Shown here piece by piece: positions 1-64,000 of a stretch of 64,000 nt of DNA. The first letter of the stretch is position 1. Every line of letters begins with the position of its first letter. This DNA is from Hysterium pulicare CBS 123377 (taxonomy: Eukaryota > Ascomycota > Dothideomycetes > Hysteriales > Hysteriaceae). The notes beneath the pieces were generated by a model, which saw only the letters and a program-made list of their open reading frames with translations, did not search any database and was not told the origin of the DNA. The DNA is taken from NCBI GenBank assembly GCA_000467715.1, contig AJFK01000541.1, forward strand, positions 1 through 64,000, written 5' to 3'. The position numbers and the translations under genes were made by a program.

Positions 1-382
1 CCTCTGCGATTGCATGTTCTGCGAGTATTTTTTTAAAAGTGATTTGTGGATACTTCATAATAAACCCATCTCCCATAAGCCTCCGTTAATGAAGCTAAGA
101 ATGTGACCTTTCAACAATAATACTTAGAACTGGAACAGACTCTATGCGTGTACTTGCATTCGTTTTGTCATTAACCATCTAAAGGTAAGGATGAACATGA
201 GTTCTCTGCACGTCTGAACCTTTGAGTCGCGCGCACTCTACATTCACCCCAGTCTGTGACCGCCTTCTCGGTCAATCACAGATACTCTTTGAGTCCAGTT
301 AAGCAAAAAAATACACTCTGCTCCGGTAAACCTTCTTGTCGCAGCAAACCAACACAACCTTGAAACAACCTTTCGCTACCTG
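1..382. other. 5' flanking region
   Basis: No gene is visible here. The stretch is the upstream flank of the first coiled-coil gene. The last 60 bases are rich in CAACC/AACC and read like a fungal 5' leader. No clear TATA element was seen. Confidence 0.5.
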
Positions 383-1483
383 ATGAGGACTCTTATCAAA
401 ATCGGAGGAGCAGTCGCGGTGCTGCTTCTAGCCTTGCTCATCCTCCGTACCACCGACACCCTCGACCAAGAATTCCAAATCGATATCTTCAAAACCACCA
501 GCTCCATATCTTCGGAGTTGAAATGGTCGCTCATATTTCTTGGCGTCATCTGCTTTGAGCGTTTCGTACATATCTACGGACACGGAATTCGAATTTTCTT
601 CACGGACACTCTCATTGAAGCATTCATAAATCTCCTTCTCAGCCTCGGGCCGTCTTCCCGCTCGGATGTTAGCAGCTTCGAAGAACTGATCCAACATCTC
701 GAGGAAATCGAGGAGCAGATCGACGAAGAGCTGGAGTGGAGGCTTCGCCGGCTGTTTGATCACAAGAATGACCGGCATCAACAGAAAATGGTTGCAAAAT
801 TCGTGCAAATGAAGCGGGACGTGCAAAAGCATGTGAAAAGCTTCCAAGATTCCTTGAAAATTCAAGAGGAGATGCAACGCCAGAAACGAAAGACACTTGC
901 TATACAAGAGAACTCTGCGATCACCAAGGGCCTGCTGGAAATCGTAAAAACGGTAAATGGAGACCTTGTCAAACACCAGAAGACCCCTGAGACGGAGAGG
1001 TTCCCAGAAATTCCAACATCCAACGCAGCCTTCGCAGATGAGTTGCGTGCGAGCATAGAGGAGCTGGAGGAGCCGATCAAAGTCTTGGAAGAGGCAGAGG
1101 CGAAACTCATCACCATGATAAACGAGCTTCGCGCAACAATGAACGACAAAGCCGATGACAAAGACTTGTATAACTGCCAGGTCGAGCAATTGGGGGTCAT
1201 GGAAGAATCAAAGAACATGGCGCAAGCAAGGAAGAAAACTTATCTTGAGAGCCATACCTTCAGAATTCAGCTTCTGACGGAAAGGACCGCGAAGGATAAG
1301 ACGATTGCGGAGCTTAATGCGCAGATAGAAGAGTTAGAGGATGAGAACAGGCGCATGGAGGGTCGAGTGGAGGAAAAGGATGTGGAGCTTATAAAGAAGG
1401 AAGAGGATCAGTTTGCGAGATTGGCTAGGAAGAGAGATAAGAAGCTGGAGGAGGCTGAACGGATGTTTGAGGAGCTATGGTAG
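383..1483 (+). CDS. Membrane-anchored coiled-coil protein (366 aa)
   Basis: Single-exon gene of unknown function. The sequence shows an N-terminal hydrophobic segment (about residues 6-22), a second shorter one (about 48-58, SLIFLGVICF), and then an almost continuous charged, heptad-like region from about residue 95 to the end (EELIQHLEEIEEQIDEEL, ending EEAERMFEELW). This predicts a short membrane anchor with a long cytosolic coiled coil. It is the first of three neighbouring plus-strand genes of the same architecture (next at 2216 and 6952), about 730 bp upstream of the second. Clear pairwise homology between the three is not evident by eye beyond the architecture. The start is the first ATG of the open frame, preceded by CTACCTG. 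A long antisense frame is a by-product of codon bias. I recognise no named family. Confidence 0.75.
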   Translation: MRTLIKIGGAVAVLLLALLILRTTDTLDQEFQIDIFKTTSSISSELKWSLIFLGVICFERFVHIYGHGIRIFFTDTLIEAFINLLLSLGPSSRSDVSSFEELIQHLEEIEEQIDEELEWRLRRLFDHKNDRHQQKMVAKFVQMKRDVQKHVKSFQDSLKIQEEMQRQKRKTLAIQENSAITKGLLEIVKTVNGDLVKHQKTPETERFPEIPTSNAAFADELRASIEELEEPIKVLEEAEAKLITMINELRATMNDKADDKDLYNCQVEQLGVMEESKNMAQARKKTYLESHTFRIQLLTERTAKDKTIAELNAQIEELEDENRRMEGRVEEKDVELIKKEEDQFARLARKRDKKLEEAERMFEELW

Positions 1484-2215
1484 TGGGGCAAGGTTCAATA
1501 TTAGATAGTAGAGCTCTTTATCATAGGCTTTCTCTTCTCCGGTTTGTCTGGGTGTGTACGATTCCTCATTTAAACGAGCGATGGGGACTTTATCCCGCCA
1601 TCTCTTTCCAACTACTCCCTTGAAAACGTAGTGGAGGATTAAACCTCACACATCTTGAATTTCGAATGGAATGATGCTGCAGATACCACCATTTTCTATC
1701 ACGAAGCTAAGTCGCTTACTTCTAAGACATTGTTCCAAAATCCTCTACCATGTCTTTCTTTCATCTACAGTGCCATCCAATTCACAACACGAGACAATCC
1801 AACCATAGTTCTAGTCACATCCAGAATTCATTCTTTCTTCACAATGAGCTCTATAAAAATCGATGCTTTCTACTTTCACGAATTCCATCTTCAAATTTGT
1901 CGTCGTACAATTCATCACTTTCGCGTTCACGACCTATTGTCGGAATTTATATGGCCTAGCCCCCTCTTCTTCGTAGCTCCACAATACCTCTCGAACCTTT
2001 CAAGAGCCCTCGAGACTAAATTCACGACTGGTTTGCAGGACGTAAACGTACATTCACAGGCTTCTTCTATTCATTTGTCAATTCATCGCTGCCACTTTCA
2101 CAGCTTTTCAGCCCTTTTTGAACTGCCACTGCCCTTCTTCCTGTCCACTCTTGGAGCACTCTTAACATAGAGGCAATACACCACTCAGCTCTTCTCCGAA
2201 ACATCAAACACCAAC
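1484..2215. other. Intergenic, pyrimidine-rich leader
   Basis: The region between two coiled-coil genes is strongly C/T-rich on the plus strand from about 1740 onward, as in fungal promoters and 5' leaders. An open frame at 1655-2170 has composition like untranslated DNA and no recognisable domain, so it is not called. Confidence 0.5.
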
Positions 2216-5200
2216 ATGAATGCACTGTGGCATCAAATTGAACTCTTTCAACTGGCCTACCCCTATGGTCCAGCAATCATAGCAACAATACCGACTCTGA
2301 TCTTGGCATACAGAGTCGGCAAGAGAGACCTTCCCAAGGATGTGATTGGTAGTTTCTTAGCTTGGAAGAGTTTAGTTGGGAACGACGAGACGACGACTCC
2401 AGTCCCCGAGGTGGACCCGCCGACGGTCGTGCTCGAGGCCCCTGAAATCCCTGAGGTCCCTAAGTGGCCGGAGTTACTTCAGTTCCCTGAAATACCTGAG
2501 AGGTTTAGAGCTCCTAAGATCTCCGAAGTTCGGCCTCAGCCACTGCCGGAGAATATGTTTGTCACGTCCACGAACAATGTAGCTGACCTTCTGGAAACCT
2601 GCCAGGCCGCATCCCAGCCTACAATCGCCATCTCTCTCATCATACTCTTGACGACGTTCCCGGATCTCCTCCTTATGCTCATTCGCCAGCAATATCCAAA
2701 GTCTTTCTTGGGCAAATATGGACAATGGATCGCAAATGTCATACGCGCAGGGGTCATACTCTTCATTGCTACCAAAGACCCTTCGCTTACGAACATGGTC
2801 TGCTGGGCTATTACCACCCTCATGATGTTGATTTTCTGGCATTGGTTTCAAGGCAAGGGGGACATCGTGGAGGAGCAGGCGTTTGATGGCCAACCGCCTC
2901 CGAACCCACCTGTGGAATACCAACTCAAGTTAGCCTACGAAATAATTGAGGGACACGAGCTTATTGAGAAACGGCTTTTTAAGGAGCTATCAGAGGGCAA
3001 AGAAGAGCTTGGAATCGCGAACGGGATCATTCAAAGCCTCCAACAGCTTGGTACGGAGCAGCAGACCAAGCTGGAAACAGCCAACAAGGACCTTGAGCGA
3101 ACTCAAGAAGAACTTGAAGCCTCCATCGCGATCGTGTCCAATCTCCAACAGCAGGAGGAAGAGAAGGAAAGCGCTAAGGAAAAAGCGGAAAAGCAGCTCG
3201 TGACCTACAGGGCCGCTATAGATGCCCATTATGAGATTAAGTCTAAGAGGCTCGCCGAAACCGAAAAGAACCTCGAAGACGCTGAAACTACAATCGCTGC
3301 CCTGAGGAAGGACATCAAGGACCAGACTGATGAACTGAAGGAGATAAAAGAGAAGTCAGTCTCGAAGAAAATTCTTGCCGTTCAGGAAGCACGCATTGAG
3401 AAGCAAAAGCTTGAGATCGAAGACAAGGATGACCAGCTTCGCAATTTTAAGCTCGCAATCGAACGCAAGACTTCGGAGGTCGATTCTCTGCAGGGTAAAA
3501 TGAATGGTCAAGCAAAGGCTCTTACGGAATGTGAGAACAAGGCCATGGACAGCGAAAAGAAGATGGAAGAACTTGCTCGAGGCCATGAAACCGCCTTGAA
3601 GAATAAGGAGAACGAGATCGCTAGCCTGCGGGCCGTCCATCATAGGCTTGAGACCGCGGTGAGGAAGAAGGACGAGGAAATGGGTCAGAAAGATCTCGAG
3701 CACCAAGCCGCCGTCCAGAAGAAACAGCACAAGCTAAAAACTACGCGCAAGAAGATGTCATTAAAAGAAGCCATCGCCAACAGCCTAGAGAGAAAGCTTG
3801 GGGTGACTCGTCGCCAATATCAGAAAGACCTGGAAGAGAACCAAGCCGCTTTGGCAAGCAAGGATTCCCGGATTGGTGAGCTTCGCAGTTCAAACGCTGA
3901 GCTGAAGCAGTCTGTCGACTCCTTGACTAATGATCTAGAAGCCGCCTATGAGCAGTACGATGCTGATACTGGCCTGCACAATGCGCAAATTGAGAGGCTT
4001 GAGAACCGTCTGTGGTCCTCGAAGTATATGTTTAACAATATGCTTGTGGCCCTGAAAGATGAAGAGGAAGATCACGAAGCCACCAAGGCTGCGCGAAAGG
4101 CTGCCGAAGAAGAGGTCGCGAGGCTGCAAGAGACTCGGGGTACTTCCGCCGAAGGTACTACCGCTGAGGATGCTACCGCCGATGATGCTGGTGCCGCAGA
4201 TGCCGCCGAGCAGCTCCAAGCTATCAGCGAAGGTCTTCCGACGCTGAATAGTATCAATAAAGGGCGGTGGTCGACTATTGGCGGCGCTGTAACTCTCCAA
4301 CATATAACCCACATGGAAGAACGGAGGGCGCCGCATGTGAGATCGGTAGAAGACCGCGTGATACCCGAAGTACTGCCCGAGACAACAGTTTCTACCGACT
4401 TACATCGTAACACGGGCATCACACCTCGGAACCGGAATCCCGATTGCTTTAGATCGACCCCTCTCCGCGACAATCCCTTCGGACAACCCTATCAACCCGG
4501 GAATCCCTTCGAAGGTATCGACCTCCGCGACTTAGCCGGCAGAGTCGTGACTATCCGCGGCCAGGCTCCGGTTACTCCACTGACTCCTGAGATGAACGAT
4601 AGTGCCTCCGAATCGGGAGTATCGCTGATGAGTCAGAGTGTTCTGGAGACTGTGCGAACCTTTGGCGATAATGATGGCGAGTCCTCAACCTCCGTTACTA
4701 CCTCTGATTATTCTGGATCATCGGTCACGGAGCAAGTTGATGCTGATGAGGCAAGTTACAATGAGCCGGTTATTACTCCTCAGCACCCTCAAAGTAATTC
4801 AAGTTTCATGAGCAGGATTCCTACGCCACCGTCACGGCCTACTATGCCTTCGAGTCTGGCTTCGTCCGGGCTTCACGGATATAACGGATCAGCGCGGCGA
4901 AAGCGTACCGAGAAAGGTCGGGCTGCCGAGCTCAGTGCTGCTCGTAATAGCATACTGCCGTTCACTTTGCCTCAAAGCACTGCTGCTGGAATTCCTACTC
5001 CTTCGGCTAGTCCTCGTCATCCCCACCTCTCTCGCATCCCGGTCCTTCGAGGGGCTGTGAAATGGAACGAAGAGAGGAGGGAGGCGAAAAAGACCGAGAA
5101 AAAGAAGACCCCAGACACTCGTAAGGGGAGTGAAGCGGACGTCCAGGGAGAGGTCCAAACCACCAATGAGATCGAGCGGCAGAATCTTTTCCGGCGTGGT

Positions 5201-5326
5201 GCCCACAGCATCATGCATCCGTTCGAGCGCCAGCGGTCAAAGGGGCAGGAGAAGAAGACGAAGAGAAAGAGGTGGAAAAGGATGGCAGTGAGACTTAGAG
5301 ATCTTGTGAAACTTGATCTTGGGTGA
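2216..5326 (+). CDS. Multi-pass membrane protein with long coiled coil (1036 aa)
   Basis: Single-exon gene, function unknown. Order of parts: hydrophobic segment at about residues 18-33; a Pro/Glu-rich stretch at 63-112 (EAPEIPEVPKWPE, FPEIPE); hydrophobic segments at about 135-157, 173-187 and 192-211; a long charged coiled coil from about 236 to 645 with regular Leu heptads; an Ala/Thr/Asp-rich linker; a Ser/Pro/Thr-rich disordered region to about 980; and a very basic C-terminal tail (KGQEKKTKRKRWKRM). The start ATG is at 2216, just after ACACCAAC. The architecture resembles the neighbours at 383 and 6952 and the genes at 46711 and 50565: membrane part first, then coiled coil, then a disordered tail. 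Tethering or scaffolding is a guess from architecture only. Confidence 0.8.
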   Translation: MNALWHQIELFQLAYPYGPAIIATIPTLILAYRVGKRDLPKDVIGSFLAWKSLVGNDETTTPVPEVDPPTVVLEAPEIPEVPKWPELLQFPEIPERFRAPKISEVRPQPLPENMFVTSTNNVADLLETCQAASQPTIAISLIILLTTFPDLLLMLIRQQYPKSFLGKYGQWIANVIRAGVILFIATKDPSLTNMVCWAITTLMMLIFWHWFQGKGDIVEEQAFDGQPPPNPPVEYQLKLAYEIIEGHELIEKRLFKELSEGKEELGIANGIIQSLQQLGTEQQTKLETANKDLERTQEELEASIAIVSNLQQQEEEKESAKEKAEKQLVTYRAAIDAHYEIKSKRLAETEKNLEDAETTIAALRKDIKDQTDELKEIKEKSVSKKILAVQEARIEKQKLEIEDKDDQLRNFKLAIERKTSEVDSLQGKMNGQAKALTECENKAMDSEKKMEELARGHETALKNKENEIASLRAVHHRLETAVRKKDEEMGQKDLEHQAAVQKKQHKLKTTRKKMSLKEAIANSLERKLGVTRRQYQKDLEENQAALASKDSRIGELRSSNAELKQSVDSLTNDLEAAYEQYDADTGLHNAQIERLENRLWSSKYMFNNMLVALKDEEEDHEATKAARKAAEEEVARLQETRGTSAEGTTAEDATADDAGAADAAEQLQAISEGLPTLNSINKGRWSTIGGAVTLQHITHMEERRAPHVRSVEDRVIPEVLPETTVSTDLHRNTGITPRNRNPDCFRSTPLRDNPFGQPYQPGNPFEGIDLRDLAGRVVTIRGQAPVTPLTPEMNDSASESGVSLMSQSVLETVRTFGDNDGESSTSVTTSDYSGSSVTEQVDADEASYNEPVITPQHPQSNSSFMSRIPTPPSRPTMPSSLASSGLHGYNGSARRKRTEKGRAAELSAARNSILPFTLPQSTAAGIPTPSASPRHPHLSRIPVLRGAVKWNEERREAKKTEKKKTPDTRKGSEADVQGEVQTTNEIERQNLFRRGAHSIMHPFERQRSKGQEKKTKRKRWKRMAVRLRDLVKLDLG

Positions 5327-6951
5327 TATGAACTATGGGTACTGGATGTAGGTTTACTTTCCGGCTTCGCCTACCTTCCTTCAATATCGACTTCGGCTAA
5401 CATTCTTTACAGACCGGAGAACTTGTTACGGCTTGGGAGTTGGATCTTTCTTGACATTTTCTATTTCCTTTGTTTGATGCCTGCGAGAGTTTTTGATATT
5501 TTTGTCATTTAGTGCATTTGGATCTTGGAAAACCATTTTGGGGGGATGCCGCACTTTCAATTGGGATATTTAGTGTAGCATAGAGGAGGATGTATTATGG
5601 AATATCTTACAACTTTTTTTCCTGAAGCACTTTTCATAACTCTGCAATTATCTGCCGGTGTCGTTTTAACATGTGCAACTCCATCGTCATCCATAAATTT
5701 TTAGGTTATCGTGAAGTACTACTGGCGCTAAATTCCTGGGTAATTGAGGAGGTTTCTCGAAAATGCCTATGCGCAATAGTTAATTGTTGTTGTGAATGGA
5801 GATCCTTGTGTAACCACCCGCGCTGCTTCATATCAAAACCCCGACCGCGATCTTGATTTCCACACATGCCCATATCCGCCACCTATTCATCGCATGTTTT
5901 CAAGCTAACACCATGATCTTGATTGACGTTGAGCCCTTCGCCACGAGCCATTACTTCGACATATTAGATCTAACGCGCAGGCTTCTATGGCGCTCCTAAT
6001 ATGTCTCTGGATCAGATCAATCAGGCGCTGAATCGAAGATCTTCCTGATTGATAGGATGTGCTGCTTCATCGTAGTCACTGTCTAGACATTCCCATCGCA
6101 TTTCTCCTTCTAGATCTTCTCCTAAAGTTCGTGGAGAACATCAGAATTCGTGGTAAACGAGGCATCGAAGATCGGTCACGGTCGTTGGGCGTTTGTTGGC
6201 GGGGTTGGAATGCGTGACTAAGATAGAGTTTCGCGTTTGAATGCATATTTGTCCACTGTGTTCACATTGTTGTAAAGCATATAAATAGAGAACGTGTGTG
6301 GAGACAAAGGAGGGGACAAAGCGTTCCGGGCGGGCTGGTGAAAAATAGGCTGTAGCTGATTGGCTAGCCACAACCACGTAAAGCCTTGGCATCTTTGGCG
6401 ACATTCCAAATTTAACGTCCTCCTTTCATCTTTCACGACTCCCTCTCCGACATGATGCAACAGCTTTGCCTTCAAGACAATATTCGCAGCTCACCTGATA
6501 GTCACTCCGAAACGATCATCTCAGCTTTCACCGAATTCATCCCTGTCGTGTTGTCATCTCATCTGTTGCGACACTACCGCTCCTGGCTAGAGAAAATGAT
6601 TCCCCGGGCGCGTCTTACGAGTGAGGCACTCCGAGCGTTAATTATTCAAGGTAACTGTTTTGCGGAGCTTGTGGTATTTTCTTTGTATCTACCTGGCTGC
6701 TTTTAAGTTTCTTTCAACTGTCAATCCGTCAATCTATCCTTTGTTCGTTGCGTTATTCATTTAACAATGACATTGTGAAGTAACCATATGCATATATGCT
6801 CCAGATGAGACATTGTTCGATCGATCAAACATTGCACATTATCGCTTTACAACGACTGGTTGAATCATCACGCGTAAGAAAATCAAGACCTCAACATTGT
6901 TACTCACCACAACGTTCCAACTAGTCAAATCGACACACTTCCAAGGCCACA
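5327..6951. other. Intergenic region
   Basis: 1.6 kb between two coiled-coil genes with no supported gene. The first part looks like a 3' flank (T-rich). A TATA-like CATATAAATA lies at about 6279 and is followed at 6452-6706 by an 84-codon open frame with a GTAACT after codon 67 that might be a donor. Without a recognisable domain or downstream exon I do not call it. The last 100 bases are the leader of the gene at 6952. Confidence 0.4.
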
Positions 6952-9900
6952 ATGGCCGAACTGTTGCATCTCGCCCATGAATGGGCTCAATTGCATCCCA
7001 TCGAAGTGGTAGCCGCTGGTACGGTTCTCCTATTCTCGTCCAACGCTGGTGTTTATTTCTACCGACGACCTGAAATTGCAGCATTAGTCTGCCGAGGACT
7101 TGGGCTCTGCAGCATCCCTGACGTTACTTATCCTCCCTACATCCCCAGCGCTGAAAAGTTTACTCCCGCCCAACTTCCTTACTGCGCCCTGCCGCCGGAT
7201 AATAGTTTTGCGTTCGTTCGGTTCTGGCTCTACTGTCATATTATCGAACCCACGCTCAACCGGCTCAATGGAATCTACGGCTTCATCACGATTTGCCTCT
7301 TTCAGCTCTACACTTCCCTCGCTTCGTTTTCTTCTCGACTATCCTATGGTATCACTTGGCTCTCCATAGAGTCTAGTCGTACACTTTCATCCGTCTCGGA
7401 AAAAACGAGCATCTGTGCTCCCAGCTCGACTGCGTCTATCATTTCCCGTGGCCTCATCATTATACTAGTCACGTTGCTTCCGTGCCTTTTCATGGCAATC
7501 TGGCGTCGCTATGGCAATGATGGGCCAAATGTCATGACGATGGTCAGCATTTGGTCTTTGCTGGTCTCTCTAGCTGCATATGTTACGGTCTGGCGGAACC
7601 CTGGATGCGTAAGTATCCCAGATGCCTTTTTCATCATTTTCGTTGTCATTGCAGTTTTCCTTGCTGATTACTTCACCTCTAAAGAGATTGTTGATGATGC
7701 TTTCTCAATCATGGCCCGGGTGGCTTCTAGCGTTTTTGCTAGAATCCGTTTGACAAACCGACCAACGATTGAACCCCGCAACTTTTCGGTTCAGCCACTG
7801 CAACCCTCTGTTGACCTCCTAGCTTCGGAGACTATAACCATGGATGCCGCAACCCAGACGATTGAAGACACGTCGGAGAACGCGGTCGATTCCATCGATA
7901 AAAAAGCAAGCGACGAACTCCAGAGTCTTCGTGACCAAGTCTCCAGACTTGAGGGTCATTTGCAGCTAAAAGAAACCAAGGTCAATGAGCTTCAAGCAAA
8001 TACCAAGACACAGCAAAATATCATTGCGAAGAAGGAGCAGACTTTGGATGAGAACCGCGAGGAGATCGATAAGCTTACCTCCAAAAACGAAACTTTGGAA
8101 ACTACGGTTGCTGACTTGAAAACTACGGTTGCTGACCTAGAAACAGCTCGATCTGAGGATGGAGTGGTACGTACTGATCTGGCATCGAGCTTTAAGACTG
8201 CTGAAGAGAAGGCTCAAAAGACTATCACCGACCTCGCCGACGAGAAAGAGAAGACTGCGGATCTCGAGCAAAAGCTCAAATCTGCGAACTTAGAAGCCGA
8301 AGAGAAACGCGAGAACTATGTCAAAACACACGAGGAAAATGAAGAGTTTCGGAAACAAGACAAAGACCTTAAAGATAAACTAGATAAAGTCCGCAGCAAG
8401 CGTAACTCTATGAGGTCGGAAATCGCTACGTTGAAATTAGAACTTCAGGCTGCAGCAAACAAAACTCAGGAGGCCAATGCCGCTCCTGAAGGTATACGGA
8501 AAGAACTCGAATCTGCTAACAAACGAGTCGAAGAGGAGCATCAAAATTACCTCCAGTCAAATGAACAACTTGGGAACCTTCAAAATGCACTTAACAAGGA
8601 ACGCACGGAGCATGCCTCTGAGCTCACTGCGCTAAAGTCAAAGTTTCAGGCTGTCAAAAAAGAGGCTCGCGAGGCGGTTTGCTCCGCTTGTAGTGTTAAG
8701 CAAGAAAAGATTACTGCTCTCAATGATCAAGTCAGATCTACTAAAGGACAAATTGTGGAGTTAGACAAACAGCTTAGTGACTTCAAGAAAGAGCACACAA
8801 CTCTTAAAACTACACTTGGTAAGGAGCATACCGAGAAGGAAGACCAGGGTCGCGAGACGAACACGGCTTCAGAAACCAAGCAAACGAAGATTGACAATCT
8901 TATTGGGGATGTTTCATCTGCGAATGCAAAAGTTGAAGAAGAGCGCGGCCGCTACGCGGAATTGAACAAAGACTTTGGAGACCTTCAGAAACGGAAAACG
9001 GACCTAGAAAATACTCTTGGTAACGAGCGCACCGAGAAGGATTCTATTGCGCGGGAACTCGCTACCGTAAATTCAAAACTTGAGACCGCAGAAGAGAAAT
9101 TTCGGCAAACGATGACCGCATTAGAAGTTGAGCAAAAGAAGAATGAAGTTCTCGACGAACAACTCAAATCAGCGAACGTACAAGTCACCCTCGATCGCGA
9201 CAGGTTCGTCGAATTACGCACGTCCGTCAACAACCTCGAGACAGACAAAATGCGTCTCGATACCGAACTTCAGAAAGAGCGGAAGGAAAAGACTACCAAG
9301 GTCTCAGGTTTAGAAGGAGAGCTGACCCGTACAAGGACTTTACGCGACCAATTACAAACAGGTTTGGATACGGCCAACAATAAAATAAGCGCCTTCGAAA
9401 AAGCTGAAGTGTCATATAAAACTAAACTAACAGAGCTGGAAGACGCGAAAGCTTCTGTGGCATCAGCGAAGGATGCAGAGCTTGATCGGATGATAGCTTC
9501 ACGCGATGAGCACATAGCCAAGCGTGAGTTGGTGGATAAAGAGATTGAGAACCTGAAAGCCGCCAAGACCTCCTCCGAAGCTGACATGAAGAAACTGAAA
9601 CAAGCTCTCGATAGTGCTGATACTGATCTATTTGCGAAGAGCATGTCTGAGCAGTCTACCAAAGATAAGCTTGAAGCTGCTAAGAGCGAAATCAGAGTCA
9701 AGGATGCCAGAATTCAAGATCTCGACAAGGAAATCGACAGCGCTAAGGCCGCCATTACGACTCGAGAAGTTGCCCAGGAAACACTAGAAGCAGAGAATAC
9801 GTCTCTAAAGGATAAGCTTGATAAGACACGCAACTCCGAGCAATCTACCAAGGATCTACTTGAAGACGCTAAGCGCATAATCACGAATATGGAGACTATG

Positions 9901-12039
9901 ATTCAGGGACTACGACACGAAGTCCAGGAACTGCAGCAAGATGTTCAAAAGGCCAAAGCAGCCCAGGAAAATAAACAAAGTGAGAATAAGCAATTAAGGG
10001 CGAAGGTTAATATCCAGCACCAGGAGCTAGATATTTTGAAAGCTCGGGACGCTGAGTTGCAAAGTGTCGTGTTGCAAGATCCGATAACAGTCGACACCCA
10101 GCCTAGCACCAAAGTGGATGACCAAACCCAAATCGGGGAACGTGACTTGGAATTATTTGAGCAACCGCCCACGGCAGACCAAGGCATCTCGTTACGCATT
10201 CCGGGAATGCAGAATGCAGTTTATGTTCCGCGGGTCCGTGCGGCTGATCTTCAACAAGCCGAGCCCACCATGATCATTATCGAAGGCAGTCGTGATTTCC
10301 CTCTGAGTGGTGCGTTCGCTGAAGATGGCCACGGCGATTTTGATGGCATGCTTCCCTCTGATGTGGAAATAGCCTCGACTAGCACCAGCCCTACAATCGC
10401 CGCCTCCGAGGATTCCTTGGTTCAAGAGGATGAGTCCAATGATCATGCTTTCGAGCGCAACACTCCCGAAGACATCATCACAACGGAAAATGATGGTCCA
10501 GCGCATGAGGCTTTCGACCAGGATACGGCTAAGACCCCCATGCCTGAGGCTCCCGTGGATGAGGTTCCAATGAACAAGTCTCCCGAAGACGAGGCTCCTG
10601 TCGATGAGACCCATGTGGATCAACCCCCAGCGAATGAGATTTCAGCGAATGAGACTCCCATGAAAAATACCCCCGTCGACACTCCCTCCAGTAATAGTAC
10701 GCCTACAGATGTTAATCCTGGACCTAATCTTCCCGCTGATGATGCTATTCCAGTGTCTGAGGCTACCGAGGATGCTGGCCCCATCAATCTTGCACCTGAG
10801 CTTGATACTCCAGAAGGCGTTACTCCTAACGGTGAAAATGCTACTCTATTGGACGACGCTTCCAGGGTTGATCCTATCATAGAAACTGTGTCTCCGCTCC
10901 AAACGTCAGATACTGCCGCGATCCAGGAATACCCGACATCCCCCGGTGGCATTGCTAGCCCTGGAGCTTCGTTTTCTTCTCCCAGACGGCGATATAGACG
11001 AATTTCCCCTCCCAAGCAAGTTATCACCAGCGACCTAGATGATCGCATCTCAGATCAAGAACCAAGCGCACCCTATTCTACACCTATTCGCTCCATAGAC
11101 GAACAAATTACCCCAGTCAAAGCAACTTTTCACGCAAATCAATTACCAGGTTCCGCCCGAATGGTCCCACGACCGGAGGCCATTGGCCTAGTCGACCCCG
11201 GCTCAGCTCAAGAACCAAGTAGACCTCATTCTGCACCCATTCGAAGAAATGACGAACAAACCGGCCCAGTTAGTGCATCTCCTCGCGGAATCCCTGGTAA
11301 AGATTCTTTCTCTGGACCCCCTTTCTCTCCCCCAACTCTTGGTATGAAGCGATCTCCTCCTCCTAAGAACCTCGACACTAGCACCACGTCCTATGATAAC
11401 TTATCCCCAGGGTTGGGTCCTCGGACTGCCCCTCTTCCCCCGACAGACAAACATTTTGGCCCGAGATATGCATCTTCTGGCACAACGGAGGTACCCGCTT
11501 CAGCAAGACCGATATCCGAGGCCCTAGCGGGATATACTGCGGAAGAAAAACGCCGAAAGAGGGAGGTTCCAGGAGAGATTATGAAGAGTATGTACCACAA
11601 GATCAGACATCCCTCCTCGGCCAGAAATAGCCCCAAAACCGAGCCGGGTACTCCAAACTCCGCGAAGAGCCGAAAGTCCTTCTTTAGCCTTCACAGTTCT
11701 GGCGATAGCACGTTACCCCCAAGTCCAGCTAGTAACATGACTAATGGCCAAGTTGCGGATTCGATAGCTGGCAGTGTCCAGAAACATATTCAGAAAGAGA
11801 ATAAGAAGGCCGAGAAAGCGAGAAAAGATGCCGAGAAGAAGAACGCCAAGGAAGAGGAAAAGAGGAAGGAGGCGGAGCAAGCTAGACAGAAGAAGGAAAG
11901 ACGAGAACAAGAAATCATGGAGAAGAAGAAGAAGAAGCAGGAAGAAAAGGAGAGCAAAAAGAAGGAGGAAGTCGGAGAGAAGAAGCCGAGCGGTATGCAA
12001 AAGCTGATAGGAAGAGGAGAGAAAAAAGGAGGAAGCTAA
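6952..12039 (+). CDS. Giant membrane-anchored coiled-coil protein (1695 aa)
   Basis: Single-exon gene of unknown function and the largest in the window. Hydrophobic segments lie at about residues 17-36, 105-125, 163-184, 194-213 and 224-241. A coiled coil runs from about 318 to 1040 and carries at least four diverged repeats around 'L.SAN..VEEER..Y' near residues 441, 517, 653 and 738. An acidic Pro/Glu/Asp-rich region follows (about 1150-1330, units such as ETPM.NTPVD), then a Ser/Pro-rich region, and a basic KEEE-type helix (about 1610-1690) encoded partly by AAG/GAA runs. After an A-run near 12024 the +1 frame stays coding-like for about 25 codons (EEAKEKKPQSSK), so the true C-terminus may differ. 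A possible donor GTAAGC follows at about 12064. It stands directly upstream of the first F-box-like gene. Confidence 0.8.
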   Translation: MAELLHLAHEWAQLHPIEVVAAGTVLLFSSNAGVYFYRRPEIAALVCRGLGLCSIPDVTYPPYIPSAEKFTPAQLPYCALPPDNSFAFVRFWLYCHIIEPTLNRLNGIYGFITICLFQLYTSLASFSSRLSYGITWLSIESSRTLSSVSEKTSICAPSSTASIISRGLIIILVTLLPCLFMAIWRRYGNDGPNVMTMVSIWSLLVSLAAYVTVWRNPGCVSIPDAFFIIFVVIAVFLADYFTSKEIVDDAFSIMARVASSVFARIRLTNRPTIEPRNFSVQPLQPSVDLLASETITMDAATQTIEDTSENAVDSIDKKASDELQSLRDQVSRLEGHLQLKETKVNELQANTKTQQNIIAKKEQTLDENREEIDKLTSKNETLETTVADLKTTVADLETARSEDGVVRTDLASSFKTAEEKAQKTITDLADEKEKTADLEQKLKSANLEAEEKRENYVKTHEENEEFRKQDKDLKDKLDKVRSKRNSMRSEIATLKLELQAAANKTQEANAAPEGIRKELESANKRVEEEHQNYLQSNEQLGNLQNALNKERTEHASELTALKSKFQAVKKEAREAVCSACSVKQEKITALNDQVRSTKGQIVELDKQLSDFKKEHTTLKTTLGKEHTEKEDQGRETNTASETKQTKIDNLIGDVSSANAKVEEERGRYAELNKDFGDLQKRKTDLENTLGNERTEKDSIARELATVNSKLETAEEKFRQTMTALEVEQKKNEVLDEQLKSANVQVTLDRDRFVELRTSVNNLETDKMRLDTELQKERKEKTTKVSGLEGELTRTRTLRDQLQTGLDTANNKISAFEKAEVSYKTKLTELEDAKASVASAKDAELDRMIASRDEHIAKRELVDKEIENLKAAKTSSEADMKKLKQALDSADTDLFAKSMSEQSTKDKLEAAKSEIRVKDARIQDLDKEIDSAKAAITTREVAQETLEAENTSLKDKLDKTRNSEQSTKDLLEDAKRIITNMETMIQGLRHEVQELQQDVQKAKAAQENKQSENKQLRAKVNIQHQELDILKARDAELQSVVLQDPITVDTQPSTKVDDQTQIGERDLELFEQPPTADQGISLRIPGMQNAVYVPRVRAADLQQAEPTMIIIEGSRDFPLSGAFAEDGHGDFDGMLPSDVEIASTSTSPTIAASEDSLVQEDESNDHAFERNTPEDIITTENDGPAHEAFDQDTAKTPMPEAPVDEVPMNKSPEDEAPVDETHVDQPPANEISANETPMKNTPVDTPSSNSTPTDVNPGPNLPADDAIPVSEATEDAGPINLAPELDTPEGVTPNGENATLLDDASRVDPIIETVSPLQTSDTAAIQEYPTSPGGIASPGASFSSPRRRYRRISPPKQVITSDLDDRISDQEPSAPYSTPIRSIDEQITPVKATFHANQLPGSARMVPRPEAIGLVDPGSAQEPSRPHSAPIRRNDEQTGPVSASPRGIPGKDSFSGPPFSPPTLGMKRSPPPKNLDTSTTSYDNLSPGLGPRTAPLPPTDKHFGPRYASSGTTEVPASARPISEALAGYTAEEKRRKREVPGEIMKSMYHKIRHPSSARNSPKTEPGTPNSAKSRKSFFSLHSSGDSTLPPSPASNMTNGQVADSIAGSVQKHIQKENKKAEKARKDAEKKNAKEEEKRKEAEQARQKKERREQEIMEKKKKKQEEKESKKKEEVGEKKPSGMQKLIGRGEKKGGS

Positions 12040-12586
12040 AGAGAAGAAGCCTCAAAGCAGCAAGGTAAGCGTTTCTGAGAAGGGGGAATGAGAACTTTTG
12101 AACTCTGAGTGAGTACGTACTCGTGTGAGGGTAGTGGTAAGTGAAGGTGAATGTTTTTAGTATTTGTAATTTGATCGGCTCCTTTTTAATCATTCTTGTT
12201 CTTAGACATGACGACTTGGTTGAGATACAGTGATTGGTGGGCTCATGTTTGGAACTCATTGGAAGTTAACGAGTGCGACGAAGGATGTAACCGGTAATGT
12301 TTATGTGGTCAATCATGTAAGTTTGCTTTCGGGTACTGATTCAGTATAGTGGAAGGCCGACACGTCACAGCAAACCACCAAAGTGAACACCTATATATGT
12401 CGCTCTTCACGCTATATTCACTCACCCATTTGGGAAACACTTTCAATTCCGCGCTTCGACATATATAGTGAATACAAAATCAACCCATCCCCGCAATATA
12501 AATACCTCCGACTACTCTATGCTCTTCTTCCTTGCCTTTTCCGACCTCCCCTACCCAGTCCACATCCAACCATATCATCAACGACA
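12040..12586. other. Intergenic: 3' flank and F-box-like promoter
   Basis: This holds the 3' flank of the giant coiled-coil gene, including a GTAAGC donor-like site at about 12064, and the promoter of the F-box-like gene. An in-frame upstream extension to 12383 exists but lies across the TATA element and is treated as non-coding. Confidence 0.5.
12413..12520 (+). promoter_or_regulatory. TATA promoter shared with next paralogue
   Basis: TATAAATACCTCCGACTACT starts at 12497, 90 bp before the ATG at 12587. Near-identical TATAAACACCTCGACTACT starts at 14456, 89 bp before the ATG of the next copy. Both are preceded by a TATTCA(C/T)TCACCCATT(T)GG block (about 12415 and 14401). The shared block and spacing show that the tandem duplication included the promoter. 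Confidence 0.6.
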
Positions 12587-14104
12587 ATGGCGTCCATCAA
12601 CGTTTTGCCAACTGAAATTATGGATAAGATTTTCGGCTACATATTCTATCCTTCCGACCAGCAGTCATTTAAGACAGCTACTGCAAAAGTTTCAAAGTTT
12701 GGCTTTGGTCAACATTTCGAGACTATTCAAATAATGATGCATCCATTAAGCATGAATTATTTGCTGCGGATATCCAAGACTCCAGAGTACGCGTGGCACG
12801 TGCATCACATCATCTTCGGAACTGAAAACCTCTCCAACCATGATTACTATACATATTTCTTCAAGACTTGGGATCCTCACATGGGATGGGTTGAAGATAA
12901 CCTATGGGACGAGCAGCCTAACAAGAAGAAGGAGTTCATGACCTTGTTGCACGAGCAAAAGGAGATGCACCGGATGGGAGATGACGTGCGCATTCTCGTC
13001 GACGTTATATCTCGATTTCCAAACCTGGAGGACATCTTAATTCGCCCAAAGGCACCTAAGGTCTACGACTATAAGGAATACTTAACGGACCTTGACGGGG
13101 TTGACAGCGACTACGATCATGAGAACGACTCAAAGGACGAGGACGATGAACTCTATGCTATTGATTACAACTTTCGGGAACACCAGCTTGAATGGCATTT
13201 ACCACATCAGCTATTCAACCCGGCGCGCTTCGAGAGCTGGGGTTTACAGCAGCTTGAGCGCCGGACCGGTAGAAGAATTCCGGAAATGCTTCGAAACCAA
13301 GAAACCCGTATCTACGGCACAATCGACAAGGTTCTCGAAGAACTAAAGCTTTCACGGGTCAAGTTATTCTTAGATACCGTGAAATCGGAAGAGCCACTTA
13401 CGGCTACGTGGGAAGTCAAAACAACCACCAAACCAAGTGATCCACTATATCGAGCGCGAGGTTTGAAATTGCAAATGGAGATTGAAGGCTCCACTGTCCA
13501 TCCCAATTATAATATTATTGGGCCTGAGGACAGCCGCGACATCGAAGAAGTTTGCTTTCGAAGAGCTTACGACTATGGAGGTCTATCTGACTTTGTAGGC
13601 CTTATTCAAACGCCCTTCCGAAACCTACGACGACTCCAGTTCATTCGTGTGGAACTTCACCTATCTACCCTTTCCCATTTTCTGCAAAGACAAGCTTGGG
13701 AGGCACCCGGTCTCTCAGTCATCACTATACAGGATTACTGTTACGCGTGGTCTCATCCCCATGCCTTGTTCACCGAGGTCTTGGAAGTTTTATTTCACAT
13801 GGGTCAGCTACAAGAACTCAACTTGAGCCACATCGGCGAGGAATGCGGAACGCCTAAAATCGCCGAAGATACAGTTCTAATAGAACGTGAAGATTTTTCT
13901 TATCCAGAACTCGACCCACGATATTCTACGGCGGAGTGGAAGGGTGCAGAGGTTAGACTGGGGCTGCATTCTGTGCTTGGAGATTACGGTACGGTTACAT
14001 TTTACCATATTGATTCTCCAGGAACGTATCCGCGGCTGACAGTAATAGACTTCTCCAAGGCAAATGATTTTGTGGAGAGCTGTAGGCCATGTTTGGGGAA
14101 GTAG
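12587..14104 (+). CDS. F-box-like family protein, intact copy (505 aa)
   Basis: Single-exon gene. The N-terminus has an F-box-like core (LPTEIMDKIFGYI, residues 6-18) where F-box proteins bind Skp1. It is followed by the family blocks 'FETIQIMMHPLS' (about 44-55), 'IIFGTENL', 'FPNLEDI', an acidic insert (about 165-190), 'SWGLQQLERRTG', and a C-terminal 'YSTAEWKGAEVRLGLHSVL'. F-box proteins usually serve as substrate receptors of SCF ubiquitin ligases; the substrate of this family is unknown. The start at 12587 is chosen over an upstream in-frame extension because it lies 90 bp after a TATA element and gives the family N-terminus MASxNxLPTEI. It is the only intact member of the 12-22 kb cluster. 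F-box assignment rests on a short motif, so 'F-box-like' is the safest label. Confidence 0.8.
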   Translation: MASINVLPTEIMDKIFGYIFYPSDQQSFKTATAKVSKFGFGQHFETIQIMMHPLSMNYLLRISKTPEYAWHVHHIIFGTENLSNHDYYTYFFKTWDPHMGWVEDNLWDEQPNKKKEFMTLLHEQKEMHRMGDDVRILVDVISRFPNLEDILIRPKAPKVYDYKEYLTDLDGVDSDYDHENDSKDEDDELYAIDYNFREHQLEWHLPHQLFNPARFESWGLQQLERRTGRRIPEMLRNQETRIYGTIDKVLEELKLSRVKLFLDTVKSEEPLTATWEVKTTTKPSDPLYRARGLKLQMEIEGSTVHPNYNIIGPEDSRDIEEVCFRRAYDYGGLSDFVGLIQTPFRNLRRLQFIRVELHLSTLSHFLQRQAWEAPGLSVITIQDYCYAWSHPHALFTEVLEVLFHMGQLQELNLSHIGEECGTPKIAEDTVLIEREDFSYPELDPRYSTAEWKGAEVRLGLHSVLGDYGTVTFYHIDSPGTYPRLTVIDFSKANDFVESCRPCLGK

Positions 14105-14544
14105 GGGCTTGAACTTACTTCATGGCAGATAGATGCTGTAGCTGTAGATTCACAATGAGGTTTCTATGGTTTGGTGGGAGGGTGGAAAAGCCGGCATTCA
14201 TATATCGGCTTATGGAGGAAAGGAGCCTACGGTACTGTGATCATCCTAAATACTAGATTCAGTATGCTTACGATCCTGTTAGACACTTAGTTGAAAAATA
14301 CTTCACCTTCCTATTATTGAGTGTTGACCGTTCATCAATTCAGAACCGTCATTGTGGTAATGTCGACTCCTTCCACGTGATTAAACAGGGAGGCGAGGAT
14401 TATTCATTCACCCATTGGATTATAAAGTGATTTCAGAACGCATGTCTTTTCACCATATAAACACCTCGACTACTCTGGATTTACTTTCCTCGGCTTATTC
14501 CACCTCCAGTCGCCCACCACCAGTGTCCACTACCACCCGCAACA
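14105..14544. promoter_or_regulatory. Intergenic with duplicated F-box-like promoter
   Basis: 3' flank of the intact F-box-like gene, then a copy of its promoter: TATTCATTCACCCATTGG at 14401, TATAAACACCTC at 14456, and a CT-rich leader to the ATG at 14545. A CACGTG lies at about 14376. Confidence 0.55.
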
Positions 14545-14601
14545 ATGGCTTCATTCAACGACCTCTCTACAGAGATAATCGATAACATCTTTGATCATAT
14601 C

Positions 14602-14703
14602 TGTTGAAAGTAGCTTAGCCAGTGGCCAATGCGGACCTCGGTTGGCGTATAAAACCCCTGAATGCGCGTCCAACCTTTCTCTCTTCTTCAATTCACTTCA
14701 ACA
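14602..14703 (+). repeat. 5' LTR of TRIM (102 bp)
   Basis: Direct repeat identical base for base to 14957-15058. It contains a TATAAAA at 14648-14654 that could act as LTR promoter. Ends are TG and CA with inverted tips TGTTGAA/TTCAACA. Confidence 0.9.
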
Positions 14704-14715
14704 GGTTATGAGCCC
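14704..14715 (+). other. Primer-binding site of TRIM
   Basis: GGTTATGAGCCC follows the 5' LTR with no spacer and is complementary to the anticodon-loop segment of initiator tRNA-Met (GGGCUCAUAACC in fungi, from memory). This internal-tRNA priming is typical of the copia lineage. Confidence 0.65.
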
Positions 14716-14750
14716 GGGTAGCGCTCTTATATCTCCTCCCCTTATACAAA

Positions 14751-14912
14751 CTAAGGGCTAGGCTATAGAGCCATTCACTACCGCATACAAAGAGCAAAGG
14801 GCCTAAGAGCCAGGCCATAGAGCTATTTACTGCCGCATACAAAGAGCGAAGGGCCTAAGAGCCAGGCCGTAGAGCCACTTACTACCGCATACCAAAGAGC
14901 GAAGAGTAGGGC
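14751..14912 (+). repeat. 52-bp tandem repeats inside TRIM
   Basis: Roughly three imperfect units with a period of 52 bp, seen from CCGCATAC at 14781, 14833 and 14885. Each unit carries GGGCCTAAGAGCCAGGCC-type palindromic bases and a CCGCATAC(A/C)AAAGAGC core. They fill most of the internal region. Confidence 0.75.
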
Positions 14913-14948
14913 TATCAACCTCAATGAATTAAGGCCACCTCCTAATCT

Positions 14949-14956
14949 AGGGGGAG
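14949..14956 (+). other. Polypurine tract of TRIM
   Basis: AGGGGGAG lies immediately before the 3' LTR, the position where plus-strand priming occurs in LTR elements. Confidence 0.65.
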
Positions 14957-15058
14957 TGTTGAAAGTAGCTTAGCCAGTGGCCAATGCGGACCTCGGTTGG
15001 CGTATAAAACCCCTGAATGCGCGTCCAACCTTTCTCTCTTCTTCAATTCACTTCAACA
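14957..15058 (+). repeat. 3' LTR of TRIM (102 bp)
   Basis: Identical to the 5' LTR at 14602-14703. The host F-box-like gene resumes directly after it. Confidence 0.9.
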
Positions 15059-16485
15059 ATATTGAGTTCGCTTGCGACAAGTGATCCTTTCGCCTGGCCA
15101 CTTCCAAACTCTCGAAATTCGCGTTCGGCCAGTACTTTGAGACAGTTTCGGTGATGCTACACCCCCTAAGCCTGGATTATCTCGTCAAAGTATCGCTTGA
15201 GCCAAAATTTGCGCACCATGTAAAGCATATAGTCATTGGGGTGGAGACTTTATGGAACATCGAAGATTCTGCACGATCTAGTCGCCGCCCTTGGAATAAC
15301 GCAAAGGAGTTTTTTGAGCCACTGTGGGCAGAACACCCGGCGAAGAAAGGTGCATTCGAAAGCTTGTTCAAGAACCAGGAGGTTATGCGGGAAACGGAGG
15401 GTGATGTGCGGGTTCTAATCGAAGCAATACCTCGATTTCCCAATCTCGAAGGCATCTTCCTAGTTTCCGACATTCACCACTACTATACCAGCAGACTCTC
15501 TTACGCTAAGGAACTTGAGGAAAGAGAGTTGGATATTGATTCGGACGATGACGATGATAACGCAGCTGAAGACGATGCGGTTAATGTTGAGTTGACCTAC
15601 CCATATCGATACCCCAATCGTTGCTGGAGTTGGGGTTTAAACCAAATCTTTCGACGAACTGGAATCGACATTTCGCACTACCAGGAACCCCAATATTGTC
15701 CTGCATCTCGGCTTTGTAGCACAACTACCAAGGTCCTTACGGGATTGAATTTTACAAATTTCAAAACGTCTTGGTATCCTGGTGAACCAGGAGCAGCAGT
15801 CACCTACGTTTCGGAGGTCAGGAGTAGATTCATACTCGGTCATCCACTCTATAACCCTCAAAAATTTACGGTAAAAGTGCAGCTCGACAGAATAATTGCA
15901 AATCAAATGCTTTGTACTGCACAAGCTCGTGAAACTGAGGAACTCGACATCCGATGCACATGGGGATATGTTCACGATGCGCAGCCTTTGAGAGGTCCAG
16001 TAGCGTTCAAGAACTTACGTAAATTCTGTCTCGTTCGGTGTCGCATTTACAGTCAGGATATCTTTCGTTTCTTAGAGAAGAGTACGAACGAGGCGTCTCT
16101 CCGTAGCGTCACTATACGATACTGTCGCTTCTATGGTCAGGGTGAAGGTTATGTTCCCTGGACAGAGATTTTTCTTATCCTCCACGCAATCAGCTTAGAG
16201 GAGCTAAACCTCAGCCACGTCCAAGAACCTGACGCGGAATTTAGAATCGTGAGTGATCCTATAATCATTCCAACATGTTCAGATCATGCGCCAATCTTGA
16301 AGCTTCCTCCGCAGTATTCGACAGCCGAATGGAAAGGACCACAGATTCAGAGAGGACTTCATAGCGTCATTCACAGGCTGAGAACAGTGGGATTGTGTGC
16401 AGAAGACTCGCATATTTGGATGGAATGGGGTCCAGTAACCGATTTATCTCTAGCCAACGACGCAGTTGCTGGTATGATTTCGTAA

Positions 16486-16869
16486 GAGGGTGTCGATGGA
16501 TTTTAGTAGCCATGTTCTCGGAGATGTTCATGGAACTATCAGCAGGGCTAGACAAGGGTAACTATTCAGACTATATGGAGCTTGTGTGGTCATTGAATCC
16601 TATTAAGTGTATTTTAACTATGGACTTTTTCACAACGACAACACTTTTGATTGCTCTTTAGCAAGGCGTTAGTCCCGGAGACTATGAGTAGGCGAAGAAG
16701 TGATTCAGTTCGTGTGAATTAGTAGAAATGTGCGGAAAGCCGGGCCTGCAGACATCAAAGAAGATATCACCTTGCGTTTCCCTTTAGCGATTAGTAAATA
16801 ATTTCACAGTATTTTCCTACCCCACAGACTAGATTACAAAATGTGACGAGTTGAAGGCCTGAATCAGAG
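16486..16869. other. Intergenic, no gene seen
   Basis: 3' flank of the split pseudogene and upstream DNA of the next fragment. No F-box half of the next copy could be recognised here. Confidence 0.5.
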
Positions 16870-17772
16870 TGGTCATGGACACGGTTCAGTTCAGGACAGT
16901 CGAACCATCAATTCCGCCGCATTTTGTAGCTGGGGCTTGAAGCAGATCGTGCGCCGAAGAGGTCCGAACTTTGACCGGGACAGGATTTTAGACCGCTTCA
17001 AATATGCATACGGTACCATTCGCAAGGTTTTCGGTGAATTTGGGCTAATAAGGTTGACGTTGCACTTGAGCTCCCGCGACTATAGTAACTTTGAGTTTCT
17101 TGCAACTGGAGAGATGGAAAATGCGGTCACTTCTGACAAATCTGTACACCATCTCCGACGCATCAAGTTACAAGTCGCGGTCGACAAATACTCATCTAAT
17201 GGTAACGACATTCTTTTCACGGCCCGCGATGGTCAACAAGTTCGGGAGTTTGTTTCCCATAGAGCAAAACTTCATTTCACTGTTACTTGGAACCAACCTT
17301 CGCGGGGGTTGCATCAATTCGAGAACTTGCAGAAACTCGTATTGAACGAGGTGTATCACAACGATTATTTCTTCTGCCATTTCTTGAGGAAATGCTTTAA
17401 ACTGCTGCGTAGCACCACGATGAGCCATTTCTTACTATTGCCTATGGGGACAACGAAGAGCCGGAGGAAGGGATCTGGAGGAGACCTATGTGCGTCCTTC
17501 GTAGAATGACTCAATTGTAAGAGTTGGATCTAGATCATATCTATGAGACCTCTAGGGAGACTGATCTATGTGTCCAATTTGGACAACACTCGATCAATAC
17601 CTTAACCAGTAGTTTAGGTAACTTGGTCCCGGATCCCAAGTATACAAAGACGACCTGGAAGCGCGCCGAGATACCTAGAGGGTTAGAGTTTATACGTGAG
17701 GGCTACACGCGTGTACTATGTTGGGGTTTGCTTAGTGATGGACAGGAAACTGAGTTGGTGGTCAACTTATAG
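16870..17772 (+). pseudogene. 5'-truncated F-box-like family fragment
   Basis: Only the second half of the family is recognisable. A long frame (about 16937-17509) contains SWGLKQIVRRRG, YGTIRKVFGEFGLIRLTLHL, HLRRIKLQVAVDKY and FENLQKLVLNEVYHNDYFFCHFL, which align with the intact copy (SWGLQQLERRTG, YGTIDKVLEELKLSRVKLFL, FRNLRRLQFIRVELHL). After a stop, a second frame (about 17524-17772) has the family tail PKYTKTTWKRAEIPRGLEFI. The F-box and HPLS parts are missing upstream. This is an old, decayed copy in the same orientation as its neighbours. Confidence 0.65.
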
Positions 17773-19258
17773 GCGGCGAATGAGGAAGTGTTCAGGTATG
17801 AGACAGTGAAAGGTACCAGGTGAAAATGAACCACTAGTAACCTATTGGGCCGAAACCGGCCGAATGATATTCAATACTCATGAGTATGGCACGCTTGAGT
17901 CGACTGTCGGAACATGTAATCCAGAACCAAACATCAGTAGCAAAATGTGATCCCCGGCTATATTAATTCCACACTATTCTTCTTGAAGAAATCATGGCTT
18001 TATATTTCAACTTTGGTAGAGCGGATATAGCAGATACTAGGGGAGTAACCTCTTTGATTATGAGTAATCGGCACAAGGGTAAAGTTTGGCTAATTCGCAT
18101 AGGTGGGACCCACCGTGAAACGCAGTGCGTACTTGGCCGTATGACATGTCTCTTAGACCTTCAGTCCTCATCATTCCTCAATAATTTTCGCCCCGGTCTT
18201 GAGGTGATCCACACACAAGCTACATCGATTCACTCATCTACTTTTTGATGACGCTCATCGATATCCACCTATCAAAATAACTTCTGCTTCGTCCGAATAA
18301 TTTGCACCACCTGCCAACTCTGCCGTGGGCATGAGTAGGGTTAATGATGCTGTCACACGGGCAAAGCGAGGTAGCTGGCTAAACCACGAAGATGGCCGAT
18401 AGAGTTGTAAGGCCTGACTGTACTATTTAGTAAGTTTGGACGGACTATTAGTGGTATGGCAAGCGTTAAAGATATCACCGCTACAATAGATAGAGGATTT
18501 TAGGCTCACAAGATCATATTTTCTGCCGTCACGTTATAGAGTGTAGGTAACTATGCATGAGAGCAGCGATTGGATCCACTTTAACAAACTAAAACGCTGA
18601 ACAAAAAAGACAAATACCGTAGTTGCTCGAACCCTAGACCTTCAAAAAGTTCGGAGACCGCAGCCTCCTATGAAACCCTCGAAGTTTATCACCGATGGTC
18701 TCTCTTACGCCTGATGTGCCGATGAGTTTCCTGGATTTCCTGGATTTCCTGGATTGCCTGATTTGCTTCTCAAGTCTGATGAAGCGCCGATTTTTGAAAA
18801 TTTCCTGTATGTGCCTGATTAAGAGAGACCACCGAGCCAACAGTGCGCTGTTGACAAGTAATTGGGAAAACTAAACGGTATTTAAAGGTGAGAGCTGAAA
18901 AGACTAACTCATTGAATGCGGTATGTCGGCACTTGCCGCACGTGAAAGAGTAAATGGATACGAATGTGGCCGTGCACTATATTCACTGTACAAAGGGTCT
19001 CGAGTTGAGACACGGAAGTGAAAAGCCACGACTAAAGCTGAATCACCTTCTGCTACTCTGGATTCAATTCACAGCCTATGAAGTTATACACTTTTCGCTG
19101 CCAAATGGCGCACGTGTAGTTGATTGACTACTTTCATCCCCGAACGAGCATTTCTTGAGCTACAAAGGCGCGCTTCCCAGTAACTTTAACCCCACCTTCA
19201 TTTTGCACAACTAACTACCTACTTTCTTTGCTCGCTCACTAGACCACCAAAAGCAGAT
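17773..19258. other. Gene-poor spacer with small repeats
   Basis: No gene seen over 1.5 kb. It contains a short 9-bp tandem array (CTGGATTTC-like, 18731-18766) between two imperfect inverted arms: CGATGGTCTCTCTTA at about 18693 and the inverted partner TAAGAGAGACCACCG at about 18820. Near 19050 TGCTACTCTGGATT resembles the post-TATA block of the copy at 14456 and may be a promoter remnant of the next F-box-like copy. Confidence 0.45.
18731..18766 (+). repeat. 9-bp tandem repeat
   Basis: CTGGATTTC occurs twice in a row, followed by the variants CTGGATTGC and CTGATTTGC. Confidence 0.7.
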
Positions 19259-20215
19259 ATGGCAGCATTCAGCGACCTACCGACTGAAGTTGTCGACAAG
19301 ATTCTCGGCAACCTCGATAACAAAGATAAATGTTCCTTCCGGCTTGTGTCCAGAAAGATCTCGAAATTTGCATTCGGAGGATAATTTGAGACCGTTCGGG
19401 TTATGCGCCATCCATTAAGTCTCAATCATCTATTGGAAATCGCCAATATTCCAGAATATGCTCGAAACGTCAAGCATCTGGTCATTGGCGCGGAGTTCCT
19501 CATAACACGTCTCGACATTCTATTATGCCATGGCCATGACACCAAGAGTATTGCCGAATACGCCAATTGGGTGCTGAAACGTCTCGAGGTCTCGCTATTA
19601 TTTCAGGAGGCCAGGACGGAAAACCGACCTTTGGAAGACCTTTGGGATGAGTATCCGCTCATGAAGGGAGAGTTGAATAAGATCTTGCACGAGGAATGTG
19701 AGATGTGGCGCACTGAATCGGATGTTGATACTCTTATCGCAGCGCTACCTTCATTTCCAAATCTGGAAACCATTCACTTCGACGAGTACGAACCGGAAAT
19801 GCGGGATAGGAAAAGCTGGGGAGCGGGCCAAATTGAACGGCGTACTGGAATACTCATGGCATGGGCAGAGCCAGCAGAAAAGAGACAAGACGACAGCCCA
19901 AACCAAATGCATGCATATTGGAAAGTGGAGAAAGCTCTGAGCGAATTAGGCTTCACACAATTCACATCCTACCTGAAGAATACGCATCAAGGGCAGTATA
20001 CGATGGCTATATGGGAGTATAGGGCTACATCTGAATCAAGTAGCTTTCCTCGCGGTCGTGTTCTGAAACTCACGATGAATACGGAAATCTCGATTTCTCA
20101 CGCAGGCTACAAATTTCCTGAAGGCTCCCGCATTGAAAGAATATGGGGGCCATATTATAAACCTTTTAATAAGCTTTGTGAAGCGAGATTTAAGCGCGGG
20201 CCGTTACTCCACTAG
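19259..20215 (+). pseudogene. F-box-like family pseudogene, one early stop, 3' truncated
   Basis: The N-terminus MAAFSDLPTEVVDKILGNL starts at 19259 and continues DKCSFRLVSRKISKFAFGG to an in-frame TAA at 19382, at the site where other copies read GQ(Y/H)FET. The same frame then continues open (FETVRVMRHPLSLNHLLEI, VKHLVIGAEFL, FPNLETI, SWGAGQIERRTG) to 20215. The C-terminal third with the W.G...GL block is absent or beyond recognition; bases after 20215 still show RRYSQGILDCL in the same frame past the stop, resembling the block RIYSQDIFRFL. So one nonsense change lies in an otherwise well-kept N-terminal two thirds. An unusual intron across the stop cannot be excluded, but no donor and acceptor fit. 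Confidence 0.7.
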
Positions 20216-21104
20216 GAAGAGAAACTGTCACGGGTCAGGAGGTATAGCCAAGGCATATTAGACTGTTTGATATGTGTGGCGGGAATCATAGCTCAAGGGC
20301 CTTCTTGATAGCTGAGATATAACATGTAAGCCTCTATACTCCACTTGTTTACCGAAAAATGTGAAATGCTATTGCAAAAGTCTGCTTCAATGAATGCTTT
20401 GATTTGCCTGGTGTGAAGACTTACAGCTAGGAACGTCACATCAATGGTTGTGGGGTTGTGGCAGAATAGCAGGCCCTTGACGAAGGGTATCTAGTATTAC
20501 ACAGAATTAGTTTGTCTATTTGAAAGAATGACATACCGTGTAGCTGACACTGTGATTCTGAGAGTCATTAACTTTAATTCTAAGAACGAGACGCATACTT
20601 CTCTTCGGAACTTGACACATACCGTTATTTATCGAAGTGACTGATTCCCAACAGACCTACTATAGTATTCAGTTTTCATCTAAAAGCATTTTGCAATGGA
20701 GTCTAATATAATCACATCCCTGGTAGACTGGCTCATGATAGTTCTGGTAACATGAGCAAAGTAACTCTAAGGTATTGATAGTATCTACCATTCCAAAATA
20801 TGGATTGACGGCTTTCAAAGAAAAATACCACCAGCAAAACCTGCATGTTTATGGTCTCCATGTCCTCCATCACTTGAAACATGTGACGTTTACAAGATTT
20901 AAGCAAAGTTAATGCTTATAGGTGCGAGTATACAGTATATGAAGAAGAGTAATCAACAGCGTATGGGTCGGGTGTGGCTCACGGGTACTGTCTCACTACC
21001 TTCAAAAATGGGCAACAATTTGAGACACTCCATAGATACTCTATGTGGATTTAAGTAACGATACCCACGTTTCTACCACTTGTGACTCTACTAGACCCCT
21101 TTAC
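20216..21104. other. Spacer between opposed F-box-like remnants
   Basis: AT-rich DNA with no recognisable gene. It separates two convergently oriented family remnants. Confidence 0.5.
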
Positions 21105-22160
21105 TCACTGATTCGACTCATTTAATAGGTAAACGAGGTAGAGCTCCTCTAGATATTGAAGATTAAGTCCTCTCATACCCACCGAAATCTTCATTGATAT
21201 ATTTTCTTGAAATGGCACCACTTCAGTTTCACCACTAAACATCTCTCCACGAGGGAATCTGAACTTTGCCACGACATCGTTGGCCTGACTAAAGTTGATG
21301 GCTGCTCGGCTCCAGTGAAAGAATGTGGAGTAGTTCCGAAGTAGAGCATCAAGACCTTCGCCGATCTCGGCTCCCTTCCAATATGCCTTCGCATAACGGT
21401 CATCCTTTTCTCCATCGTAAGGAACAGTGGCGGAGAGATTAAGATCAGAAGTTTCTTTAAGCCACATAAGATCAAGCAATTCCAAGTGCTTGATTCTTCG
21501 AAAGATTCCGAGTATGGGCGGCCAAAAATTGGCACCTGATGCGAAGCAAAATTTTATAGAAATGATCCGCAGAGCAGAGATTGCTTCGTTAGAAGAAGAT
21601 GGGGACGTGTTAAGCCCAGAAACTTGCGATTGAATAAAGCGAACGAATCTTCCGTCCAGAGCGTAGAGGCCGAGGAGGCGAAGGCAAAGCAGATTTCGGA
21701 ACGGACCAATAGTGTTGAATATGTGATGTGAAGGTTCATAATTCGAGTCGCAGCCATGTACCGATAACTCTTCAATTTTGTCGGCATTCTTAGCTCTGCA
21801 GATTGCCTCTCGAAGTAAGTCGTCTCTATAGCAGAATTGAAAAAAAAAACTCTAATATATCCTGGACGATCTTTTGAGCTGGATGCGTCAAATGCAGGTT
21901 TTGTGCTCCAGGTTGCTAGGGATTGGTCATACAGAATTCCGGCATGTCTTGAGGCACCGGACAGTTTGAATTGAAACATCTGAAGACGCAATTTGACTAA
22001 GACATTCATAAGAGCCTTGTAAGTGAATGTTCCGCAGATAGTATGCTCTTGCCTCACTTTGCAGACCTTTCTCGTACCGATATCGAGTGGAGCCTTATTT
22101 CCCCTTACGATCCTGTCCCAGTACCAGTTGGTGATACGGTCGCCATAAGAAACATGTGAA
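21105..22160 (-). pseudogene. Inverted, 5'-truncated F-box-like family remnant
   Basis: Read on the minus strand, the middle and end of the family are present in at least two frames. The first part (about 22160-21720) has NWYWDRIV, CGTFTYKALMNVLVKLRLQMF, ATW and ELRMPTKLKSY. The second part, in another frame from about 21725, has PFRNLLCLRLLGL, AISALRIISIKFCF, HLELLDLMWL and the family tail AKAYWKGAEIGEGLDALL, then INFSQANDVV. The F-box half was not found upstream. The frame change plus the missing 5' part make it a pseudogene. It is the only member of the first cluster on the minus strand, so a local inversion or inverted duplication occurred. Confidence 0.6.
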
Positions 22161-23083
22161 GCTCCTTAAAGAGATGGTGGATCTCTCGGCCGCTAACGAA
22201 GCTGTGTCGTTCATGAGGCGGCAGACCTTGATCTCTGGATGGGTACTCACAGTCTGTTTATGAATAGAACCGTGCAAGACCGAGTTGATTGAAGGTTGGG
22301 GGTTCTTGATAATACCGAATAGAACTTAGGAAGGGTGAATAGTGACTGCAGCCTCAGGCACGGCTATGCCGAAAGCTTTCCTAATCTGGCAACGCAGCAA
22401 GGAACTGTTGATTTTCCGAGGCCGCGTGCCTTGTCTAGAGAAGAGAGGTAGAAGTAGAGAAGGGGTAGGTGAGATGAAGCATACAGTACCGCAACCTAGA
22501 GTTCCAGAGCGGCGCTGAACGTCAGCTGGATCTTCGACTCCTATACGTGTGACGTGTCTCTTGTGGTCTCTTTCCCGCTACCTGAATAAATATGGATTGA
22601 TTCGCATAGTTCAAACTCCTTACTGATCCACCTTTCCACTTAAAGGTGGTGCTTACGTACCGAAGAATACATCTCGTAGTATTACCTCCGCTTGTTGAAG
22701 TAATCCTTTCGTAACACTCCCTGCAAGGACGAAGACGGACGAGTATTTCAACTCTACTATTCGTCCTTTCGCACCTCCGTGGGCACTCCGCGGTGTTAGG
22801 AAATGCTATATCCACCGCTTCTTACGCCAAACTAAAACATTGAATCCTCCCATCGCGGGTATCTCCCGATCGAGCTTAGCTTGCTCAGACTGAGCCTATC
22901 ACAAACGAAGCGAGGTCAGCTACCACTTGATGGTTTAAGCTTGTTGAGACGACCAGTGCTGTGCCATCTTGTGTATAAATTCATCAGGTTTCGCTTTCTG
23001 AATATGTCGCTACTTCAATCCATCTTCTCCCTCTAAATCTTCTTCCCATTGACACTTCTCACGAACGAAACTAAGAAACAGTC
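22161..23083. other. Intergenic region upstream of hydrolase
   Basis: No gene recognised. The last 100 bases hold the promoter and leader of the hydrolase gene at 23084 (GTGTATAAATTCAT at about 22971 is a TATA candidate about 110 bp before the ATG). Confidence 0.5.
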
Positions 23084-24076
23084 ATGGCCAGCCCCAACAT
23101 CAACCGAGTCCCAGCCGACCACGCCTTGATAGGTGAAGCTGCCAAAATCCCCGTCAGCGAACCCACTCGCATCATCTCCATTAGCCCAGTAGTGCTCCCA
23201 GCCCCAGACCGCCTCGTAGATCTGCAAATGAAGATTTCCGCTCCAACAACCGGCAGCGCCCTCCCAATCATCCTCCTCTCGCACGGCCAAGGCCGATCCA
23301 ACCATCTCAACTCAATGAACGGCTACACCGGCCTCGCAAACTTCTGGGCAGCTCGAGGCTTCGTCGTCATCCAGCCCACCCACCTAAGCTCCCGATCGCT
23401 AAAGTTCGATCCATCGACTCCGGGCGCGCCTCTGTTCTGGCAATCCCGCGTTGAGGATATGAAACTCATCATGGATCATCTCGATGAAATCGAGGCGTCT
23501 GCCCCTGAGATTAAAGGACGCTTGGACCGTAACCGGATCGCGGTAGTGGGTCACTCGTTGGGCGGGCAGACGTCGAGTATGTTGTTAGGCGCAACACTTA
23601 CGCTCGCCAACGACGGAAAGGTAGTGAGCCTATTCGAACAGCGGATTAAAGCAGGAATCTTACTCGCAGCGCCTGGCAACGGTGGTGCTGATCTCAGCGA
23701 GACTGGCCGTGGAATGCTGCCTTTCTACCAGCCTAGCTTTGAAGGAATGAAGACGCCGACACTTGTGGTTATGGGAGATGAAGACGTCTCGCCACATTTG
23801 ACTGTGAGAGGGGTTGACTGGCACGCTGATCCGTACTTCCATAGTCCCGGTCCTAAATCCCTGCTTACTTTGTACGGCGGAAAACATGGACTTGGCGGCA
23901 TTTCTGGGTTTGATGCCGCTGAGACGACTGATGAGAGCCCCGAGCGAGTGGCTACCGTCCAGCGGCTTACCTGGGCTTACCTCCGAAGCACACTCTATCC
24001 TGAAGACCCGGCTTGGTCTGCTGCGTGCGCCGCCTTGGAGGACCTCAATGCGCTGGGCAAGGTCGAATCTAAATGA
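23084..24076 (+). CDS. Alpha/beta hydrolase, chlorophyllase/PAF-acetylhydrolase-like (330 aa)
   Basis: Single-exon gene. The alpha/beta hydrolase fold is shown by an oxyanion-type strand and loop PIILLSHGQG (61-70), the nucleophile elbow GHSLGG (Ser158), an acidic residue in VVMGDED (Asp232 or Asp234) and the His in YGGKHGLGG (His269). Together these make a plausible Ser-Asp-His triad. The length and the '[LI]LSHG.G' start resemble fungal hydrolases related to chlorophyllase or plasma PAF-acetylhydrolase. The natural substrate cannot be told; ester hydrolysis is likely. There is no signal peptide, so a cytosolic location is expected. The start ATG at 23084 follows AACAGTC and gives a complete fold. 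Confidence 0.85.
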   Translation: MASPNINRVPADHALIGEAAKIPVSEPTRIISISPVVLPAPDRLVDLQMKISAPTTGSALPIILLSHGQGRSNHLNSMNGYTGLANFWAARGFVVIQPTHLSSRSLKFDPSTPGAPLFWQSRVEDMKLIMDHLDEIEASAPEIKGRLDRNRIAVVGHSLGGQTSSMLLGATLTLANDGKVVSLFEQRIKAGILLAAPGNGGADLSETGRGMLPFYQPSFEGMKTPTLVVMGDEDVSPHLTVRGVDWHADPYFHSPGPKSLLTLYGGKHGLGGISGFDAAETTDESPERVATVQRLTWAYLRSTLYPEDPAWSAACAALEDLNALGKVESK

Positions 24077-25210
24077 AGCTGCGAGAAGTGCAGGGAAAGG
24101 ATATGGGGAGATCGGAGGCAAATGGATTCTAGGGGCTCAATGGTTTGGAAGTGGCTCGCAAGAATCTGAGGGCAGAGGTAAAAAGCTAGAAGTGAAATCT
24201 GAATGCTGATTGAATCAGTAGACATAATGGAAATAGCTTGAATGAGAACTGGCTCCTTGATTATGGAAATTCAAAGTTGCTAGCAATCTAAGAAGGCTTT
24301 AAGACCCTCGATCCTTGATTGATTTGACCGAAGTTTTTTTAAGTTAGGCATTATTAGTACGTGTACAAGCTAGACATCCAGCAAAGAGAGGTGAGAGGAG
24401 AAGAGAAAGGGAGGAGAAGAGGGTTAGCGTAAGGGGATACGGCTCGGGCCCTGGCATCCTCGGACCGCGGCATCGGAGAAACATTCACCGATCAACTCCC
24501 GATCTCTTCCTCCGACTTCAAGCGAGCTCAATAGACCAAGGCATTCAATGGCCCTCAGAATGCTTATGAAGCGGAGATGAAATCCAGAGCCTAGCGGTCG
24601 CAAGCCCAGTCTCAATGGAATCGCGATATCTCGAGAACTTCAACGAAGCTCCACCACGAATCTCTACCGGACACCTTCGTATCTCCCCTCTTATACTTTC
24701 TGCCTTCAAGAGTTCCAAGGAGTATCTCAACCTTCGACAAACCTCAATATCTTATCATCCACCCATCATCTACGTGTCCCGCAACTCCAGTTCCCTTCAA
24801 GTTCAGCGCCTTCGCCATCCCCTCCAAATTTCCACAATTCTCCAACCCCCACATCTCTATTCCCAAATCGTATAGCCGATCCCAACAAGGCTGCACCCTG
24901 GCGGCACAGCATCCATCCCTGCATTTGTGGCGCTTTACGAATATGTGGCGCTTTACGAAATCCCCGCTACTGCAGCCACAACCCGACTCGTAGCGGGGAG
25001 CGGGATGGCATTGATTGAGGCGTTCGCGACTCGCGAAACCCTCTGCACGTTCAGTTCACGTGGCCTGCTGATGATTCCAAGTCGTTACCGTGGTGCGTGG
25101 GTGCGTGAATGAGCATACGCGGCGAATCGACCAGTCAAGTCTATCATTCGCCACGTTTTTGAGGGTGTAGATACCTTCCATACACAAACAACTCCATCCC
25201 AATCACAATA
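24077..25210. other. Intergenic region
   Basis: No supported gene. There is a purine-rich run at about 24380-24425 and an exact 18-bp tandem duplication (TGTGGCGCTTTACGAATA unit) from 24926. The end is the leader of the acetyltransferase gene. Confidence 0.5.
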
Positions 25211-26072
25211 ATGACACCCTCCCCCTCCCCCTCCCCTTCTCCCTCCACCTCCCTGCCCTTCACACTCCGCCCAGCCTCCTACGCCGACCTCCGCCCCATC
25301 TCCACCCTCCTCACGCGCGCCTTCTACAACGACTCCCTCTTCGGCGACATAATCCACCCGCACCGCTCCACCTACCCCGCAGACAACGAGCTGTACTGGC
25401 TACGGCGCGCACAGGTGAACTACTGGGACTGGGAGAAACGGTATATAGTCTCTATTACTCGACACAAGAACGGGGATGAAGAAATCACAGGCGTTGCGCT
25501 TTGGACGAGGTTGGGCGAGGGAGGAGCGAGGGGGATGAAGTTGGCGTGGGGAGACCCAAGTGAGTATACATAGAGGTGTCGTGTCGAGGTTGGTAGGGAA
25601 CTGGGGTTAACAAATACCAGGACGTCTCCTCAAACCCCTCGCGCAAACCCTCGTCTCCATCTCCGCTTCTCGACGACCTAACCGCGCCGCCTCGCCCTCC
25701 CACGAAAACATCATCGAACGCTCCTACCCCTACACCTCCCACCTCTGGACCGGCCCCCGCGCTGAATCCTGGTATCTCGAGTGTCTAGGCGTGAGTCCCG
25801 AGTCCCAGAAGCAAGGACATGGGCGGGCGTTGGTGAGATGGGGGTTCGAGCAGGCGGAGAGGGAGGGCGTTTGCGTGAGCGTTGTTAGTGGGGAGGGGAA
25901 GGAGCAGTTTTATCGGAGGTGTGGGTTTGTGACTCAGGAGGGGTGGAGTGGGATGGGGGAAGGGAATCCGTTGGGGGTTGCGCCGGGGGGGTTGGTGTTT
26001 TGGAGGGATGTTGGGGGGGACGGGAAGGATGGGGATGTGGATGGGGATGTGGATGAGGGAAAGTTGAAGTAG
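25211..26072 (+). CDS. GNAT family N-acetyltransferase (266 aa, 2 exons)
   Basis: Exons 25211-25559 and 25621-26072, joined across a 61-bp intron (GTGAGT...TACCAG). The protein starts with a Pro/Ser repeat encoded by a CCCTCC microsatellite. FTLRPASYADLRPISTLLTRAF then marks the N-terminal GNAT strand and helix. The second exon has WYLECLGVSPESQKQGHGRALV, containing the acetyl-CoA pyrophosphate-binding motif QxxGxG (QKQGHG), followed by EQFYRRCGFV, the usual last strand. The acceptor substrate is unknown. The C-terminus is a Gly/Asp-rich low-complexity tail from a GATGTG repeat. It lies tail-to-tail with the rhodopsin-domain gene. Confidence 0.85.
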
Positions 26073-26280
26073 ATATGCTAGAAATGAGATCTTGCCTTGT
26101 CATTCGAACAACTACATGAGATATGAATAGACTCTTGACTTCTCCGTACAAACGCCTTCGTAGCTCGTAACGCCTTTCGTACATTATTACATCATACCAG
26201 GTCAGTTCCCAAAGTATCGGAATCCGCAAGCCGGCACCCTTTTTTCTTCCATCAATACCAATATCCCTCTATTGCAACAA

Positions 26281-27625
26281 TCATCGCGCCACAATATAAC
26301 CTTTATCAGCATCCTCATGAGACACACTCCACTTCACTTCTCTTTTGATAATCATCTCCTGACTCCCGTCGCTCGTAAAGCTGCTCACTTCTCCACCTCG
26401 CCGCTCGGGATGATAGATATTCGTCTCAGTAGCCCTACCATCAGGGTGCCTATCATGGGTTTCGCCACCCTTCACACTCCCCACATGACTCCGAGAGACA
26501 GTGCTACCGTTACCCCCCGTCCTCTGGCGTGCTTTACCCCCGACTCTCGAAGTCACGGTCCCGTTTGGGGCGCTGGCGTTCTGAAGAGATTGTAGTGGAT
26601 AGCTGCCGTTGTGGTAGCCGCGCGATCCATACCCGTAACCGTCTAAATCGAGCTCCATGCCGAATCCAGAGTTGAAAGATCGCATGAAGGCTTTTAGGGT
26701 CGGGATTGTGGCGGCTAGAAGGGACCAGAAGAGCTCGAATTGTTGGTATACGAGTGCGGATATCATGACCTTGGAGACGTTGCTGCTGTCTAGGTATGTA
26801 TGGACGAAGTGGAGGTGAGCTACGGCGAAGCCTATGACTGGTAGTCGGAACCCGAATGCCACGACGACTTGCATCTTGATGTATGGCTTCATCTGTATAG
26901 GCCAGACGAAGAGCACTGGTAGGATGATCAGGAGAAACTCGATGAAGACGTCAAGTGCAGCGATAATGCGCCATCGCGTCAGTTGCCCTCCGCACTGGCG
27001 CGTTGAAGCATCTTGAATGAAGGTGGAAGGACTGCATGCGACGGAAGTAGCGATGATGGATCCAATGCCCCACACTACCGTGAGAACGAGAGTGCCGTTA
27101 CATAGAAACCATGAATTACGAGTGACTTTAATGTCGCGCGTGAAGAGTCGCAACATCAGTGCCACAACGGAGGCTTTCGCCACGGTGAGGGCAAGAATGA
27201 GGAAGATTTGCGCGGTGAATGTCGCCTATGTCCAAAATTAGTCTGTGTCCCTGACTCGAAGTGGTGCTACGTGGTACATACCTTTCCGGCAGCCGTGATT
27301 TGCGAAGCATCAAGGAGATGCTCTGATTTGCCTAATCCATGCTTCATGGCTAAGAATAAAGGAATAACCTCGCCCAACTGTAGAATCTACGTGAATGTAA
27401 GATGATGCTCGTTGTCGATGTGGTCTTTGGATTACTTACCGTCGCCACGGCTGCTGTTACATCGTCTGGACCGTATAAATTCCATTTTATATGTAGTCGC
27501 ACAATGAGAACGAGAGAAGAGTAAACCAAACAAAGTATGGAGGCTATCCAGAGGTATCCAGAATCGTTGTCGTCGGTAACGAGAGCGAAGCGATGCTCAA
27601 TAGGTGTAGGTGTCGGAGAGGCCAT
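26281..27625 (-). CDS. Fungal rhodopsin-domain integral membrane protein (411 aa, 3 exons)
   Basis: Minus-strand exons 27625-27440, 27386-27282 and 27225-26281, with introns starting GTAAGT and GTATGT. About seven hydrophobic segments are present, with family landmarks: ALVTDDNDSGYLWIASILCL (first segment), a LYGPDD acidic loop, GLGKS after the third segment, and a WGIGSIIATSVACSP-type region. These are typical of the fungal 'rhodopsin domain' family related to PTH11-like proteins without a CFEM domain; such proteins sit in the plasma membrane and are suspected receptors. The cytosolic tail (about 290-411) is Gly/Ser-rich with many Arg. The ATG at 27625 was chosen because the frame's upstream extension lacks an ATG. 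It is divergent from the permease gene across 1.7 kb. Confidence 0.8.
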
Positions 27626-29317
27626 GTTGTGTGTCAACCTTGGTCGACAGTCTCACCTCCCCTTAGATATGAAGAGAGTGCTATGAGCGATGAGAAATAT
27701 CATACCGTCCCCCCGGGTCGGCAGGACCGCTGCATGTGACGACAAAAACGGGGTCGATTGGCGTTTACAGTGTGTGAAGAAAAGAAAGGATCAATCCTGA
27801 AGCACATGGATAGGGGATCTGATGCATGTGGGCTGAAGTGCTGGTCCTGCGCAACTTCCAGTGACGAATTGCTCCTAGATTGTTATTGGCGATGAGATTT
27901 TTTGTGGGTTGAAGATAAGATGCTCTGGGAAGAGTACCTGGATGTTGCGACCCAAGCCGTGCAGTCGGATAGGGAGATGGCATGTTCCTGCGTTTCACAC
28001 TGCGGCCGGCAATTGGTTCGGACGTCAGCATTGATGGCGTGAAGCCCCAAATTGGCGATTGGATCGAGATAGCACGCCACACGAGCCAGGGACAGAGCCC
28101 ATCCCCATCGCCGTCCCCGTGAAGATTAGCTATGTCCGGGACGATGGGCAGTCTGTGGTATGTGAGCGATGCCAGAGATGGATTCCTGACTCGTGAATGT
28201 TCGACAATCTGCGCAAGTTTTCTGGAAACGTTCGTCCCACGATGATTTCCACCGTAGTGATGCCACCAGGCGTGTTAGCAATGCTGTGCCGCATGCACAC
28301 TATTCCTTCGAGGAGAAACGAAGAAAAGCAAAAAAGCAAAAGAAGTGGACCCTGGCGAGCTACGTGGATGTTATCTCGTGCTGGGACTGTGCCGTGGTGG
28401 CTGGCTGGCGTTGGTTGGAGGTTGAAAGAGCGAGTTGAGGATTATCCTCCGACTGGAGAGCCCCAGGCGCTGGGACCTGAGGGTGGGTCGACCGTGGGGG
28501 GTCCACAGTGCGACAAGATAGGCGGAGAGCTAGGGGAGCTCGCGCAATGGCTGCACCATGCACATCGTATGCTCCTCCGTGTAGAGTTGCCAACCAAACA
28601 CTCAATACCGTGTCCAAACTTCTTATTTGTTCAGGGTGAATATATCAGTATTATGAGCAAGTTGACCTGCGCGAGTAAGAGGCGTGGGTGTTTGGCAGAC
28701 GATTCATTCGGCCGGGAAGGCCCGACTAAATCTCCCGTCCCGCAAGTGGTCTGCTAGCCTCATCAACTGTGAACCATCCTCCTCGCTCTTCGTCTGCCCT
28801 TCCCTTCGAAACGCCCGAGAACGCCTTTTATGCGCAAAAGACGCTGGCCTTCTTCGCGAGCACGTCTTCCTGGACCCCTCCACGCTTCCCCGCCTTATCT
28901 CCATGCCTGGCCTTTCCCGAGGCATGGAGGCGAGCCTGATACCAGACCGAGCTCCCCCTGGTGCTTATCACGTTGATCACAACGCCTAGGCCCTAATGCC
29001 TCGTGCAACTCGTATCAGGACAAGGCCCAGAAAAAGCAACGAATGGGACGGGTAAAGCGTGCTCGGTAAACTGTGCCCGATTCGACTGCTCGTGCAGCAC
29101 AAGGTTCGCTACCGGCAACAGGGAACGGTCAAGAAGCATACCAAGGGCTAGATGGGAGAGGTACGGATGGAAGACTGGTCCGATAGTGTGCGGCGTTGCG
29201 ACAGATACATTTTTTGAGCCCCCTTGACTTGCCCTGCTTCCCCCTCACCTTCAACGTGCAACGTTGTGCTTGACTTCAATTTGCAGCACCGCACATCCCA
29301 TCATCTTCGTGCATACC
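27626..29317. other. Divergent intergenic region
   Basis: 1.7 kb between the rhodopsin-domain gene and the permease gene, holding both promoters. Several 60-190 codon open frames overlap on both strands; none shows a domain or fits an exon model, so none is called. Confidence 0.5.
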
Positions 29318-31132
29318 ATGGCCGATACAGCAAAAGTCCCCGTCGTCGAGGGAGAGCCGTACGAGGTTGACATCGTCGGCGAAGATGAAGTCGAGGTATC
29401 AGAAAAGAAGGGCACGAGCGCCGATAGACAGGCCATGTGGAGAATGGGAAAAGTGCAGGAAATGAGAGTAAGACTGAGCAATTCGATTCTGTACCGTTCC
29501 TCTAACTGAAGCAGCGTAACTTCCGATTCGTCTCCATCTTCGGCTTCTCTATGATTCTCATGGCAAGTTGGGAAACGATGCTGGGGTGAGTTAGATGTAC
29601 CTTTGATATGAGCCCAAATTGACGGATCTGTTCAGCACGGCTTCCATTGGCCTCATCGATGGTGGAACAGCTGGCCTGATATGGATGTACCTTATCTGCT
29701 GGATAGGCTTCATTTGCGTCAACACATCCATGGCAGAAATGGGCTCGATGGCTCCTACGAGCGGAGGCCAATACCATTGGGTGAGTATCTGACCGATTAC
29801 TGGCTTCTCTTAGGAAAATCATGATCGCTAGCCTCTTTCGTTAAATCTAATGGGGCGTATAGGTCAGTGAGTTTGCACCCGCCAAACATCAGAAATTCCT
29901 ATCCTATATGATTGGATGGCTCTGTGTTCTTGGATGGCAAACTGGTGCTGCCAACACCGCCTTCCTCGCAGGAACCCAAATCCAGGGTCTGATTGCGCTC
30001 AACAAGCCCGACTACGGCTTCGAGCCATGGCACGGCACGTTGCTTGTTTTCGCTGTATCGGCCTTCAACGTCATCTTCAACACATTCCTGGCCAAGAAGC
30101 TCCCGCTCATCGAGGGCATCGTGCTGGTCATCCACATTTTCGGCTTCTTTGCAGTATTGGTCGTGCTTTGGGTAATGGGCGATGTTGGGGATGCACACAC
30201 GACCTTTACCACTTTCAACGACTACGGTGTATGGGGCAACAACGGCATTGCCACGCTCTCCGGTATCGTGGCCGTCGTGCTGCCCCTGCTCGGAGCTGAT
30301 GCGGCAGTGCATATGTCGGAAGAGCTTCGCGATGCCTCCAAGACGCTTCCGAGGAGCATGATCTGGACGACTCTGATTAATGGCTCCATGGGGTGGGTCA
30401 TGCTTATTACCTTCTGCTCCGTGCTAAGCAGCCTCGATGATGCGCTAGACTCGCCAACAAAGCAAGCCTATCTCTATGTTTTCTACAACTCGACCAAATC
30501 GGTAGCCGGTGCCTCCGTCATGGGCGCTCTCGTCATCACCATGGCCATTTTCTGCAACCTATCCATCACCGCTACTTCCTCGCGTCAGCTCTTCGCCTTT
30601 GCTCGTGATCAAGGCATTCCATTCCACAAGACCTTTTCATACGTAAGCATTGCCATCTCCCCATCTCGTAGCGCAAAATTCAACTAACACTTCCCAGATC
30701 CCACCCAAATGGGACGTCCCCATCAACGCCATCTGCCTCTCCTTCGCCGTATCCTGCCTCCTCTCCCTAATCAACCTCGGCTCCTCCGCCGCCCTCCTAA
30801 ACATCGCCTCTCTATCCACTTGCGCCATCATCGCCTCCTACATCGTGTCCATCTCCTGCATAGCGCTGAAACGCATCCGCGGCGAGCCTCTCCTCCCCTC
30901 CAAATTCAAGCTCGGCCGCGCGGGACTTCCCTTGAATATCGCGTCTATCATCTTCTTAGTCGTTATTTTCGTCTTCTCGTTCTTCCCTATGGGACCGAAA
31001 CCCACGGCCGCGGGCATGAATTGGAGTATTCTGATGTTTGGCGCTACGATTATCTTTTCTTGGGTTTATTATTATGTGCAGGGGAGGCATAGTTATGCTG
31101 GGCCGGTGGCTTATGTACGGAAGTCGGCGTAG
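29318..31132 (+). CDS. APC-family amino acid/GABA/choline permease (526 aa, 5 exons)
   Basis: Exons 29318-29467, 29515-29585, 29636-29780, 29863-30642 and 30698-31132, all with GT-AG borders and frame kept throughout. An acidic N-terminal tail precedes twelve predicted membrane segments. Landmarks of the fungal GABA/choline permease group are FSMILMASWETMLGTAS near the first segment, MAEMGSMAPTSGGQYHWVSE, the HMSEELRDASKTLPRSM loop after the middle segments, FARDQGIPFHKTFSYIPP, and RRG-type GLPLNIASIIF near the end. It should import amino acids, GABA or choline with protons across the plasma membrane; the exact substrate cannot be read from sequence. The broken regulator gene next door may once have been a partner, but this is only proximity. 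Confidence 0.88.
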
Positions 31133-31535
31133 GGGAGGTGCAGAAGGAGCAGCTTGCATTGGGAGGTTCACGTGAGGGTGATTTTTTGATAGAGAAGATT
31201 CTAGGAGATTGTTTGCCTTGTCTATCACGAATCAAATAAAGTCTTTTTTTCAAGGTCTACTTGGTTTTTTTTCGTTGTATCCATGATATGCGCGGATGAA
31301 AAGTTTGGATCAATAGTATTGTGTTAAAATACGGCTGCGCGGTGAGAACCTCCTAGGATGCCGAGCTCCGAGGTTTATCCGTCTACCCGTCTACGACAAC
31401 CTCCTGGTACGTACAGCAACTGTTGTACACCTTTTTAAATGGCATAGCCCAGCGAGGAACGAACACGAAAAAAATTCAATTAGTTGAGACTTGATGACCT
31501 TATTGCCTGGGTTGGTTAATAATGATTCTATCTAG
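31133..31535. other. Intergenic, 3' flank of permease
   Basis: T-rich 3' flank. No Zn2Cys6 cluster could be found here, where the DNA-binding exon of the following regulator would be expected. Confidence 0.5.
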
Positions 31536-33746
31536 ACTTCAAGATCTGGTTTATCGCCGGCAAGAAAAGGCAACCGGCATCTCGGTGAGTGTATCGCAAG
31601 AGTTGAGGACTTCGTGAAGGACTTTCTTGCTAGCAAAGATGTTGGCGCGACAAAGCCGGTTGAAAGAGAGCCACGGCAAGACATACGTTCGAACTCCGAT
31701 GCCCTAAAAGCTCGCTCAAATGATTCAGCCCCCTCATCAATTCGAGCTCCTCTCACGCCTGCAGAAGTACGCATACCACCCATACTTACATTGAATATGT
31801 TCCCTAATTGTCACTTAGAGTCTTGGAGAGTCCGCTCCAAATTCATCACTCCTCACAACGGACTCGCAAGATGTATCAGGTCAAGCCGAGACCGAAACAG
31901 CCCTTCATCACTTATTTGCAGCCTTTCCAGCTGAAGAGGATGCCAAAATCCTGCTCAGAGAAAGCTCTAGACCGTCGGTTTACTACAAGTTAATCAACAC
32001 TCAGCCGCATAGCAAGCTGACACCCGAGTCGCTTGCGGCACCGTACCCTATAGCTGAGCTCCCTGGTCCCAACACTCACCCGGTCATTTTGGCCAAACTT
32101 ATGCTCATGTTTGCAATCACTCTACAGATTCCGTGCAGAGAAAAGTTCCTCAGCCTTTCTGAACCACAGAGCGTAATAGTGCGTCGTTTGATGACCGCTG
32201 CTACGACATGGGCAACGACCAAGGAGGAGATGCACGGAACGGTCGAGAGTCTGATGTGCATCATCCTAGAGGGTGTTTACGAGACAAATTGTGGCAATCT
32301 TCGACGGGCTTGGGTTGTTTATCGCAGGGCAATGACAGTCGCCCAGTTGATGGGCCTTCACCGCTCTCCCATGCCACTACTCAAACACATAGACCCAGAG
32401 CATGATGCTAAGCCAGAGTTCCTGTGGTTCCGCATTGTTTACATGGACCGCTATCTCAGCTTGCTGCTCGGTCTACCCCAGGGCACATCTGATAAGAGTA
32501 TGGGAACGATGTCGGTTTTGCGGCACGAACCACCCCTGGGCAAATTCGAGCGACTACTCACAGTCATTGCATCTCGCATCTTGGAACGCAACGAAAGTGC
32601 CTTTGCCGCGAGCGAAATCAAAACAACCCAATCTATCGACTGAGAGTGTCGAAGAGCATGCCGGCAAGCTTTTGGCGCCCGGCGAATTTTCAAAATCTCA
32701 CCTCAGGATCGCCGGATACCCTCTTGGAGACAATACGCCTGGCAGCCTAGATCTACTACTATGGCCTGTTGCTTCAGCTCCATCTGCCGTATACGATGCG
32801 AATTGGCGACAATACCGAGCACGAGTACTCCAATATCACGTGCGTCAATGCTGGCCGGGAGATAACGACGCGCTTTATTGCCTACCGAAGCTTCAACCCT
32901 GTGTCGTCCTGCTCGCGACCCGTGGACTTCTTTGCTCTCTTGCCGGCGATGACGCTCCTGCTTGCTCATCTCGACGCTCATCATCATCGAGAGGCGACCA
33001 ACTCCCTAGCTCACCAGCGCTTGAGTGACCGTGCCATGCTAGATCAGGCCCTAGAGAGAATGGACGTAATCACTAACGTTAACGAGGACGTAATAACAGA
33101 AAAGAGTGCAACATTGATCCGACGGTTACTCCACATCGAGGCGGATGCACCTGAGGGAAGCAGTTACACCAACAGGAGCGTAAGAGAAGATGACGATGCG
33201 CAGGAGGGCAAGGAGGAAGGCGAAGAGTTTTGTTTGCATATCCCGTACCTCGGCGTCATCAATATTGCTCGCCATGGTCCCATTTCTCGAGAGCCATCGC
33301 TCGGGAATGTGGCATCTCGACTGCATCAGACCTCCCATGTCGAGTTCCCACAGAGAGAGACATTCGCCGCGTCCAACGATGCGTTCGCGTCTCTACCTCA
33401 TGGGTCGCTTACAGATGAACAGCCGCTTAGCCATCTGCACGGCATGGCCCAAGGCTCCACGTTTTCGGGGGATATGCCGGCATCGGAACGTTCGAACGCG
33501 CAGTTCCAAGCACCCTGGTATGAGCAGTCCATGCTACAATACCCTAGCTCTAACCACGACAACATGGCTCTGCAGCCGCATGTGGTACTTCCTCCCATCG
33601 CGGCCGGCGTCAACGACTGGGCTTTCCAGGGCGTCGACATGGCGTTCTTCGACAGCTTGATGAGAGGAACGCCTTGCGTGGATGCTGCCGGGTTAGAGCA
33701 GCAGTGGATCGAGGATTCGCTAGGGATGGATAGTGGCCTTGTGTAA
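31536..33746 (+). pseudogene. Broken fungal-specific transcription factor (fungal_trans middle domain)
   Basis: A regulator of the Zn2Cys6 class without a visible zinc cluster. A first segment after a TCTAG acceptor reads RHLGECIARVEDFVKDFLAS to a donor at 31767. The next exon from 31819 carries ALHHLFAAFP, then the fungal_trans middle homology region to about 32640 (VESLMCIILEGVYETNCGNLRRAWV, AMTVAQLMGLHR, FLWFRIVYMDRYLSLLLGLP). There the frame is lost (TGA at 32641) and continues shifted, SFWRPANFQNL to a TAG at about 32748, then LLLQLHLPYTMRIGDNTEHEYS to 33746 with a Gln/Ser-rich tail. One frameshift, at least one nonsense codon and a missing N-terminal zinc cluster make loss of function likely. 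It lies 400 bp after the permease gene. Confidence 0.7.
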
Positions 33747-34062
33747 TGAGCATTTCCTGAGTTAATACATTCTTTCCAGGATGCATGAGAGAGTTGCTGC
33801 TAACTACTATTCTCGACATCTAGTACGGTTCTTCCCACCTACTAGATTTTGTTAACCCTCAATAACACTTCACACTAATCAGGACAGGGGTGAGATGTTA
33901 GCCATGCAAGATCATCGTTAGCATGACAGTACCCTTCATATGCATATACAGTAGCACCAAAGACCACCGAGGATGTTTGACGAAATCCTATTACACCCAT
34001 ATTTTCATTGGGACACGATATCATTAAATGAAAACACTTGTGTATATCCCTCTTTGTCACAC
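33747..34062. other. Convergent 3' flanks
   Basis: Between the regulator remnant and the AA9 gene, which point toward each other. No gene seen. Confidence 0.5.
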
Positions 34063-34877
34063 TCACCCAGTCCACACCGCCGGCCCCGGAGGCACATAAG
34101 CATCCGCCTGAATGCTTCCCAAATTGACCAAAATCCCCGGATCCGTGCTCTTATACGCACCAGGCAGCGCAACAAGAGGTCCAGGCGTGCCGCTTCCGCC
34201 TCCTGTAATCTTGATCTGGGAGCATGCGAGGTAGAACTGGGCTTTATTCGCCTGCATAGCCAGGTGCAGGGCGATTTGCTCGACGCGGAGGAGATATTCG
34301 CCGTCGGGGGTGTTTTTGGGTATAGTGCCGTTGTTCGTTTTGTACTCGTCTGGATTCATATGTGAGTCTGCGCTCTCTTTCAAGAAAAAGCTCGAGCGAA
34401 AAGATTGAAGAAAACTCACTCTGCCCCGGCCAAACCAACTGTTTATTCTTATCCATAGTCGGCATGCTCGTATCTATTTTAAACCATACTGCGCCCGACC
34501 CATCCCAAGTCGCTGCCGTACTCCCCGCCGGCACTTTGGCAAGATAATACTGGACTGGTCCCGGGTGGTTGATCTGCTGCGTCGAGACGTAGTGGATGGT
34601 AGCGCCGGCGGGCACAGTCGCCGTGTTGGCGGCGTTTGAAGACTGGTAGCAGCGGATATCTGGGCTTGCGGCGTTTTCGACCCCCGACTTGCTTTGCGCG
34701 TTTTTGGTAATGCGCGTTACGGACCAGTCTTTGTCTTCGGGTTGACCGTTGATGACGAGGCGAGGGAATGTGTCTAGAGATTGTTAGGAAGGGTGTTTTG
34801 GAGATGGGATTGGGGATCGACATACAATGGGCTTGTACTGTTGCCGCGGCGAGCAGCAGACTTGTGAGGAACTGCAT
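34063..34877 (-). CDS. AA9 lytic polysaccharide monooxygenase, secreted (230 aa, 3 exons)
   Basis: Minus-strand exons 34877-34826, 34773-34420 and 34349-34063. A signal peptide [16 protein letters not shown] ends just before His17, which becomes the N-terminal His of the copper 'histidine brace' (mature start [11 protein letters not shown]). The second brace His is His87 in [14 protein letters not shown], and the axial Tyr is Tyr175 in [16 protein letters not shown]. Cys59 (SPDIRC) and Cys178 fit the conserved disulfide. The end [13 protein letters not shown]...YVPPGPAVW is the usual AA9 C-terminus, so there is no cellulose-binding module or GPI tail. AA9 enzymes cut cellulose or related glucans oxidatively outside the cell. 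The first intron falls within the codon after His17, so a correct splice is needed for the copper site. Regioselectivity cannot be told. Confidence 0.9.
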
Positions 34878-36344
34878 CTTGGGTTTGCTGGCGTGTAGGG
34901 TGGAAGATGTGGTGAGCTGGTGGTCATGGCCGTATGTTACCTTATATCCGTCGAAGGGTCCGCTGCTTCAAAGTTGGGTATACTAGAATATAGTGGTATC
35001 AATATGCTACTGTACTTTAGATAGGCCATGATGTACGGAACCAATCCTCTTCCAGCCTATAGACCTCTTTGCGGTTAAAATCCCAGTTTTAGAAACGACT
35101 GTGGTAAGTTCAAGCAGTGCAAGGATGAACTGCCGAAATCGTGGGGAACCCTTAGAATATCTCGTCAGTCATAAGGGACACGATAGATTAATCCGATATA
35201 TGCAAGTCTTAAACCCCTGCAAGCTCAACCGCTCCCGCTCCTTCACGGCACTCACCTTCACCAACGACGGTGAAAGCGATAGCCGAACCGCGCTATGGCC
35301 ATCAAAGCCCTGCACCTCGAAAGTTGACACTTGGTCTCAGGAATCAACACTTTTTGCTGCGTTACCGGATTAGGAAGGTTTTGGGCTCGACTCTGCCTGA
35401 GGCTGCAGTCGTGCACTACCTCCACCCTGCATCCTCAGAGACTGGAAATACCAATGTCTTTCTCCAGACATGTTCTCCTTCGATTCATTCTCCCAAAAGC
35501 TTTTCTCCAGGACCTTGAGCCCTATAGATTGAGGTTTTCAGCCTCCACCAAAGAAGACTCCCGCCATGGCCACCAACACTCCACTCCGTCTCTGTGCAAC
35601 TTCTTGTATTTTTGCACTCCCACATGCTGTCATCGTACTCCCACTGGAAAACGAAACATACCGCAGCACGCTCTCCTTTTGGATCGCAGAAATTGGCCGA
35701 CGATGAACTTAAGCGTACATCGTACCTAGCTCCTCCTTCTCCTGCCCCCATCCGCTTCTCACCACTTTAATCTATAACTTAAAGCCAGACATTATACTTC
35801 GTTCAGAGGTTGCTTGGCGAACATATTTATCGGATATGCGAACGCGTCGTCATCGTGAGTCGTGGTATTTCCTTCTCTGACAAGGTTGGCAGGAAGACAA
35901 TGAGAGAACTGCTGGATGACATGATGGTTGAGGCGAAGGAGATAGGGGTGTAGCAGCCGTGGGTGTATCCGAAGTATGCGGCGGAGTGGCGGGGGCTGGT
36001 GGGAGTTTTTGGGATAGAGCGTAGGGGGAGCATGGGGAGCGGAAGTACGGGATGTGGTGCCGGGGGTGTTGAGGTTTTGTTTTTAGGATATGCGTGTAAA
36101 GGATGCTGTGCAGGATTAGTGGAGCGGGAGCGGTCTAAATAGTCAGCCAGGAGATGAAATAGATAGTGGAGTCTGGACAGTATTGCGAATAGAAAGAGGG
36201 AAGATGAAGAAAAAGAGGAAGCCACCTATTAATGCTACATTTTCACGAGCACGAATTCCTCTACTCTGCTCTATAATTACATGCCGCCTACCACTGTTTC
36301 CAAAGTCCACCTTTTAGACTTCGACCTTACATCCCGAAACCGTA
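34878..36344. other. Intergenic with coding-like remnant
   Basis: The AA9 promoter side, then mostly non-coding DNA. On the plus strand a 48-codon segment at 35807-35953 following a TTCAG acceptor reads GEHIYRICERVVIVSRG and KTMRELLDDMMVEAKEIGV and ends in TAG; it looks protein-like and may be the last exon of a lost gene whose 5' part (ATG near 35564) is not convincing. No family recognised. Confidence 0.3.
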
Positions 36345-37508
36345 TCAAATGTATGTAACCGCCAAAGTAACAGCCGAGCAATTCACCGGCACCACGTCCG
36401 CTATCTGCAATTGCAACTGATCGGGACACACAAAAAATATACTCGTACTCTGGTCCGTACAATGCAACGCGCCGCCCTCGATATCACAAGTAGCAGCCAC
36501 GCCCCCAAGCTCCGCAATCTGATCGGCAGTATTGAAAAAGACGGTTTCGGAAGTGTATCCAGCGTCGATGTTTGCGATTTCGTCCTCAAACCCGAGAAGA
36601 TGGCACGAATCGTCGAAGGTGAAACTTGTTGCTTCGCTCTCGTCGCTTCGGGTGACGATGTCGTTGCCGCCTGTGTTCGATGAGAAGGCGTAGTAACCGT
36701 CGTCCGAGGTGCCGCTGTTCGTGTATTCTAGGATGAAGGTGGGCTGGCAGCCTCCTGGATTACAGGTGGTTGCTGCGCAGGTCGGAGTGGGTAGCGTGAA
36801 GGTGCTCGAGGTGCTCGATGTTTTTGTTGACTTTGTTGTGGTCGTTTTCGTTGTCGAGCTTGTGGTAGTTTTGGTAGGCACTGTCTTTGACGAGCTCTTC
36901 GTAGTTTTTGTACTAGAGATTGATTTGGTGCTGGAGATTGATTTGGTACTGGAGGATTTGGTGCTGGAAGGTTTTGTGCTGGAGGGTTTCGTACTGGAGG
37001 GTTTCGTACTGGAGGATTTCGTACTGGAAGATTTCGTACTGGTAGGTTTTGTACTGGAACTCGATTTTGCACTGGTGCTTGATTTTGTGCTCGTGCTTGT
37101 TCTACTCTGAGAAAGGTTAGTAGATCAATCTCATCAACTCAACGGGATACTCACCAAAGTCACAGTCGCACATGGTTTTTGAGTCTCAATACAAGAGCAT
37201 ACCGTTTTATGGATTGCTGCAGGCTGAGACTCGAAACTAGACCACACCGTTGCGAGAGAGTCTACAGCAGTGGTTGTCGACGCGATTACCGAAGCGGATG
37301 TTGTCACAGCGCGCCTATGCTTGCCAGCTACGGTTGTAGTGCAAGCTCGTAGAGGGTGATGAGTAGAACACCAGCTCTGCGCTGGCGGGTATGCTGACAG
37401 GGCTAAGAAGTCCTTGTATACACTGCTCGAGCATGCTGGCCCGGATACTGCTATTGAAGCGCCGAGGAGTGCCGCAGAGACGATGCAGAGATGGAAGAGA
37501 AACATCAT
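36345..37508 (-). CDS. Secreted Ser/Thr-rich two-domain protein (371 aa, 2 exons)
   Basis: Minus-strand exons 37508-37155 and 37106-36345, joined in phase 0 across a 48-bp intron with branch point CTAAC. Residues 1-20 form a signal peptide (MMFLFHLCIVSAALLGASIA). An N-terminal Cys-containing domain (about 25-118: ACSSSVYKDFLALSAYPPAQSWC, CTTTVAG, VCSC) is joined by a Ser/Thr/Lys-rich linker (about 119-215; SSTKP and SSTKS units) to a C-terminal Cys-containing domain of about 145 residues (CAATTCNPGGCQPTFILEY, DDSCHLLGFEDEIANI, ATCDIEGGALHC, FFVCPDQLQLQIADVVPVNC). The linker should be heavily O-glycosylated. The layout is that of fungal wall or extracellular proteins; no catalytic motif is seen and I know no name for the domains. 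Confidence 0.7.
36913..37053 (+). repeat. Coding minisatellite (18-bp and 15-bp units)
   Basis: Two 18-bp units (CTGGAGATTGATTTGGTR) are followed by seven 15-bp units (CTGGARGRTTTYGTR), 141 bp in total. Read antisense they encode the SSTK(S/P) linker of the secreted protein. All units are multiples of three, so copy changes keep the frame. Confidence 0.85.
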
Positions 37509-38754
37509 AGCTCACGGTGAGAGGCGGGAGAGAGGGCGTCGTACTTTCTGATGGACATACTGTAGAGGTCGCGTTGTTTTTCTGTCAGTAACGCTTGGAC
37601 AGGCCATGATTTGGGGCGTCAAGCCAGTTCATTAAATATTCATTCAGCTGAATACTCAGTTTGGGCAGGGCTTGACAGAGATGAGCTTGTACGGCTTGTG
37701 ATCGAGACTAAGCCTACTTGGCAGTGCTTGGTTGGGAACGCTTTCGTCTAAACCCTTGGCTGCATGGCGCTAGAGTTCAGCTGCCAAGGATTCATTTATT
37801 CAGAGAGACTGCGAAGAGAGAGAAAGACTGCGAAGGAGGCAGAAGTGAGGAAGGACTTAAAGCGTTGTAAAAACACGGACAAGTAGGTAGGAAACATGAC
37901 TAATGCAGATAGAGGATTTTCTAACTTCTACAGATCTAACGGCTCAGCCACCGCCAAGCTTGTAGGACAAGCGCTCTACATATGTGCTATGCTGCCGTGT
38001 TCCAAGGGACTGAATTGAGCATGACTCGGAGCTGGGGAGAATGACCCTTCTCCACATGCATCGACGCCGGGTCAGGAGCTCTTGTGCTACCTGCATAGAA
38101 CAGTGCGCGGAGTGGGGATATCAAGATCGTGGAATGGACAAGTTACGGTTGCTCATCGTAGCAGCAACAATGGCAACCAAGATTCAATCGTGGCAAGTGT
38201 CTATTATTATGGCATGATCAACGCCACTTATTGATTAGGAGAGGGTAACTTGTAGTCGGTAGAGTCCATCTTCTTTGCGTGTGATTTCCAATCCAGGAAA
38301 GACTCTTGAGCGCTGATTGAAGGTCAAGTCGCTTCGGGTTCCATTAAAGCAGAGTCTCATCTACTCTCAATTTCCTAATCACATAGCCTGCGGAAGAGCG
38401 ACGTATGCGTTGTCCGTAATCAGTCGTGAATACCGGGGTTTTTTCTATGATCCTCAATTTTGTGCACGGAGATGTCCTGGGGGTATACTAGCTCGTATCA
38501 CGGAAGATGTGTAATTCGATTGCGGACGGGGTATGGCGGCCGCGGAGACTTCATGTAATCCGCTGTTGTAGGACGAGAGGTTGGAGCAGAGGCTAGTGGA
38601 GACTCCCAGGTGCCAAACGCGACAAGTTGATCTTCCCCTGCTATTAGCTCCCATCGAAACTGGGGTCGAGGTCAGAGCAGTATTGATAAGTTGAATCATT
38701 TCCCACATACCTGTACTAACTGGACGAGGGCCTCTGGAAGAAGTGGTATTTGCC
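37509..38754. other. Intergenic region
   Basis: No gene recognised. Divergence of short frames and lack of splice-consistent exons suggest promoter DNA of the minus-strand secreted-protein gene and old flank of the STAND remnant. Confidence 0.45.
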
Positions 38755-40660
38755 TCAAACATGAATCGGTAGATGCATTAGTAACCTCCAAAACGAGGAG
38801 CTGCCTGTCGGGGTGAATGAATATCCACCTTTGGGTTTTAAGCTTATTCCATCCTTGAAGCGGCAACCCCTGCAAATAGGCACGATACAGTCCCCAAAAT
38901 GGTCTAGTGCAAGCAACCAACCACGAAATAGACATGAAAGCCACATACCATGACCCGGATGTAATGACTAATTCTTTTCTTCCGCTGTGGCGCTGAGGGG
39001 AGCCGCCTAGTTGGAAATCGAAGAAGTTCAAGAAAGGAGCCTCGATTTCAGGGTCAACTGCATCGGTCAGGACAATCGAAGGCCTTGAAGATCCGGTTGG
39101 AACTTCGATGAAACCTTCCTGGAGGTTACGAGGTGGAGCAAGCCCAGTAGTGCCTTGCGGTGGTGATGGATTAAGTAACTGCTTGACGAAGGACGCAGGA
39201 TCAATTCAGCCAACACAGTGGAAATCAAGTCCTGTACTATTCGGTGTCGAAGTCCGAATTCCTATCGAATGTGAGTACAGTGCTAAAAGGGAGATGTTGT
39301 GAGGAATACGCACCTTTTCAAACATAGTAGCAAGTTCGATCAATACCTCCAATACACGTCTCAAAGTTTCTTGTGCTTTCTTTAACGCTTTGAAGACTTT
39401 CTTGTTTGAGAAGCCTGCAGAAGATTGGTGTGCAGCTCTGATCGCTGTAGCCTGAGCTTCAACCACTCTAGCCTGCTGGGCCATTAAAGCCACTATCCAG
39501 GAGCGAAATTCCCCTCCACTCCTTTCGTGTTCTACCAGATGAGCTTCAGCTAAACTTTTGTGGATATTATGAATCTGATCAATGGTCCGTTCCATCATCG
39601 ATTTCATTTCATGCTCGTGTCTGCATTGACAGCTCTCGTCTCATTATGCTCGGCTTCAACCCGGTCTCCAATCGCAGCGGTCTGCATTTCTACCGCGCGG
39701 CGCGTCTCGTGATGCTCATTGGACTCGTGCGCATGGACCTCCCCTGCCACTGTATCCATCTGATATTGTATCTGCCCTTGAGATGCATCAACCTGATCCC
39801 CAATATGTGCGGTCATTTCTAGCAAGTCTTCGCTGACTGCATTGACGGCTTCATCGAGAGCTTGCTGCTGTATAGACTGGAGCTCGTGTATATGTATGTA
39901 TAAGGCGTCGAGTAAATCTTTGCGATTATCGAAGGTAGCATTGACGATAGTCTAGCCCGTTGCATCGAGTTGTCGGAAGGTTCCCGTCTGTTGAAAGGCT
40001 AGGAGGTTAACAGTTTCTCTGTACGCGCAGTAACATTAGCATCTTATCATAATCCGAATATGGAGCTTGTGAGCTGACCTGAGTGACACGGTGATCTGGA
40101 AATGCATCTCGTCTCTTAGGACAAACAGCGAGCGTTGTATAGCCTGGAGTCTGCTATTTCTCCACTCGCTGGCTGAAGCTTTCTTGAAACGCTTCCACTT
40201 GGTGACCTTGCCGTCCACAGCGAGCCTCTTGAGAACATCCTGTAGCTCATGATTCACGTCGCAACATCGTATTCTTAGGGTCTCCAGAGAAGCATCCGTG
40301 GCGGTCCAAATAATTGTAGTCTCTGGCGGGAGTCCATGTCTTCCAACCGCTCCGTGGTATATCGAAGGCGTCTTCGCTCACGCCATCCGCAGACGCGTAG
40401 ATGTCCTTTGATTTCGCGAGAATCTTTGCGCTCAGCTCAACGAATTGGAGGATGTTTCCGGCCAGACTCATAGCAGCGAGCGCGTCGTAGGCATGTTCAG
40501 AACGGTATCCACCTGCGGCCAGCAGAGAAGATATTGAAGAACATCTCTGGGATGCCTCACTCTTCCCATCTCTCTGCTTGGAGCACAGCTTCATCGCTCT
40601 GCATCGTCGTAGCCGCTGCCGATGCAACAAGGCTGCGTTCTTAGGCCATCATTGGACTGC
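38755..40660 (-). pseudogene. Remnant of a fungal STAND-type N-terminal domain protein
   Basis: Minus-strand segments in several frames. The first, DALAAMSLAGNILQFVELS then AKILAKSKDIYASADGVSED, matches the start of the fungal N-terminal domain of STAND/NACHT proteins. Further on come RYTTERLEDMDSRQRLQ and ELQDVLKRLAVDGKVTKWKRF, then FVLRDEMHFQITVSLR to a donor. A next stretch (about 40020-39610) carries ETVNLLAFQQTGTFRQL, one in-frame TAG, KDLLDALYIHIHELQSIQQQ and a helical region to about 39610; another frame then has MMERTIDQIHNIHKSLAE and KKAQETLRRVLEVLIELA to a donor near 39311. The tail is GFIEVPTGSSRPSIVLTDA. Frame changes not explained by introns and at least one stop suggest decay. 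No NTPase motif is present. Confidence 0.5.
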
Positions 40661-41693
40661 ATTCTCAATCTACGGCGCGGCGGTGTGGGGGCCGGAAAGG
40701 AGTATTTGTTCCAGTCGAGAAGCTCTTAGAAAACCGAAGGAGGCAGAGAGATTTGGGCTGGCGATGGGCTTCCAGAATCAATTGAAGTGAACAAGTGGAG
40801 ACGAAACGGGATGCATTCCGCGGCGGCTTTGGCAGCAGCTGACTAACCATCTATCGCTTATCTAGATCTGATCCCTCACCAACCTGCGCTCTCGAGGCCA
40901 GACCTCCAGATTTAGAAACCTCAGAGCCAACCTGACAAAACTTATGTGAAGTCTCGATCTCACTTGCGCGGACATCTTACTAACGTGCCCGGAAATCCTC
41001 TCCCCCTCCTCTACTTTTATATTAAATTAGATGCAGCCCTCCCTTCATATGCACCCTTTGCGTTCTTGTTTCGTTGCTTATATAGAACCAGTACGAGGGG
41101 ACTTTCGGGAAAGAGCTCAATCGAACCGGAGATATGTGGGATAAGAGGCCAGTATTGGATGTTTGATGAAACACTAAGCAGATAACGCCTCAGACGAGGA
41201 AACAACATACCCCCTGATGCTTTTATTATCCTATATTCCGCCGCCAGGGTGCTAATATGAATTTCAGCCACTGCATATTAGCTTGCATATATGGATTGTT
41301 TTAGCGCCGATGCGGCATTCCAGGTACGAATTCATCCATGCATCCGCCATAATGATTATATAAAAGGTAAGAGCTTCATGCAGTCCCTCTAACGCGACCT
41401 CAATGTCAAGTTTCGACGCTGCTGCAGCATTCCACGCTGTGCGAAGCTACCTACAATCGCCTTAGACAGTCGTCTCAACACTGGATCATTATACTCCAAC
41501 TTTTTCATACCTCCGAGGACCTCCGAACCTCCATTCTCAATCCCAATTCCAACCCAAACCCCGACCACAAATTCGTCAGCTTCGACTTCTCCCCACACCC
41601 TGCCTCATCGTACACCCCACATCCTGTTATTGAGCACCCCACATCCCACTTCCAGCGAGCCCTCGTATTCTACCGAAGAGCCCAACGCCCAGC
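40661..41693. other. Intergenic region
   Basis: No supported gene. The last 100 bases are a CT/CCCAC-rich leader of the small secreted protein gene. Confidence 0.5.
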
Positions 41694-42285
41694 ATGCTCA
41701 TCACGGCGCTCTCCACCCTCCTCCTCTCGACCCTAGCTCTCGCCTCCCCACCCAGATTTCAAGTACGCCAAGCCTCCAACATAACCAACATAACCTTCAC
41801 GGTAACGAACTTCACGGCGTTTATGGCAGATCCATATATCGAAGGCCCGCAATCCAATCTATCCTTCCATGTCGTCGACTCGCGGCCCCAGTATTATGCA
41901 GAAGATCTCTGCGTCATCCCGCCAACCTACTTCTCTCTTTACGCCATTACAGCGCTTTATGAAAACTGCGCCAATCGCACTCTTGGCTTCCAGTTCATGT
42001 TTGAAGACGGGCTGGTTTCGATAAGTCGTGCGTGGACGGATGAAAAGTAAGTAGCTTCCCCAGCAGCTACCCCTGGTGTGAGCGACGTGATTTCCGGGGA
42101 GAAAAGTTTTCATTGGGTGTTGAAGCTAATGAATGGTGTTTAGGGGTAAGTCGTATACCGGGTCGGGAAGCGTGAATCCGTATTGGAAAGAAAATGCCAA
42201 TATCACTGTTACGCCGACTGGGAAATTGTTTACGCGGAAGAGCGAGTGGATATTTCCCGTCACTAGACTCCAAGCAATGAGTTAG
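41694..42285 (+). CDS. Small secreted glycoprotein candidate (164 aa, 2 exons)
   Basis: Exons 41694-42046 and 42144-42285 with a 97-bp intron (GTAAGT, branch CTAAT, TTTAG). The signal peptide is MLITALSTLLLSTLALA. The mature part is about 145 residues with six N-glycosylation sequons (for example NITNIT, NFT, NLS, NRT, NIT) and two cysteines in the first exon (CVIPP and ENCANRT), so one disulfide is possible. The size, secretion signal and lack of any recognised domain fit the broad class of small secreted proteins; effector function is not shown. It is convergent with the DUF1996 gene, only 176 bp away. Confidence 0.7.
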
Positions 42286-42461
42286 GCTCTACTATATCTT
42301 TAAATAGTAGATGATATACACTCGTTTCGTCCTTTATCAGATAGATTGATCAAGACATGAATTATTCAAAACTTGATTGTGACGTTGAACTTCTTTGCAC
42401 TACATTTGGCACAGATCCACCAGGCAGTCCACTTCTACACTCTACATTGCCATATAACCAC

Positions 42462-43831
42462 CTACATTGGAACATAACCACCAGGGATTTGCTTGAGCCC
42501 TAAAAAGATGGTCAGTCGGATCAGTTGTCAGTTCCTTTCTCACAGGGTAAACTTACATCCATCAATAGGCTCTTTGACTTTGGGCTTAATCGTACACCTA
42601 TTGGCCTGTTGAATAGTCTGCGTCTTGAGCTGGGGACAATCCACACCACAGAAATTATCCATAGCCTTCTGCAGCGCGTCGCCCTTCCAACCAAACAAGT
42701 AATCCGCGTGGGTTCCATACCCAGTCCTACAAACCAAATCAGTAAAACGTAATCAAGCCACACCACAACAACACGAAAGACATACTCATCCCCAAAGCTA
42801 AAAACAAAAGGCTGCGACCCATCCTCAGGCCAATCCTCCTTATTATTAAACTGCCGCGTATCCCACGCCACCTCATAAAGAATCTGCGGGATCTTCACCG
42901 GATGCGTCTCCGGACACGCTCCATTACTCTCGAAGCCCCCAGCCGCATACGCAACATGGCTCTTATGGTCGGGACTATCGAGGTTCTTCCCGTCCCAGCA
43001 GGTCGGGAAAAAGTGGTTTGCGCGAATGCCGCCGGCACAGGCCTTGTGGGGCAGGTGCTTGGTGTCGGTGCCCATGCCGGGCGCGCCGAACCCGTCGCCG
43101 GTGAAGTTCGCGCCCCAGCAGCGGAAACTGAGTTGGCGGGCTTCGGTGTCGTTGACGTTGGAGCGGCGCGTTGAGGAGCCGACTAGCATGCGGAAACCCT
43201 ACACCAGGCATACTCGTGTCAGCGCTTCCATCTTCGTTGGGAAATCTATCGGGGTGGTGTACGTACCTGCTTGAAGGCCGTGACGGGCGTCTTGTTGTCG
43301 TATGGCGGGATGTAATATACGGTCAGTCCCCCGTTTGCGGGCTCAAGGAATTGATTCGCGAATGTGGGGACCCGCTTGTAGGTGCCGTTGCGGGCTCTGA
43401 AGAATAGAACTGCGGTCCAGTAGTTTGAGAAGTCTTCGGTGAAGAGACAGCTTGTGCAGGTGGAGGTTGAGGGGAGATCTTGGTTCGGATCCATAGATGC
43501 GTTGAAGGAGTTCTGGGATTTATCAGACGGAATATTCAGAAATCCGCGGTAGTTTCATGGCAATGGGGCTTTACGTACTCCTCCTCCTATCTAGAGCCAT
43601 GTTAGTGGAATATTTTGTGCATTAGGCGTCACAGAACTCACCTGATGGAGATGAGCAGACGGAGTTTGTCCTGGTTGAACCAATCTGCAACGGATCAGAT
43701 TAATCTCTTATGCTGGTGATAAGGCTCACATACGGATCGATGCGGTCCACGACAAGTTGCGCACACGAGAATCGAAGCATGGCATAGCTGGGCGCGGCCA
43801 GCGCCAGACCGGCGAGAAACTTCCACTGCAT
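42462..43831 (-). CDS. DUF1996 secreted protein (339 aa, 7 exons incl. 12-nt microexon)
   Basis: Minus-strand exons 43831-43734, 43684-43642, 43590-43579, 43512-43267, 43198-42786, 42726-42557 and 42499-42462; every border is GT-AG and the frame closes at a TAG. The signal peptide is MQWKFLAGLALAAPSYA. Family blocks in order are LRFSCAQLVVDRIDPLVQPG, SAHLHQIGGGNSFN, GFRMLVGSS, CAGGIRANHFFPTCWDGKN then LDSPDHKSHVAY, CPETHPVKIPQILYEVAWDT, WPEDGSQPFVFSFGDETGYG, HADYLFGWKGDALQKAMDN, and the end DGWLKQIPGG. DUF1996 proteins are secreted fungal proteins, often attached to WSC or CBM modules, with unknown chemistry. The third exon is only 12 nt and supplies IGGG of HLHQIGGGNSFN. Confidence 0.88.
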
Positions 43832-44884
43832 CGTTGAGTTGTCGATGAGACCTAGGGCGAAGTACACGGAGCGGCGACGGTCGGTCTACGGTGCCTATAT
43901 GTATCCTAGATCATTACCGCGATAGGCATGCCCCATCTCCGCCCCGGCAGTGTCCGCCCAGCGCTTTTCGGCATGGGGGGCGAGGAGGTGCTATCTGCAG
44001 TAAGCATCATGCTGGGAGGCATCGTATCTCGAAAGTGTTTGGAGTCATCTGAAGTGCCAGTCTTCCAGGATCTTTCCGGTGGTGCGCGGCGAATTGCTAT
44101 TAAATCCGGCATTGCGGTAGTTGGCATGATATTCCCGATTCCGATGTCGAGATTAAGTTTGTATCTAAGCTTAATTAGTTCCCGCATGGCTCCGGGGTAG
44201 GGGGTTGGGTTAGCGAAACGGCTTTGAACAACTACCGTGGGTGATGCGGGGGATTGCGTTTTCGCTAGCATGAGATCATACATTCGGAGCGCGCGCTGTG
44301 AACTTGAACATTGTCCAAAGCTCTCACATTTCCTAAGATGTTCATATTCCCACCGCCATCATATTCTTTAGATGGGATTCGACGTAAGGTAGCTGCATAC
44401 TCGAGAGCGCCATGTTCTTAAGAAGAGTTATATTTGACGTCCTTTAAGCGCTTCTCCGTCCTCACCAAACTGGATTCAAAGTATGATCTACGCTTGACAT
44501 ACCAGGAGCAACCCACTAAGCCGAATCTGAGCCGGGCATGAGCCATTCTAACCAGAAGAGGTGCTAAGTCACGTCAAGATTGGGGTGTTTAATGACTTAG
44601 TATACATAATTGTCAAATTACACGTTTTGAAGGCCTTCTGTCAGCAGAGGCCAAATACATTCCGGCATGGGCGTTTCATGACCATCACGTTCAACATAAC
44701 ACTTTGCGATAGCAACAAATCGTGAAATTTATCGCGCCGGTAGCCTATGCTACATTCAGTAGAACCAAAACCTAACCATAAGAGGCACATGTTCCGTAGC
44801 TGCAGTCAACGTATTCGAGTTTCCCATAATCCATCAGATAAACAAGTCTCACTTCCTATAGATACCTTCGACTTGTGAAGTTAG
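43832..44884. other. Intergenic region
   Basis: Promoter side of the DUF1996 gene and 3' flank of the next minus-strand gene. No gene seen. Confidence 0.5.
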
Positions 44885-45868
44885 TTATAGAGCGCAACAT
44901 CTCGATTTGCCACCACTTTCATCGGCCTCGGGCATGTTCTTGATGATCTTCATGTACTCCTTCTCTGCCCGCTGCTTCGCCTTCTTCTCGGCCTTCCTAG
45001 TCCTTTTCTTCTCTTTGCGGATTCGTTCGCGCTCTGCTCTTCCCTCTGCCCACTCCTGCTTCTTCATCTCCGCGGCGATTTCCTGCCACTTCTCCCTCGC
45101 AAGCCGTTCTTCCTCCGCATACTCTCCGACTGTTCGTAGCAATTCAAGACCCTCATCTTTCACGTGTTTGTTCTTCTTCTTTCCTCCCCTGCAGCCACGA
45201 TGTGCTTTCTGCCTTTTGGGCTTGCGCGGATCTCCTTCAGAGTCGCTCTCGGGGTACTTTATGAATTCATCCGTGACCTTTGGTGTTATCTTTGACGCCA
45301 ATGGGGTCTTCGGCCATAGAAGACTGCTGTGGTCGTGAATGGCCGATCCATTTCCGTGAATGGCTTTGCGTGATTTGTCAAGGGAAGTGGCCTCGGGAAG
45401 TGGAGAAGCTGCGTCAGACTTCTGTGAATTTGACAATTCGTTGTCGTGGTCTGGGTCACGAAAGGTGGAGCGATCAGCTTCGTCATTCTCTTTGAAGGCT
45501 GGTTCAAGTGACTTGTGATGTGTGCCTTGACCCATGTCATTGAGGTATCGACTCCACATTTCCGATGTCTTCTTCTCCGCCTCGACAAGCTTTTGACCTT
45601 TCTCAGCGCGTTTCTCCAGCTCGCTGCGCTGAAAGGTATACTCAAGCCGGAGCTTTTCGAACTCGTCATCGAGCTTCCATATCTGAGCCCGAGTTTGCTT
45701 CACATCCTGTTTGTAGGCCGCTGCCTGGTCGACGCTTTGATCATACCGCTTTTGAAATTCATTCGTCTCCTCAACCGCGCTCAGTGGCGTCAAATGTTGG
45801 CGCATCTTGGAAGTTGCTGACGGTAAAGTGAGAAGACGGTGGAGGATGTAAGAGAAGATGATGCCCAT
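44885..45868 (-). CDS. Coiled-coil protein with C-terminal CCAL (327 aa)
   Basis: Single-exon gene, function unknown. A short hydrophobic N-terminus (MGIIFSYILHRLLTL) is followed by a coiled coil (about 33-110, ETNEFQKRYDQSVDQ and QIWKLDDEFEKLRLEY), a polar linker, a basic stretch (RKPKRQKAHRGCRGGKKKNK) and a second charged helix (about 235-315, REKWQEIAAEMKKQEWAEGR). The protein ends GGKSRCCAL: a Cys four residues from the end with Leu last fits a CaaX box, where Leu favours geranylgeranylation (established rule). Basic residues upstream would aid membrane binding. It belongs by architecture with the other membrane-linked coiled-coil genes, but lacks a strong transmembrane segment and may use a lipid instead. 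Confidence 0.7.
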   Translation of the reverse strand: MGIIFSYILHRLLTLPSATSKMRQHLTPLSAVEETNEFQKRYDQSVDQAAAYKQDVKQTRAQIWKLDDEFEKLRLEYTFQRSELEKRAEKGQKLVEAEKKTSEMWSRYLNDMGQGTHHKSLEPAFKENDEADRSTFRDPDHDNELSNSQKSDAASPLPEATSLDKSRKAIHGNGSAIHDHSSLLWPKTPLASKITPKVTDEFIKYPESDSEGDPRKPKRQKAHRGCRGGKKKNKHVKDEGLELLRTVGEYAEEERLAREKWQEIAAEMKKQEWAEGRAERERIRKEKKRTRKAEKKAKQRAEKEYMKIIKNMPEADESGGKSRCCAL

Positions 45869-46710
45869 GCAGTATGTTGTGGTCGAAGATTAGAGGTGAA
45901 CTCAGAAGAAGCTTGGCAGTTGGCGTGACGACGTGAACGCAGATCTGATATCACCTGCAGAGAAGGCTTCGGAATCCAGGCTCTTCATCAATCCTGCCTC
46001 ACTCTGTCCAGTTGGCATGCATCCGCTTACTTCTCTTTTCGACCATAAGGGATGGTGAAGCCAGCTTTTGGGGGGGAATAGGAACCCAGGTGCATCAACT
46101 TACACCAGCAGGTCAACACCACTCGTTCCGCGCAAAATGGGGTGTGGGAAGAGCACAATAGAACGTATGAACGCTTTCAGCTGACCAGTGACGTACACGG
46201 TAACAGATACTCTTCGGCAATATCCGTTTCAAACCGTAACAAGACTGCAGTCAAGAGCAAATTGAGTCATTACACCATTTGACACACATGGTACGACATC
46301 AAAAGAGTTCAGCTGATCCCCATTGAGTCATTGATAAGAAGTTCCTACTCTATCGCTGCTTTGTCCGTGCTGCTCTCTTTTCGGCCAATAGTTAGCCTCG
46401 GCACGCAACTTCCAGTGAATGAGTTCCGGAGAACGACGTTGATCAGACCACGAGAGCAACTAGTTCTGTGCTAGTCTCGATTGCGCCACCAGCCAAAGCT
46501 TCCCGAACACTCGCCTAGTCGTTCACTCTGCTCGAAATTTAAACCACGTCCCCCGCCACCTCTTCCCTGGGTTCCTTCTCTTCATCTTTTCTTCTACAAC
46601 AGCCTGCAGATCCTCTTTCTGCAGACAGTCTTTAGATTCATCCAGTTCTTTCCTCAACTGCATTACAATTCCACGACCTCATCAATTCTCACTCACGTTG
46701 AATTATCGCC
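45869..46710. other. Divergent intergenic region
   Basis: 842 bp between two divergently transcribed coiled-coil genes; it must hold both promoters. The pyrimidine-rich last 200 bases form the leader of the plus-strand gene; an open frame at 46481 runs through this leader and is not called. Confidence 0.5.
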
Positions 46711-47945
46711 ATGGCACTGGCATTGCTTTGGGCGGTTTCTCAAGTTGGGGTGTTCTTTTTCTCGAAGAGTCTCCTCAAACCTCATTGCTCCGATGCCTAT
46801 ATTGACTACTGGGCCTCCGAGAAGGAGGGAATTCTATATGGAGTCCCCGAAGCTGCCACCGCCGTCATCGATGGCATCAAGACTATTGTTCGTGATGACC
46901 TCCTCGTCCCCCTTAGCTCTTTCACTCCGTAAGTTCTTCCCGTTCCTCTGTGTGGGGTCAACCACTAACGTCATACAAAAGAGTGAGAACTGCCACCACC
47001 TCCTTCGGCCCGGACGGCATCGTGCTTCCAATTCTCCTCTTGTTTCTCCTTTGTGTTTGCTTCACGATCACAGGCTTCATTCGTCGAGGCCTTGAGGATT
47101 ACGGCACTTGGGACTTCGAAGGTTTAGGTTCCGACGATGTATCGCAGCGATGCGAAGAAGACGAAAGGCAGCTTCTTATTACCAAGCCCCTTATCAGCCA
47201 AGCCTCTTCGCAGCTATCACTCAACCAGATTCCAAACAGCGTGATCATCCTCCTCGTTCAGCTGATCAAACAACACTACAAAGCGTGTAAGACACAAGGC
47301 TTAGTGGAGACGCACAACAAAATACTCTCAGCAATAATCGACAAATTTCTCTATATCGAAGGCCAACTTACGGAAGCCTCCACTACCATTTTCAAACTAG
47401 AGTCCGACATAGACTATCTCAGTGAGCGAGTCGAGTCGGCTGAGGCAAACGAAGCTTTTATCCGGGTTGCAAGAATGTCTGGGATCCAACTACACAATTT
47501 GTCGCTACCGGATATTCTCCTTATCCTCGATGCTAGCCGCCAGGGTCCGTTGGCAGAGTTGGAAGCGAAGTTTGGCGTCCTTGTGAGGCTCCACCAGGGC
47601 GAAGGAGAGATGCACTCAGCAATAGCCCTTGATGACCCGTCCGATCGTGAGATGGATGAGCCCGGCAGTTATCCGGAAATTCACGAGACAGATCACCTTG
47701 TACCCATCTCCACGATGTCACCTTCGAAAGCTGAGGCACCCTCAGTGGCCATTTCCCTTTCGCCTCTTTCTGCCTCAACCTCAGGTGTTATTGGCCCGTC
47801 GTTCGACCCAAGAAAATATAGGGCCACCCCAAAACGTAATCCCGCCGCATCAACACCTCCCTCGCGTACTCTCTCGGAGAGCAAATACGCATCCAGACGC
47901 CCTTTGCGCAACTTCAACCTCTCTCAGAACACAACCTGGCTCTAG
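46711..47945 (+). CDS. Membrane protein with short coiled coil (393 aa, 2 exons)
   Basis: Exons 46711-46928 and 46982-47945, with a 53-bp intron in phase 2 (GTAAGT, CTAAC, AAAAG). An N-terminal hydrophobic stretch (residues 1-20, MALALLWAVSQVGVFFFSKS) comes first, then a roughly 60-residue polar segment and a strong membrane segment immediately after the intron (about 86-106, IVLPILLLFLLCVCFTITGFI). A helical region with a short coiled coil follows (about 165-230, KLESDIDYLSERVESAEANE), then a Ser/Pro-rich tail ending SQNTTWL. The intron phase and its place just before the membrane segment match the gene at 50565, which suggests common descent. GTAAGT 13 bases after the stop could start a 3' UTR intron. 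No known family recognised. Confidence 0.75.
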
Positions 47946-48911
47946 TTGTGTATCAAGGTAAGTCCCCATCCTTCACCTTCTCCTCTTGAACGATCCACTA
48001 ACTCGTATTCAGTCCTGCATACCTCTCATTGTTGCTTAGAGGGGTAATTGGTTTCTATTATGTTTAATTCTGCTTGTTCCTTTTGCTCATCACCATCGAT
48101 TCGTGGTTTCCTGTTTGTATTTAGCTGTCTTGTACACAAGAGGGCCACCTCCACTTCTCACTCCTCCCAAAGCCCGTTCCGGCCCAGCTAAATCATGGCA
48201 CCTCCTTATCCTCGCCCATCCGGACGCGCGCAATGGGTTCGCTTTGACTGGCTGTCCAGGCTGGTCATTGAATGAGCACCGGCGTGCGAGAAGGATGTCG
48301 GGGACTCGGAGGTTGCTGTGATGAGGCAGGGCTGGAAATGGGTTACGGGTCATAGCGTTGGCGTTGTTTGATGGAGTTTTACGAACCTGGCTTTTGTATG
48401 CATCCTCCTTTTGTAAGCTGGATTGTAGTAGATTCACAGCATTGTCGTTAAGCATAATAAAAGTATATCGATTTACGAACTTGATCATTTTGCGTCTGGT
48501 GAATATGTGAGGGATGACAGCAAGATAGACTGGAGCAAGCCCTTCACAGGTCTTATGAGTTCCGCGTGCTGCCGGAAAAGTCAAGAGCTGAACGATCGAG
48601 AGAGGAGCTGAAGCCTAAAAGAATACATCTAGGCCTCTGGGGTGCGGAACTTCTATCCTTAAGTCTTTGCAAATTGGCGCTTACTAATGATCACATTGAA
48701 AAGAGTTATAAGCCCAGAGAGTCTGCACGATTCCTAAAGAGTCATGGAGGGAGTGATGAGTAGCAGAGCTGAAGGGTAGAAGATCAGCTTTGATTCAAGC
48801 TAGGGTGGAATAACCTTATCACTCGTACACCGCTAAGGGGATCCCAGCTCCCAAACCTTAGTTATTACAAGACCAACTGCTATATTATGTGGGTGAATCT
48901 CATCAAGAGGC
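47946..48911. other. Intergenic region
   Basis: 3' flanks of two convergent genes. A possible 3' UTR intron (AAG then GTAAGT at about 47959, acceptor CTTAG near 48040) follows the membrane-protein gene. No further gene recognised. Confidence 0.45.
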
Positions 48912-49112
48912 TTAATATGGCCTCCGCCGCCGCTCTTCTGCATTTTGTGGTGGTTTGGATTTCAACCAGAGGCTACAGTACCTCTCGCAAGCTTCATGTC
49001 CACACTTCTTGCATACACCCTCCTCAGGATTATCTTCATGGTTGACCTTGCGACATATGCAGCACCTCCAGTCCCCAAGTGGAGCTACCCAGGGCGTTTT
49101 CCCCCAAGGCAT
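48912..49112 (-). CDS. Small zinc-ribbon-like protein (66 aa)
   Basis: Short single-exon gene on the minus strand. The sequence has LGDWRCCICRKVNHE, then GVCKKCGHEACERYC: two CxxC knuckles about 14 residues apart, the second followed by GH..C. This fits a zinc ribbon or RanBP2-like finger. Similar short 'W.CC.C...NH...C..CGH..C' proteins are common in filamentous ascomycetes (from memory). The Pro/Gly/Lys-rich N-terminus (MPWGKTPWVAPLG) and basic C-terminus (ERRRRPY) flank the finger. The size is small, so the call rests on the cysteine pattern; it could be a C-terminal piece of a longer spliced gene. Binding partner and role are unknown. Confidence 0.55.
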   Translation of the reverse strand: MPWGKTPWVAPLGDWRCCICRKVNHEDNPEEGVCKKCGHEACERYCSLWLKSKPPQNAEERRRRPY

Positions 49113-50564
49113 GTTGTTGTTGAGGCGAACTTATTGGGGTGATGAAATATTTTGAGTAAAAGCTCCGGTAGCTTTGTTACTAAATGAGTTATTGTCGTTG
49201 TTGAATGTAAGGCAATGTTGTTGAACGTAGATGTTGAACTGTGGATAGGAAAGGGCTTCAAGTAGATTTTATTTTATCAGTGAAAGAAGGTGGCAATATA
49301 CTTCTCAGGGAAATTTGCACGTCTGTGAATACAAACTGATGAATAGCGCATCATAGAATGTTTGCTTAAAATAACAAGCATCAATTATCTGCCCTAGTCA
49401 CCTTCAATAATTGAGAGTCCCCGATCTCCCTCCCGTAATGGCCAAGGTGACATGCTTTGGCATACTTCGCGTTCAAAAGTTATCTTACGCATAACTATGA
49501 GCTGTACTCTACAGCTGACATGTGATACCATGTCTCGTGCTTTTCAGTCAAGGTCTAGCCTCAGTATGGTTGTCTACTATGCAGGCACAGACTAAGCCTC
49601 ATCCCCGGGCAAAGTTCAGGGGGCTCCTTTGGTAGAGGGGATGCTCTATACTCATCTGATCATGTCGCAGCCAGAGGAGCCAATGGACGATCGACGCTAG
49701 TTATCTACCACTAGGGATTACGCAGTCAACTTTACTAAGTCAAATTGAGACTGGCTACTTTTTCAACCTAGAATGCAGCTTTTCGTATGGAAACGGCTAT
49801 GCTTTATTTCTTTATAAAGGTAATATGATACGAAAACGTACAAGAATGATCGGACTCAATTGTGGAATAACACTTGCAATTGTTTGGTTAATGATGCCCT
49901 AGACGTCGTATTGACGATAATATCCGCGTCTCCCACGATGAGCTTTTTCAATGTATGTCTCCATATGAGTCAATGGTGAGTTTAATGAAATGAATACCAA
50001 TTGAGCACCTTCCTCGAGCTATTCATGTAATGCACGCAAGGATGCATATCTGGCGACTAGTATTAAAGGTCACACGGGCTACATGTCGGAAAAGAGCGGG
50101 CTAGTGTGGTCTATGGTAGTATTTTGGTGAGAAAATATAACCGAATGACCCTCGAACAAAGCGATAACAGTAGCATAAGCAATCCCATATGGCGCATGGT
50201 GTAGACTGTGGGCATCAAGTGGTCCGTGCAACAGTGAACGCTTCTAGCCGACGTATAAAGATATGTAAATTGCCCGTCATCCTACGACCAGAACAATAAA
50301 AAAGTAAGTATCGCTTCTAGCCGATGTACGTCGCATCGATGAAGGTCTCACAAGATGCGCCACCCGCATGTTCGAGATTGCTCTGTAGAATATCACTGCG
50401 GCTTACCCGGCAGCTCCAAATGGTATAAAAAGGTTAGAGGATGCTCGACTGAAACGCCACTTTTTTTTCAAACAACGATTCTTCAACTACTACCTTCTAC
50501 TCAACTTTGGAGATTGCCTCTACTTTTTCTTTTACCAACATCTCAACCCTGTCTACCATTGACA
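49113..50564. other. Intergenic region
   Basis: 1.45 kb of AT-rich DNA without a recognised gene. The end is the pyrimidine-rich leader of the coiled-coil gene at 50565; near-identical CGCTTCTAGCCGA(C/T)GTA occurs twice, at about 50239 and 50313, as a short direct repeat. Confidence 0.45.
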
Positions 50565-52881
50565 ATGCCCTTGTCAGTGATAGATATCAGTCGTCTCCGC
50601 CTATGGGAGGTCAACATACAATGGGATACTGGGTGGTCTGCATACATTTCCAACGGTCTCAAAGATTTTCTCTGTCCAACTGGGAGAGGGTGGGACTCGG
50701 AGCTATGTCGATGGTTAAACCGCGGTCTGCCTGACTATATGTATGAGCTACCTGGAGCTGCCGTTCAGTACGAGCGCGTTGCTGGGCGGGTCCTTGAGGA
50801 GGAACTAGATTTTGATTTCATCTTGTGGGTTGCCTTACATTTCTTCGGTTTCATGTGGAACATTGCTGACTTTCTATGTTAGTCAACCCGGCTGGAAGTA
50901 CGTCTTGAGAAGTATCACCATCTACGATATCTTCTACGGACTCGGCGTGTTCCTTTGTATCAACGTCATAGGAATCGTAGTCATCTTTGCCTTCATACTA
51001 TGGTATCTTGGACCGCCTAGTCAGCGTAAGCAAGAGATTGTTCAGCCAGATGCGGCTATCGAGGGGAAATGTCGAGAACATGATGACACAATATCAGACC
51101 TTGAAGTCATAATTGGACAGACGGGCAACACCCTAAAGGGCTTGGGTAACGAAGTGTGCAAGCTTGTGACGGAGTCCACTGGGACTAAGGAAAAGCTCCG
51201 CATCTGCGAAGGAGAATTGTGTAGTACGAAGGCCGAACTCGCAACTAAGTCTGATCGACTTGTGAAGACTGAACAGAAGCTGGAGTTGGCTCAAATGTCT
51301 CGAGACGAGCAAGCCAAGACAATCTCGAAGCTACTCAAAGACAAAGATGAAGCTGAATTGACAGCCCAAACTTATCGCAACGAACGTGACGCGGCACGCC
51401 GGCATCTTCAAACAACCGAAAAGAGACTCGAAAAGTCAGAGACGGAACGGAAGGAGGCGGAAGGTGAACTCCACGCCAAAAGACTCGCCCTCTCCCGGTG
51501 GTCAAGAAAGTATACGGCTGCCAGCAATGATCATCGAGAAGTATGCTCCCAGCTCCATACCCAAATCAGGGAGAAAATTGTCGCAGCCGGAAAATCTGCC
51601 TTTCGTGAACTCGACATGCGTGCGGAACTGCGGAAGTTAAGGGGACTTTCGGCCATCCTCAAGATTTCACAGGACCAGAATGGGCTGTTACGCAGGCAGC
51701 GAGACGACGCTATACGAGAGCGAGACGAATCTGTGCGAGAGCGTAATGACTTCAAAGTACAACTTGTTGCGACCACATCCCAAATCAATCAAGTCACTAA
51801 GACGAACAGCGCTCTTAGAGCCGACAACACCCAAGTCAGCCAGCAGCTCGCCGACTCTAATAGCCGAGCCAACCATCTTCATACTGCGCTCACCTACTCG
51901 CGGATGAACTTCAGGAACTCGCAGTTTGAACTCAGAGACTTGCAAGTCGAGGCTGGTGCAGCAAAGAATGCTAAAAACCAGGCGCTCGACACCGCCCGCG
52001 AGTCACTTCGAAGACTTGGAGACGCAAAGCTCCAGATCGGGTCGCTCACCAAAAGGGACTCTCTTACCAGGCGAGACAGCAGCGAGACAACAGGATTGAG
52101 ACCATTGACTTTGGTGCTCAAAGCTCAGCAAACTAGTGATGCATCCGAGCGCCACTCAAACATCGGCGAACAACGTGTCGGTCTTAGCAGTACAGAGGAG
52201 GACCGCGGTTTCCATCGAATGCAGAGACTCAATTTTCAACGGCAGGGTAGTGTCCTCGGTAGAGAGGTGGCGGTTTCTTCCCATGCGTCGCGGAGCTCAT
52301 CATATCTGAACCAGGCACTCCAGGACTCTGCGACATCGGCGTCGTCTTCCCATCAGATCAGGCCCATGATTCATGACGAAGCATTTGCTGGTAAGGAGTT
52401 GGCGGATTTGAGTAGATTAAACGATCTTATCTCTGATCTGGGTCCCCTTATTGGCGATATGATCGGAGCTCTTCGACAATCAAGAGAGTCTGCTGAGGCT
52501 ATCAACGTCGTTCGAACTGGGCTTCAAGCCGAAAGTCATTGCAACGAACAATATGTAGTGGTAGAAGTTACCTCTACGGCCGATTCGGTTGGCAACTTCA
52601 GCTCCTTACCACTCTCGAGCTCTACACGCTCTCCTTCCGTTACGTCTATATCGGATACTGACAACTCGTCATCCACGACCGATACCTCCATCGTTCCTCC
52701 ATTCTCCCCTGCTTCCTCCAACTCTAACACCGAAACTCAAGTCATACGATCATCTTCATCTTCATCTTCAAATTGCAATCCCATTTCGATCACGGACGTG
52801 GGCTTGGCATCTAGGTCAGTTCATCATTCCTCGTCACATATCCGCTTTATACAGGACACTAATGGGCAATTTCGCAGATAG
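50565..52881 (+). CDS. Membrane-anchored coiled-coil protein (752 aa, 2 exons)
   Basis: Exons 50565-50824 and 50883-52881 with a 58-bp phase-2 intron (GTGGGT, branch CTGAC, GTTAG). The first exon encodes a polar 86-residue segment (MPLSVIDISRLRLWEVNIQW, CRWLNRGLPDYMYELPGA). Just after the intron is a membrane segment (about 104-129, GLGVFLCINVIGIVVIFAFIL). A coiled coil runs from about 140 to 455 with regular heptads, and a disordered Ser/Thr-rich tail follows that includes a (CATCTT)n-encoded Ser run. It shares its order (polar N-terminal exon, phase-2 intron, membrane segment, coiled coil, disordered tail) with the gene at 46711. The frame's upstream extension before 50565 is leader sequence. 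No known family recognised. Confidence 0.78.
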
Positions 52882-53677
52882 ATCTCTTGCATTTTCCATC
52901 TCACGACGTCTACAACTTCGGGCTCAGCAGTGGCATCATTCTTCCGGATCCGCAGAGATCACCTTGGTTCTTGGGTGGCATCGCGGCTCTCCTCTCGCCA
53001 CATCTTCCGGTCCATCTGTCTTCGATGTTGCCATGCCTTTATTTTTACCACTGGCTCCGGTTTCACAGCCTCGCATTCTCCCCGCTCGAGATCGAAGTTC
53101 TTTGTTACATCCGATGGCAGGACGCCTCGCTTCCCATGGATTTTCCCTTGGCCGGTACCATCGCCCGATGATTCCTCCTTCATCAACCATTCTGGTGTAC
53201 TTCCTTATGGGTCGTAAGCCATCTACATCGACATGATTTCTTTTTGTTTATCTTGTGGACCCTCTCACCTTAGTGGAGTGAGTAGTTGTGTTGGCCGCGG
53301 ATTTAGTAGGGGGAGACTTTGATGGATATATTGGAAAAGTTATTGTGGGGTGGTTATTGGGTGGCTTATTTTGGATTGGGCTAGTTTGCGAAGGTATTTT
53401 GATGCGATTTTTGTTGTTTTTACTTAGCCCAGTCTATGCTCGATGAAAGAATATGTTATCATCCTTGTAATTGGATTCTCCTGTCTCTGTGTGAAATGAT
53501 GCGTTCTGCAGTGCAACAAGGCGTCTTGTGAAACAACAATGTGAGTTATGTTTCAGATCGTTGTATTCACATCGCGTAGAGGCTTGTTTCATTTCAACGC
53601 CTTATTAATAAAGCATTACGCCCACTCCTTCCCACTTAGCAAATCAACGACTGCGCTTCCAACTCGTCTTCTCAGCC
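52882..53677. other. Intergenic region
   Basis: Several overlapping open frames in the first 350 bases follow the coiled-coil gene in different frames; they look like a former extension of its C-terminus or chance frames and are not called. The last part is the leader of the F-box-like gene. Confidence 0.4.
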
Positions 53678-55033
53678 ATGCCTACGCTCAACAATCTGCC
53701 CGTCGAATTAGTACAGCACATCTGCGAATATGTCGAGCCCCGAGATATTAGAAGCCTTCGCCAGGTCGATCGCAACATGGCCAACAAAACCTCGTACTCC
53801 TTTTCGATGCTATTTGATTCCGTGAAGATCATGCTGCATCCACTTAGTCTCAGACTAATGCAGCAAATTCTGGACCGTGACGATCTCGCATCGAGGATCA
53901 AAACACTTATCATCGGGACGGACTCCCTCGATTCGCTTGAACCGGAGGTGGCATCGAGATGTGGCAAAGACAATGGTCATGCTACATACCGGCGCTACCA
54001 AAAACTCAAGGAAGAAGTTCACAAAAAGAAGAAAAAGAACCTACCGGACCAGAGCGACATTGCTACGCTGTTACAGATTCTACGGCGCCTTCCTAGACTA
54101 GAAATCGTCCGTATTGAAGACCGGCCGTACGACGACGAGAATGGGCAGTTCAGACCCTGTATCGGCAATTCACACCTTTTCGAGCTGATTGGTGTTGATT
54201 TCAGCTGGCATGGTCCATATGATATTGAAGATTGGAACAAGCAGTATGGTGTTGGCTGCGGTCTCGTCTGGAAAACTGCATTTGAGTCTTTGCACCTATT
54301 CAACGAGAAGCTAGATCGACGTATCAAGGTAGATCTTGTTGTGCGCTCTATACGTGTCGTTAATAAAACGCAACGGTGGTTTTTAGGATATCGGTTCAGC
54401 CCATACGCTCCCCGCCATTTTCATCTACCTGTGCGACGTGTCGATATTCACTCGGAGATGAATATATGGACTAATGAATTTCTGCGCACGATTCGAAAAG
54501 TACAAACCGACGAATTGAGGATCTGGAACGCTACACAGTCTAACCGTGTTAGAGCACTAAGTTCACGGCATTCGGGGGTTGTTTATCCATTCCCTAACCT
54601 CAAATGCCTCGAACTAAAGAACTGCGAACTAGATGTGCCACGACAATTGCTTCGTGCTCACCGAGAAACTCTACAGACCATTTGTCTCAAAGGTGTCTAT
54701 GTTAATTCAAGTTGGTCGGCTGCACTCAATGAGATGATCCAAATGCCAAAGTTGACTAAATTGATCCTGGAAGGACTTATGTGCCCGGCAAACGCGCCTG
54801 CTGACGGCGACCGTCGACGAGGGCTGGCCTGCCATAAAGTTGAGTGGTATGGCCGAGAAAATATCAAGAGGGCTCTGGAGAAGCTTGTGTGGCTACGCCC
54901 TGTCGTATACTACTCGATACATAAGGATATGCTAGAATTCTACGATGCAGAGATCGCGTATGGGCGTCAACCGAACGAGATCCAATTGTGTACCCCCCCT
55001 TGGCCTAATCATCATCCGGAATCAGAGATGTGA
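53678..55033 (+). CDS. F-box-like family protein (451 aa), second cluster
   Basis: Single-exon gene. The N-terminal F-box-like core is NLPVELVQHICEYVEPRDIR (residues 5-24). Family blocks follow: SYSFSMLFDSVKIMLHPLSL (47-66), 'RIKTLIIGTDSLDSL', 'LPRLEIVRIED', 'IGVDFSWHGPY', 'PNLKCLELKNCEL' (an LRR-like strand-turn) and the tail 'VEWYGRENIKRALEKL'. The likely role is an SCF substrate adaptor by analogy with F-box proteins; the target is unknown. It starts a cluster of four related genes on the plus strand that is much better preserved than the cluster at 12-22 kb. Start chosen because MPTLNNLPVELV matches the start of the paralogues. Confidence 0.78.
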   Translation: MPTLNNLPVELVQHICEYVEPRDIRSLRQVDRNMANKTSYSFSMLFDSVKIMLHPLSLRLMQQILDRDDLASRIKTLIIGTDSLDSLEPEVASRCGKDNGHATYRRYQKLKEEVHKKKKKNLPDQSDIATLLQILRRLPRLEIVRIEDRPYDDENGQFRPCIGNSHLFELIGVDFSWHGPYDIEDWNKQYGVGCGLVWKTAFESLHLFNEKLDRRIKVDLVVRSIRVVNKTQRWFLGYRFSPYAPRHFHLPVRRVDIHSEMNIWTNEFLRTIRKVQTDELRIWNATQSNRVRALSSRHSGVVYPFPNLKCLELKNCELDVPRQLLRAHRETLQTICLKGVYVNSSWSAALNEMIQMPKLTKLILEGLMCPANAPADGDRRRGLACHKVEWYGRENIKRALEKLVWLRPVVYYSIHKDMLEFYDAEIAYGRQPNEIQLCTPPWPNHHPESEM

Positions 55034-55438
55034 GTTATGGGTTATTGAGCTGTCTGAATACGGCTTAGTTAGTGGCTTTGAATATATATGAATCTACTCC
55101 GAACTGTTTTGCTAGCATACGATGTTTGGCCCCTCGATACTGCATCACGTAGTTATGTACACTAAATCCACTCCTAACGAGCGCAATGTCGGAATTCGAT
55201 CATATAGTGCAATCCTGCGGTCATTCACCATTGGGCTCATTTTCAAGGGACTGAGGTATACATTGTGAATTGCACAATGCAGCACGCACTAACTTATTCG
55301 CCGCGAGTGACTTTGGGTCACTCCACTGAATGAAACCACTACGAATAAATCAAATATAATCTTACTGTACATTTGTCCCCAGAGCTACCACTACAGAATC
55401 TCCTCAGCCCACAACCCCAGTTTCCGATTCACACCACC
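55034..55438. other. Intergenic region
   Basis: Short AT-rich spacer with the promoter of the next family member. No gene. Confidence 0.5.
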
Positions 55439-56731
55439 ATGCCTACCATCAAGGACTTACCGGCGGAGATTATCGACCAAGTCTGTGAGTCTGTCGGCAA
55501 GGAAGGTGTACTCTCCCTTCGTCTTGTGAACCGCGAGCTCTCTCGGAATTTAGCTTACTCCTTCTCGCTACTTTTTGAAACAACTAAGATTATGGTACAC
55601 CCTCTCAGTTTTGAGATTTTACGGACCCTCTTAGAACGATATGATGTGGCATCGAAGATCAAAACGCTAATCATCGGAACCGAATACCTGGACGAGTTGC
55701 GTACTCGCAATGCTTCTCTTAGTTGGTTTTACTATGATTCACGGCGCCGGAACTTCCGGTAGCTTGTGAAACAGCAGAGAGAGCTAGAAAGAACGATTAT
55801 TAAGGGCCTTCTGTTCCATACATTGACTAAATTTTCCAATCTCGAAGTGGTACGGATTGAAGACCATCCGTGGAAGGGTACGGATGGCATTTGTGGCCAG
55901 TATCGTCCCTCTCTCGGCAGCGCAGATATCAAGCGGCTCACCGGTGTTGACTTCCGACTCGCCCCGAATAACAATGAAGAGTTCAACATTAAGTCGATTA
56001 TAACGCGGGAGAAAATATTTACGATGGTCTTCAAAGGCCTACATGATCTCTTTTTCCAAAACGGCAAGAAATTAAAGCTAGAGCTTGCGATATGGTCTAT
56101 AGAAGCGGGGGAAGGTGAGTCAAGAAGGTGGGAACTTCATCCACCTTTTCGTGCATCTAAGCTGGATGATGAGTGGATAAAGCTTCATCGATTAGAGATC
56201 CATGCTCCAATGAATTGCCTATGGGCAAGGAACGTAATACGTACCCTGCGTGGCAGCGAACTCGAGGTCTTGCGTTTGGTCAACCCAGCAGACCAGTTGG
56301 TTCCGATAGGCACGATATTGCCAGGCGCTCCGCCAGTCCTACTATATCCGTATCTAAAACACATCCATTTGGGGAACGCACGAGTAGAGAGGCGTAGACT
56401 CGTGTCCTTCCTGACTGCTCACGGGCAAATATTGGAGGAGATAAATCTGTTCGACCTCGAATTGAGAAGTGGCATATGGCTTCAATGCCTTAGGGAAGTG
56501 CAGCAAATGCCTAAGTTGAAGGAGGTTACCTTGAAGAACCTCATGCAGTCCTTCCATCATGGACTTCATAATACGCCAAATGCACGAACGGCAGTTTCTT
56601 GGTCTGGACATTCCATGATTTCTCAAGGACTACGTCTATTTCTGGGAAGATGTAGAACTGTGGGACCGAACCGATTGGGCTGCGCCACATTAGATTTCAG
56701 GGGAGCAACTAGAGAAGCCATGAACATGTAA
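55439..56731 (+). pseudogene. F-box-like family gene with one in-frame TAG
   Basis: One continuous frame of 431 codons apart from a single TAG at 55760-55762. N-terminus MPTIKDLPAEIIDQVCESVG, then SFSLLFETTKIMVHPLSF, SKIKTLIIGTEYLDEL, up to RRRNFR, stop, then LVKQQRELERTIIKGLLFHT, LEVVRIEDHPW, LTGVDFRL, LKHIHLGNARVE, and the tail SWSGHSMISQGLRLFL. At the stop the paralogue at 57151 reads NFRNLMQEQ, so the TAG replaces one residue with no frame change. No splice pair spans it. It is either a very young pseudogene, an allele-specific nonsense change, or read-through (context TAG C). The rest shows no decay. Confidence 0.7.
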
Positions 56732-57150
56732 CTGAATGCAGCCAATTTTGAGGGCTTCGTTGTCTAGAACACTACTAGGCTATGTAGAGCAAAGTTACTA
56801 ATGTATTACTACTCTTAAAGTCCCCTTGTGTTGTCTTAGGCTTTAATGAAATGCTTAGCAAAACCATGACTTTATGCTTCAGTCAACACTGTTACCGTGA
56901 GACACCAAGGTGCAACCAGAATTCGGACTTAGGCGTCGTCTATATCCTCATACTAACCGTAATTTCATTTCACTTTTCTATAGTGGATCTGAGAATAGGC
57001 AACATAATTCACGAATAAGATGCCGATGGTGAATGTGAAAAAGACATAGCCAGTCGGATTCACTAAGTTTCAATGGCATGTAAACTTCCCTTTCTCCATA
57101 CTCTTCTGTCCGCCATTGACTCTGTTATCACTGCGAACAACTCATCAACT
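56732..57150. other. Intergenic region
   Basis: Spacer and promoter of the next family member; an in-frame extension upstream of 57151 (to 57073) lies in the leader. Confidence 0.5.
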
Positions 57151-58491
57151 ATGACCACCATCACCAACCTCCCCACTGAGCTCATCCAACAGATATGCGT
57201 TGACCTTGAGCAATGCGACCTCTTAAACCTCCGCCTGGCTCATCGCGGCCTGTTTCAGAAGACCTCCTACTGCTTCTCGCATTGCTTTGAGTCGGTCAAG
57301 ATCATGCTGCACCCAATGAGCTTTGCAATACTCAACGATGCCCTTGACTCAGAGGCTTATGACATTGCACCCAACGTCAAGACTTTAATCATCGGAAGCG
57401 ACTATTTCGATCAGCTCTTGCCGGCAGAACATTGGGATCTTTCGAGTTCTAAGCGGTGGCTGACGAACTTCCGAAACCTTATGCAAGAGCAAAACCAGAT
57501 GGCGTCGACCAAGCAGGATCTCCACTCTCTTCTTGACGTCTTCCATAAGCTACCCGGGCTTGAGACTGTTATTTTGGAGCACAGACCGTACGGAGAACAG
57601 AGTATCAAGTGTCGAGGTTGTTTGGGAAGCTCGCACCTCATGGAGATGATCGGCATCGACTTTCGATATAATGGTCCTTATGGTCTACCTGATGAGCATG
57701 AGGAGCCGAATGAAGGCCGCAAGCATGTCTTCTATACAGTGGCCACCGCTCTACAGAAGTTCATCAGCAGATCCAGCCGGGATTTGAGGCTTGATCTAGT
57801 TCTGCGCGCCGTACCAAATACTGGTGGAGAAAAATGGGTGCTTCCTGCGCCATGTGACCCTTTCGATTGGACCGTAACAAATCGCTATCTACCATTACGA
57901 CGCCTGGAAATCCACGCAGATATAGACGAACAATGGCCGGAGGAGATGTTGAGAGTAGCGGGGACTGACGAGTACCGGCTTGAGGAGTTATCCATCACCA
58001 ATACTACCCATAGGCGTAGCGCTTTTGGCCTCGGATGGCAAGTGCCGAAGACTTTTCCTCATCTCAAGCATCTCCGATTGAGCAATGCATGGGTATACGA
58101 GTCTATGATAGGCCGATTTCTCCGAGCTTATAGCCAAAATCTTCAGACGCTAGAGCTCAGTAATCTCGACCTAACGTATTATGAGTACTCACCATATCTG
58201 GGCATGTGGACTTGTTGTCTTAATGAGATGATGAGAATGCCCGAGCTATCAAACCTCATTCTCAAAGATCTTAAATGTGAGATCGACAATATTCCGCGCA
58301 GCAATTTCATGGTTGTAGGCTGCCCTAAGATCGAGTGGTCCGGGAATAACGCTATTGTAGAGGGGCTTCGTGTATATCAAGACACTTATCCAACTCTATG
58401 TCAATCGGATGGAAGAATGGGTAAATTGGACTTCACGGTGGGAGATACGGTGGCGAAGGAGATCATGGAGGCGAACGGACCATGTACTTGA
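57151..58491 (+). CDS. F-box-like family protein (446 aa), second cluster
   Basis: Single-exon gene. The F-box-like core is NLPTELIQQICVDLEQCDLL. Family blocks are SYCFSHCFESVKIMLHPMSF, 'NVKTLIIGSDYFDQL', 'LPGLETVILEHRPY', 'IGIDFRYNGPY', 'FPHLKHLRLSNAWV', 'LQTLELSNLDLTYYEYSPY' (LRR-like) and the tail 'IEWSGNNAIVEGLRVYQ'. The second ATG at 57151 (MTTITNLPTELI) was chosen because it matches the start of the paralogues; an upstream ATG at 57073 would add 26 residues, MACKLPFLHTLL..., of leader-like composition. Role as for the neighbours: probable SCF adaptor with unknown target. Confidence 0.78.
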   Translation: MTTITNLPTELIQQICVDLEQCDLLNLRLAHRGLFQKTSYCFSHCFESVKIMLHPMSFAILNDALDSEAYDIAPNVKTLIIGSDYFDQLLPAEHWDLSSSKRWLTNFRNLMQEQNQMASTKQDLHSLLDVFHKLPGLETVILEHRPYGEQSIKCRGCLGSSHLMEMIGIDFRYNGPYGLPDEHEEPNEGRKHVFYTVATALQKFISRSSRDLRLDLVLRAVPNTGGEKWVLPAPCDPFDWTVTNRYLPLRRLEIHADIDEQWPEEMLRVAGTDEYRLEELSITNTTHRRSAFGLGWQVPKTFPHLKHLRLSNAWVYESMIGRFLRAYSQNLQTLELSNLDLTYYEYSPYLGMWTCCLNEMMRMPELSNLILKDLKCEIDNIPRSNFMVVGCPKIEWSGNNAIVEGLRVYQDTYPTLCQSDGRMGKLDFTVGDTVAKEIMEANGPCT

Positions 58492-58821
58492 GGCTGAGGT
58501 TATCGTACAGCGGGAATGCGAGAAGCTACGGAACTCAATGTACGGGAGCGTAGCCGAAAATATCATAGGATCACTTTCTGGAGTATGTAGGTGGAATGAT
58601 TGATGCGGTTAACGTGATCGCTAGGTGCTTCTCTCTTGCGAGAGCTTCACTGCAGACGATGTCTGAAAATCTCAAAAACCTGCCGTGGAGTCGTAGCTCC
58701 GTTAAGTCCAGTTGCCGGCTGCGAAAAGGCCATAGGTAGAGTCAGTCTCATTTAGGCAAGTATTTATCAAAATATCGAATAGCATGCCCAATTTGCATAG
58801 CCATGTCCTTTATTTCCTTAC
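58492..58821. other. Convergent 3' flanks
   Basis: Between the F-box-like gene and the P450 gene, which converge. No gene seen. Confidence 0.5.
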
Positions 58822-60740
58822 TCAATGCTCGCCCCTCCTCCTAAACTCCACCCTAGGCCCCTCATGCATACTGATAAACCTATCCAACGTCTGAAACTCG
58901 CTCTTTCGCTCCCTTCCCCAACCCATCTTCTCGCTTCCCTCTCCAAGTGTAGAACCAGGCTCAAGTCGCATATCATACAGCCAGATAGTGCGAGCAAGGA
59001 CCAGTGAAATCTCTTGATAAGCGAGGTATCTGCCTATGCAGGAGGTACGGCCTACGCCAAATGGGGTAAATGCGGCAGGATCGGCGAGGTTAGTTTGGAC
59101 GGTGGTGTAAGGGTTTGAGGTGCTGGTTCGGAGAACGTGAGGGGTTGGTTTTGGAGGGTTGATATAGTCGGGGTCTGTGGTTGATAAGCCGGAAGAGATG
59201 TTCGAAGACAGCCAACGCTCTGGGTTGAAGGTGAAGGGATCTGGAAAGTATGACTCGTCGTGGTGGAGCGCGTAGTGTGGGACGGCGATGTCTGTTCCAG
59301 GGGGGAACCACTCGCCGTCGACGAAGAGACCTCCAGGTAACACTTCACGCATAAGGGTGGAGCCGATAGGTGGAGTGAGGCGGAGAGATTCTTGGATACA
59401 TGCAAGGAGGTAATGACATGAGGAGAGTTGGGGACCGATACAGATATCTTCGACGTCGGCGAATGTGGTAAGAACCTCGTTTTGCAACCTTGATAAACTT
59501 TTTGGGTAGTGCAGGAGGTAGAAGAACGTTGCTACTATGGCGGTGATAGTAGTGCCAGACCCAGCAGCAGTCAGAAGACTTGCTTCGGATACTAATTGAG
59601 CTGTGGAGAAGCCCTTGCCAGTCTCGCTATCTTTGGCTTGGAGCAAGGCTGAGAACAGATCTTTACCCGCGAGCTTTTCCTCTTGCGCAAAACGCCATTC
59701 AAAGATCTTTTGGCTGATGCTGCTGAAGTGTTTTGTATCTCCAATCAGCTTTCCAAGTAAGGTCTTATCAAGATTGAATCTTAGAAGCTCGGGAATATAG
59801 CCAGTCTAATACATCAGTAGAGATTTCCGACCATTTCATAGAAGACAGGGATCTTACAAGGCGGGTTCCAGCAACACCCAGTGGAGTTGATGTAACCATC
59901 TCCGGATACTCTTCCTTTCTCATGACGTCCGAATTCTTGCTAAACGTAAGATCTCCCATCATATCCGAGAGGAGGTTTCCCACCACTTTACTCACGTCAC
60001 GTGCCAAGCTCCAATCAACAGCATTTTCGTCGATGAGATGCTGTAAAAAGTTGCGGATGTTCTTCAGTAATTGCTCCTCCATGCTTTTAAGGTTTGCCGG
60101 ATTCAGGGCTTGAACATTGACCCTGCGGCGAATAGCATGCTCATCCATATCCATTGTGATGTTTGAAGAGACGTTTCCACCGAAGATGTGAGCCGTGGAA
60201 GCGTGCGTTCGCGATATCTTAACATTGGCATTCACGCTGTAGATGTCTTTGAGTGCTGAAGCGGATTTGACGGATATGCGCCGTGGGCCGAATCGTATCA
60301 CCTTGCCTGAATTTCAAATCATCAACCGATCATTCCTGAACACCAATAGCTTTGGTTCTTACCGTATTTCTGATGCAATCGGTGAAAGTCAATATGCCTA
60401 TCACCTTTTACTAGATGGAACACCGTGTACCAATCTGTAAGAGCAGCCCACCATGGCCCTGGATACTTCGCAAGCGGATGAAAAGTAGACCTATACAGAG
60501 CCACAGAGGTAAACTTGATATTGTCAGCCAATCCAATTCCATCAAATCGAGTTGACGCGCACTGACAAGTTCTACAGCAAAAAGAATTGCGAGCGAAATG
60601 ATGTTTTCCCACAAGATACCCCTGCTCATAATTTGATAGATTCGAAAAGTAGCAGTAAAAACGCCTAACAGCAAGCTCCCGGACAATACCGGAAAAGCTA
60701 CTGTGGTTGGCTGCAACGATGGAAAAGAAACTCGAAACAT
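58822..60740 (-). CDS. Cytochrome P450 monooxygenase (about 582 aa, 4 exons)
   Basis: Minus-strand exons 60740-60576, 60513-60363, 60306-59858 and 59805-58822. The N-terminal hydrophobic anchor is followed by the Pro hinge HPLAKYPGPWWAALTDWY and KYGKVIRFGPRRIS, typical of fungal P450s. The I-helix is TAAGSGTTITAI (about 335-345), the K-helix ExxR is ESLR (about 394-397), PERW is at about 450, and the haem ligand loop FGVGRTSCIG puts the axial Cys at about 511. It should be an ER-bound monooxygenase. The sequence resembles P450s of secondary metabolism, but no synthase or cyclase gene is nearby. The first exon is the least certain: the donor GTAGAA is weak and the frame is open up to 60824. 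It sits inside the second F-box-like cluster. Confidence 0.85.
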
Positions 60741-62682
60741 GCTGGGCGGCAGAGAATGGTAGTATGCCCTTAGACTGGCAGGAGTGCAGGGTAGTGGAAG
60801 CTTTTTGTCTAATTCGAAGATCAAATCGTGGAGGTTGAAGAGTATAAAACAAATCTGTGGTGCCTATAGATCGGGTAATATTAGCGGATATCGGTTGCCC
60901 ATAATGTTGGATCTGCCATAATACAGCTGCGGCGTAATTGCGGTGTTTGTTTGGTGGCCCCCACCGTCAGTCCCTGCAGCAAATCTCCGTTATGGCACAA
61001 TCGATTGCTGGGGGCGTAAGGTTGTACCACATTCTCGTGTGCAATGAGTGATACGTACAGAAAAATCGTTCAGAATTGCGAAGCGTATAAAGGAGGTATG
61101 GACCCCACAATGGGTGTTCCCCGGTCTACAAAGCGGTATCCCCTAAACATGTAAGGAGGATTCCACGGGGTCGAAGAACAATATCGTGGGAAGGGCCGCC
61201 TCGTATAGCCACTGGAAATGTGAAATAATCATTCGCGTCCAGCGTCCTATAGCACGTCACTGGACCTCCATGTGTTCGGAAGAGTAATCTACTTTCTTTC
61301 TCATTCATGGCTTACCACATAGGTAGTGGTGCAATTCGATGTGAGACGGGCCTCCACCACAGGTTCCAAAGGAAATTCCTAGATACTTCTTCGGGAATCA
61401 ACAGAGTCTCCGCCTCTTCTGGAAACCCAGTTGATCCAATTGAGAAAATTTGAGCATTATTCGCAGGATTGTAGGATTACATATCCCTGTCACGGACTTC
61501 TCGAAGGATTACATGCATGCAGCCACAATCAGCTGCAGAGACAGGGGTCCGCAAGGCTGACGACACCAACCTTCAAGCAACGGGCCGCTAGAAGGATAAT
61601 CGTTACCAAGGTCGCGGTGAATGATTTGGTGCACCTGCAGCTTATCATTCCTCGAATGTGGCAAGCCTGGTATTCCATGCTCAGCGTAAGGACCAGTTCT
61701 GGATATCGTAAGGCGGAAAGGCCATCATCATCTCCGTGCATGTTTGCCCACGTGTAATAATATTCAAAGCTCAACCCATACTTCAAGTCGAGCAAGAGTG
61801 AGATTTCATGTGTTTAGCTCCGGCGTCAGAGGGTTTCAAATGTCCAATTGCCATGTGGTAGATTCTCACCCAAGCGGTCGCGATATATTCCGAAATCCTA
61901 TCAACCTGCCGTCTGACTGTTATGGCGCCTCAGCACCGACCAACATTCTTTCTTAGAGACTCTACCCGCCATCTCACTTTAATTGAACCTAAATCTAGAA
62001 TCTTTTAATCGCCGTCCGAACGTACGCCTCTCAGCAGCCGTGTGTCGCGTTCCAACACTCGCCGAACTCCATTACAGGAAGGCACATATCTAGGACGAGC
62101 AGGTATAATCACCGTGAGCGCAGTACGCGGTTTTTCGCCAATGGTTTCGCCGGAGGAATTGGGCGTGGCCGTTACTTGGGACACCGTTAGAAGCGGACGA
62201 CCGGTGGGTATTGGTGAGCTTTGCGTTTTAGTTGGTACATCGAACTGTTTCGAGTGAGCGACGTTGATTGTCTCCCGGCATAACAGGAGTCTCTGATGCT
62301 GGCATGCTATACCAGTGATCAGTGCGTGGTGTTGGAGACCATTCCGCTCGCACAAAGCTCCTTCGCAAGATAATGTTACCTCCTACCATGCGGCCTTAAA
62401 TTGTTTATTCACTATAAACTGTCAGACATTCCACTGAGGTGGTGAATGGTAGAAGGGATTGGCATGTTGCACAATGTAAAAAAGACAACGCTTTGGATGA
62501 AGATTAGGTGAAGACGTCGGGCTTAGAACGAAAGTCATCGTGAATGCGTAGGGTACCTTTTTAGTAACGTATAAATTGTGTTCTTCCTTTTTCTGGATAA
62601 TAAACCTCGCCACTTGCAAAGTCTTTTGCAACTTACCGGTTAACCCAAATACCCAAACCGAAATACTTTGAACTTTACCTCA
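60741..62682. other. Intergenic region, 1.9 kb
   Basis: Promoter of the P450 gene and of the last F-box-like gene. Several short frames on both strands lack domains. No gene recognised. Confidence 0.45.
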
Positions 62683-64000
62683 ATGGCAAAACTCGACGAC
62701 TTACCGGCCGAGTTGGTACAGAGCATCTGCAACCTAGGCGGTAGAGCGGTTACATGCAAGCTGCACGCAACGAACAAGAAGCTGGCCAAAGATGCGTGGT
62801 ATCCCTTTACTTCGCATTTCACTACATTGAAGGTTATCGCCCATCCACTAAGTCTCAAGCTGCTGGAAGAGATCTCACTAGAGAAGGAACTAGTCACAAA
62901 GGTGGAGCGACTGATCATTGGTACCGAAAATCTTCACCAAGATGCATACCCTCGATACCATGAATGGGAAGCCCTGTCTTCGGACCAGCAATCCCAAATG
63001 AAGGACAATCTTAGAAAGCTTCAAAAAGACCAAGTGCAAGCCGTCCAATCTGGGGACAATGATGCAATGCTGATGGGCGCATTGGACCAATTTCCTAATC
63101 TTAAATCCGTCAAGATCGAGGATGGCCACATTGTGTTGAATCGGCACAAATGGACCCCTTTCATGGGCTATACCACCATTAAAAAGCTTACAGGATTCAA
63201 CCTCGACCAGAAAGCCGACGGGCACTCGGCCTCAGATGAGAAAGGCAGTGGTTCGCGGCGGTATTGCTTTGAGATGGTGTTGAAAGTCCTGCGCAACTTC
63301 CATCGAATCAACAGCATCGTCGTGGATCTCGATATTCGACCAGATGATCGACCAGAGGTGCTTGATCTTTTTGAACAAATACCCATCCGATTAGCTGTAC
63401 CTGCGGTTGATCTAGCTCAGCTAGATTCTGTTTTGTTACGCCGTCTGCGTACCGTCAATCTCTTTAACGATAGGCCCTATTCTTGGGGCCGAGGGTTTCT
63501 TACGAAGCTGGCAGATAGTTCAGTTGAGGAGCTATCTAACACATTAGAAACTCTCAAGGCTAATTGGACTATTGGCCCAGGGTGCCATCGATTCCGATTT
63601 CCGCATATAGGACCCACTGCTTATTCGAACCTCAAGCGACTTCACTTAGAAGGGGGATGGCTGAATCCACACGGTTTGGACTGGTTGTCAGCCACTTCCC
63701 CTTCAAGCCTTACCTCGGTTTCTATAGCCAATGTATGTGGTGGTTCTGACGACTACGTGCATGAGCTTGCCATGGCGTTAGGAATAGTTCCCAATCTGCA
63801 AGCACTGGATTTGCAGAATATGCTGGTTTATCCACCGCAAGCTACGAATGAAGTCGACTGTCCGAGTGTTGGTGAAGTTGCGTGGCGAGGTAAAGAAGAG
63901 ATCTGCATTGCCCTTGAGTCGCTTCTTATTCACGGCTATGAGATATCAGTGGATCGCGACCGAAACAACGGCTTTCAATCCATCAACTTCAAACGAGCAG
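62683..64000 (+). CDS. F-box-like family protein, partial at window end
   Basis: The frame is open from ATG 62683 to the window edge (439 codons, no stop). The N-terminus MAKLDDLPAELVQSICNLGG has the F-box-like core. Family blocks follow: FTTLKVIAHPLSLKLLEEI, KVERLIIGTENL, FPNLKSVKIEDGH, IKKLTGFNLDQ, YSNLKRLHLEGGWL and the tail EVAWRGKEEICIALESLLI, which shows that only the last few dozen residues lie outside. It is the most diverged of the second cluster. The ATG follows CTCA and fits the family start. A probable SCF adaptor with unknown target. Confidence 0.75.
   Translation, partial: MAKLDDLPAELVQSICNLGGRAVTCKLHATNKKLAKDAWYPFTSHFTTLKVIAHPLSLKLLEEISLEKELVTKVERLIIGTENLHQDAYPRYHEWEALSSDQQSQMKDNLRKLQKDQVQAVQSGDNDAMLMGALDQFPNLKSVKIEDGHIVLNRHKWTPFMGYTTIKKLTGFNLDQKADGHSASDEKGSGSRRYCFEMVLKVLRNFHRINSIVVDLDIRPDDRPEVLDLFEQIPIRLAVPAVDLAQLDSVLLRRLRTVNLFNDRPYSWGRGFLTKLADSSVEELSNTLETLKANWTIGPGCHRFRFPHIGPTAYSNLKRLHLEGGWLNPHGLDWLSATSPSSLTSVSIANVCGGSDDYVHELAMALGIVPNLQALDLQNMLVYPPQATNEVDCPSVGEVAWRGKEEICIALESLLIHGYEISVDRDRNNGFQSINFKRA

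Follow-up and report, generated by a model that had tools for sequence, protein, structure and literature searches.

Among the closest described counterparts of the short LTR element reported here are the fungal Helenus TRIMs (Kojima 2024, PMC10886601), in which, according to the available text, the primer-binding site (PBS) mostly matches a tRNA anticodon loop, with initiator tRNA-Met dominant, insertion is accompanied by 5-bp duplications, and the PBS resembles that of Copia elements; the fungal families tabulated in that text come from Basidiomycota only. Seven TRIMs related to Copia-1_CH are described from the ascomycete Cochliobolus heterostrophus, and the available part of that account gives its Copia LTRs as typically TG/CA-ended, as here, a likeness of description rather than of sequence alignment (PMC4112212); that part describes no PBS. 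In the portions of the literature available, TRIMs are also reported from Venturia and from Boletales. Among elements with coding capacity, the hemiviruses Ty5 and Drosophila copia are primed from the anticodon stem-loop of a fragmented host tRNA, which for Ty5 is initiator tRNA-Met, and half-tRNA priming of these elements has long been known (excerpts of PMC1181622 and PMC5371799). The first-pass annotation of the present locus had singled out half-tRNA priming in a fungal TRIM as worth documenting; it is already published, and, in the text of PMC10886601 from which we also take the definition of a TRIM, it dominates among fungal Helenus TRIMs.

The locus lies in a 64,000-nt window (the whole stretch of DNA that was analysed), which is fungal by content since Pfam, run on 9 window proteins, placed Fung_rhodopsin in one (26281-27183) and Fungal_trans in one (32089-32643). 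The element measures 457 bp, with two 102-bp LTRs around a 253-bp interior, and its features and immediate surroundings are as follows.

12587-14104, + strand: F-box-like paralogue with an uninterrupted frame, serving as the empty-site reference within the window (ORF list; alignment)
14545-14601, + strand: first 19 codons of the F-box-like gene that the element interrupts, placed by alignment with the paralogue at 12587
14597-14601, no strand: very likely left target-site duplication, ATATC (sequence; 5-bp length backed by the paralogue fit)
14602-14703, + strand: 5' LTR, 102 bp, TGTTGAA...TTCAACA (100% identity to 14957-15058; terminal inverted repeat)
14648-14653, + strand: TATAAA in the 5' LTR, LTR position 47, possible Pol II TATA box
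14704-14715, + strand: PBS GGTTATGAGCCC, matching E. coli metZ and a published yeast tRNAi probe, with the same site in contigs L001 and L003
14751-14904, + strand: interior 52-bp tandem array, 2.9 copies (Tandem Repeats Finder; unit alignment)
14949-14956, + strand: polypurine tract (PPT) AGGGGGAG, adjoining the 3' LTR
14957-15058, + strand: 3' LTR, 102 bp, identical to the 5' LTR
15003-15008: TATAAA in the 3' LTR, same motif as the 5' LTR copy
15059-15063, no strand: very likely right target-site duplication, ATATT (sequence; paralogue fit)
15064-16485, + strand: remainder of the same F-box-like gene, which reads in frame when 457 + 5 bp are skipped (ORF list)

The coordinates and anatomy given in the first-pass annotation, namely the LTRs, their TG/CA ends, the PBS, the PPT and the 253-bp interior, proved exact. 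The LTRs (14602-14703 vs 14957-15058) agree at 102 of 102 positions, and their termini, TGTTGAA and TTCAACA, form a perfect 7-bp terminal inverted repeat. No statistics are required for an exact repeat of 102 bp; the functional labels do call for them. The PBS directly follows the 5' LTR and is the sole exact occurrence of its 12-mer on either strand of the window; when up to two mismatches are allowed, 5 window matches are obtained against 3.86 expected by chance, and therefore only the exact, correctly placed site is meaningful. All plus-strand window positions were compared with the reverse complement of metZ from E. coli; a leading match of 13 nt, the longest, was found once, at the PBS, where it covers metZ positions 29-41 (CAT anticodon at 35), and the 3' (acceptor) end of metZ has no match to the PBS. 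The initiator tRNA references used were the annotated E. coli metZ and the yeast tRNAi probe oPA1732. The probe is stated in the available text of PMC11230868 to be specific for initiator Met-tRNA, and since it contains the element's PBS 12-mer, those 12 nt are shared by the initiator tRNA of yeast. The PBS thus matches the initiator tRNA-Met anticodon arm, as had been claimed from a first reading, over 13 nt in metZ and 12 nt in the yeast probe and, as in the hemivirus group, is complementary to that arm and not to the acceptor end. ARAGORN, run with bacterial settings, found no tRNA genes in the window. The PPT AGGGGGAG is an 8-nt purine run; such runs end at 637 of the 64,000 window positions, or about 1%. 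The primer of a published yeast III-L telomere probe, CGTCAACAGGTTATGAGCCCT, has the same CAACA|PBS junction as the element. We take Ty5-1 to be located at that probe site.

The LTR/PBS junction TTCAACAGGTTATGAGCCC, the query of the only scan of genome_contigs, was found there in three places (L001, CADCWO010000010.1; L002; and L003, VAZS01000336.1). Downstream of the junction, L001 and L003 have Ty1/copia gag-pol frames that are cut off by the contig end; L002 was rejected, as it resembles an ordinary bacterial gene region and no element was seen in it. Pfam identified gag-pre-integrase, Pol_BBD, SH3-like and RVT_2 domains in both L001 and L003 (RVT_2 at 2.1e-67 and 2.1e-77, respectively), and Retrotran_gag_2 and rve at E <= 0.001 in L003 only. 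Like the element, both contigs show a TGTTG...CAACA LTR, present singly and 119 and 199 bp long, respectively, with a TATA-like box, and the 21-nt junction TTCAACAGGTTATGAGCCCGG is identical in all three; unlike the element, both carry gag-pol, and their LTRs have no overall similarity to that of the element. Because the 19-nt junction was itself the search key, the independent points are the next two G's, the copia context and the PPT, this last in L001 only, where AGGGGGAG followed by TGTTG (13 nt) recurs letter for letter; it does not recur in L003. Besides the junction, no element match to L001 or L003 exceeds 16 nt. The regions concerned (L001 1-5746 and L003 1-4744) comprise one LTR plus repeated ends and lie in bins named cyanobacterium and alphaproteobacterium, respectively; both contigs are likely eukaryotic contamination of bacterial bins.

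The LTRs, PBS, PPT and 5-bp duplication, together with the copia link provided by the same junction in two Ty1/copia gag-pol contigs, support the initial designation of a copia-type TRIM, and we regard the element as very probably a non-autonomous LTR retrotransposon of 457 bp, mobilized in trans by a half-tRNA-priming (hemivirus/Ty5) Ty1/copia element. Ty5 and copia carry gag-pol, whereas the element has no coding region, and the hemivirus arrangement of a gag-pol with integrase before reverse transcriptase is not found in it; having no coding capacity, it would be only a dependent of Ty1/copia and not a member by coding content.

The element resembles Helenus in being short and protein-less, with an initiator tRNA-Met anticodon-loop primer and a 5-bp duplication. 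An assignment to Helenus (Pol III, TRIMp3), known from rusts and agarics, has in its favour the half-iMet primer of most fungal Helenus families, the same 5-bp duplication and a length, 457 bp, that falls within their range of 311-1263 bp (PMC10886601, in the available text), and the LTR does contain one loose A-box-like match. Helenus LTRs as described there, however, include a segment resembling a tRNA, complete with Pol III boxes, and none was found here by any of three routes: ARAGORN (bacterial settings) reported no tRNA, a lax Rfam scan of 14560-15100 gave no tRNA match, and the box search found neither a B box nor GGTTC in the LTR, which has TATAAA instead. We therefore reject a Helenus/Pol III identity, which we consider very improbable. 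The lax Rfam scan returned one weak microRNA match (14.7 bits vs a gathering score of 70), and Rfam at gathering scores had 0 matches in the window. The segment 14660-15040 gives no hint of a special RNA structure, folding no better than its shuffles (z 0.46; 70 of 100 shuffles folded at least as well), and a structured packaging RNA was rejected on this comparison.

The flanks ATATC and ATATT are identical at 4 of 5 letters, an agreement of at least four that is expected by chance at about 1.6% and is weak by itself. For an empty-site test, the flanks were joined without the element and without 0-24 further bases, and each translation was aligned to the 12587 paralogue. The best of the 25 duplication lengths was 5 bp, with a score of 238.5 as compared with 233.0 for 8 bp and 232.0 for 2 bp, and the 5-bp version aligned gap-free at the insertion point; the margin amounts to a single codon gained or lost, which fixes the length well, though not absolutely. 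Since the paralogue is matched best when 457 + 5 bp are omitted, we consider it very likely that the imperfect pair represents a genuine 5-bp target duplication, and the near-perfect duplication first proposed gains independent backing. Two points temper the TRIM reading at this site, namely that the duplication is imperfect (4/5) and that lengths of 8 and 2 bp score only a little lower against the paralogue. A non-mobile origin through local duplication or an assembly artefact, with chance TG/CA ends, would agree with a single visible copy at a locus known from the assembly alone, but the PBS, PPT, inverted repeat and 5-bp footprint sit exactly at the repeat edges, and we give such an origin next to no credence.

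Insertion inside an F-box-like gene, another element of the first-pass annotation, is borne out by the alignment to the 12587 paralogue, in which 161 of 457 aligned residues are identical (reading from 15061). The element lies after codon 19 of the ancestral frame, which now stops at the element's second codon. The F-box label itself is indirect because, among these proteins, Pfam matches F-box families only in a more distant relative at 53678-55033 (F-box-like, 4.4e-05 and 23.6 bits, below the cut-off of 24.3; F-box, 0.00016 and 21.9 bits vs a cut-off of 20.5), which is tied to the 12587 paralogue by tblastn; at E <= 0.001, Pfam assigned no family to the gene's 3' part (15085-16485) or to its nearest paralogue. 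Searched by tblastn with the 12587 protein, the window shows two clusters of diverged F-box-like paralogues, 12587-21410 and 53678-63117, in which some matches are partial and one, 21410-21258, is on the other strand. The interrupted gene also has an in-frame TGA at 15082-15084, outside the element, and is then otherwise open to 16485; it decayed either before the insertion or since. A less probable idea is that this 3' part, which lacks the F-box and is otherwise open, with its first ATG after the stop at 15154, would now be driven by the TATA box of the 3' LTR.

The interior was described at the outset as non-coding, in agreement with a longest stop-free stretch of 53 codons when the entire element is read in six frames; inspection of these frames by eye showed nothing that resembled gag or pol, and the element is too broken to code. 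A feature absent from the earlier description is the 52-bp tandem array, which accounts for 154 of the 253 interior bases (2.9 copies, 88% matches; Tandem Repeats Finder). Units 1 and 2 are identical at 45 of 52 positions, and unit 3 agrees with units 1 and 2 at 36 and 38 of 52 in ungapped comparison, figures that a 1-bp insertion lowers. That the array units differ whereas the LTRs do not suggests that the interior predates the present insertion.

No second copy of the element is present within the 64,000-nt window, and none was found in viral_contigs (0, with two LTR pieces), in plasmids (0) or in G001, the genome of L001 (0), where an empty answer shows nothing. The missing second copy says little, since plasmids, viral_contigs and G001 are not fungal genome collections. 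Two 17-mer matches in viral_contigs, L004 (flanks and ORF list) and L005 (flanks alone), were rejected, as no element was seen there. If the element belonged to no amplified TRIM family and had arisen only once, from a full-length copia element by internal deletion at this site or shortly before a single insertion, this would account for the lack of a second copy in the window and these collections and for a resemblance to the copia contigs confined to the PBS and PPT ends. Such a derivative is nevertheless unlikely, given an interior that is mostly a diverged array, and so apparently older than its identical LTRs, and six frames in which no gag- or pol-like reading was seen; a TRIM mobilized in trans remains the preferred reading.

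The claim that the element is young is allowed by the identical LTRs and is poorly supported by them, as a 102-bp LTR dates badly. With 0 differences in 102 sites, the 95% upper age is about 14 My at the fungal rate of 1.05e-9 per site per year quoted in the available text of PMC5689174, and about 1.5 My at an illustrative rate of 1e-8. The one visible change falls in the 10 duplication bases and not in the 204 LTR bases, an outcome expected by chance at about 5%. Youth is mildly contradicted, because the duplication has already changed and the host-gene stop at 15082-15084 lies outside the element. With RIP as a candidate cause of the C/T difference in the duplication, the TpA/ApT index is high in the element (1.52 vs 0.73 in the window), but the second RIP index stays level (1.20 vs 1.22).

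Elsewhere in the window, 22344-22413 (+) and 35342-35410 (-) share about 70 bp at 80% identity in opposite orientation, both ending TGTTGATT, and are perhaps the remnant of another dispersed repeat. A separate tandem array at 36940-37058 has a 15-bp unit in 7.9 copies, with overlapping 18- and 30-bp period readings (Tandem Repeats Finder).

The putative mechanism for mobilization of this TRIM would begin with Pol II transcription from the LTR TATA box and entry of the element RNA into a copia particle, where initiator tRNA-Met, cleaved within its anticodon arm, would supply a 5' fragment to anneal to GGTTATGAGCCC and prime minus-strand DNA, and AGGGGGAG would prime plus-strand DNA. The integrase of a presumed copia helper, acting in trans, would then insert the product with a 5-bp duplication, in this case after codon 19 of the F-box-like gene.

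In the literature available, we found no canonical non-Helenus half-tRNA TRIM in ascomycetes; the element adds to a known type, and this absence is no claim of novelty. We propose tentatively, and with somewhat less than even confidence, that it represents a filamentous-fungal TRIM family not yet described, of Pol II rather than Helenus type, combining half-tRNA priming with a tandem-array interior. The element alters no principle. It provides a compact example, with all boundaries defined, of a TRIM that probably depends on copia, for which the empty-site check needs no second genome, and if the family is confirmed, an ordinary TATA-type LTR element, possibly from an ascomycete, would join the known fungal half-tRNA TRIMs.
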